The notes beneath the pieces were generated by a model, which was not told the origin of the DNA, did not search any database, and worked only from the letters and a program-made list of their open reading frames with translations. Below are positions 1 through 39,330 of a stretch of 39,330 bases of DNA, in pieces (position 1 is the stretch's first letter; the number at the start of each line of letters is the position of its first letter). Origin of the DNA: Prevotella sp. (GTDB taxonomy: Bacteria; Bacteroidota; Bacteroidia; Bacteroidales; Bacteroidaceae); contig JALERP010000139.1 in NCBI GenBank assembly GCA_022764085.1, positions 1 to 39,330 on the forward strand. Reading direction: 5' to 3'. The translations under genes and the position numbers were made by a program.

Positions 1-168
1 ATTCACAAGATAACCCGTGATGATAAGGAATGCCGGCATGAAGAAAGTAAACGCCGCCGTTTTTGCCGAAGGATACAGTTCGCCAAGACTGACGATATGC
101 ACAAGTATCACTATGCACATCAACACACTACGAACAAAGTCTATCTCTGTAATTTTCTTATTGCTCAT
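1..168 (-). CDS. Acyltransferase-3 family membrane protein, N-terminal fragment (truncated by window edge)
   Basis: The reverse strand from 168 reads 56 uninterrupted codons to the window edge, so the gene is partial and absent from the ORF track. The peptide begins MSNKKITEIDFVRSVLM and continues with a hydrophobic helix (CIVILVHIVSLG) and a second one (FTFFMPAFLIITGYLV). The 'xIDFxRSxxMxxVxxxH' start followed by 'FFMPxFxxxTGY' is the usual opening of acyltransferase-3 (OafA/YrhL-like) integral membrane proteins, which O-acylate sugars or envelope polymers. An in-frame TAA lies nine codons upstream, so ATG at 168 is the first available start. A TAnnTTTG promoter lies about 50 bp upstream. 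It is not evidently part of the PUL. Family call from the N-terminus only; substrate unknown. Confidence 0.72.
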   Translation of the reverse strand, partial: MSNKKITEIDFVRSVLMCIVILVHIVSLGELYPSAKTAAFTFFMPAFLIITGYLVN

Positions 169-217
169 TTCTGTTTCGTATTTAGCATCATATTACGCTT
201 ATTCCATAAAGAGGGTT

Positions 218-248
218 CAAAGATACGAATAATAATCCGAATACGAAA
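218..248 (-). promoter_or_regulatory. Bacteroidetes-type promoter for the acyltransferase gene
   Basis: On the minus strand TATCTTTG (218-225) matches the TAnnTTTG -7 consensus exactly. Nineteen bases upstream is TTTC (245-248), one mismatch from the -33 TTTG. The predicted start lies about 40 bp before the ATG at 168. Confidence 0.6.
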
Positions 249-283
249 ATAATACAATGGAAAACTTGACCTATACATATAAA

Positions 284-390
284 AAAGGTTTCTTTTGTCC
301 TCTACACCCTGATTTTATTACCAATATACAACAAACCTAAATGTATTAAATTATCTACGGATGAACTTATGAAGACAAAAGAAAACCTTT
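284..390 (-). terminator. Long-range inverted repeat after the PUL operon (possible terminator or small element)
   Basis: AAAGGTTTCTTTTGTC (284-299) and GACAAAAGAAAACCTTT (374-390) are inverse complements apart from one bulged base, separated by 74 AT-rich bases. In the minus direction the second arm is followed by a run of T (ACCTTTTTTATA), so the structure could terminate transcription from the glycosidase gene that stops at 405. The loop is long for a classical intrinsic terminator, and a MITE remnant with 16/17-bp terminal repeats is an alternative. I see no clear target-site duplication. Confidence 0.4.
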
Positions 391-404
391 AATGTTACCC
401 TTTA

Positions 405-3400
405 TTATCTACAAATCTTTTTCGCATTACCGTTAATTACCTTTATATATATGCCAGGGAATGACGGGGTTGCCACCCTGCGGCCGTCAACAGTGAACAA
501 ACTGCCGGATATGGCTCCTTCGGATGACACACGGTCAATGCCTGTGAGGGAAGTCATAGGCAACATTACACCATCCCATGACTCAATTGTCGGAACATTG
601 TCAATACTCTTGATATAAGCTGAGAAATCTGACATCTTTGCACGGTCTTCACGATTGTCTGAATCCTGCACTACCCAAGCGCCGTTTCTCAGCACAACAC
701 TGTTCTTGGGTGCTGTGGCGGAAGTGATGAACAGGCCTAAAAGACCATTCTCGCCGTTGACGCGCTTGTCAACCTTTGCGCCACTTTCGAGTATCACTGC
801 CTCCTCGTGGTCGGAATATATCACACAAGGCTTGCCTGCCTCTATGCCGTATATCTCCTCAAGGCATATCGCTCCTGTAGCGAGACGGCCTGCTATCTGA
901 TACAACTTCACGCCCTCGGTTGGCTTCGCATCGTATGGCAGACAGATGGTTGACCATCCTGAGTCATCCACCTTGCAATGATATACAGGAATATGACACA
1001 GAGCGAAGTCGGTCACATTCCACGAACCCTCACGCCCGTCGCCACTGCCTTTCTGCTCGCCATAAGGTTTCCAGGCGTTAGCAGTTGCGCCGTTGCGGGA
1101 TGATGAGAAACCGATGGTCAGGGCGTCACGCTCATTTACATATACGGGACGAGTTGTGAGCGTCTCCCATTTCCCGTCATTCGCGAACAACGCTACGTCA
1201 AAACGGTCGGTAGAAAGTATGGGCGAAGATATGCTGTCACCATTGTGCAGGATATATGCGTGCTGGTCACTGATGCAACCATGATGGGTGGCAGCCTTAC
1301 ACCTGAGCACATACAAACCATGGGCGAGATAGTCGCCGCTTGTGTTCTTCTGTATGTCCTGGGTTATTGCCATCGTCTTGTCTGTGCGGTCTTCCCCGTC
1401 ATTGTCTGTCCACAATGCCGACCAGAATGTCATGTCATCCTGAGCGTCCACCTTCTGCGAGCCGGAAGAATAAGTACCTGACTTCTTCCATACTATTGAC
1501 TGTTGGGCGAACGAAGGATATTGAATCATCTGAACTTCGGAGAACGGAAGCCACGTAGCCACCATATCCTTAAGAGCAAGAACCTCATTGACGTAATCGG
1601 CTGCTGAGGATGTCTTCTCTATCCTTGCCAAAGCCTCACCTATCTCTGCCGTACCTTCAAGCCCCTCTGCCGACACAGCTGCATATACTGTAGATACAGA
1701 ATCAACATAGTTCTTTAGGCGGATGGCCTCTGTGATGTTATTGACGGTGGTAGTGAGCATCGAGAGCGACTGCTCGTCATCTGTGGCGGTTGACAACACA
1801 GAGCTGAGTTCGTCGTTGAGCGAAGGTATGCCGGTGTTATATTTCAGCAGCATTTCCGCACGTGCCTTCTCTGCCTTGACGCCGTCAGCCACAGCTTCAG
1901 CCTTGTTGTCAAACAGGCGCGAGATACTGAGCTGGTCGAAGCATGCCTTTGCACCGAGATAACGGAAGGAAAGCATTGCCTTGGAATATGTGCCTGTATT
2001 GAACTTCTTGTCATACTTTGTCCAGATGGAATAGTTGGACATGCTTGCCACAACCTCGTCTTCGTTTGTACCGTCGGTTGTAAGGCTCAGCTTGTTATTT
2101 GTCATACCGTCGTAGATGGATGCAGCCGAATAGTAGTAGTCTGCTCCGGGAACGACATCTACTATAGTCTTCAGCGAACCGACCTTGTCAGCTGCCTCAT
2201 GCGAATATGCCTGCAGATAGGTCTTGCCGTCATATCCTCCATTGTCAAACACCTGGAAATGCGGCAGTGAGAGTTCGCCTCCCTCGCCGTTTGTCCATCC
2301 CATAGTGCCAAAGTCGAAGTCGCCGTTGGGCAAGATGTTTCCACCTATATAATATATATTGCCGTCGATAGACACTGCATCGCCGGCAGCGAGACTTGCG
2401 GGCACAGCCTTTGCGGTCTTTGCCGTGTAGTAGTCCTTGCCGTCGGCATATACGACATGTACCCTGTACTCCGCACCGTAGAAGGTCTCGGTGTCCTCAT
2501 ACATGTAGTCGGCCTCATCCTCCTCTAAGTCAATCTCCACAAGAGTCTGCCATGGCTTTCCTGTCTCACGTCGCTCGATGGTCATGCTCTTGTTGTATTC
2601 GCCATTTTTCTCATGCCAGCGCAACACCGACACACCCTTTGCGGCGTCATATACGCAGGACAGGTTGTATGGCGCACCCTTTGCCTTTGGAATGCGTGGC
2701 ACATAGTCGTACTTGCGGTTATATCCCACCTTTCCCTCAAGGGCGGCATAGTTCTTGCCTGCTTCAGTAAGCTGACCGTTGAGATACAGTTTGGAGCGGT
2801 CAGCCTCTGAGTTCCAGAACGAATAACGCTCAATAAAGTCATATCCGTCCATCAGTTCGCAGAGTTCTTTCACCATGGCTGCATTCTGTGACATGGCGTC
2901 TGCGTCGGAAAGTGATGGATTAAACACACCGTTGCGGTTCCACGATGCACCCCAGCACCACTCAGAAATCCATATCGGGCGATGATACTTGTCATACCAT
3001 CCCGGCAGACCGTAGAAACTGCCTGACGGCCAATATGAATGCACGTCGAGCACATCACAACGCCAACCGCGGGCATCTATGGAGTCCATAAACTCCTTCA
3101 GCCAGCCAAGACTACCGTCGTGCGACGATGGCGAGCAGAGGCGCATACCCGTAGCCATGTGCTGTTCCCAGTTAGCCAACACCGTAGCCACCGACTGCGG
3201 ATGGTCGTCGGCAGAGTTGCCTGGCTCGTTGTTGGTCTTCATCGTCGGGGATGAAGTGGTGTAGTTTGTCTTTGCACAGTCGGCGATGGCAGGCCATCCC
3301 TCATAGATATGATGTGGCACGCACTCGCGGTCGATGCCCGTGTCCTCGCCAAGTCCAAACGAGTAGCACCATGTTGAACCCAGCGCATTGTTTGACTCTG

Positions 3401-4070
3401 ACCTTGTGTCGTTGGCAAGTCCTTTCTTTCCTGCATCGTTCCACTTGAAGATACGGTAGGACGAGATGCTGCGGTCGAGTATTGCAGGCATCTCGGCAAA
3501 CTCAAGGTCTTCGTTGTCGGCTATGAAACAGCGGTTGTAGCCATATCCTCCGGCACGTGTAGAGAAGGTCACCATATATCCACGCTTGAGCTTGAAGCTG
3601 CGAATCTTGTTGTTGAGCTTTGCCTCTGTGAGGGTATTCATGAATCCTCCGTTGTGCTCCAGTCCGAAGTCATTCACCGCAGTACCAGTGAAGTTTGTGC
3701 CACTATATACCGTCAGCGGTTTGATATCCTTGGAATACGGAAGGAGAATGGAGCCACGGTTGTAAATCTTCACCTGACAGGTGGAGTTGTTCACGGCAGC
3801 AGCACCGTTAATCTTGATATACTTCAGATAGGCAAGAAGTTTCGACGGCTTGACATTGTCGAATATGAGTACTGCATGGTCGGTGGCTGTTATGTCTATA
3901 CTGCCGTCAGCTGTAAAAGGCACCGTACCCGTGATATGGTAATCCACATCATCGGCAACAGTCACTGCTGACGTGACCTGGTCAACGGCGGTGGAAGTGT
4001 TGGCTCCCACCGCCTGACCGGCCGTCAGTAATGTGATTAATGAAAATGCGATCTTTTTCAGCGTTTTCAT
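405..4070 (-). CDS. Secreted multidomain glycosidase, Glyco_hydro_cc (GH128-like) type
   Basis: 1221 aa with a signal peptide (residues 1-23, ending AVGA). After an N-terminal beta-rich region (about 30-190) comes a TIM-barrel-like catalytic part (about 200-440). Its 'NNEPGN' (Glu282) and 'PIWISEW' (Glu370) look like the acid/base and nucleophile glutamates of the Glyco_hydro_cc/asl1 clan, with 'DVHSYW' between them. An FN3-like segment (about 465-560), a beta-sandwich binding module (about 580-740, beginning ILPNGDFDFGTMGW), a helical spacer (740-860) and further beta domains follow. The C-terminus (GIDRVSSEG... VDGRRV... GIYI) is a Por-like sorting tail, suggesting surface or secreted location. 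It is the last gene of the operon, 20 bp after SusD. GH128 members cut beta-1,3-glucan, but this relative is remote and its linkage specificity is unknown. Confidence 0.7.
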   Translation of the reverse strand: MKTLKKIAFSLITLLTAGQAVGANTSTAVDQVTSAVTVADDVDYHITGTVPFTADGSIDITATDHAVLIFDNVKPSKLLAYLKYIKINGAAAVNNSTCQVKIYNRGSILLPYSKDIKPLTVYSGTNFTGTAVNDFGLEHNGGFMNTLTEAKLNNKIRSFKLKRGYMVTFSTRAGGYGYNRCFIADNEDLEFAEMPAILDRSISSYRIFKWNDAGKKGLANDTRSESNNALGSTWCYSFGLGEDTGIDRECVPHHIYEGWPAIADCAKTNYTTSSPTMKTNNEPGNSADDHPQSVATVLANWEQHMATGMRLCSPSSHDGSLGWLKEFMDSIDARGWRCDVLDVHSYWPSGSFYGLPGWYDKYHRPIWISEWCWGASWNRNGVFNPSLSDADAMSQNAAMVKELCELMDGYDFIERYSFWNSEADRSKLYLNGQLTEAGKNYAALEGKVGYNRKYDYVPRIPKAKGAPYNLSCVYDAAKGVSVLRWHEKNGEYNKSMTIERRETGKPWQTLVEIDLEEDEADYMYEDTETFYGAEYRVHVVYADGKDYYTAKTAKAVPASLAAGDAVSIDGNIYYIGGNILPNGDFDFGTMGWTNGEGGELSLPHFQVFDNGGYDGKTYLQAYSHEAADKVGSLKTIVDVVPGADYYYSAASIYDGMTNNKLSLTTDGTNEDEVVASMSNYSIWTKYDKKFNTGTYSKAMLSFRYLGAKACFDQLSISRLFDNKAEAVADGVKAEKARAEMLLKYNTGIPSLNDELSSVLSTATDDEQSLSMLTTTVNNITEAIRLKNYVDSVSTVYAAVSAEGLEGTAEIGEALARIEKTSSAADYVNEVLALKDMVATWLPFSEVQMIQYPSFAQQSIVWKKSGTYSSGSQKVDAQDDMTFWSALWTDNDGEDRTDKTMAITQDIQKNTSGDYLAHGLYVLRCKAATHHGCISDQHAYILHNGDSISSPILSTDRFDVALFANDGKWETLTTRPVYVNERDALTIGFSSSRNGATANAWKPYGEQKGSGDGREGSWNVTDFALCHIPVYHCKVDDSGWSTICLPYDAKPTEGVKLYQIAGRLATGAICLEEIYGIEAGKPCVIYSDHEEAVILESGAKVDKRVNGENGLLGLFITSATAPKNSVVLRNGAWVVQDSDNREDRAKMSDFSAYIKSIDNVPTIESWDGVMLPMTSLTGIDRVSSEGAISGSLFTVDGRRVATPSFPGIYIKVINGNAKKICR

Positions 4071-4090
4071 AAGCTTAACATCTTAAATCT

Positions 4091-5857
4091 CTATTTCAAA
4101 CCGATTTTGCCTCCCCACGACAGGAACCAGTTGTTCATATCGTTGAGGTCAGACTTAATCTCGCCTCTCACCTCAGCAGCCTTGTCGGCACCGCGGCGGT
4201 TATAAATCCTGTCGGCGAGATAACTCGGGTCATTACGACGGATGGCTACTCGCATCAGGTCATAATAGCGTGTTCCCTCGAAGGCAAACTCCAACGCACC
4301 TTCATCCACAATCATGTCCTCCACCTTGCTAATCTGATAGTCGAGCAGGGCCTGGCCTGTGAGTGTCGGGTCGTCGGGCATCAGATAGTACTTGTTGCAC
4401 TGGCTCCAACCTGAGCCGCGCGAGTGCAGACCGATGGTGTTGAACTCCTGGTTGGGCATTGTCAGATTGCACACAAGATAACCATTGGTTGTACTTGAGG
4501 GGAAGTTGAACTGTCTTACGAATGCCGAGTCGGAGGCATTGGTGCAATAAGGCAGCACGTCGCGCTCAATCACATTGTTGTTTACACCCTCGGAGAGAAT
4601 CTCATAGGCAAAGTGTGGATATCCGGCACGGTTGAGAGCCTCGGCAAGGCGCAGATAAACCATTGAGCGGCGATAGACATGGATGTTACGGGTTCTGAAC
4701 TTGTAAATCGTCTGGTCGGTAACGGTATTGCCGTTATACACTCTCTCGCGTGAGTTCCAGCAGTTCATAAGACGCAGGTCACCGGCACGTCCAAGTGAAA
4801 GGTTTGAAGGAGCGTATATGGTGTCCCTGCCGTTGTTCATCACTTGGCAATACACCTGTGAGCCTGAGAGGTTCTTCAGCGACTGCGACGGCACGAGGCT
4901 CACCTTGTAGTTGTTGTCCTCGCTACTGTTGTAGATATTGCGCAGCTGGCTGTAGTTACCGTCAGATGGAATCGAGTCGCCGGCAATCATAGAGATGTTC
5001 TCACGGCCGTCAGTGTATCTCTCATTTGAAAACCAGCCTGACCAACTATCCTGATAACCGTTCCAGTCGGTTCCCATCCATGAACAACGTGATGAACCGA
5101 TCGGGAATACAGTGTTACCGCCGTTGGCAGTGGAGATATACCTATAGTATGAGAGTGCGGCATCCTTGTAGTTGCCTGCCCAGAGGTTCAGGTCGCCCAT
5201 CAGCAGATAGATGGGGAAATAGAGCAGACGCGAGTCAGTGATACCGATGTCGCCGAGCGACGGCTTTGGCACGTCTGCGTATGGTGCGATGTCATTCACA
5301 AGCCAGTTGCAGAGGTCCTTTATGTCCTTTGTCTCATACTGTGCGTCAGCCTGGTCCTTGGTGGTGATAGGTTCTGTGACAAACGGCACCTTGCCATAGT
5401 TGATGGCAAGCTGCAGGTAGGTCCATGCACGGTAGGCCTTGGCAGCGGCATACTCCTTGATGAAGAGCTGGTTGTTGCTGCTGTTGCGGATGACGGTGTC
5501 AGCCTTGGCGAGATACAGGTTGCAGTTGTTGATTACCGCATAGTAGTCCTTGGGACTGTTATACTTGTTATCGTCGCTTATGTTGAACTGCGCCAGTTGT
5601 CTAAGGTCGGCATTGGCAGCATTTGTCACATCCACGAGGTCTCCCCTCACCTCTCCCAACAGGACGGTGCGGTCGCCGAGAGCCTGCATCTTCAGCATTA
5701 TGCCTGTGAGCGAGAATATTGAGTCGGATGCCCTGTCAATGTGCATGTCATCGGTGAAGATGACATGCTTTGACTCCTGGTCGAAGAAATCACTACACGA
5801 AGAGAACATCATCGAAGCGGTGGCGAGAGCACCGCAAAGAATATATTTTGCTTTCAT
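4091..5857 (-). CDS. susD-like: SusD/RagB-family outer-membrane nutrient-binding lipoprotein
   Basis: 588 aa. The signal sequence ends in MMFSSC, placing the lipidated Cys at residue 21, so the protein is predicted to be a surface lipoprotein. The body is the helix-rich SusD fold: an N-terminal stretch 'YYAVINNCNLYLAKAD' and 'AAAKAYRAWTYLQLAINYG' are typical TPR-like helices, and 'LEFAFEGTRYYDLMRV' (around 525-540) is the conserved C-terminal RagB/SusD signature. SusD proteins cap the cognate SusC transporter and bind oligosaccharides. It lies 24 bp after the 1094-aa SusC, its expected partner. It is clearly divergent from the other SusD of this window, so the two pairs are not a simple recent duplication. 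Confidence 0.93.
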   Translation of the reverse strand: MKAKYILCGALATASMMFSSCSDFFDQESKHVIFTDDMHIDRASDSIFSLTGIMLKMQALGDRTVLLGEVRGDLVDVTNAANADLRQLAQFNISDDNKYNSPKDYYAVINNCNLYLAKADTVIRNSSNNQLFIKEYAAAKAYRAWTYLQLAINYGKVPFVTEPITTKDQADAQYETKDIKDLCNWLVNDIAPYADVPKPSLGDIGITDSRLLYFPIYLLMGDLNLWAGNYKDAALSYYRYISTANGGNTVFPIGSSRCSWMGTDWNGYQDSWSGWFSNERYTDGRENISMIAGDSIPSDGNYSQLRNIYNSSEDNNYKVSLVPSQSLKNLSGSQVYCQVMNNGRDTIYAPSNLSLGRAGDLRLMNCWNSRERVYNGNTVTDQTIYKFRTRNIHVYRRSMVYLRLAEALNRAGYPHFAYEILSEGVNNNVIERDVLPYCTNASDSAFVRQFNFPSSTTNGYLVCNLTMPNQEFNTIGLHSRGSGWSQCNKYYLMPDDPTLTGQALLDYQISKVEDMIVDEGALEFAFEGTRYYDLMRVAIRRNDPSYLADRIYNRRGADKAAEVRGEIKSDLNDMNNWFLSWGGKIGLK

Positions 5858-5881
5858 ATCGTCGTTGATATTTATGTTACG

Positions 5882-8800
5882 TTACAAATTGATTTTCACA
5901 CCTGCCGAGAAGCTGCGGCTCTGTGGCAGACTACCAAGGTCAACTCCCTGTCCGATTACTGATGTGGTGGAAGACAACTCGGGGTCGGAGCCTAAGTACT
6001 TGCTGATGGTGAAGAGGTTGTTTGCCTGTACCCAGAACTCCAATCCCTGGATGAATGTGGAATTCATCGGCAGGTTGTAGCTCAGTGTCACGGTCTTCAG
6101 GCGCAGATAAGAACCATCCTCTATCCAGCGGTCGCTGAAACGTGAGTTGCCCATAGGGTCCTGGAACGTGAGCTTCGGAACTGATGTCACCTGTCCCTCT
6201 GCCTGCCAGCGGCTGAGCATGTTGGTAGTCTGGTTCATGAAGCGACTGCCGCCTTCGAGCTGTGAGCGCATGTAGTTATACACGTCGTTGCCGAGGCTAT
6301 AGTTGAAGTTCACGTCAAGCTTAAGGTTCTTGTATGACAATGACGTACTGATATTTCCGTAGATATCGGGATTCGGGTCACCGATTATCATACGGTCCTT
6401 CTCGTTGATTTCGTGATTGCCATCCATATCCTCAAATATCATGTCACCTGCACCGAAGTAGTGCTTTGTCACGCCATTGTCATCGAGTATGTAGAGTCCT
6501 GACTGTTCAGCCTCCTCGGTAGTGGCGAACACACCCTTGGTCTTGTAGCCATAGAAGAGGTTGGCAGCCTGCCCGATCTCTGAGCGGATAGTGGCACCAT
6601 AGTACTCGTTATCGAAGTGTGTGCGGTTGTCGGGCAATTCGGTAATCTTGTTCTTGTAGTGACCTACACTTGCGCCCAACTGCCAGTTCCAGTTCCTGGT
6701 AGAGACGAGCTTCACACTTGCAGCCACGTCGAAACCGGTGTTCTCGAGCTTACCGCCGTTTGACCAGTTTGTGTCAAGTCCTGAGATGAAGTTGAGGCTC
6801 TGCAGTGTGAGCAGGTCGCTTGTCCAGCTCTTGTATGCGTTTACCGAGAGGTTCACGCGGTTGTTGAAGAGGTTGGCGTCGATACCGATGTTGGCGCGGC
6901 GTGTTGTCTCCCACTTAATCTCGGTGTTGCCGATACCGTCGAGTGTAAGGGCTGAGAGTGCGTGGAGGAAGAGCTTCGAGCGCATGTAACTGCGTGCTGC
7001 ATAGTAGTCGATGTCGTCATTACCGCTCACGTCATATCCGGCAGTGAGACGCAGATAGTTGACGATGTTCGACTTTGCGAGCCAAGGCTCGTTGGTCAGC
7101 ACCCATGATGCCTGCACTGCGGGGAACAGACCCCAAGATGCACCGAACACCTTAAGCCCGTCGGCGTCCTCACCGAAGCGTGAAGAGCCCTCGGCCGTGA
7201 GGTTTGCCTGCAGGAAGTATTTGCCCATATAGTCATAGTTTGCCTGGGCATACCATGCTATTGAGTTCCAGTTGTCACTTGTTCCGAACGAGTTGGCATT
7301 CATAAGGCTTGAGCTCATGAACGGGGTCTTGTCGCTACCGGTGTTGTAACCCAGCTGGCTGTTGAGCGTATATGTCTCCCACATCACCCTTGCACCGCCG
7401 AACACGCTGATATTGTGTGCGTCATAGCGGTTGTGCCAGTCGATGCGAGTATCGCTCATCACAGAGTTCTGCTTTGAGAAGAGCGAGCGCACCTCGTTGG
7501 TACGGTATCCGTTGACGGCTGTCACATAGTACTCGGGCACACCGTTGATTGGTATGTAATACTTCTCGTTGGTGTTCACCAAGCTGTAGCTGAAGTGCTC
7601 GCTGATGGTGAGGTTGTCGTTCACCTTGAACTTTGGGGTAACGGCAAGGTTAAGCAGTGAGTTCTCAAAGCGGTTCTTGTTCTCTGCCTCTCCATACTCG
7701 TTGAGGGCTACAGGGTTGGCAAGACGCCAGTTGTAGTTGGCGTAGTTTGCCATAGCCTCGTTGAGGTAGCTCTCTGGCTCGATGTCGAAGTGTGAGTCAG
7801 AGATTACACCATAACCATAGGCATAAGGACTGAGGAACGGGGCCTTCACATATCCGAGGAATGCCGGCGATGTAGGAGTTCCCTCGTCATAACCCGAAGG
7901 AGCGGCGTCATCACGGATATTACGTGTGAGGTTGGAGAACGAAGCATCGAAGCGTACCGACAGGTTTTTGAGCAAATTGATGTCGGTGTTGAATCGGATA
8001 TTCAGTCGTCCCATGTTGTTGTACTCAAGCGTGCTCTGTGCATTGGTGTAACCTACGGAGAGATCGTAGGTAGCCACGTTGTCACCTCCCTCAACATTGA
8101 TACCATAGCTCTGGGTCAATGCGGTACGATACAGCATATCCTTCCAGTCGGTATTGTTGTGGTACTGCTTGTAATAGTAGTAGTTGGGGTCGGCATTGAG
8201 GAACTTGAACTCACGTATCTTGGTGTCGGTGGTCTTGAGCATCTCGGATGCGTAGCCACGATACTGCTCGGCATCCATCATGTCGATGAACTTGGGCAGC
8301 TGGGTGACACCGGCGGAAACTGTCGCAGATATACGTGTTGCCATACTCTTGCAACGGCGTGTCTCGATGACGATAACGCCATTGGCACCCTTGGCGCCGT
8401 AGAGGGCTGTACCGTTGCGCAGCACTGTCACTTTCTCAATGTCAGCAGGGCTGATGTTGGAAAGAATATCATTCACGAAACCATCGTGAATCATCGTTCT
8501 GCCATATTGCTGGTCAACGATTACACCATCAACGACAATCAGCGGCTGGGCGTTCACGTTCAGGGAGTTGAGACCCTGTATAAAGATATTTGAACCAATT
8601 CCCGGCATACCGTTGCGCTGCTGAGTATATGCGAACGCACCGAGCTGCTTCTGTATATCTTCCTTCACATTCACCGAGGGAGAGTAGTTGAAGTCTGTGG
8701 CAATCTTGGCGTTGCCTGTCTCCAGTTCCTTGGTGTATTCCGGTGTGAAGACAGTTGGATAGAGAGTGATTTCTCCCTGCTCCTCTCCATCAACCAAACC

Positions 8801-9166
8801 CTTAACCACACGGTTGTGCTTAGGTTCGGTGACAGTGATAGAGCTGGCGAACACAGGCACATCGAGTTTGAACGAACCGTCCTCTTCGGTCAATGCACTG
8901 TAACCATCCACACCCGAAGCTGCAACGATGGCACCAAAGACGGGTTTGTTGGCAGCGTCGGTGACACGACCATTGATGCTACGGACAGCATATCTCTTCT
9001 TCTTGGCAACAGGCTTTTTCTTTGCCGTCACAGTCACATCATCAGTTTCGTCTTCCTGGGCGAAACCGCTTGCAGGATAGGCAAGCATACCAATGCCGAT
9101 GGCACAGAAAAGGGTGCCTGCCTGTATGCGGATATGATTATATGATGTTATATTCTTGAATTTCAT
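5882..9166 (-). CDS. susC-like: SusC/RagA-family TonB-dependent transporter (pair 1, unusual N-terminus)
   Basis: 1094 aa. A signal peptide ends near SGFAQ (residue 37). A TonB-box-like acidic/Val-rich stretch and basic linker, DDVTVTAKKKPVAKKK (42-57), precede the CarboxypepD_reg-like domain (about 62-137, 'VRSINGRVTDAANKPVFGA'). The plug follows (about 165-272, with 'IFIQGLNSLNVNAQPLIVVDG' and 'VTVLRNGTALYGAKGANGVI'), then the beta-barrel ending ...SRSFSAGVKINL with a terminal hydrophobic residue. In most SusC proteins the TonB box sits between the CarboxypepD domain and the plug; here that interval has no such motif. The protein should import oligosaccharides with the 588-aa SusD encoded next to it. 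Confidence 0.93.
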   Translation of the reverse strand: MKFKNITSYNHIRIQAGTLFCAIGIGMLAYPASGFAQEDETDDVTVTAKKKPVAKKKRYAVRSINGRVTDAANKPVFGAIVAASGVDGYSALTEEDGSFKLDVPVFASSITVTEPKHNRVVKGLVDGEEQGEITLYPTVFTPEYTKELETGNAKIATDFNYSPSVNVKEDIQKQLGAFAYTQQRNGMPGIGSNIFIQGLNSLNVNAQPLIVVDGVIVDQQYGRTMIHDGFVNDILSNISPADIEKVTVLRNGTALYGAKGANGVIVIETRRCKSMATRISATVSAGVTQLPKFIDMMDAEQYRGYASEMLKTTDTKIREFKFLNADPNYYYYKQYHNNTDWKDMLYRTALTQSYGINVEGGDNVATYDLSVGYTNAQSTLEYNNMGRLNIRFNTDINLLKNLSVRFDASFSNLTRNIRDDAAPSGYDEGTPTSPAFLGYVKAPFLSPYAYGYGVISDSHFDIEPESYLNEAMANYANYNWRLANPVALNEYGEAENKNRFENSLLNLAVTPKFKVNDNLTISEHFSYSLVNTNEKYYIPINGVPEYYVTAVNGYRTNEVRSLFSKQNSVMSDTRIDWHNRYDAHNISVFGGARVMWETYTLNSQLGYNTGSDKTPFMSSSLMNANSFGTSDNWNSIAWYAQANYDYMGKYFLQANLTAEGSSRFGEDADGLKVFGASWGLFPAVQASWVLTNEPWLAKSNIVNYLRLTAGYDVSGNDDIDYYAARSYMRSKLFLHALSALTLDGIGNTEIKWETTRRANIGIDANLFNNRVNLSVNAYKSWTSDLLTLQSLNFISGLDTNWSNGGKLENTGFDVAASVKLVSTRNWNWQLGASVGHYKNKITELPDNRTHFDNEYYGATIRSEIGQAANLFYGYKTKGVFATTEEAEQSGLYILDDNGVTKHYFGAGDMIFEDMDGNHEINEKDRMIIGDPNPDIYGNISTSLSYKNLKLDVNFNYSLGNDVYNYMRSQLEGGSRFMNQTTNMLSRWQAEGQVTSVPKLTFQDPMGNSRFSDRWIEDGSYLRLKTVTLSYNLPMNSTFIQGLEFWVQANNLFTISKYLGSDPELSSTTSVIGQGVDLGSLPQSRSFSAGVKINL

Positions 9167-9198
9167 ATTGCAGTTGTTTTAAATGATGAAACAGAGTA

Positions 9199-10893
9199 TT
9201 ATTCCTCTTCATGCGGTTTGAAGACGATACTGTCGATGCGGAGTATTCGGTTGAACTTACCGTTCTTCACATCATTGTTACTTACACGTGTGTCGAGAAT
9301 GAGCTTCACCTGCGGAGCGATGTTGCCACCTACTGAACAATAAGGTATCTGGACATTCTCTGCCACCTTGAAGCAATCCACCTCGTCGGCGGTGGTGATC
9401 AGTTCCTTCTGAAGCAGTGTCCACTGACTCTCCTTCGACGGTTGTTTGCCGTTAACGTCGTTGTATGCCATTCTCACGCGGAACTTGGTGGGCAGACGCG
9501 AGGCGTCTGTTGCCAAGGTGTCGCCGGCAAGTGCCGGGGCTGTGGTTATATAAATGTCATAACCGATATTTGAGAGCACTGATGGAACGTTGAACACTGC
9601 CTTGATGTTACTTGCGGCACCACGAGCAGGGGTAATCTCCGCATAGCTGTTGCTCGACAACTTGCCATAATAGGGATTGTTCTGAGCCACCCTGACTATG
9701 GTGAGAGGAGTGTTGGTGGTCAACTGGTCAACGGAGTCGAGACGCTCGTTGTCCTCACCTTCACAGATGATTGACTGCAGGAAGGTCTGCTTCTTGTCAA
9801 TCTTCCATTTGTTGGTCTTCATCACCTTACCGTTGCTGCACTGGTAGTCCTGGGTCTCGGTGAACACGCCACCTGCATCGTACGGTCTGTCATACTGATA
9901 GTACTTGGCATCAGCAGTACCATATATATACTTACGCCATTCGTATATAACAGAACTTGTTGACATGGCAGAGTCCCTAACTGTTCTGTCGGGGTTCTGC
10001 GTGCGGCTGAAAATCGTTCCACGAAGCAAGGCAAGACGTGCGTTCACATACTGCATGGAGTCGCGCTTGGGCACCGAGTTGTCATACTGATAGTACTTCT
10101 CGTATTCGGGCACGAGCCTGTTCCATTCGTCGTTGGTGGGAACAAGCATCCAATATGTACTGTCCTCTGAAGCCAACTTGGCGTCGAGATGAGCGAACAT
10201 CTCATTCTCAAGCACCGACACTGAGTCAAGATAATGGGTCTGTCCGTCCTTGATTTCACCCGGCACACTGAGTGCAGGGTCAAAGACGTACTGGTTGAAT
10301 TCGTACAGGAAGTTGGCGACAGAGTCAAGCTCTGCATCCTTCTTTAGATACTCGAAGACGTTAGGAGAGTAATCCACCTTCTTGTCGAGAGTATAGAGCA
10401 CACCGTTGCCTACGTTGCAGGCGAGGGTCATCGACTGACCGCCGAGGGAGTTGGAGGTCAGGTGCAGATACTTGCCGTTCATCATCACGATAGAGTCGTT
10501 GCTGTTGCCCGATACAGAATAATTGTAAAGGGCGATGTGGTTCTGCACGAACTCCTTGATGGCAGTGTTGTCATTGTTCTTGACACTCTGGCTCTTCTCC
10601 TGACCATACACATTGATTAGCTCCTGAGCCTGTGCTTCTGAGAAGTTGGCATTGGTGGGAGCAAACACGGTGAACATCTGCGAACTTGCCAACGAAGCGT
10701 CATATCCGCACGCCTTGACAACACTGGCGAAATTGGAAAGTTCCGAGTTTGTCGAGATTGACTCCCACAGATTGCCTTTGTATGTGCTGCCTATGTTATA
10801 GTGGTCATCCCATGTGTCAGTGCAGGAGGTGATGCTGAGAGCAATTGCCATTGCTCCCAACACCTTACTATATATATTACAATATTTTGTCAT
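9199..10893 (-). CDS. FAS1 (fasciclin)-domain lipoprotein, two FAS1 modules plus C-terminal beta domain
   Basis: 564 aa with a lipoprotein signal (LSITSC, Cys24). The first FAS1 module covers roughly 40-200 and carries the typical 'FTVFAPTNANF' strand (74-84) and 'GNGVLYTLDKKV' end. The second (about 205-390) has 'WMLVPTNDEWNRL' near residue 248. The remaining ~170 residues ('FNVPSVLSNIGYDIYITTAPALAG' region) look like a jelly-roll binding domain. It lies between the preceding FAS1 gene and SusC pair 1. FAS1 folds mediate adhesion and protein or glycan contact; a surface glycan-binding role, replacing SusE/F by position, is inference. Confidence 0.85.
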   Translation of the reverse strand: MTKYCNIYSKVLGAMAIALSITSCTDTWDDHYNIGSTYKGNLWESISTNSELSNFASVVKACGYDASLASSQMFTVFAPTNANFSEAQAQELINVYGQEKSQSVKNNDNTAIKEFVQNHIALYNYSVSGNSNDSIVMMNGKYLHLTSNSLGGQSMTLACNVGNGVLYTLDKKVDYSPNVFEYLKKDAELDSVANFLYEFNQYVFDPALSVPGEIKDGQTHYLDSVSVLENEMFAHLDAKLASEDSTYWMLVPTNDEWNRLVPEYEKYYQYDNSVPKRDSMQYVNARLALLRGTIFSRTQNPDRTVRDSAMSTSSVIYEWRKYIYGTADAKYYQYDRPYDAGGVFTETQDYQCSNGKVMKTNKWKIDKKQTFLQSIICEGEDNERLDSVDQLTTNTPLTIVRVAQNNPYYGKLSSNSYAEITPARGAASNIKAVFNVPSVLSNIGYDIYITTAPALAGDTLATDASRLPTKFRVRMAYNDVNGKQPSKESQWTLLQKELITTADEVDCFKVAENVQIPYCSVGGNIAPQVKLILDTRVSNNDVKNGKFNRILRIDSIVFKPHEEE

Positions 10894-10920
10894 AACACTT
10901 TTTCTTTATTGTCATTGTTT

Positions 10921-12993
10921 TTACAGGTCTGACTCCATTGAGCCTGCGGTGTTAACACCATAAATGCTCTTTGGCACAATCTCAAGATAGTCCATCATGA
11001 ACTCGTTGTTGTTACCCAACTTGCTGGTAGAGGTACAACGGATGCGGATGAAGTGGTCGGTCTTGGGATTGATGTGTACGGTACACAACACCAGTCGGTA
11101 GGTACGCTCATTATCCACAAACTCGTTGATTACAGAGCCGTTGGAGTGATAGCCACCGTATGCACCACGATAGTAACCGAGGTTCTTCAGCATCTTCTGG
11201 TCCTCTGCTTTTTCCTCGTCGGTCATATCAGCCCATTTTTTCGAACCGAACTGGTCACCCATCACCGACTCATGGTTCAGACGCTTACGCATATCCACTG
11301 GAATACCCTGTGGCTTGCCGTCGAAATATACCTGAGCCACACCACGGGTGTCAAGGGCACAGAAACCGAGACGTATCTGATAGTCACCCTCGTAAGGCAC
11401 CGGCGGAAGACGGAACGTGAAGTCATAGTCGCCGAAGAGGTTGAACTCGTCACCTTCGTATGACCAGAAGTTCCAGTGGGGACGGCGATATACGAGTGTA
11501 CCGTTGCCACGCATGGTAACATTGTCGAGATAGCCCTTGGGGAACCAGTAGTTCTTACCGTTCTTGAAGGTCTGGTCTGCCTTTGAGCTTTCGTCGTCCT
11601 TCTTCGGGTCACCGTTCAGGCGTATGTTCATTGTCATCAACTCGGGGAAGATTGTTGCAAAGTCCATACGTATCCTGTCGTTCATTACCTTGTTCTGTGT
11701 GTCAGAGCTGAAAGCCACAATGTCATCCACATAGAAGTATCGGCCGTTAGGAGCATCCTGTATGTACTTGTCCTCTACGGTAGGCAGGATCTTTGCACCG
11801 TCAATCTGGTATTTATCATCCACACGGCGGTTAACATAACGCTGACCTATTTCGGCATTGCCGAGGAATGAGCGTACTGTAGCCTGCTCAATCTTCATCA
11901 TTGTGCGCGGCATAAGTGTCTCATACCAGTCGTTGGGGTTCATCTTGTCGGTCTTGATACCGATGGCGCCATCCACAATACCTGAGTGGATCTCGATAGG
12001 CGTCAACTTGTTCCATCCAATCACGTCGCGGGTAAGGATATGATAAGCCACGAACATGTTGAGGGGATTGTTGCGGTCGGTAATCTTGTCGAAGTCATGA
12101 GCTGCCTGATAGTCGGCGTCATTACCGAATACAGGGTCATAAATCTTGCAAGCAAGGTCATAGATGGCCCTCACTTTGTCGGTTCCTATGCTCACGCCAT
12201 AGTCGCTGAGCTTTGCCTTCATCACGTCGTCTGGCTCAACAAAGACTGTAAATCCGTATTTCTTCTCGTCCGGGGCGACGGCTATTTCGTGCCAGAAGTC
12301 AGAGGTATAAGAATATGTGCCATACTGCGAGGCGTCATAATTCTCGTCCTTCACCTTGATAAGGGTATCACGCAGACCTGTAGCCACGAGACAGTCGTAG
12401 AATATGCTGATGCGGTCGTTGTCCTTGATGACGTCGGCAATGGAGCTGTTGGAATTTTCAAGCACCATGTCGATAGGATGAACAATACCATTCTCTACGG
12501 AGTCGTCCTTGAGTTCGAAGATAATCTTCGACATACGGTTAAGCTCCACCACGGCATTGAGGTTCTCGTCGATGGTGTGCGTAATCTGTATGTAACGCTT
12601 GTTGAGGTTGGCGGTGTTGAGAGTACCGTCGTTCATGTCGAGCGTTGCATACATGTTGTTCACGAGGTGTGTCCTGGCGATAGTGTCGCACTGCTCCTTG
12701 GTCAGGTCTTCCACACTGTTGAGTCCCTTCTTCTGGAGGAATTTTGCCATCACGTCGTTTGAAGGCAGGAAGCAGGTGTAGTGTCCGTATGCAGAGAGTA
12801 GGTCGGTCAGATCCGCCTGGTCCACGATATATGCGAAATCACTGTATTCCGGTCGGTTGTTGAGATAGTCGCTCATCATCTCACCCGTGAACGTATAGAA
12901 GTTCTCGGCACTTGGGTCGTCAGAGCATCCCGTCAACAGCAGACCATTCATTGCGCAAATTGCGCTCAGAAGGATATACTTTATTCTTTTCAT
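10921..12993 (-). CDS. FAS1 (fasciclin)-domain lipoprotein with C-terminal jelly-roll-like domain
   Basis: The track starts this ORF at 13044, but I take ATG at 12993 (MKRIKYILLSAICAMNG): it gives a proper lipoprotein signal with LLTGC (Cys23), whereas the longer version adds 17 residues and overlaps the end of SusD. The 690-aa product has one FAS1 module around residues 20-190 ('CFLPSNDVMAKFL' near 78) and a more diverged one around 200-410 ('FTVFVEPDDVMKAKL' near 252). The C-terminal ~230 residues ('DFTFRLPPVPYEGDYQIRLG', 'VAQVYFDGKPQGI') look like a galactose-binding/jelly-roll fold. It is 19 bp downstream of SusD and 27 bp upstream of the next FAS1 gene. Surface exposure and ligand binding are inferred. 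Confidence 0.83.
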   Translation of the reverse strand: MKRIKYILLSAICAMNGLLLTGCSDDPSAENFYTFTGEMMSDYLNNRPEYSDFAYIVDQADLTDLLSAYGHYTCFLPSNDVMAKFLQKKGLNSVEDLTKEQCDTIARTHLVNNMYATLDMNDGTLNTANLNKRYIQITHTIDENLNAVVELNRMSKIIFELKDDSVENGIVHPIDMVLENSNSSIADVIKDNDRISIFYDCLVATGLRDTLIKVKDENYDASQYGTYSYTSDFWHEIAVAPDEKKYGFTVFVEPDDVMKAKLSDYGVSIGTDKVRAIYDLACKIYDPVFGNDADYQAAHDFDKITDRNNPLNMFVAYHILTRDVIGWNKLTPIEIHSGIVDGAIGIKTDKMNPNDWYETLMPRTMMKIEQATVRSFLGNAEIGQRYVNRRVDDKYQIDGAKILPTVEDKYIQDAPNGRYFYVDDIVAFSSDTQNKVMNDRIRMDFATIFPELMTMNIRLNGDPKKDDESSKADQTFKNGKNYWFPKGYLDNVTMRGNGTLVYRRPHWNFWSYEGDEFNLFGDYDFTFRLPPVPYEGDYQIRLGFCALDTRGVAQVYFDGKPQGIPVDMRKRLNHESVMGDQFGSKKWADMTDEEKAEDQKMLKNLGYYRGAYGGYHSNGSVINEFVDNERTYRLVLCTVHINPKTDHFIRIRCTSTSKLGNNNEFMMDYLEIVPKSIYGVNTAGSMESDL

Positions 12994-13012
12994 ATTATTA
13001 TACTCTATTACG

Positions 13013-14734
13013 TTAGTTCTTCTCATAATTTCCGGATTCACCACTGCCGAATGCAGGGTTCTGCTTCAGGTTCTTGTTAACCTTCAGCTCATCCACATTG
13101 TATGGCCAGAAGATAGCGTCCAACTTCCTGAACTTGTCCTGAATGGCAGATGTGTTGTTAGAATACTTCTGCAGCACCTGGCGGCTGAGGAAGGATGTCT
13201 CGCCGTCTCTCATCGAGCGGCGCACGAGGTCATACCATCTCTTGCCCTCGAACATCAGTTCGCGCTGACGCTCAAGCATCACCAGCGACTCTATCTGCTC
13301 CTTGCTCCTAAACTTGGATGCGTCGAGGGTGTCCTTCATGCTTGTTGTAGGCTGGCAAAGCGAACGCTTGTTCACTGCGTTAACGAGTGAGAAAGCCTGC
13401 TGATAGTACTTTTCGTCCTGCTCGGTGAAGTTTGTCCCGTTGCTCATAAGCTGTGTCAGAGCCTCGGCCTTCATCAGCATGATGTCGCTAAGACGATAGA
13501 TTATCCAGTTGGATTTCACCTTGCCCTCATAATACCATCCGGAGGTGAAGATGGTTGGAGTTGATGACGAGAACGAAATCTGAGTCATGCTATGGGTATA
13601 TTTCGCGATAACGCTACCCATAATGTTCTCGTATGCACGGGCGTCATAGTCATTGGCAAAAATCGAGTAAGCTTTTGTCTCAACGTCATCACCGATAAAT
13701 GACGACACTGAGGCATAACCCATGAGACCTGCGTTCTTGCTGTTACCGTAGCAGAGACTCACGGCACCGTTACTCGGCATATTATCGTCGGGCATGAATG
13801 TCAGCTCGAAGATACTCTCTGTACTGTTGCCCTCACCGAAAACCCGATTGTAGGCATAACCATACATAGAGGATGAGTTGGCATAAGCTGAAGAGATAAG
13901 AGGATAACCGTTGGTGCGTGTAAGGTCACTTGCAGAAGAGTTGCCGTATTCCTCCTCATACTGCTTCTTCTTTGCCTCGATAATCAGGTCGGCATAGCGG
14001 ATGCAGTTGTTGTAGTCCTGCTTCCACAGATACATCTCGCAGAGCATGGCATAGATGGCCTGCTGGGTGATGCGTGCGGTCTGATAGAGTTTCTTCGTGG
14101 CTGAAGAGGCGGGGTACTTTGTCACGGCGTCGCCCTTCACTCTCTCCAGGTCGTTGATAAGACTGTCGAGCACATTGTTGAAGTTAGTGGCCGGCAAGTC
14201 CATCTTCTGGTCGTCGTCGGTGAAAGCCTCTGTAGAATAAGGTACGTCACGGAACGTGCGGATAAGATAGAAATAGCACAGCGAGCGCAGGGCAGTAACC
14301 TCGGCGATGTCAGCCTTCAGTTCACTCTCGCTGAAGTTCGGGTCCTTGGCAGCCACTGAGGGTGCATACTTGATGACGGTGTTGCATCTGTTGATGATAT
14401 TGTAGAACTGGTCCCATGTGGTGTACCAGTTGGAGGCGGTGAGGTTCTCCTTGAGGATATTCTCGAGGTTAACGTCCTTGTCGAGGTTCTGTCCGCGTGA
14501 GATGTTCTCGCTTCTGAACTCGCCCCATATCATCATTCTCATAAGGATATTGTCCGACTGCATACCAGAGTAGCATCCGGCAATAATACCATCCACGTCG
14601 GCCTTCTCATTCCAGAATTTCTCGAGGATGATTTCATTCTGCGGTTCTACCACGAGGAAGTCGCTGCACGATGACATGCCTGTGATGGCAGCCAGACCGC
14701 CGGCGATAGAATATAATATGTTTCTGAATTTCAT
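13013..14734 (-). CDS. susD-like: SusD/RagB-family outer-membrane nutrient-binding lipoprotein
   Basis: 573 aa with a lipoprotein signal ending GMSSC (Cys23) followed by SDFL, the classical SusD start. 'WNEKADVDGIIAGCYSGMQ' and 'WDQFYNIINRCNTVIKYAP' are standard N-terminal SusD helices, 'AEVTALRSLCYFYLIRTFRDVPY' is the conserved TPR segment, and 'RELMFEGKRWYDLVRR' (about 498-513) is the C-terminal RagB/SusD signature. It follows its SusC partner by 12 bp. This is a more typical SusD than the 588-aa one and should bind the imported oligosaccharide over the SusC pore. Confidence 0.95.
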   Translation of the reverse strand: MKFRNILYSIAGGLAAITGMSSCSDFLVVEPQNEIILEKFWNEKADVDGIIAGCYSGMQSDNILMRMMIWGEFRSENISRGQNLDKDVNLENILKENLTASNWYTTWDQFYNIINRCNTVIKYAPSVAAKDPNFSESELKADIAEVTALRSLCYFYLIRTFRDVPYSTEAFTDDDQKMDLPATNFNNVLDSLINDLERVKGDAVTKYPASSATKKLYQTARITQQAIYAMLCEMYLWKQDYNNCIRYADLIIEAKKKQYEEEYGNSSASDLTRTNGYPLISSAYANSSSMYGYAYNRVFGEGNSTESIFELTFMPDDNMPSNGAVSLCYGNSKNAGLMGYASVSSFIGDDVETKAYSIFANDYDARAYENIMGSVIAKYTHSMTQISFSSSTPTIFTSGWYYEGKVKSNWIIYRLSDIMLMKAEALTQLMSNGTNFTEQDEKYYQQAFSLVNAVNKRSLCQPTTSMKDTLDASKFRSKEQIESLVMLERQRELMFEGKRWYDLVRRSMRDGETSFLSRQVLQKYSNNTSAIQDKFRKLDAIFWPYNVDELKVNKNLKQNPAFGSGESGNYEKN

Positions 14735-14746
14735 AAACGTCGTTAC

Positions 14747-17700
14747 TTAAAAATCTACTGTGATACCTAATGTATATGAACGCGAGCGAGGTGTCTGTGC
14801 CCAGTCGATTGCCGGGTCATAGCCACTGGCTGTGATGTCGGGGTCAACACCCGAGTACTTCGTGATGATGAACGGGTTGTTGGCACTTGCATATATGGCG
14901 ATGCGGTTAAGGCCTATTGGCTTCAGCATCTTCTTGCCCAACGTATATGAGAGCTGGATATAGCTCATACGCAGATATGAACCTGTCTCCACGAAGCGGT
15001 CGCTGACGAGGGTGTTGTAATTCGATGTGTTTCCGAACATTGCACGCGGGATTGTTGTCACGTCGCCTTCCTTGCGCCAGCGGTAGTTTACGGCCTGGCT
15101 CTGGTTGTCGTTGCCTCTCATTGACTCGGCGTTCAGGCGGGCCATGTTAAGAATCTTGTTACCCACACGGTAGGTGAACTGTGTGGAGAGTCGCCAGTCC
15201 TTGTAGATGAAGTTGAATCCGAAACCACCGGTGAGCTTAGGCAGTGAACTTCCGAGATATACGATATCGAGTGCGTCGATGTTACCGTCGTGGTTTACAT
15301 CCTCATAGATGGCGTCGCCACCGGTGAAAGGATAGTTCTTGCCTGTACCCTCGTTGTTGTAGTTGTAGCGCATTCTCAGTGGATTGCCCTCGGCATCGAG
15401 AATCAGCTTGCCCTCGGCATTGAATGCCACAGGGGCAGTCTTGCCGGCTGCTATGAATGCTGCGCGCTCCTCGTCGCTGAGGTCCTTGAAGGTCTCATAG
15501 TTATACTGATATACGCCCTTGCTGCGGAATCCGTAGATAGCTCCGAGCGGGTTGTTCAACTGCACGCGGCGTAACCACTCTCCATTGCCGTAGGCGTAGG
15601 TTGAGTTGAGAGAGTTGATGACATACTCGTCCATTTCAAGTATCTCGTTGCGGTTGTTACCGAAGTTGGCGTTCACGTCAATGGTCACCTTGCCCACCTT
15701 GATGAGGTTGCGGGTGTTGAGGTGGAACTCCCATCCGATGTTTCTCATCTTACCGTTGTTGTGGTAAGGTACGGTCATATAACCTGAGTTGCTCGGTATG
15801 CGGTAGTTGCTGAGCAACATGTCTGATGTCGTAGAATGATAACCCTCCAAGGTAAATGTCAGTTTGTCGTCCCACAGACCGATGTCGATACCGAGGTTAT
15901 AGCTTGAGTTAATCTGCCAGCGCAGGTCGGTCAGACGGATATTCACAGGATACATGGTTGCCATGTCGAGGTATCTGCTGCCCGAGGCATACTTACTGGT
16001 GTAGAGGTAGTCCTGGTTGGGCTGGTTACCCACGCGTCCCCAGCTTGGACGGATGGAGAGCATTGAGAGCCACTTCTCACGGAGCGGTGTCATAAACGGC
16101 TCGTCGATGATGTTCCAACGCAGTGAGACTGCGGGGAAGTAACCCCAGCGGTTGCCAGGTCCGAACTTTGTGGTACCGTCGGCACGCATTGAGAAGTCGA
16201 ACATATACTTACCCTTGTAAGCGTAGTGCATAGAATAGGTGAAGTACATCGAACGCCACTGTGAGTACCACGAGGCGAGACCGGTGTTCACACCGCCTGC
16301 GTCAGGACTCTCGATACCGCCGGAAGGCAGCAGTTTGGCACCGTTTGACTGTCCGCTTGAAGTACCTGAGTTCAACTCGAAACGACCCATCATCGACAGT
16401 GAGTGGTCTTCGCTGTTGAAGTGAGGTATGAAGGTAAGGGTCTGCTTGGTGTTGAAAGACACGCTCTTGGAACTGCCCGAAGATGCGGTATTAACACCGT
16501 CATGCCAATCAACAGTGCGCAGCTCTGATGGATAGAATGCGTCGTCATACTGGTTGAACACGCTCATATACACACTTCCGCGCCAGTCGAGGCGTGTGTG
16601 TGAATCATCGACACCAAGAAGACGGTAGTTGATGATAAGCTCCGGAGAGAGGTCGTATGTGCGGCGCTCCTTCTTTGCGAGATATGCACTTGCCACGGGG
16701 TTGACGTATGTCTTCTGGTTCTTGTCGAACACGTCCGAGGCTGTCTGCAGCATCTGATAGAAACGGTCAGTGTCCTGTCCAGTAACAGGGTCTTGCTCAT
16801 AGATGCTCATATTAGGCATCTTCTTCATTGCTATGGCAAGGAGGTCGTCACTGTTGAGCTTGTTCTTGGTATATGTCAGGGCGAAGTTGGTTGACACCTT
16901 GATACGCTCGCTGACATAGTAGTCGAGGGCAACACGTGTGGAGAAACGGCTCAGCTTCTGTTGGATTATCGAACCAGTCTCGTTGTCGAAACCACCACCG
17001 ATACGGAAGGAAGCCTTCTCGCCACCACCGGTGATTGACAGGTAGTGATTCTGTCGAAGACCTGTCTGTGTCACTGCACTGCGCCAGTCGGTGTTGTTGT
17101 TATACTGCTCGTATTCCGAGAAGTTGGGGTCGTAGTTTATTTCCTTGATGCTCTGGCTGCGGCTGTCATCCTGTGTAGGATTGAAATAGCTCTCCTTCAA
17201 CATCATGGTATAGTCATCACCACTAAGAAGGTCGTATCCCTTTGGCTGGTGGGTTGCTGTCATCTTCAGAGAGTAAGACACCTTGGGAGCACCCATGGCA
17301 CCACGCTTTGTAGTAAGCTCAATGACACCGTTACCACCCTGGCTACCATATACTGCAGTTGCGGCGGCATCCTTCAGCACGCGGATGTCGGCGATGTCCT
17401 CAGGGTTGATGTTGAGCAGTTCGGCAAACTTCTCGTCGTTGGCGCCGCCAAGGTCGAAGTTTGACATATCAACACTGCGGATGTTACCATCGACAACAAT
17501 GAGCGGGTCGGCATTTGTCAGTGAAGACAAGGCAGAGGTACCGCGCAGACGGATGGTGGAACCCGAACCGAGGTCACCCGAGTTACCAATAATGTCAAGA
17601 CCGGCGATACGTCCCTGTAGTGCCTCATCCACTGAGGTGATGGGCAGACCGGCAAACTCCTTCATAGAGATCGACTGGGCTGCGTAAGACACCTCACGCT

Positions 17701-18121
17701 CAGGAATACCGAGGTTGTTACCGCCAGTACGCTTCTTGGCCACGACGGTCACTTCCTTGATTTGCGTTGCTGACAACATCTTAATGTTGAACACGGCTTT
17801 GTTGATGGCCAGTATCTGGGTCTTCATACCTACATAACTGAACCTGATCTTGTTCTTGGCATTCTTCACGTTCATGGTGAAGTTACCGTTCAAGTCGGTA
17901 ATAGTAGAGTTTATGATACGTCCGTTGGCATCAATCTCACAGACGGTAGCGCCCATCAATCCTCCCATATCGTCAGAGACATTACCGTGTACTGACGTAA
18001 TCTGGGCATATATTGACGAGCATACCAGCAAGGCAAGCACCGTCAGAATAGTGCGGCACTGTCCCATAGACTTTTGCAATATAGCCTTCATCTGTTGTTT
18101 TGTTTTAATGTAATACTCCAT
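14747..18121 (-). CDS. susC-like: SusC/RagA-family TonB-dependent transporter (pair 2)
   Basis: 1124 aa. The signal peptide ends at SSIYAQ (residue 40). A CarboxypepD_reg-like domain (about 41-118) is followed by the canonical TonB box KEVTVVAKK (122-130), the plug (about 145-275, 'DEALQGRIAGLDIIG', 'IRLRGTSAL', 'NADPLIVVDG', 'VLKDAAATAVYGSQGGNGVI') and a barrel ending SRSYTLGITVDF. The ATG at 18121 is supported by AAGGAGG six bases upstream, unusual for Bacteroidetes; ATG at 18091 (MKAILQ) is an alternative start. It begins 3 bp after the stop of the 903-aa FAS1 gene, so translational coupling is likely. Paired with the SusD at 13013-14734. Confidence 0.95.
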   Translation of the reverse strand: MEYYIKTKQQMKAILQKSMGQCRTILTVLALLVCSSIYAQITSVHGNVSDDMGGLMGATVCEIDANGRIINSTITDLNGNFTMNVKNAKNKIRFSYVGMKTQILAINKAVFNIKMLSATQIKEVTVVAKKRTGGNNLGIPEREVSYAAQSISMKEFAGLPITSVDEALQGRIAGLDIIGNSGDLGSGSTIRLRGTSALSSLTNADPLIVVDGNIRSVDMSNFDLGGANDEKFAELLNINPEDIADIRVLKDAAATAVYGSQGGNGVIELTTKRGAMGAPKVSYSLKMTATHQPKGYDLLSGDDYTMMLKESYFNPTQDDSRSQSIKEINYDPNFSEYEQYNNNTDWRSAVTQTGLRQNHYLSITGGGEKASFRIGGGFDNETGSIIQQKLSRFSTRVALDYYVSERIKVSTNFALTYTKNKLNSDDLLAIAMKKMPNMSIYEQDPVTGQDTDRFYQMLQTASDVFDKNQKTYVNPVASAYLAKKERRTYDLSPELIINYRLLGVDDSHTRLDWRGSVYMSVFNQYDDAFYPSELRTVDWHDGVNTASSGSSKSVSFNTKQTLTFIPHFNSEDHSLSMMGRFELNSGTSSGQSNGAKLLPSGGIESPDAGGVNTGLASWYSQWRSMYFTYSMHYAYKGKYMFDFSMRADGTTKFGPGNRWGYFPAVSLRWNIIDEPFMTPLREKWLSMLSIRPSWGRVGNQPNQDYLYTSKYASGSRYLDMATMYPVNIRLTDLRWQINSSYNLGIDIGLWDDKLTFTLEGYHSTTSDMLLSNYRIPSNSGYMTVPYHNNGKMRNIGWEFHLNTRNLIKVGKVTIDVNANFGNNRNEILEMDEYVINSLNSTYAYGNGEWLRRVQLNNPLGAIYGFRSKGVYQYNYETFKDLSDEERAAFIAAGKTAPVAFNAEGKLILDAEGNPLRMRYNYNNEGTGKNYPFTGGDAIYEDVNHDGNIDALDIVYLGSSLPKLTGGFGFNFIYKDWRLSTQFTYRVGNKILNMARLNAESMRGNDNQSQAVNYRWRKEGDVTTIPRAMFGNTSNYNTLVSDRFVETGSYLRMSYIQLSYTLGKKMLKPIGLNRIAIYASANNPFIITKYSGVDPDITASGYDPAIDWAQTPRSRSYTLGITVDF

Positions 18122-18124
18122 AAC

Positions 18125-20836
18125 TTACCTCCTTCTCGCTTTAGATTTAGCCATTTCTTGTCTCCACGGAGTCTTCTGGCTTGACGTATAGAACAACGGG
18201 CCGTCTATCTGATGTACCAGCACATCGGCAGTGGTATAGATGGACTTGTTGAAGAGTGAACCTGAAATCCAGTATTCACGGCAGATATTGTTATACAATC
18301 CGTCCTTCTTCACTACGCTGCGCGTGTCGCCTAAAAGGTCCTTCACTGTAAGGCTCTTGTTTGCCATATCTACCTCAAGACTGTAGAATCGGTTGGTCTC
18401 GGTATTGAGCATCATCGACTCATAGTTGTTCTTTGTGATGGCAATTCCTTCCGAGTCGGTATCGGGAGCACCATTTACTGCCACCGAGTTGTCCTGGATA
18501 TGATACTTCACGAAGTCAAGGATGCGATTTGATATCATGGTGCATGCTGCCTTGGCTGCGGCCCTTTCTTCTTCTGTAGAACCGTGCTCTGAAATCTCAT
18601 ACTGTGCGTCGTAGTCTTCCCAAGTGGGCAGCACGCCGTCGTTGATGAGCTTCCGTATCGACTCGTTGGTTGGGACATAAACAGTATAGTTATATGCACC
18701 GAAGAGGCGGATATTACTGTTGGTAGCTGAGTTGACACAGTTATACTTCACATTGTTGAGCGTGATTGTGCTCAACAACAGATGGTCGTCGGCTGGAAGG
18801 TTCTCCGAACCGCTCAGCAACTTGAGGAACTCGGAATATTCTTCCTTCTCGTTAAGAATCTGATATACAGACCTGGTGGCGGCCATCGGGAACTGCTCGT
18901 TGAATCGGTATGACTTACCGTTACCAGTGGTTGACATGTCGTAAATGGAGTCAACCTTTGCAATGGCGTTGTTCTCCAACTGCCATCCACCCTTTACAAT
19001 CATCTGGTTGCTCTTTCCGGCATTCTCAATCTTCACAGTAGTACCGTTTTTCGACTTGAAGTAGCTATAGTCGTTCTCTACGCTACCCACAATAATCATT
19101 TGGTTGACTATGTCTCTCAGACGGTTTTTCACGATTGCGTCAGCCACGTTTTCCTGTGCCCTGTTGCCCATTACTATCTCTCCGTTCTCACCGAGTGTAT
19201 AGTAATATCGTGAAGCCTTAACCTTTCTTTCGAGATTATCATAGTAGAACATCAGGAGCGACATCTGTGCATCGCCCACAGAACAGGGGTCGAGATAGCA
19301 CAACATGGCATTGTTGGTTGGCAACATAAGACTGTAGTATGAGTCCATTGAATTAAGATATGGCGTGAACTCCAACTCGTCGATTGCCCAATATATGACA
19401 CTCATTACGTCCTGATGGATAAGTGCGGGGAACGAAACGCTCGAATACTCCATTGGGGCGAACACGCGGTTGGTTAGATAAACCACACCGTTACAACCCA
19501 TGAAGCAACTATCTACATCGGCGGTAGTAACACCCATCGACACCTTTGCGTCGTTAACGATAGACGAGAACTTCGATGGCAATGCCTCGGTGAACGTACC
19601 GAGCATGTTTACACGCAAGAGTTTTGAAAGCACGAGGTCGGGCACATTGTCCCATGTACCGTACTTGTCCTTGAGCACCTTACCGTCGGCGTTCCACCAC
19701 TTGTCGAGAGCCTCGTTGCTCGGAACAAGCATGACACCGGCATCATAGTGAAGGTCGTAACCACTGGTGTTCTCATACATGTACTGATTCCATCCCGGGT
19801 CAAAGGTGAGCTTTGCAGGCACCTTTACCGGCACTGGGTTGCCGCTTGTCACGGGATAATATTCCGCATTCATACCGTCCTTACGGGTATCGGCGAAGTA
19901 GCGCAGTGTAAACACTGAATCGACACTCTGATTGTAGAGACGGTTGTACTCCTGTGTCTTGTAGTAGTCATAGTAAGGCGCACTGAAACGGTCAACCAGA
20001 TGCGACCACATTGACGTATTGGAATGCTGACGAAGGATTTCAGCCATATTGGGGAATCCCTCAACCACTCCATCCATCTTCTGAATATAACCGTTCTTAC
20101 AGGTAAGGTCTCTCTCAACCACCTTTCTTCCTGCCACGTAAGCGTCGTTGACAGAGGTGGCCACACCATTGGTGAGGATAGTGATGTCCTCGTCGGTGAA
20201 CGCCTGCTTGCGCATGAAGGCGGGAAGGAAATGAATCATCGGGGCCGACAGTCCGGCTGTCGAACCGTTGCTCATCATTCTACCGTCCTTGAAGAGGATG
20301 ATGTCCTTCTTGTTTTCCTTGTACCATGCCCATGCCGGAAGAGTGCCGTTCATGTCCTCGTGCTTCATCACATATACTGAGTCGAAGACACTCGTTGAGT
20401 TGGGACGTCTCATGGCGAGACCCGTCTCTGGTGGGTCGGCACTAACGTTAGACATCAGCTCTATCAGATAGGCATTGTTAATCATGGAGTTGTTCAACAG
20501 GTCTTTTTTCTGAGCTAAGGTGAGCTTGTCATACGACCTTACTCCCCACTTGTTTGTCTTGAACCACTCATCGAATGCAGCGTCGGTGGCTGCAAATAAT
20601 GTAACTGAACCGGTTCGGCTCATCTGATCATGCAGTCCCAGGTCGTCAATAAGCCTGGTTGTCACCGTATAGTTGCCGTCTTTCTGCAACTCCTCATAAA
20701 TGGAGTTACCCAACCATGAAGGCTGTCCCGTTAGGGTGTCATCCTGACATGACTGGAAGGCAACTGACGTGGCCAACATCAGACCGATTGCAAGTGTGGG
20801 CCTATACGATCCCTTTTGGATAAGTTTGCAATTCAT
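18125..20836 (-). CDS. Large FAS1 (fasciclin) lipoprotein with four FAS1-like modules
   Basis: 903 aa with a lipoprotein signal ending VAFQSC (Cys30). Four successive FAS1-like modules can be picked out by their conserved strand: 'TLFAATDAAFDEWF' (79-92), 'GVMLVPSNEALDKWW' (near 365), 'SLMLPTNNAMLCYL' (near 502) and 'TVYVPTNESIRKLI' (near 720). The first ends with 'NGYIQKMDGVV' and the last with 'YTTADVLVHQIDGPL', the usual FAS1 terminal strand. It lies 20 bp after the GH51/GH43 gene and 3 bp before SusC pair 2, the place where a transporter accessory protein would be expected. The Arg-rich C-terminus supplies the ribosome-binding site of the SusC gene. A surface scaffold or glycan-binding role is inferred; no catalytic motif is visible. 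Confidence 0.85.
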   Translation of the reverse strand: MNCKLIQKGSYRPTLAIGLMLATSVAFQSCQDDTLTGQPSWLGNSIYEELQKDGNYTVTTRLIDDLGLHDQMSRTGSVTLFAATDAAFDEWFKTNKWGVRSYDKLTLAQKKDLLNNSMINNAYLIELMSNVSADPPETGLAMRRPNSTSVFDSVYVMKHEDMNGTLPAWAWYKENKKDIILFKDGRMMSNGSTAGLSAPMIHFLPAFMRKQAFTDEDITILTNGVATSVNDAYVAGRKVVERDLTCKNGYIQKMDGVVEGFPNMAEILRQHSNTSMWSHLVDRFSAPYYDYYKTQEYNRLYNQSVDSVFTLRYFADTRKDGMNAEYYPVTSGNPVPVKVPAKLTFDPGWNQYMYENTSGYDLHYDAGVMLVPSNEALDKWWNADGKVLKDKYGTWDNVPDLVLSKLLRVNMLGTFTEALPSKFSSIVNDAKVSMGVTTADVDSCFMGCNGVVYLTNRVFAPMEYSSVSFPALIHQDVMSVIYWAIDELEFTPYLNSMDSYYSLMLPTNNAMLCYLDPCSVGDAQMSLLMFYYDNLERKVKASRYYYTLGENGEIVMGNRAQENVADAIVKNRLRDIVNQMIIVGSVENDYSYFKSKNGTTVKIENAGKSNQMIVKGGWQLENNAIAKVDSIYDMSTTGNGKSYRFNEQFPMAATRSVYQILNEKEEYSEFLKLLSGSENLPADDHLLLSTITLNNVKYNCVNSATNSNIRLFGAYNYTVYVPTNESIRKLINDGVLPTWEDYDAQYEISEHGSTEEERAAAKAACTMISNRILDFVKYHIQDNSVAVNGAPDTDSEGIAITKNNYESMMLNTETNRFYSLEVDMANKSLTVKDLLGDTRSVVKKDGLYNNICREYWISGSLFNKSIYTTADVLVHQIDGPLFYTSSQKTPWRQEMAKSKARRR
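18128..18134 (-). promoter_or_regulatory. Shine-Dalgarno site made from the last codons of the upstream FAS1 gene
   Basis: The minus strand reads AAGGAGG six bases before the SusC ATG at 18121. The same bases are the final Arg codons (AGA AGG AGG) of the FAS1 protein ending SKARRR. It supports the 18121 start and coupling of the two genes. Confidence 0.6.
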
Positions 20837-20856
20837 GTCAATTTAAGTTTTAATTA

Positions 20857-23800
20857 TTATTTTAATTCTTTCTTTCCATTTCTTATTCTTATTCCCTTTG
20901 TCTGGGCATTGTCTTTAATTTCCATACCACCAAGGGTGTATGTTTTTCCACTGCCCTTCATTTCCTCTTTCACACCATCAATACCTGTGGCATTACCAAG
21001 GTATTTCAGGGTGAAATTGTCGAAGCAGCACCAGTCGGAATATACGGAATTGTTATTCTCTATACCTATTTTTATATTGCCCGGCTCAGCAAGTTTCACC
21101 TTTAGGGTCAGTTTGTAATAGCCGTAGGTATTGAATGCCTCGTTGGCTGCCTGCACATTATCGGGATAGGTATAAGGACTCACACCGTATCTGTCGGCAC
21201 TCTCGTCGTAGAGACTCATCACGGACACCGACTCGCCGTTGGCGAAGAACACTGCGTTAAGCTGCTCTGTTCCGTCGGCCACCGCGTTGAGGGCATTGTC
21301 TATCGCACCGTATCTGTAGAAGCTCTGTACTCCCACTTCATACTCACCCTCAGGCAGGTTTTCCACTGTCTGGTAGAACGAGAACCAAGTGTTCCAGTAT
21401 TCTGCCACATAACCGTTTGCCTGGGTGAAGTTGCCGGATGTTGTCCATCCCTCACTTCCCTTGCTGAAGTCGGGATTGACCATCAAGGCGGTCATATCCA
21501 CTGACTTACCAGCCTCTGCCATTTCAGTGATAAAGTCCTTATAGATTGACTCACAACCTGAGAGTGCCACGAGGGCATCGTTCATGGCCTTGGCGTTCTC
21601 TGCAAATGTCGTGCTGTTGTTAAGGGCATTGTAGGCAGTTTCAAGTGCCTTGCCTATTGTTTCCGACTTGCAGGCCTTATAGTAACTTTCCACTGTGGGC
21701 AGCAAGGTCTTCACCTGTTCCCATGTTCTCAGATAATCATATTCGGCGGATGTTATCTTGAGTATGCAACCGTGTTGGGCGGCAACGGAACCGCTGATAA
21801 GTGCGGGTGCACTCACGTTGAGTCCCTGCTCGTCCATGTCGCGCATCTTATAGCCATAACCTGCACCGGAGTAATTGATATATGCGAGCTTCCACTTGTC
21901 GCTGCCTATGAGTCGCCACTGGGTGGGAGCCTCGACTGCCTGGTTGTTGTCGCCCACATGGAAGTCGGGAGTTATAGTCCACTGGCATGTTCCTGTTGTC
22001 TCGCCTGCCCTCGGGATGAGGTGTGTGGCTGTGGCACGGTCGAAGCCCGAAGTCTTCTCGCATTTGTAAATCATTACATACTGCTTGTCAACCGCATTCC
22101 AGACTATGTCGGCATCTATGATGTCATAACCGGGGTCGAAGTAAAGCTGCGGACGGGTGAGTATGTTCAGATCCTTATCTACCACGGAATAGTAGATGCG
22201 GTGACGGTCGGGGAAGCCAACACTATAATATACCACGAAGTTTCCGCTCTCGTTGTCATATATAATCTGAGGTGCCCATGCGGCAGTCATCTGCTCGGCA
22301 GTGATACCTCCGAGAGCCTCAAGGTTCTCAGGTGTCTCAAGGTCAATCTTCACGTTCTTTGTCCAGTGGACAAGGTCGGGCGAGAGCATCAGAACCATAA
22401 CATGGTTGCTTGTCCATCCCAACCTTGATGTCATGTCAGTACCGGCGAACATGAAGTTGCCGTCGGGCATTCTTGTGATGAAGGCATCACGCATACCGCC
22501 GGTGACGGTATTCGCCTTTGTGTCAAATACCTCCGCACCGTTGAACATGTCGTTCCAGCTCTGTCCATGCTGGCTAAGGGCATAGTTGGTATATTCACCA
22601 TTGCGGTTCATGTGGGCATAGAGATAGCCTGACATTCCTGCGTCTTCCTTCTCGTATTCTTCGTATGTTGTCTTTACTTCCTTGCCAATCTCCTTTGCTC
22701 CAAGACGGAAGATATTCAATGAATATGCGGGTATGTCCAATGTGACGTGTGTTTCATCCGTAACATTTACAATCTCACCCTCTGACGGCTTGACGTTGAA
22801 CGGATGTTCCATAGTGTTCTCGTCAGTACCGTTGGCTGACGCAAGTCTTACTACCGTTCCGTTGCCTATCTTCATGTTAAGCGTGTTCAGGTCGATAGTC
22901 TGGGCAGTTGCATGGGGATTGACCACCTTGACAATCAGTTCACCGTTGGTCTCGTCAATCTGCACACTCTGATAAACACCGCGGGCACCGGAAGCTTCGG
23001 GCAGGTTGAACTCATGACATACGTTGTTGTCGAGCAGACAAGTGACCTTGCCATTCTCCACCCTAATCTCCACGTCATACCAGCGGTTGCTTGCCACACT
23101 GCCACCGACTGAGGCATAAGTGGCCTTCTGTCCGTTAGTACATATCTCCACTGCATGCTGGGTATTACCCCATCCGCCTATGTTCCACCATGCGTAGTTG
23201 TTCGTATCCTGATAGTTGAACATTATGAGGAATCCCTCGTCGCCAGAGATTTTCTTTGCGCGCACCTTATATATATAATTACCTGTGGCTGCCACGTTCA
23301 GCACAGCAGTGCAGTTGGTGCCGGTAGATGTCTGCTTGAGGAAACCGTTCGTCACGCTCCAGTTTCCTTCTCCCTTTGTCCATTGCGAGATGTCGCCACT
23401 GAAATCGTCGGAGGCAATGGTATTACCTTTTATATCGGTCAATGAGGCGTTGTCAAACTGTGCCACCGTACCCCATGTGCCTACTCCTACCTTTTCCTCG
23501 CCATTGCCTTTAATCATGTTTCCGCTCTCAGTCCACAGGAGGTTCTGTTCACCGAGATGCACATTCATAAGTTTCTGCACATAATATGAAGGGGTAACGA
23601 AGTTGTCTGCGGCGTTGAAGTGAATCATGTCATACGCCCAGCAGGGGTCTTGCTCGTGCATGAAGATGGGTGCGAAGGATGCCAACTGGCACACGTCGCT
23701 ATTGCGCTCCATACCAAGCATATACACAGCCTCGCCAAGAGCACTGTTCATATTGCCGTATCTGCCGTAGTTGCCTCCGTTGGCGGCATATTCTCCGTTA

Positions 23801-25119
23801 TAAACAGGGATAGTGCGTGGATAGTTATCATACTTGTTGTAGTTGTCGCGCATCCACATGAAGTTGCGGTAGTAATGCTCGTCAACCATCTCCACGGGAT
23901 ATTCGTTGCCCCATGCGGGATTGTCCGTACCCCATGCCTCCACGTTGCCGATAGTGATTATCTCGGGATATTTGGCCTTGATGGCATCATAAAAGAGCTT
24001 GTATCTCTCTGCATAGTCAGAATGCAGGCCTGCCTGATAGTTCTCGTTTCCTATCTCAAGGAATTTAAGGTTGTACGGAGCAGCATGTCCGTTGGCTATA
24101 CGCTTGGCTCCCCACTCTGTTGTCTCGTCACCGTTGGCATATTCTATGGCATCGAGAACATCCTGAATCAGTATCTCTGTGGAATCTTTTGAAAGCGCAA
24201 AGCCGTGACCCACTCCAATGTTAACCACGAACATCGGCGCGGCTCCGAGGTCCTCGCACATCTGAAGATACTCGTCATATCCGAGACCATCTGACGACCA
24301 ATAATGCCAATTCTGGTTGTAGTGTCCTGGACGCTCCTCAATCTTTCCTATAGTCTTCTTCCACTGGAAGGCATTACCATAGCTGCCCTCTCCCTCCACA
24401 TAACATCCACCGGGGAAACGGAGGAACGACGGCTTGGTGTCAGCCAGTAGCTGAGCCAAGTCGGGACGCAGTCCGTTGGGACGGTCCTTCCATGTCTTGG
24501 GAAACAATGACACGACATCAAACGTCAGACGGCCATTGCTGCCCGTGAGCAGTAGTAGCTGTCCTTTCTTGTCGGAATCTGTCGCCGTGATTTTTGCCGT
24601 GAGCTTGCTCCACTTGGAGTCGCTAATCTCACCTTCGAGTGTTGCCTCACCGAGCACCTTTGTATTGGCTGCGTTGCGTAGCTGGGCCTTGATTTTGTTT
24701 GAAAATACATTATCCCCCTTTACCCATAGAGACAATGTATAGGTTTCATCCTTCTGGATGTTCATTCCCCAATAGCCTGTGTTTGAGATTCCTTTTAGTT
24801 TGGAATCAGAAGCACCTGATATTCTAACCTGCAATGCGTGATGCTGGGCATCGTTAAGCATGTCGTCGGTGACAAGACTTATTATAGAACCGTTGAATGA
24901 CTTCCATGATGCAGTGCCGTCCTCAAACGAGCGGTTGCTCACTAGTTCTGCATACAGACCACCGTCGCCTGCATGATTGATTTCCTCAAAAAACAAGCCA
25001 TACTGATACTGGCTAATCATCGGACCGCGCTTGGATGCATCGACCGTCATTTTCACTTGCGCCTGTGCGCTACTGAATGTTACACCCAACAACAATGCAG
25101 TTAGAAAAATATTCTTCAT
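20857..25119 (-). CDS. Secreted GH51 alpha-L-arabinofuranosidase fused to a GH43-family domain
   Basis: 1420 aa with a signal peptide (FSSAQA, about 1-20). The N-terminal part is GH51: 'YGLFFEEINHAGDGGLYAELV' (about 40-60), an inserted CBM4_9-like sandwich (about 75-210), 'FLRFPGGCYVEG' near 233, acid/base Glu in 'EIGNENYQ' near 355 and nucleophile Glu in 'YNGEYAAN' near 437. A LamG/DUF1080-like lectin domain (about 575-720) interrupts the GH51 C-terminal sandwich, which resumes to ~820. A five-blade GH43-like domain follows (about 830-1130): base Asp in 'GGMRDAFITR' near 871, 'WAPQIIYD', 'DADIVW' near 1002 and acid Glu in 'VEAPTQWRL' near 1063. The C-terminal module (1212-1375) matches those of the neighbouring 1184-aa protein, and a sorting tail ends it. 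First gene of the long operon. It probably removes arabinofuranose side chains; the GH43 specificity is open. Confidence 0.9.
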   Translation of the reverse strand: MKNIFLTALLLGVTFSSAQAQVKMTVDASKRGPMISQYQYGLFFEEINHAGDGGLYAELVSNRSFEDGTASWKSFNGSIISLVTDDMLNDAQHHALQVRISGASDSKLKGISNTGYWGMNIQKDETYTLSLWVKGDNVFSNKIKAQLRNAANTKVLGEATLEGEISDSKWSKLTAKITATDSDKKGQLLLLTGSNGRLTFDVVSLFPKTWKDRPNGLRPDLAQLLADTKPSFLRFPGGCYVEGEGSYGNAFQWKKTIGKIEERPGHYNQNWHYWSSDGLGYDEYLQMCEDLGAAPMFVVNIGVGHGFALSKDSTEILIQDVLDAIEYANGDETTEWGAKRIANGHAAPYNLKFLEIGNENYQAGLHSDYAERYKLFYDAIKAKYPEIITIGNVEAWGTDNPAWGNEYPVEMVDEHYYRNFMWMRDNYNKYDNYPRTIPVYNGEYAANGGNYGRYGNMNSALGEAVYMLGMERNSDVCQLASFAPIFMHEQDPCWAYDMIHFNAADNFVTPSYYVQKLMNVHLGEQNLLWTESGNMIKGNGEEKVGVGTWGTVAQFDNASLTDIKGNTIASDDFSGDISQWTKGEGNWSVTNGFLKQTSTGTNCTAVLNVAATGNYIYKVRAKKISGDEGFLIMFNYQDTNNYAWWNIGGWGNTQHAVEICTNGQKATYASVGGSVASNRWYDVEIRVENGKVTCLLDNNVCHEFNLPEASGARGVYQSVQIDETNGELIVKVVNPHATAQTIDLNTLNMKIGNGTVVRLASANGTDENTMEHPFNVKPSEGEIVNVTDETHVTLDIPAYSLNIFRLGAKEIGKEVKTTYEEYEKEDAGMSGYLYAHMNRNGEYTNYALSQHGQSWNDMFNGAEVFDTKANTVTGGMRDAFITRMPDGNFMFAGTDMTSRLGWTSNHVMVLMLSPDLVHWTKNVKIDLETPENLEALGGITAEQMTAAWAPQIIYDNESGNFVVYYSVGFPDRHRIYYSVVDKDLNILTRPQLYFDPGYDIIDADIVWNAVDKQYVMIYKCEKTSGFDRATATHLIPRAGETTGTCQWTITPDFHVGDNNQAVEAPTQWRLIGSDKWKLAYINYSGAGYGYKMRDMDEQGLNVSAPALISGSVAAQHGCILKITSAEYDYLRTWEQVKTLLPTVESYYKACKSETIGKALETAYNALNNSTTFAENAKAMNDALVALSGCESIYKDFITEMAEAGKSVDMTALMVNPDFSKGSEGWTTSGNFTQANGYVAEYWNTWFSFYQTVENLPEGEYEVGVQSFYRYGAIDNALNAVADGTEQLNAVFFANGESVSVMSLYDESADRYGVSPYTYPDNVQAANEAFNTYGYYKLTLKVKLAEPGNIKIGIENNNSVYSDWCCFDNFTLKYLGNATGIDGVKEEMKGSGKTYTLGGMEIKDNAQTKGIRIRNGKKELK

Positions 25120-25161
25120 AGTGTTTGACTATTGATAAGAGGAATGTAATGATTAGTAATT

Positions 25162-25207
25162 AGAAAAATTGCAAGCGGGAGGCAGACTGCTTTAATCTGC
25201 CTCCTGC
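25162..25207 (-). terminator. Intrinsic terminator after the 1184-aa gene
   Basis: GCGGGAGGCAGA (25175-25186) and TCTGCCTCCTGC (25196-25207) form a 12-bp stem with one G-T wobble around a nine-base loop. In the minus direction it is followed by AATTTTTCTAATT. It lies 31 bp after the stop at 25238 and before the GH51/GH43 gene, so it should lower expression of the downstream operon relative to the 1184-aa gene. Confidence 0.8.
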
Positions 25208-25237
25208 TTTATTATTTAGTTCAAGAACTCAAAGGTA

Positions 25238-28200
25238 TTACTTAATGTTTACCTTGCTGAACTTAACGGCACCGTCCTTAGATGTCATCTTAACGATGTT
25301 AACACCCTTAGAGAAGCCCTTGGTCTTCATACCGTTGACATTGTAGATCTCAACCTTTGCAGGCTCTGCTACCTCAACGCCCTCAACACCAGTGCCGATG
25401 TTGCTGTTCTCGCCATAGTATGTGAGTGTCCAGTTGTCGAGGATTACCCAGTTATTATTAACAACGTCCTCCTCTGCAAGCTTGATACCGATGGTTAGCT
25501 CGTTGTCAACAACCTTGACGATTACGTCGTTCTTGTAAGCGTCGAGAGCCTGGAAGTAGAGGTTGGCAGATACCATATCGTTAGGAACATAGAGTTCTGT
25601 ACCTTCGATATTTGAGGTACCGCCAAAACCGTTGTCCTCGCATGCACCTGATGACAGGAGAGCTACAGAAGTCTGGTTGGTCTCTGCACCTGAAGTTGCA
25701 TACAGATATGCGTTACCCTGAGTGTTGGGATCCTCTGAGTACTTAGCCCAGTCCTCTGCTGTGCTACCGAAGCGATAGAATGCGTTGACACTCACCTTAT
25801 AAGTACCGTTAGGCAGACCAACGATAGTCTGGTTGAGGTCGAATGCCTTGCCGAAGAACTCAATGAGCAATGCTGACTTCTGACTGTCGTCATTACCGAA
25901 GCTGTAACCGTCAGCGTTCCAGCCATCGATAGAGTTTGCACCTTCCTTCTCGAAGTTTGGAGTCTGGATGAGAGTAGTCAAGTCAACAGGATTATCGTCT
26001 GAAGCGTTCTCAGCATCAGCAGGAATACCAAGTTTGATAATCATCTTGTCAATTGCGGCGATATAAGCCTCAGCATCCTCATTGTTAAGAGTGTTGTTCT
26101 CTATACCATTATTAATCTCAGTGAAGAGATTGGCTGCCTCAGACTTAACCACCTCTGTTGCAGCTGAGTTCAGCCATGCAAGGTTGAGGTCTTCGTTCTT
26201 CTGGACGAGTTTTGTGAACAGAGAAGCTGACTCAATGAGAGAGTTCTTAGCGTCGATGATTTTGCAGAGCGAAGTGAACATTGCCTTACCGTCATTAGAA
26301 GAAATGGCTGCATTAGCACCATCAAGAATGATATTGGCAGCCTCCAATGTTGACTTACCAACTCTATTGGCACTGTTGATAGCTTCCTGCATAGAGACGA
26401 TAGCATCAGAGAGCAACGGCTGTACTATCTCAGCCTTTGTGCCCTGGAATACCATCTTGAAGTTGTCCCAGATAGCCCAGCTGTCACCAAGCTGGTTGGT
26501 TGCACCCTTGACACCAATGCGGAGAACATCACCTGCATTTGCAACTACACCGAATGAGGTGGCTACGTACATGCCATTTGCGAATGCCTCACTACCGGTT
26601 GTCATATCATTAGGATACCAGTACTCATTATTCGGATCAACGTAAGTTCCACCTGTGTAAAGTTCACCATTAGCAACAGGCTCGTCGAATACGCTCTTGA
26701 AGTGAGCATTGTTGTTGTTTACATAAATGTTCACAGCGTCATTAGGAGCAGTTCCATTCTGATAAGCCTCGTATGCTGTGGCACCACGTCCGTAGCGATA
26801 GAATCCCTGAACAGAAATTTCATATACACCTATAGGAGCGTCAGCTACTTCCTGATAAATATCAAACTTGCTATTGTTCCAAGCCTCAAAGCATTTATTT
26901 GTACTGGTACCACCGTATGCAACATTACCGCCATTTGCCTTCTCAACAATCCAGCCCTTGTTAGCTGTCTCAAAGTCAGCGTTTACAAGATACTTGTCAG
27001 TAACGTCTGTACCTTCCTTGATACCGTTCTTGATAGCATTATCGTACATAGTCTTTACCTTCTCTATCTCAGCATATACTTCCTCTGTAGAAAGAGCCAG
27101 GTCGCCGATAATGCCCTCAGAGTCAAGGTCTATATAGTCAGCCAAGTCATCCTTATCCGAACCGCTAATTTGTTCATCATTAGCTATGACGGCAGCCTTG
27201 TCAAGGATGTCCTTATATTCCTTCCATGCAGCGATGTTAGCATCCACCTTGGCAACTTCCTCGTTGATGGTATTGATAGCGGCGAGAACGTCAGCCTTGC
27301 TGTTGGCGATTGTCAATCCGGCAATAGCATCGTTGTAAGCGTCGATAACACCATTGGTTACGAGAACATCCTCAGAAAGACCTGAATAGTCCTTAGCTGC
27401 CTTCTTGGCCTCGTCAAGCCACATTGTGTAAGCGTCAGCTCCGTTGCCATAGTATGTCAGACCCCAATTGTCATAGAGTACCCAGTTACCGTCAGGAGTG
27501 TCAGAGTTGTCCTTCATCATACCGATGGTCATGTCGCCATCCTCTGTTGCGAAGAACACCTTATTATTATATTTACCCAAGTTGAAGTACTCCTCAGCTG
27601 TCTGCATGTTGTTGGGGATATAATAAACAGTACCGTCAGCGGCGGTTACATTTGACTCATTCATGCCAAGAGGTTCGGTGAGTGCCTCAGAGAACGGATT
27701 GACGATGTCAACCTGTACCTTTTCGCCATCAGCCTCGGCATAGAGCTTTGCGTCATACTGAGTCATGTTGATATAGTTCTCATAAGCTACATTGGAAAAG
27801 CCTGAACGATAGAAAGCCTGAACATTCAGAGCATATACACCCTTAGGAGCGCCAGTGATGTTCTGATATGTGTTGAACTTCTTCTTATAGAACTCTGCGT
27901 CAGTCCAAGACTGGAATGCAGGAGCATCACCACTCCAACCTGTGTTGTTATTGCTGTCATAGCTTGGATTGACAATCAGAGAGGTCTTGTCAACAGGATT
28001 AGCTGCTGTAACATTTCCTTCCTCTGCTGCTGCGAGTTTCTCCTTAACAGAAGCAATGGCCTCATTAATTGTATCTACAGAAGAAGACTCGTCGAGATAA
28101 ACCTTTTCCTCAGCTGAAACATCGATACCGCCAGCCTTGGCCTCGTCAATTACCTCTTTAAGATTCTGTGCAGCTCTGTATGAGGTAAGCAAAGCATTGT

Positions 28201-28792
28201 AAGCATCGAGGTCTGCCATATCAACAAAGTACCAGTCGATATCACCTTCCTCTGCGGTCAGATTCCAGTAAAGTAGTGGGTCTGAGCCACCCTTCTTAAC
28301 ACCAAAGAATGTGTTTGGCCACCATTTAGTAGCGTAGTCAACTGATGTAGCAACTGAAAAACGATAGATATCATTACCAGTATTAGTTAGCGACCAAAAA
28401 CGTCCTGCATGACCACTATTGTCAACCCATACATTTCCGATTGGAGCCAATTCTTCATCGTTAGTACCATCCCAATCATCAGCAAAGGTACATCTCCACT
28501 CGTTAAATTTCAATACATAATCCTGCAACAGATATGTATCATCCTCATTTTTGGTGATTTTCACCCTATAAGGAGAATCTGAAAGCTGACCGCGTGTTTG
28601 ATACGGATCTCCAGCAGCAAAGAACTGCTTTGCTCCTGTGTTAAACAGATACATCTCCGTGTCGAAAGCCAATGGAGACTTCACGGGGAGCGGTTGCTGA
28701 CGTACTCCGTCAACAATCTCTGCACTTGCGCCTGTTGCAGACAAGCCCAAAAGTGCCATCATAAGTAATTTTCTACCAAAATACATAGGCAT
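25238..28792 (-). CDS. Secreted modular protein with three copies of a putative carbohydrate-binding module
   Basis: 1184 aa with a signal peptide (ATGASA, about 1-25) and a C-terminal sorting tail ('VEIYNVNGMKTKGFSKGVNIVK'). An N-terminal domain (25-210) is unrecognised. Three homologous ~180-residue sandwiches lie at about 269-450, 600-780 and 944-1129, separated by helical spacers. Each starts with 'L[IV][VQ][NT]P/A', contains 'YQxxxxxPxGxYxxxVxxFYRxG' with variations and ends with 'DN[WF]xxxYxG'. The same module closes the GH51/GH43 protein. No catalytic residues are evident. It has its own promoter and operator and a terminator behind it, suggesting it is made in excess of the operon enzymes. 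A surface glycan-binding or adhesin role is inferred. ATG at 28786 is a possible alternative start. Confidence 0.8.
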   Translation of the reverse strand: MPMYFGRKLLMMALLGLSATGASAEIVDGVRQQPLPVKSPLAFDTEMYLFNTGAKQFFAAGDPYQTRGQLSDSPYRVKITKNEDDTYLLQDYVLKFNEWRCTFADDWDGTNDEELAPIGNVWVDNSGHAGRFWSLTNTGNDIYRFSVATSVDYATKWWPNTFFGVKKGGSDPLLYWNLTAEEGDIDWYFVDMADLDAYNALLTSYRAAQNLKEVIDEAKAGGIDVSAEEKVYLDESSSVDTINEAIASVKEKLAAAEEGNVTAANPVDKTSLIVNPSYDSNNNTGWSGDAPAFQSWTDAEFYKKKFNTYQNITGAPKGVYALNVQAFYRSGFSNVAYENYINMTQYDAKLYAEADGEKVQVDIVNPFSEALTEPLGMNESNVTAADGTVYYIPNNMQTAEEYFNLGKYNNKVFFATEDGDMTIGMMKDNSDTPDGNWVLYDNWGLTYYGNGADAYTMWLDEAKKAAKDYSGLSEDVLVTNGVIDAYNDAIAGLTIANSKADVLAAINTINEEVAKVDANIAAWKEYKDILDKAAVIANDEQISGSDKDDLADYIDLDSEGIIGDLALSTEEVYAEIEKVKTMYDNAIKNGIKEGTDVTDKYLVNADFETANKGWIVEKANGGNVAYGGTSTNKCFEAWNNSKFDIYQEVADAPIGVYEISVQGFYRYGRGATAYEAYQNGTAPNDAVNIYVNNNNAHFKSVFDEPVANGELYTGGTYVDPNNEYWYPNDMTTGSEAFANGMYVATSFGVVANAGDVLRIGVKGATNQLGDSWAIWDNFKMVFQGTKAEIVQPLLSDAIVSMQEAINSANRVGKSTLEAANIILDGANAAISSNDGKAMFTSLCKIIDAKNSLIESASLFTKLVQKNEDLNLAWLNSAATEVVKSEAANLFTEINNGIENNTLNNEDAEAYIAAIDKMIIKLGIPADAENASDDNPVDLTTLIQTPNFEKEGANSIDGWNADGYSFGNDDSQKSALLIEFFGKAFDLNQTIVGLPNGTYKVSVNAFYRFGSTAEDWAKYSEDPNTQGNAYLYATSGAETNQTSVALLSSGACEDNGFGGTSNIEGTELYVPNDMVSANLYFQALDAYKNDVIVKVVDNELTIGIKLAEEDVVNNNWVILDNWTLTYYGENSNIGTGVEGVEVAEPAKVEIYNVNGMKTKGFSKGVNIVKMTSKDGAVKFSKVNIK

Positions 28793-28839
28793 TTGATTTT
28801 TGTTATTAATAATGTTAATTAAAAGTTGTTATTTCTGTG

Positions 28840-28847
28840 CAAAGTTC
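28840..28847 (-). promoter_or_regulatory. -7 promoter element of the 1184-aa gene
   Basis: Minus-strand GAACTTTG followed by CAC is one base from TAnnTTTG. No -33 TTTG is seen at 19-21 bp, fitting an activator-dependent promoter. An inverted repeat CGTCAAAATGACG abuts it upstream. The predicted start is about 40 bp before the ATG at 28792. Confidence 0.5.
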
Positions 28848-28867
28848 GTCATTTTGACGCATTCCAT

Positions 28868-28904
28868 GGGGTATATATCATTATTTTAGGGGTACAAATC
28901 ATTA
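28868..28904 (-). promoter_or_regulatory. Predicted HTCS operator: two direct half-sites, 21-bp period
   Basis: Minus-strand TAATGATTTGTACCCC (28889-28904) and TAATGATATATACCCC (28868-28883) are direct repeats with starts 21 bp apart, two helical turns. The proximal unit begins 21 bp from the edge of the -7 element at 28847. The same arrangement occurs before the GH43 gene. Two-turn direct repeats suit dimers of AraC-type regulators, and the HTCS at 30244 has such a domain. Confidence 0.65.
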
Positions 28905-28927
28905 TTTTGACGTATATTTCCCATTTT

Positions 28928-30064
28928 TCACCATTCATCGCGCCAATTTATCACCGGTACACCATCCTTGTCGAAGTCGATAGGCAGCCATATATACCGC
29001 GCATCTATGGGATGCTCGGGACGCCAGATGTCAGCCATGAAGATATACTTGCCGTCATCCGTAGGAAGGACAAATGTTGACTGACCGCCAAAGGTTATCT
29101 CTTCCTTCGGTCCACGACAAGGATTGGGATGCTGTTTCCACGGTCCCCATATACTCGGGGCAGAGAACATCCTCGCCTTGTTGGGAGCCCAACCTGTGCA
29201 TCCGCTGGCAATCATCCAGTAGGTGTTGCCATGACGGAAAACTGCGGGTGCCTCGTTCTGTCCTCCGGGAGCCACACGTACATAACGCCCCGTATGCGAG
29301 AGATAGTCATCACTGAGTTCAGCTATATGCAAGGTGAGGTTGTCCTCAGAGGAAAAGATATGATATGCCCTACCGTCGGTATCGACAAAAAGGGTCATGT
29401 CTCTCGACATCTGTCCTGCTGGAAGGTTGTGTCCTTCTTGCGTGCGCGCCTTCATATCGCGCTTCAGGAAAAGGCCCTTCTTTATGGCATCCCGCCAAGT
29501 GGGTGTCCACCATTCCTTATAGTTGTCGGCATTGAGAGTGTCAAGCACCGCTTTGTCCGCATCGTCAAAGTCCAATGGATAATGTCCGGCATTCGCCCTG
29601 TCAGAACGTATGAACTTAAACGGGCCTTTCGGCGAGTCACTCACCGCCACGCCGTAGCGAGCTTGCCAATAGCCCTCGCCCTTGAGCTCGAGGTGAAACC
29701 ACATCACGAATTTCTTCGTAACCTTATTATATATAACCTTAGGGCGCTCAAGAGTACAGCCAGTCTCAAGGTCGTGACCTTTCTCATCCACAACACTCAA
29801 AGCCACACCTTCGTAACGCCAGTCGCGCAAGTTCTTTGATGAATAGCAGGTGACACCAACAAAGGCGGCACTCGATTTCTCGCCCTTGTGTTCGCCATAC
29901 CAATAGTAGGTATTACCATGTTTGAGCACACCACCGCCGTGGGCATTGATATGCTCACCACGGTTGTCTTTCCAAATCTCACCGGACTTGATGGTGGTCT
30001 TGCCTGACGAGAGAACAGGCAAGACCACGAGTAATGATATTATGATAACAGTTATGAGACGCAT
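28928..30064 (-). CDS. Secreted GH43 enzyme, exo-beta-1,3-galactanase-like (subfamily 24/34 type)
   Basis: 378 aa with an N-terminal signal or anchor (MRLITVIIISLLVVLPVLSS). The five-blade GH43 fold is indicated by 'INAHGGGVL' (39-47), 'YYWYGEHKG', 'ERPKVIYN' (Glu106), 'SRDMTLFVDTDG' (220-231), 'NEAPAVF' (Glu271), 'SGCTGWAPN' and 'GGQSTFVLP' (Gln328). At the place where most GH43 enzymes carry the base Asp (RDP) this one has NAHGGG, as in subfamily-24 galactanases, where a Glu and a Gln are reported to do the chemistry; which residues do so here needs an alignment. The start is the first Met, with a TAATTTTG promoter 38 bp upstream, divergent from the HTCS gene. It may trim beta-1,3-galactan, which would point to arabinogalactan as the substrate. 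Subfamily and substrate are uncertain. Confidence 0.8.
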   Translation of the reverse strand: MRLITVIIISLLVVLPVLSSGKTTIKSGEIWKDNRGEHINAHGGGVLKHGNTYYWYGEHKGEKSSAAFVGVTCYSSKNLRDWRYEGVALSVVDEKGHDLETGCTLERPKVIYNKVTKKFVMWFHLELKGEGYWQARYGVAVSDSPKGPFKFIRSDRANAGHYPLDFDDADKAVLDTLNADNYKEWWTPTWRDAIKKGLFLKRDMKARTQEGHNLPAGQMSRDMTLFVDTDGRAYHIFSSEDNLTLHIAELSDDYLSHTGRYVRVAPGGQNEAPAVFRHGNTYWMIASGCTGWAPNKARMFSAPSIWGPWKQHPNPCRGPKEEITFGGQSTFVLPTDDGKYIFMADIWRPEHPIDARYIWLPIDFDKDGVPVINWRDEW

Positions 30065-30101
30065 TGTTACACAAGTTTTGGTTATTGTTTCAATTTTTGC
30101 G

Positions 30102-30109
30102 CAAAATTA
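30102..30109 (-). promoter_or_regulatory. -7 promoter element of the GH43 gene
   Basis: Minus-strand TAATTTTG matches TAnnTTTG exactly. No good -33 TTTG is present; the HTCS half-site at 30130 lies where it would be. A near-palindrome TTTTGCGCAAAA overlaps the element. Confidence 0.6.
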
Positions 30110-30129
30110 CTGCTAAAAGGTGTTTTAAA

Positions 30130-30166
30130 GGGGCAATTATAGTGAATTAAGGGGTAAAAATAGTGA
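30130..30166 (-). promoter_or_regulatory. Predicted HTCS operator: two direct half-sites, 21-bp period
   Basis: Minus-strand TCACTATTTTTACCCC (30151-30166) and TCACTATAATTGCCCC (30130-30145) are direct repeats 21 bp apart. The proximal unit starts 21 bp from the -7 edge at 30109, exactly as before the 1184-aa gene. Over the four units the pattern is TMAYKATWWNTRCCCC. The site also lies 39 bp upstream of the HTCS -7 element, so autoregulation is possible. Confidence 0.68.
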
Positions 30167-30181
30167 TTTTTTGTATAAAGC

Positions 30182-30212
30182 TTCGATTATTAGAAATAAT
30201 TCATTAACTTTG
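30182..30212 (+). promoter_or_regulatory. Promoter of the HTCS gene
   Basis: TAACTTTG (30205-30212) matches the -7 consensus. TTCG (30182-30185), one mismatch from TTTG, lies 19 bp upstream. The predicted start is about 25 bp before the ATG at 30244. Confidence 0.62.
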
Positions 30213-30243
30213 CACAAAAATTATATTATTCACCAAATACTAA

Positions 30244-33200
30244 ATGATAATACTAATAATTATTTTATTGTTGGCGTCTTTATCCATCAGGGCAACCGAA
30301 ATTAAATGCAAGACGGCTTCACCTATCAAAATATACGCTTTTGACTCCGACGAGTCAGGAAAACTATATATTGACAGTAGCGGGATGTTGTGGATAGGCA
30401 CCATGTCTGGCCTGATGTCATACGACGGAGCTGAATACCGCACGTTCAAGTCAGACGCTTATTCACCCAATATCCTACCCAATAATGTCATCGTTTCAAT
30501 CACCGAAGACCATGAGTCCAACCTATGGATTGGCACAAGGGACGGACTGGTGAGAATGTCGAGGAAATACGGTACGTTCAAGACTTACCATCTGCCCAAG
30601 CCAAACCAAAGAATCATCTACACACTTTTCACGGCAAAAGACGGAACGGTATGGATCGGTACCGACGGAGGACTAAGCGTATATAACAAAAAGACCGACT
30701 CGTTCTACACATACGAATTGGGGTACAACTACAGCGTAAAGTCCATTGTGGAGGACAAACAGGGTAATATATTCTTCGGCACATGGTGCAACGGAGTGAA
30801 AAGACTGCGCAAGGACAGAAAAAACATTGACAGCTATCCGTCGCTCAATCCGTCAAACTCAGCATACACACTGCTCATAGACAGCAAGCAGAGACTATGG
30901 GTGGGAACGTGGGGATACGGAATAGCTCTCATCGACAACCCTAATAATACAAATAATGTACGCGTACATAATTATATTATTAATAAGAATAACGCCAACA
31001 TCATATACAAGATGATAGAAGACCCCGTGAGCAACACTATATGGGCTTGCAGCAGAAACGGCATAGGCATAATGCGTCAGGACAGGATGGAAGACGGATT
31101 TGTCAACTATCCGCAATATAAGTTCTGCCGCGAGATAACAACCGACGGATATGGACATATCTTCGCGGGAACATTGAACGACGGTATTCTCAGGTTCAAC
31201 ACCAATGCCAAAACCTATGATGTGATGCGGATAGACCTGAACAAGGCAGAGAATACCATAAATGTCATCAATAGCCTACATACTGACGACGGCATAAACT
31301 TCTGGCTCGGACTCAGGCCATGCGGTATTGCAAAATACAATGCCGCCACAGGAAGCATTGTATATAACTCAGACATAGCCGAACTGTGCAACTGCCCCAA
31401 TATCAATGACATATTCAAGGCAAAAGTGCCGGCAATATGCAAGAACAGGGACGGAAGCATATGGTTTGCAAGCAGTAGCGGTGGAGTGCTGATGCTAAAA
31501 GGCAAAGAGGCATCGGTATTCAACACCTGTAATTCGCCATTCATCACCGACAACTACGTAAACTATGTGTTTTGCGACCGCGAGGGCAACGTATGGATAG
31601 GACAGCGCGAGGGCGTTGGAGTGAAACTGGCGGAAAACAGACAGCAAAAGAGGAACTTCAACGGCTTCATGCTGAAAATGACAGATAATGGACGTGACTT
31701 CTCAAACTGCGACGCAAGAGGCATCATGCAAGACCACAAGGGAAATATGTGGATTGCCACCGAAAACGAGGGAATAATAAGGGTGAGCGGAGACATCAGA
31801 CATGTCAACTCGCTGAAATACAAACAATACAAAGGGAAATTGGACAATCTCGCCATTGACGACATAACATACTGCATGGAAGACTCACGCCACAGGATAT
31901 GGGCAATATCCAACTGTGGCTCGCTGTTCCTCTACAATGTGGAGGAAGACCGCTTCGTAGCGGTCAATAACTCATATCATATAATGGCAAACAGTCTGTT
32001 TGCCATCTCCGAGGGTTCCCTCGGAGACATTTGGCTCCTAACTGACAAGTCGCTCATCCAGCTTGTCTTCGAGGACGAGTCAAACGGTGCTGTTCCCAAG
32101 ATAAGGACCTATTCAAACGAAGACTCCCAAGGCAGGCGCATCAGTTCGATGTCGGAGATATTCCAATATCAAGACAAATTCTTCATCGGAAGCAAGGAAG
32201 GAATCCTGTCTTTGCAACCGAAGAACATGAGAACCATAAGACGACATAATCCCAAACTGAGCATCACCGACTTTACATTCGACGATAAGCCCTTCTTCCA
32301 CCTTGATTCACTGACACGCAGAAAAATATCAACTGAAACCCCTGCCTTCACCCGCAAAATCACGGTACCGGCTTCAGTAAGCAAGTTCTCAATAGAATTT
32401 GTCCTGCTCGACTATTTCCATCAAGCCCAAAACAGATACTCATATCAACTTGAAGGATACGACAAGACATGGCACTTCACCGTAAACCAAAGGCAAGCCA
32501 CATACGAAAACCTGCCGTCGGGAACATACTACTTCAGGCTGAGGGCATACGACGACTTCGGTAACATACAGGAACTGCCCTACTCCATCACCATCCGCGT
32601 GCTCCCGCCATGGTATCTCACCTGGTGGGCATGGATGCTATATATCCTCGCCGCAATAGCTGCCATCTGGGCAGGAATAAGATGGTACAAGAACCTGCTC
32701 AAGACGCGCAACCGCCTGCAGATGGCTGTAGTGTTTACCAATATCACCCACGAACTGCTCACACCATTGGCGGTTATCACTGCCATAGTGGATAACATGA
32801 GACGCCGCGAGGCAAAGTTCAATGATGATTATACACTGATAGACAACAATATAAACAAGATAACGCGACTGCTCAGGCAGATTCTCGAAGTGAGAAAGGC
32901 ACAGGCAGGACAGCTAAAACTGAAGGTTAGCCGTGGCAATATGCTCACGTTTATCGACAATGCGGTGAAAGATATAAGACCAATGGCGGAAGCCAAGCAG
33001 GTGACGCTAAAGCTCGAAACTATTGGGTCGAAAGCGCTCGAAGACGCATGGTTTGACAACGACAAACTGGACAAGGTTATCTATAACCTCATATCCAACT
33101 CAATAAAATACAACAACGAGGGAGGGTACGTCAACGTGAAGGTTGAGGAAGAAAACTCAAAGGTGAAAATCTCGGTTGAAGACAATGGTATCGGAATGTC

Positions 33201-34287
33201 TCACCAACAGATGAGGAAACTATACGAGAGATTCTACGACGGCGACTACCGCAGAATGAAGGCAGGCGGCACAGGCATCGGACTGTCGCTCACGCGCGAC
33301 CTCGTGCAACTGCATCACGGCACCATCAACTGTAAGAGCCACAAGGGCGAAGGAACAACATTCACCATCATACTGCCTATAAAGAAGGACGCCTTCATGC
33401 AAGAGGAAATCGACACTACGGACATGGGAAGAAAGCAGCCTGCATTGGATGTCATAACAGACAATGTGTCAGGCATTTCGCTCACGCCCAACGATAAAGA
33501 CAACAATGTATATAAGATTCTCATTGTGGAAGACAACGAGGAACTGCTTGCACTTATGAAACGCCTGCTCGACAAGAAATATAGCGTGATGACGGCAAAG
33601 AACGGCAAGCAGGCCCTGAACATCATACACCGCGAGGAACTGGACATAGTAATCTCGGACGTGATGATGCCGGTGATGGATGGCATAGAACTCACCAAGG
33701 CTATCAAGAACGACCCTAACTACGCCCAGCTGCCGGTAATAATGCTGACGGCGAAAAACCAGGACGAGGACCGCAAGAACGCGCTTGTGGCAGGTGCGGA
33801 TGACTATATCACCAAACCCTTCAGCATGGTTGACCTCGACATACGAGTGAGCAACATCATCGCCAACCGCCACAGGATTCGCAAGAAATTCGCCGAACAG
33901 ACAGACTTCAAGGTGGAAGAGCAACACTACAGCAACCCCGACCAGGCATTCGTGGAGAAGGCGGTGGAGTGTGTTAAGAAACACATATCCGACGGCGACT
34001 ACGACCGGGAGTCCTTCGCCTTCGACTTATGTATCTCATCCTCAACTCTATACAACAAGTTGCGCGCCATAACGGGACAGAACGTCACTGCCTTTATAAC
34101 AAGCATTCGCCTGAAGGAGGCATGCCGCATATTGCGCGAGAATCCGTCAATCTCCGTCGTGGAACTGTCGGCAAAGGTGGGATTCAACACGCCAAAGTAT
34201 TTCTCGAAATGCTTCAAGAAGGAATTCGGAATGACAGTAAAGGATTTTATTTTATTGGAACACAGAGACACAGAGATACAGAGGTGA
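30244..34287 (+). CDS. Hybrid two-component system (HTCS) sensor/regulator
   Basis: 1347 aa. A signal or anchor helix (1-17) leads to fourteen Reg_prop strands (for example 'LWIGTMSGL', 'VWIGTDGGL', 'LWVGTWGYG', 'FFIGSKEGIL'), enough for two seven-blade periplasmic propellers, then a Y_Y_Y domain (about 715-785, 'YQLEGYDKTW') and one membrane helix ('WAWMLYILAAIAAIWAGI'). In the cytoplasm are HisKA with 'NITHELLTPL' (His836; Leu where HExRTPL kinases have Arg), HATPase boxes 'NLISNSIKYN', 'DNGIGM' and 'GTGIGLSL', a receiver with 'ISDVMMPVMDG' (Asp1139), 'MLTA' and 'TKPF', and an AraC HTH ('DLCISSSTLYNKLRAITG', 'VGFNTPKYFSKCFKKEFG'). It is divergent from the GH43 gene and is the expected regulator of the PUL. 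The last residues EHRDTEIQR are encoded by a CACAGAG palindromic element (34259-34347). Confidence 0.95.
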   Translation: MIILIIILLLASLSIRATEIKCKTASPIKIYAFDSDESGKLYIDSSGMLWIGTMSGLMSYDGAEYRTFKSDAYSPNILPNNVIVSITEDHESNLWIGTRDGLVRMSRKYGTFKTYHLPKPNQRIIYTLFTAKDGTVWIGTDGGLSVYNKKTDSFYTYELGYNYSVKSIVEDKQGNIFFGTWCNGVKRLRKDRKNIDSYPSLNPSNSAYTLLIDSKQRLWVGTWGYGIALIDNPNNTNNVRVHNYIINKNNANIIYKMIEDPVSNTIWACSRNGIGIMRQDRMEDGFVNYPQYKFCREITTDGYGHIFAGTLNDGILRFNTNAKTYDVMRIDLNKAENTINVINSLHTDDGINFWLGLRPCGIAKYNAATGSIVYNSDIAELCNCPNINDIFKAKVPAICKNRDGSIWFASSSGGVLMLKGKEASVFNTCNSPFITDNYVNYVFCDREGNVWIGQREGVGVKLAENRQQKRNFNGFMLKMTDNGRDFSNCDARGIMQDHKGNMWIATENEGIIRVSGDIRHVNSLKYKQYKGKLDNLAIDDITYCMEDSRHRIWAISNCGSLFLYNVEEDRFVAVNNSYHIMANSLFAISEGSLGDIWLLTDKSLIQLVFEDESNGAVPKIRTYSNEDSQGRRISSMSEIFQYQDKFFIGSKEGILSLQPKNMRTIRRHNPKLSITDFTFDDKPFFHLDSLTRRKISTETPAFTRKITVPASVSKFSIEFVLLDYFHQAQNRYSYQLEGYDKTWHFTVNQRQATYENLPSGTYYFRLRAYDDFGNIQELPYSITIRVLPPWYLTWWAWMLYILAAIAAIWAGIRWYKNLLKTRNRLQMAVVFTNITHELLTPLAVITAIVDNMRRREAKFNDDYTLIDNNINKITRLLRQILEVRKAQAGQLKLKVSRGNMLTFIDNAVKDIRPMAEAKQVTLKLETIGSKALEDAWFDNDKLDKVIYNLISNSIKYNNEGGYVNVKVEEENSKVKISVEDNGIGMSHQQMRKLYERFYDGDYRRMKAGGTGIGLSLTRDLVQLHHGTINCKSHKGEGTTFTIILPIKKDAFMQEEIDTTDMGRKQPALDVITDNVSGISLTPNDKDNNVYKILIVEDNEELLALMKRLLDKKYSVMTAKNGKQALNIIHREELDIVISDVMMPVMDGIELTKAIKNDPNYAQLPVIMLTAKNQDEDRKNALVAGADDYITKPFSMVDLDIRVSNIIANRHRIRKKFAEQTDFKVEEQHYSNPDQAFVEKAVECVKKHISDGDYDRESFAFDLCISSSTLYNKLRAITGQNVTAFITSIRLKEACRILRENPSISVVELSAKVGFNTPKYFSKCFKKEFGMTVKDFILLEHRDTEIQR

Positions 34288-34347
34288 TTTTTTAAGTTAA
34301 TAAAAGATACTGAGAATAATTACTCTGTGACTTCGAAACTCTGTGTT
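34259..34347. repeat. Palindromic CACAGAG element overlapping the HTCS stop codon
   Basis: AACACAGAG (34259-34267) and CTCTGTGTT (34339-34347) are perfect terminal inverted repeats. Inside are further copies (ACACAGAG, TACAGAG, ACTCTGTGA). It resembles the elements at 36031 and 39135 in its ends and size (89 bp) but not in its core. The HTCS stop TGA at 34287 lies inside it. It could be a MITE or REP-like element, or act as a transcription-attenuating hairpin between HTCS and peptidase. Confidence 0.6.
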
Positions 34348-34384
34348 TAATAAACAAGTAACAAACTATTAATTTATTACAACT

Positions 34385-35983
34385 ATGAGAAAAAGAAATT
34401 TTATTTTGGCCTGTTGCCTGTCGGCAATGTTGGCAATGCCCACAACAATGGCGGGCGCAAGTGGCATTACCGTGAAGACTGACACACGGTATGCAAGAGG
34501 AGCTACGATGGCATTCGGAAGAATGACCGTCAAGGGTACTGGTACAACTGAAAAAGGGTTCTGCTGGTCGGAAACGCCCGAACCTACAGTGGATGACAAC
34601 AAGACAACAAAGAAATTCACCAACAACGGCTTTATCTTCTGCCTCGAAGGACTGAAGCCCGGCACTCGCTACTACATGCGTGCCTATGCAATAGACAAGG
34701 TGGGCGAGGTGATATATGGTGATGTCATCAAATTCTACACAATTCCCAAAGGCAAAATCACTTACGACATACGCAACGACGGCACTGCCGAAGTGAAAGA
34801 GCGTATCACCAATGCCGTGAAGGATGCAGTGGGATATTGGAACAACCTCACTTCAATATCGGGATTCCACACGAGTGTGGGATTTGTGGATGGTGTGCCC
34901 ACTGCCGACTGCTCTTACGGAGGATGGATCAGAGTGGGTGCCAATGCTTCTTACCAGCGCACTGGCACTATACTCCACGAACTATTGCACGGCGTGGGTG
35001 TAATACCTTGGGCTGACACCGAATGGAGCCGCCACAACCTGCGAGCGTCGTATAACAACGAAGGCTACGGCACAGGTGAATGGCTCGGTGACAGGGTGAC
35101 TGAGGTGCTAAGATTCCTCGACAACAGTCCGTCGGCAAAACTCAACGGCGACTACCAACACATGTGGCCATACGGTATCAACGGTGCGCACGAGGACACA
35201 GGCAAGGAACTGCTTTACATTGGCAACAGTCTGATTATTCAGGCATTAGGCGAAGACGGATTGCAGCACACATCGACAAGTTTCTCGCGTCCTTACTATG
35301 CCTTTGCCCATGAGGACAATGAGAAATACTACATCAAAAACGAGTCTAAAGACCGAGGTTTGCTCAGTTCTTATCTCATTCCGACACCAGAGGGTAACTT
35401 GGTTTGGCGCGAGATGACCACTGCCGAGGTTGCCGCCAACGACAGTGCGGCTTGGACCGTAACCTTCACTCCTGAAAACCAATATTATCAGATTAGGAAC
35501 GCTGCCACCGGCGAGTATATCAGTTATACCAACAGCGGCATTAACGGCATCAAGATGGCGGGCACCGACTCTCCCGGCTCATTCGAAGACTTCCAGCTAA
35601 TGCGCGGACGCAAGGATGTGCAGATGGTTCTCAATGGTCCTGTTTACCGCGGTTACTGGCTCATCCACCCCGAGAGCAACTGGACTCCCCGCTGTCTTCA
35701 GGCGAATACCAAAGGGGTCACTGTAGCTACGACATTCAACATCGCCGACACTGCCGAGAAGCAACGTTGGATATTCCTGACATCGGGTGATTTGAACAAC
35801 CTCCCAACTGCCATCTCGCAGCCCACAGTCCACGATGCCTCTTCATCTTCTGCATCATCTTCATCTACATCGGACATATTCACAGCTTCAGGGCGCAAGG
35901 TAGGGCAAGGCAAGTCAACCCTATCCACACTTCCTGATGGTGTTTATATAATAAACGGCAAGAAAGTGATTAAGTGTAAATAA
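34385..35983 (+). CDS. Secreted metallopeptidase-like protein (HELLH) with FN3-like and lectin-like domains
   Basis: 532 aa with a signal peptide (about 1-24, ending TTMAGA). An FN3-like domain (about 30-118, 'LEGLKPGTRYYMRAYAID') precedes a zincin-type region (about 125-285) with 'ILHELLHGVGVIPW' (His198, Glu199, His202). In metzincins the third ligand would be His or Asp at the position here occupied by Pro, so the third ligand must come from elsewhere (downstream 'EWSRHN' is a candidate) or the site is altered. The C-terminal part (about 345-475, 'YYQIRNAATGEYISY') looks like a ricin-type lectin, followed by a Ser-rich linker and a sorting tail (ASGRKV...VYIINGKKVI). It is 97 bp after HTCS with no TAnnTTTG promoter visible, so co-transcription is possible. 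It may attack the protein part of a glycoprotein substrate; that is inference. Confidence 0.68.
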   Translation: MRKRNFILACCLSAMLAMPTTMAGASGITVKTDTRYARGATMAFGRMTVKGTGTTEKGFCWSETPEPTVDDNKTTKKFTNNGFIFCLEGLKPGTRYYMRAYAIDKVGEVIYGDVIKFYTIPKGKITYDIRNDGTAEVKERITNAVKDAVGYWNNLTSISGFHTSVGFVDGVPTADCSYGGWIRVGANASYQRTGTILHELLHGVGVIPWADTEWSRHNLRASYNNEGYGTGEWLGDRVTEVLRFLDNSPSAKLNGDYQHMWPYGINGAHEDTGKELLYIGNSLIIQALGEDGLQHTSTSFSRPYYAFAHEDNEKYYIKNESKDRGLLSSYLIPTPEGNLVWREMTTAEVAANDSAAWTVTFTPENQYYQIRNAATGEYISYTNSGINGIKMAGTDSPGSFEDFQLMRGRKDVQMVLNGPVYRGYWLIHPESNWTPRCLQANTKGVTVATTFNIADTAEKQRWIFLTSGDLNNLPTAISQPTVHDASSSSASSSSTSDIFTASGRKVGQGKSTLSTLPDGVYIINGKKVIKCK

Positions 35984-35992
35984 CTCCACTTT
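35976..35992 (+). repeat. 17-bp direct repeat, copy 1 (spans the peptidase stop codon)
   Basis: GTAAATAACTCCACTTT occurs here and again, identical, at 36141-36157. Copy 1 includes the TAA stop of the peptidase gene (35981-35983). The pair brackets a palindromic element. Confidence 0.75.
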
Positions 35993-36030
35993 CTGAAGTG
36001 ATAATTCCCAATGTATAAGGGTTTTATTTA

Positions 36031-36142
36031 AACCACAGAGATAAAGAGGATAAGAGTTTTTTGTTTATTCAGTCTCTTTCCTAATATAAATACTCTTAAT
36101 CTCTTAAACTCTGTGGTTCAAAATTACTTCCGAAACTTGAGT
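36031..36142. repeat. Palindromic CACAGAG element with conserved flank, copy 1
   Basis: AACCACAGAG (36031-36040) and CTCTGTGGTT (36109-36118) are perfect terminal inverted repeats of an 88-bp element. The 76 bases 36067-36142, reaching 24 bases past the right end, reappear inverted at 39135-39210 with two mismatches. No ORF is present. The element is too small to encode a transposase, so it would be mobilised in trans if it is a MITE. Confidence 0.75.
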
Positions 36143-36157
36143 AAATAACTCCACTTT
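36141..36157 (+). repeat. 17-bp direct repeat, copy 2
   Basis: Identical to 35976-35992. It lies just past the palindromic element and its conserved flank, and just before the hairpin array. Confidence 0.75.
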
Positions 36158-36162
36158 TTGTT

Positions 36163-36890
36163 ATGCTTTTGCCCTTGCAGGGCGTTCACTATCATCGGCA
36201 TACAAACCCAGGGTGCCGCTTCGCTATACCCTGGGCTATGTGTAGGTTGGGCTTTCAGCCCGCATTTATAGAAATGTATTGACTATAATGGAAATAATAC
36301 GGGCTGAAAGCCCAAAAGCAAATAGCACAGGGCAATGCCCTGGGTTTGTACGGTATCGACCTAATACGCCCTGCAAGGGCAAAAGCAAATAGCCCAGGGC
36401 AATGCCCTGGGTTTGTACGGTATCGACCTAATACGCCCTGCAAGGGCAAAAGCAAATAGCCCAGGGCAACGCCCTGGGTTTATGTGGTATCGACCTAATA
36501 CGCCCTGAAAGGGCAAAAGCATTTTCCTATGGACGTTATTATGCTTTTGCCCTTCCAGGGCGTTCACTATCATCGGCATACAAACCCAGGGTGTCGCTTC
36601 GCTATACCCTGGGCTATGTGCAGGTTGGGCTTTCAGCCCGCATTTGCAGAGATGTATTGTCTATATTTGCAGAGATGTATTGTCTATAATAGAATAATAC
36701 GGGCTGAAAGCCCAAAAGCAAATAGCCCAAGGCAACGCCCTGGATTTATATGGTATCGACCTAACACGCCCTGAAAGGGCAAAAGCGAATAGCCCAGGGC
36801 AACACCCTGGGTTTATATGGTATCGACCTAATACGCCCTGAAAGGGCAAAAGCATTTTCCTATGGACGTTATTACGCTTTTGCCCTTGCA
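36163..36890. repeat. Array of hairpin-forming repeats (two superunits plus a truncated third)
   Basis: Two tandem superunits start at 36163 and 36541 with ATGCTTTTGCCCTT, and a third start near 36873 breaks off at 36890. Each has a left arm (GCCCTTGCAGGGC, CCCAGGGT..ACCCTGGG, GGGCTTTCAGCCC hairpins), a short AT-rich centre, and an inverted right arm of 67-bp units: three units in superunit 1 (tatcgac at 36354, 36421, 36488) and two in superunit 2 (36754, 36821). Almost every conserved block is a small palindrome. The superunit 2 centre carries a 23-bp tandem duplication (36643-36665, 36666-36688). The ORFs called here (36255-36855) are by-products of the repeats. Function unknown. Confidence 0.85.
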
Positions 36891-36975
36891 GATGTAATCA
36901 AAAGATAGAGACACCAAGGCATATTATCTGACAAAATGGCAGAATACATAAGAAAAGAAACAAAATCATGACTTC

Positions 36976-36992
36976 TTGGCACACCTTTTGCC
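36976..36992 (+). promoter_or_regulatory. Sigma-54-like promoter upstream of htpG
   Basis: TTGGCACACCTTTTGCC contains TGGCAC-N5-TTGC with GG (978-979) and GC (990-991 within the 36 kb block) exactly ten bases apart, as in -24/-12 sigma-54 promoters. The start would be near 37002, about 55 bp before the htpG ATG. No TAnnTTTG element is seen in 36891-37056. The site also is an inverted repeat TTGGCA/TGCCAA, so an operator or chance match remains possible. Confidence 0.42.
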
Positions 36993-37056
36993 AACGGATT
37001 TCTTGAAGGCAAAATAGCCTCTAACAAGAAAATAATAAAATAAAAAAAGAACAGAT

Positions 37057-39111
37057 ATGCAAAAAGGTAACATCGGGGTTACTACCGAGAACATTTTCCC
37101 CGTCATCAAAAAGTTCTTGTATTCTGACCATGAGATTTTCCTGCGCGAGATGGTATCAAACGCCGTGGATGCATCGCAGAAGATGAAAACACTCGCAGAA
37201 AGAGGTGACTTCAAGGGCGAACTGGGCGACCTGACCGTGCGCGTAAGCCTCGACGAGAAGGAGGGCACACTCACAATAAGCGACCGCGGTATTGGTATGA
37301 CCGAAGAGGAAATCGACAAGTATATCAACCAGATTGCCTTCTCAGGCGTAAACGACTTCTTGGAGAAATACAAGGACAATGCCAACAATATCATCGGACA
37401 CTTCGGATTGGGCTTCTACTCATCATTCATGGTGAGCAAGAAGGTGGATATCATCACCAAGAGCTACAAGGACGGTGCAAAGGCTGTGAAGTGGAGCTGC
37501 GACGGTTCGCCGGCATACGAGATTGACGATGCCGAAAGAGAAAGCCGCGGAACAGACATCGTACTTCATATCGACGACGACTGCAAAGAATTCCTTGAGA
37601 AGAACACCATCCAGGGCTTGCTCAACAAATACTGCAAGTTTATGCCAGTGCCGGTGGCATTCGGCAAGAAGACCGAATGGAAGGACGGCAAGAGCGTGGA
37701 AACCGATGAGGATAATATAATAAATAATGTGGAGCCACTGTGGACAAAGACTCCAAGTACTCTGAAGGACGAGGACTACAAGTCATTCTACCGCACACTC
37801 TATCCCATGCAGGACGAACCACTGTTCTGGATTCACCTCAACGTTGACTATCCGTTCAACCTCACGGGTATCCTCTATTTCCCCCGCATCAAGTCGAACA
37901 TCGAACTGCAGCGCAACAAGATCCAGCTCTACTGCAACCAGGTATTCGTGACCGACCAGGTGGAAGGCATCGTGCCCGACTTCCTCACACTGCTCCACGG
38001 AGTGATCGACTCACCGGACATCCCGTTGAACGTAAGCCGCTCATATCTGCAGAGCGACCGCGATGTGAAGAAGATTGCCACATATATCACAAAGAAAGTG
38101 AGCGACCGCCTGCAGAGCATCTTCAAGGAAGACCGCAAGGGATTCGAGGAGAAATGGGACGACCTAAAGATTTTCATCAACTACGGTATGCTCAGCGAAG
38201 AGTCGTTCTACGACCGCGCCAAGGACTTCGCACTGATGAAAGACACTGAAGGCAAATACTTTACATTCGACGAATACCGCACTCTCATCAAGGACAACCA
38301 GACCGACAAGGACGGCAACCTCGTATATTTGTATTCCACTAACAAGGAGGAGCAGTACAGCTACATCGAGACGGCCAAGGCCAAGGGATACAGCGTTCTG
38401 CTCATGGACGGCGAACTCGACGTGCCGACAGCATCTATGCTGGAGCAAAAGCTCGAGAAGAGCCATTTCACCCGCGTTGACAGCGACATCATCGAGCGCA
38501 TCATCGTGAAGGAGGATGCCAAGAAGGAGACTCTTGAAGCAGACAAGAAGGAGCATCTCTCAACCGTGTTCACAACTCAGTTGCCGAAGTTGGAGAAGGC
38601 TGAGATATATGTGGATGTGGAGCCTATGGGCGAGCAGGCACAGCCTGTTATCATCACCCAGAGCGAGTATATGCGCCGCATGAAGGATATGAGCCGTCTG
38701 CAGGCAGGCATGAGTTTCTATGCCCAGATGCCCGACTCATACAACCTGGTGCTCAACTCCGACCATCCGCTCATCAAGAAGGTTCTTGACGACTGCGAGA
38801 ATAGCACTGCCGAGGCTCTCAAGCCTATCGAGGGAGAAATCAAGGGCCAGGAGGCTCGCTTAGCCGCTCTTCACCAGTCTCAGGACAAGAAGAAGCCTGA
38901 GGAAATCACCCAGGAGGAGAAAGATGACGTGAAGAATACCGAGAAGGCCATCGAGGACGAGAAGAACAAGAAGCGCGACCTGCTTGCCAACTATGCAAAG
39001 GACAACAACATCGTCCACCAGCTCATCGACCTCGCCCTGCTGCAGAACGGCATGCTCAAGGGTGCAGCTCTCGACAAGTTCCTCAAGCGTTCTATAGAAC
39101 TTATAAATTAA
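37057..39111 (+). CDS. htpG: Molecular chaperone HtpG (bacterial Hsp90)
   Basis: 684 aa, the length expected for Bacteroidetes HtpG. The N-terminal GHKL ATPase shows 'FLREMVSNAVDAS' (catalytic Glu and ATP-binding Asn), 'ISDRGIGMT', 'INQIAFSG' and 'GHFGLGFYSSFMV' (ATP lid). The middle domain has 'LFWIHLNVDYPFNLTGILYFP' and 'IPLNVSRSYLQSDRDVKKI' with the conserved catalytic-loop Arg. The C-terminal dimerisation domain (about 500-684) carries a Lys/Glu-rich insertion around 600-650 and ends at KRSIELIN. It is a cytosolic ATP-dependent chaperone for stress-damaged and client proteins and has no functional tie to the PUL. It is flanked on both sides by copies of the palindromic CACAGAG element. 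Single gene with its own upstream region. Confidence 0.98.
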   Translation: MQKGNIGVTTENIFPVIKKFLYSDHEIFLREMVSNAVDASQKMKTLAERGDFKGELGDLTVRVSLDEKEGTLTISDRGIGMTEEEIDKYINQIAFSGVNDFLEKYKDNANNIIGHFGLGFYSSFMVSKKVDIITKSYKDGAKAVKWSCDGSPAYEIDDAERESRGTDIVLHIDDDCKEFLEKNTIQGLLNKYCKFMPVPVAFGKKTEWKDGKSVETDEDNIINNVEPLWTKTPSTLKDEDYKSFYRTLYPMQDEPLFWIHLNVDYPFNLTGILYFPRIKSNIELQRNKIQLYCNQVFVTDQVEGIVPDFLTLLHGVIDSPDIPLNVSRSYLQSDRDVKKIATYITKKVSDRLQSIFKEDRKGFEEKWDDLKIFINYGMLSEESFYDRAKDFALMKDTEGKYFTFDEYRTLIKDNQTDKDGNLVYLYSTNKEEQYSYIETAKAKGYSVLLMDGELDVPTASMLEQKLEKSHFTRVDSDIIERIIVKEDAKKETLEADKKEHLSTVFTTQLPKLEKAEIYVDVEPMGEQAQPVIITQSEYMRRMKDMSRLQAGMSFYAQMPDSYNLVLNSDHPLIKKVLDDCENSTAEALKPIEGEIKGQEARLAALHQSQDKKKPEEITQEEKDDVKNTEKAIEDEKNKKRDLLANYAKDNNIVHQLIDLALLQNGMLKGAALDKFLKRSIELIN

Positions 39112-39134
39112 AAATTAAGAATTAAGAATTAAGA

Positions 39135-39330
39135 ACTCAAGTTTCGGAAGTAATTTTTAACCACAGAGTTTAAGAGGTTAAGAGTATTTATATTAGGAAA
39201 GAGACTGAATGCCAAGGCATTTAGAGATCATAGAGGGCTGCGCATGATTTCATCTGCCCGAAGGCTCTGTGTTCTCCGTCGCTTGCGACCTACTCTATAT
39301 AAACAAAAATCTCTTTTCCTCTTTATCTCT
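39135..39330. repeat. Palindromic CACAGAG element, copy 2, inverted and interrupted by ~90 bp (cut by window edge)
   Basis: Bases 39135-39210 are the reverse complement of 36067-36142 with two differences in 76. The remaining part of the element resumes at 39301-39330 (AAACAAAAATCTCTTTTCC, 28 of 30 matching copy 1), so 39211-39300 is extra relative to copy 1. The terminal CTCTGTGGTT would lie just beyond the window. The element lies 23 bp after htpG and may end its transcript. AT-rich octamers (AATTAAGA repeated) fill the gap after the htpG stop. Confidence 0.72.

Follow-up and report, generated by a model that had tools for sequence, protein, structure and literature searches.

An operon with two SusCD pairs and three FAS1 lipoproteins

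Sus-like systems are the chief route of fiber use in gut and rumen Bacteroidota, and little is known about those of their surface components that are not enzymes. The 39,330-nucleotide stretch of DNA analyzed here (the window) comes from a 3.0-Mb Prevotella-like metagenome-assembled genome (MAG) and carries an operon in which three lipoproteins built from FAS1 modules accompany two SusCD transporter pairs. What do FAS1 proteins, placed in this way, contribute to glycan import? The genes are listed below in their minus-strand order, from GH43 to Glyco_hydro_cc, and are followed by the regulator on the opposite strand. From GH51 through Glyco_hydro_cc, the intergenic gaps are no longer than about 35 bp.

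28928..30064, minus strand: GH43
25238..28792, minus strand: 1184-aa secreted protein with no Pfam family, kept upstream in window-type loci
20857..25119, minus strand: GH51 alpha-L-arabinofuranosidase with a long C-terminal part and CBM_4_9, immediately 5' of F4
18125..20836, minus strand: F4, 903-aa lipoprotein with four FAS1 modules (lipobox Cys30)
14747..18121, minus strand: SusC1 (C1), TonB-dependent transporter with the canonical TonB box EVTVVAKKR
13013..14734, minus strand: SusD1 (D1)
10921..12993, minus strand: F2a, lipoprotein of two FAS1 modules and a CBM-like C-terminal jelly roll (690 aa)
9199..10893, minus strand: F2b, lipoprotein of two FAS1 modules and a distinct C-terminal domain (564 aa, lipobox Cys24)
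5882..9166, minus strand: SusC2 (C2), with no canonical TonB box in the segment that joins the carboxypeptidase-like domain to the plug
4091..5857, minus strand: SusD2 (D2)
405..4070, minus strand: protein with Glyco_hydro_cc and CBM_4_9, likely the final operon gene
30244..34287, plus strand: hybrid two-component system regulator (HTCS), divergent

The open reading frames of F2b, F2a and F4 are all intact. That of F2a reaches back to a GTG at 13044 (10921-13044), and its true start is probably the ATG at 12993, which gives a protein of 690 aa. Both SusCs match TIGR04056 over their full length (697.6 and 568.1 bits; cut-off, 368). The operon had been described initially as having no SusE/SusF-like gene and, in agreement with this, none of the operon proteins matched the SusE/SusF Pfam domains.

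Among the neighboring proteins, the GH51 enzyme (20857-25119) has a C-terminal domain that a 3-keto-disaccharide-hydrolase/laminin-G-like insertion interrupts and that is followed by a long extra region. The 1184-aa protein (25238-28792) carries repeated CBM-like stretches and, in window-type Prevotella loci, is conserved just 5' of the cassette. Beside the regulator, positions 34385-35983 encode a 532-aa protein with a weak ricin-B-lectin-like match.

Fold and predicted location of the FAS1 proteins

The initial annotation counted about eight FAS1 modules in the three lipoproteins, two in F2b, two in F2a and four in F4. The Pfam Fasciclin family (PF02469) matched each protein once above the 22-bit cut-off, with E-values of 9e-10 (F2b), 2.5e-14 (F2a) and 6e-11 (F4). 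The remaining modules fall below Pfam detection and were recovered by profile-profile comparison, in which homologue alignments were sliced into segments and the segment profiles compared with each other. This approach linked the two modules of F2a (residues ~36-180 and 182-425; probability, 98.5), the two modules of F2b (probability, 91.8) and each of the four modules of F4 (~44-258, 262-460, 464-652 and 655-880) to other FAS1 modules. The C-terminal region of either two-module protein had no profile match to FAS1 or to that of the other.

Confident AlphaFold2 models were obtained for F4 (pLDDT 85.7, pTM 0.81) and F2a (pLDDT 86.6, pTM 0.82). In Foldseek, the F4 model aligned across about 875 columns with TGFBIp and periostin, each of which has four FAS1 modules (E-value of 5e-20). 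The F2a model aligned with the FAS1 pairs of fasciclin I and TGFBIp, and its C-terminal part with jelly rolls, among them those of Xyn30D, a modular xylanase (4qaw), and MiXBM (7ehg). Because the profile links, the models and the Foldseek matches agree with it, the count of eight is correct. All eight modules have the FAS1 fold, as assigned by model and Foldseek for F4 and F2a and by profile comparison alone for F2b. A search of the PDB returned no FAS1 structure from Bacteroides.

Each of the proteins also has a lipobox, VAFQSC(30)QDD in F4, LLTGC(23)SDD in F2a and SITSC(24)TD in F2b. The acidic residues that follow the lipobox Cys in all three are expected of surface export and predict a surface location. 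The lipoproteins share their fold and tandem modules with periostin, TGFBIp and fasciclin I, yet these are animal extracellular matrix or cell-adhesion proteins with ~12-16% identity and no transporter. FAS1 is classically an adhesion fold, which would suit a role of the bacterial proteins as adhesins.

A fixed and widespread seven-gene cassette

The FAS1 genes and the transporters form a cassette in the order F4-SusC1-SusD1-F2a-F2b-SusC2-SusD2. When homologues of F4, SusD1, F2a, F2b and SusD2 were each searched separately in 119 related genomes, all five occurred together at 64 places and, at every one of these, in the order F4-D1-F2a-F2b-D2, and one genome could carry as many as 5 copies. 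Close SusD1 homologues adjoined F2a in 69 of 70 cases, the sole exception lying near a contig end. Thus, the survey found no conserved version of the PUL from which the FAS1 genes had been lost. Pairs 1 and 2 were rarely separate in the sample, and the exceptions were contig ends or a distant partner below the search threshold. Reading the DNA of 30-odd loci showed all seven genes in this order and on the same strand at nearly every locus, with median intergenic gaps of 13-28 bp; one F4 gene, overlapped by a longer opposite-strand frame in ORF calling, was recovered by protein search. In the copies read, F2b directly precedes SusC2 and F4 directly precedes SusC1. The order persists at 20-36% identity in Bacteroides, in a second copy in the window's own genome (contig C119) and in other families.

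The locus had been treated as a local oddity, but the cassette proved to be widespread. Of 80 loci found by scanning named genomes, 73 carry F4, which is followed by the other cassette genes until the sequence ends (three of these loci have one gene under the labelling threshold), and the remaining 7 consist of isolated FAS1 proteins from flavobacteria. The F4 profile had matches in 213 of the family's 301 genomes and in 18 of its 30 genera, although in the genus Bacteroides it was found in just 18 of 121 genomes. With G532, G536 and G539 left out, almost all Bacteroides SusC1-like proteins (at least 38% identity) were in genomes bearing F4 or F2b. Most of the genomes sampled from the family contain the cassette, some of them in as many as five copies. 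Window-type loci, which share the GH51-F4 junction, come from Prevotella/Prevotellaceae records that include several rumen MAGs (L266, L273, L291, L293 and L295). Copies in relatives, in genera of the family and in named genomes rule out an oddity of one MAG, and the models, profiles and synteny exclude chance or an annotation artifact as the source of the FAS1 trio.

The seven genes have also evolved in concert. Their pairwise distance matrices correlate at r=0.93-0.98 (32 loci, paralogous copies included), and those of the FAS1 genes correlate with both SusCs at r=0.94-0.98. These correlations exceed what the species tree alone would give because several of the loci are paralogs that share a genome, the FAS1 genes having been duplicated jointly with the transporters. 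Tight operon linkage alone could also yield such co-evolution. The initial annotation had proposed the FAS1 proteins as surface receptors of the transporters. Fixed synteny and co-evolution strongly support the first half of this proposal, a predicted surface subunit tied to the transporters; for the second half, the one pointer to glycan binding is the modeled CBM-like C-terminal domain of F2a. To our knowledge, FAS1 modules themselves have not been established as bacterial glycan binders.

Enzyme neighborhoods and related systems

PL11 rhamnogalacturonan lyases and related GHs lie beside copies G100, G372, G434a (where PL11 comes after SusD2) and G050, and PL9-type lyases beside G434b, with GH28 as well, and C119. 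Pectin enzymes (PL11, GH28, GH88/105, GH106 and PL9) are near several copies, and group-2 copies have GH98, GH97 and GH43 in their vicinity. The second cassette of the window's genome (G000:C119, L154-L155) is near a Pel9A-like pectate lyase. The window copy has GH51/GH43 arabinofuranosidases and Glyco_hydro_cc, and no PL11. In sum, the enzymes that accompany the cassette are those of pectin (RG-I/HG) or arabinose-rich hemicellulose, and these neighbors suggest that its substrates are branched glycans of the plant cell wall, frequently RG-I. Judged from GH51/GH43 alone, the substrate of the window copy would be an arabinose-rich glycan. An initially suggested link to plant fasciclin-like arabinogalactan-proteins gained no specific support, the FAS1 fold being generic and the cassette keeping company with the enzymes just described.

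The FAS1 lipoproteins resemble SusE/SusF and other SGBPs in being SusCD-adjacent, multi-domain lipoproteins with surface-export N-termini, at least one CBM-like domain and no catalytic family. They differ in being built from FAS1 modules and in numbering three per operon, each in a set position, one ahead of the first SusCD pair and two between the pairs. The arrangement had been called poorly described and, consistent with this, our search of papers available without subscription found none on FAS1 proteins with tandem SusCD pairs, so an earlier description is possible. It is not wholly unprecedented, however, because the RG-I PUL of Bacteroides thetaiotaomicron (B. theta) also follows the pattern C-D-x-x-C-D, with one SGBP. 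In that PUL (BT4145-BT4183), the pairs BT4164/4165 and BT4168/4169 flank the SGBP BT4167 and are followed by the lyase BT4170 (PMC8002723). The likeness, which extends to the rhamnogalacturonan lyase placed after the second pair, as in G434a, and to RG-I enzymes, rests on published gene order, and the source names no FAS1 domains (PMC8002723). The window PUL differs in having GH51/GH43 in place of PL11. Homology of the cassette to the B. theta transport genes is thus a lead.

Two further reports touch on parts of the arrangement. A cellulose/hemicellulose PUL of Gramella portivictoriae includes a gene for a FAS1 domain protein and a SusD; a single FAS1 gene is named, in the legend of Fig. 6, and no seven-gene cassette is described (PMC4891872). 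DUF1735 proteins are likewise non-catalytic and are proposed to be membrane-bound PUL spacers, although their domain and context differ from those of FAS1 (PMC11216935). With its FAS1 modules replacing SusE/F, the cassette could serve as a marker for a whole importer class, several members of which lie in RG-I/pectin PULs.

Unequal TonB boxes in SusC1 and SusC2

The two transporters differ in the segment that links the carboxypeptidase-like domain to the plug, where we scored the TonB box with a leave-one-out scoring matrix. An EVTVVAKKR-like motif was present in all 91 anchored SusC1 proteins (median score, 21.3; minimum, 7.1), and a further 11 SusCs encoded at these loci scored 11-26. By contrast, the corresponding segment of 33 anchored SusC2 proteins had a median score of 1.5 and a maximum of 8.3. 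Within residues 21-300 of SusC2, the median of the best scores was 7.5 versus 7.1 for shuffled sequences, the window protein excepted. The latter carries a TonB-box-like DVTVTAKKK with a score of 16.5, located N-terminal to the carboxypeptidase-like domain. SusC2 still belongs to the SusC family by its whole-length match, despite missing the canonical box. Scores at the shuffled level thus indicate that the TonB box of SusC2 has probably been lost, changed or relocated. The asymmetry between SusC1 and SusC2 hints at one asymmetric machine.

Proposed role of the FAS1 trio

We favor, at a probability of roughly 0.6, a reading in which the FAS1 proteins are obligate surface subunits of one outer-membrane import complex with two SusCD pairs. 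The reading builds on the gene content, FAS1 folds, lipoboxes, fixed order and co-evolution observed here, and from it we infer functions in glycan capture and in spacing or docking. F4, F2a and F2b would be positioned beside the SusCD pairs at the cell surface, with F2a and F2b working as a pair. The CBM-like C-terminal domain of F2a would capture long branched fragments of the plant cell wall (RG-I and other pectins in many copies, an arabinose-rich glycan in the window), and F2b and SusD may also hold glycan. The four-module rod of F4 and the FAS1 pairs of F2a and F2b could provide stiff spacers or protein-protein docking surfaces that keep SusC1D1 and SusC2D2 together and pass the glycan to both. 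The FAS1 lipoproteins would, in this manner, replace SusE/SusF-type surface glycan-binding proteins. The FAS1 genes and the two SusCD pairs are always inherited together, and repeatedly so in fiber-eating gut bacteria, and they therefore probably make a single machine that captures and imports complex plant sugars.

More tentatively, the complex may be one heteromeric importer used across Bacteroidales for pectin and very branched plant glycans, in which a TonB-energized SusC1D1 is joined to a SusC2D2 whose TonB box was lost or moved, and FAS1 rods bridge the two. If true, this somewhat doubtful extension would describe an asymmetric double-barrel machine, unlike the symmetric SusCD dimers known so far. 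The cassette opens direct tests of whether there is one complex and of the reason for a SusC2 without the usual TonB box.

The FAS1 proteins might instead be pure scaffolds or spacers that join SusC1D1, SusC2D2 and perhaps surface enzymes and bind no glycan. The tandem FAS1 rods of periostin and TGFBIp are protein-interaction modules, F4 consists of FAS1 modules only, and the co-evolution of the FAS1 genes with both SusCs (r=0.94-0.98) would be expected of a scaffold. However, F2a ends in a CBM-like jelly roll and, of the two genes between the pairs of the B. theta RG-I PUL, one reportedly encodes an SGBP (PMC8002723), if it is homologous, which makes a purely structural role unlikely.

The two SusCD pairs could also be independent importers of different fragments, each FAS1 protein acting as an ordinary SGBP and no joint complex being formed. 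Each known SusCD works as a homodimer, in line with such independence. Tandem SusCD pairs are also found elsewhere, as in the arabinan PUL BT0361-0364 (PMC8002723), but the invariant seven-gene order, with pairs 1 and 2 hardly ever apart in the sample, the SusC2 without a canonical TonB box, and the positions of F2b immediately 5' of SusC2 and F4 immediately 5' of SusC1 in the copies read argue for one import complex and leave two separate importers improbable. Adhesion to plant particles or neighbor cells by proteins that merely share PUL regulation, as FAS1 was interpreted in a flavobacterial symbiont (PMC10199937), is highly improbable given the obligate linkage and invariant place of the FAS1 genes inside a transporter operon in many copies and their duplication along with the transporters inside genomes.

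Variant loci

Some loci depart from the usual layout. Two complete cassettes lie back to back in L352/L353 (G415:C38), divergent and with one gene between them. Pairs of F2a'-F2b' genes without SusCD occur in L356 (9578-12876), L357 (7864-11160) and L359 (5740-8492), each beside a gene for a protein of ~165 aa, and their F2a' proteins are without the first FAS1 module and the lipobox. Such pairs, free of SusCD and lipobox, indicate that F2a/F2b-type proteins can work apart from the transporter and suggest that F2a and F2b act as a pair. A rearranged locus, L360 (G054:C67), has F4 and SusC1 on one strand, and its F2a, 766 aa long and extended at the N terminus, is encoded on the other.
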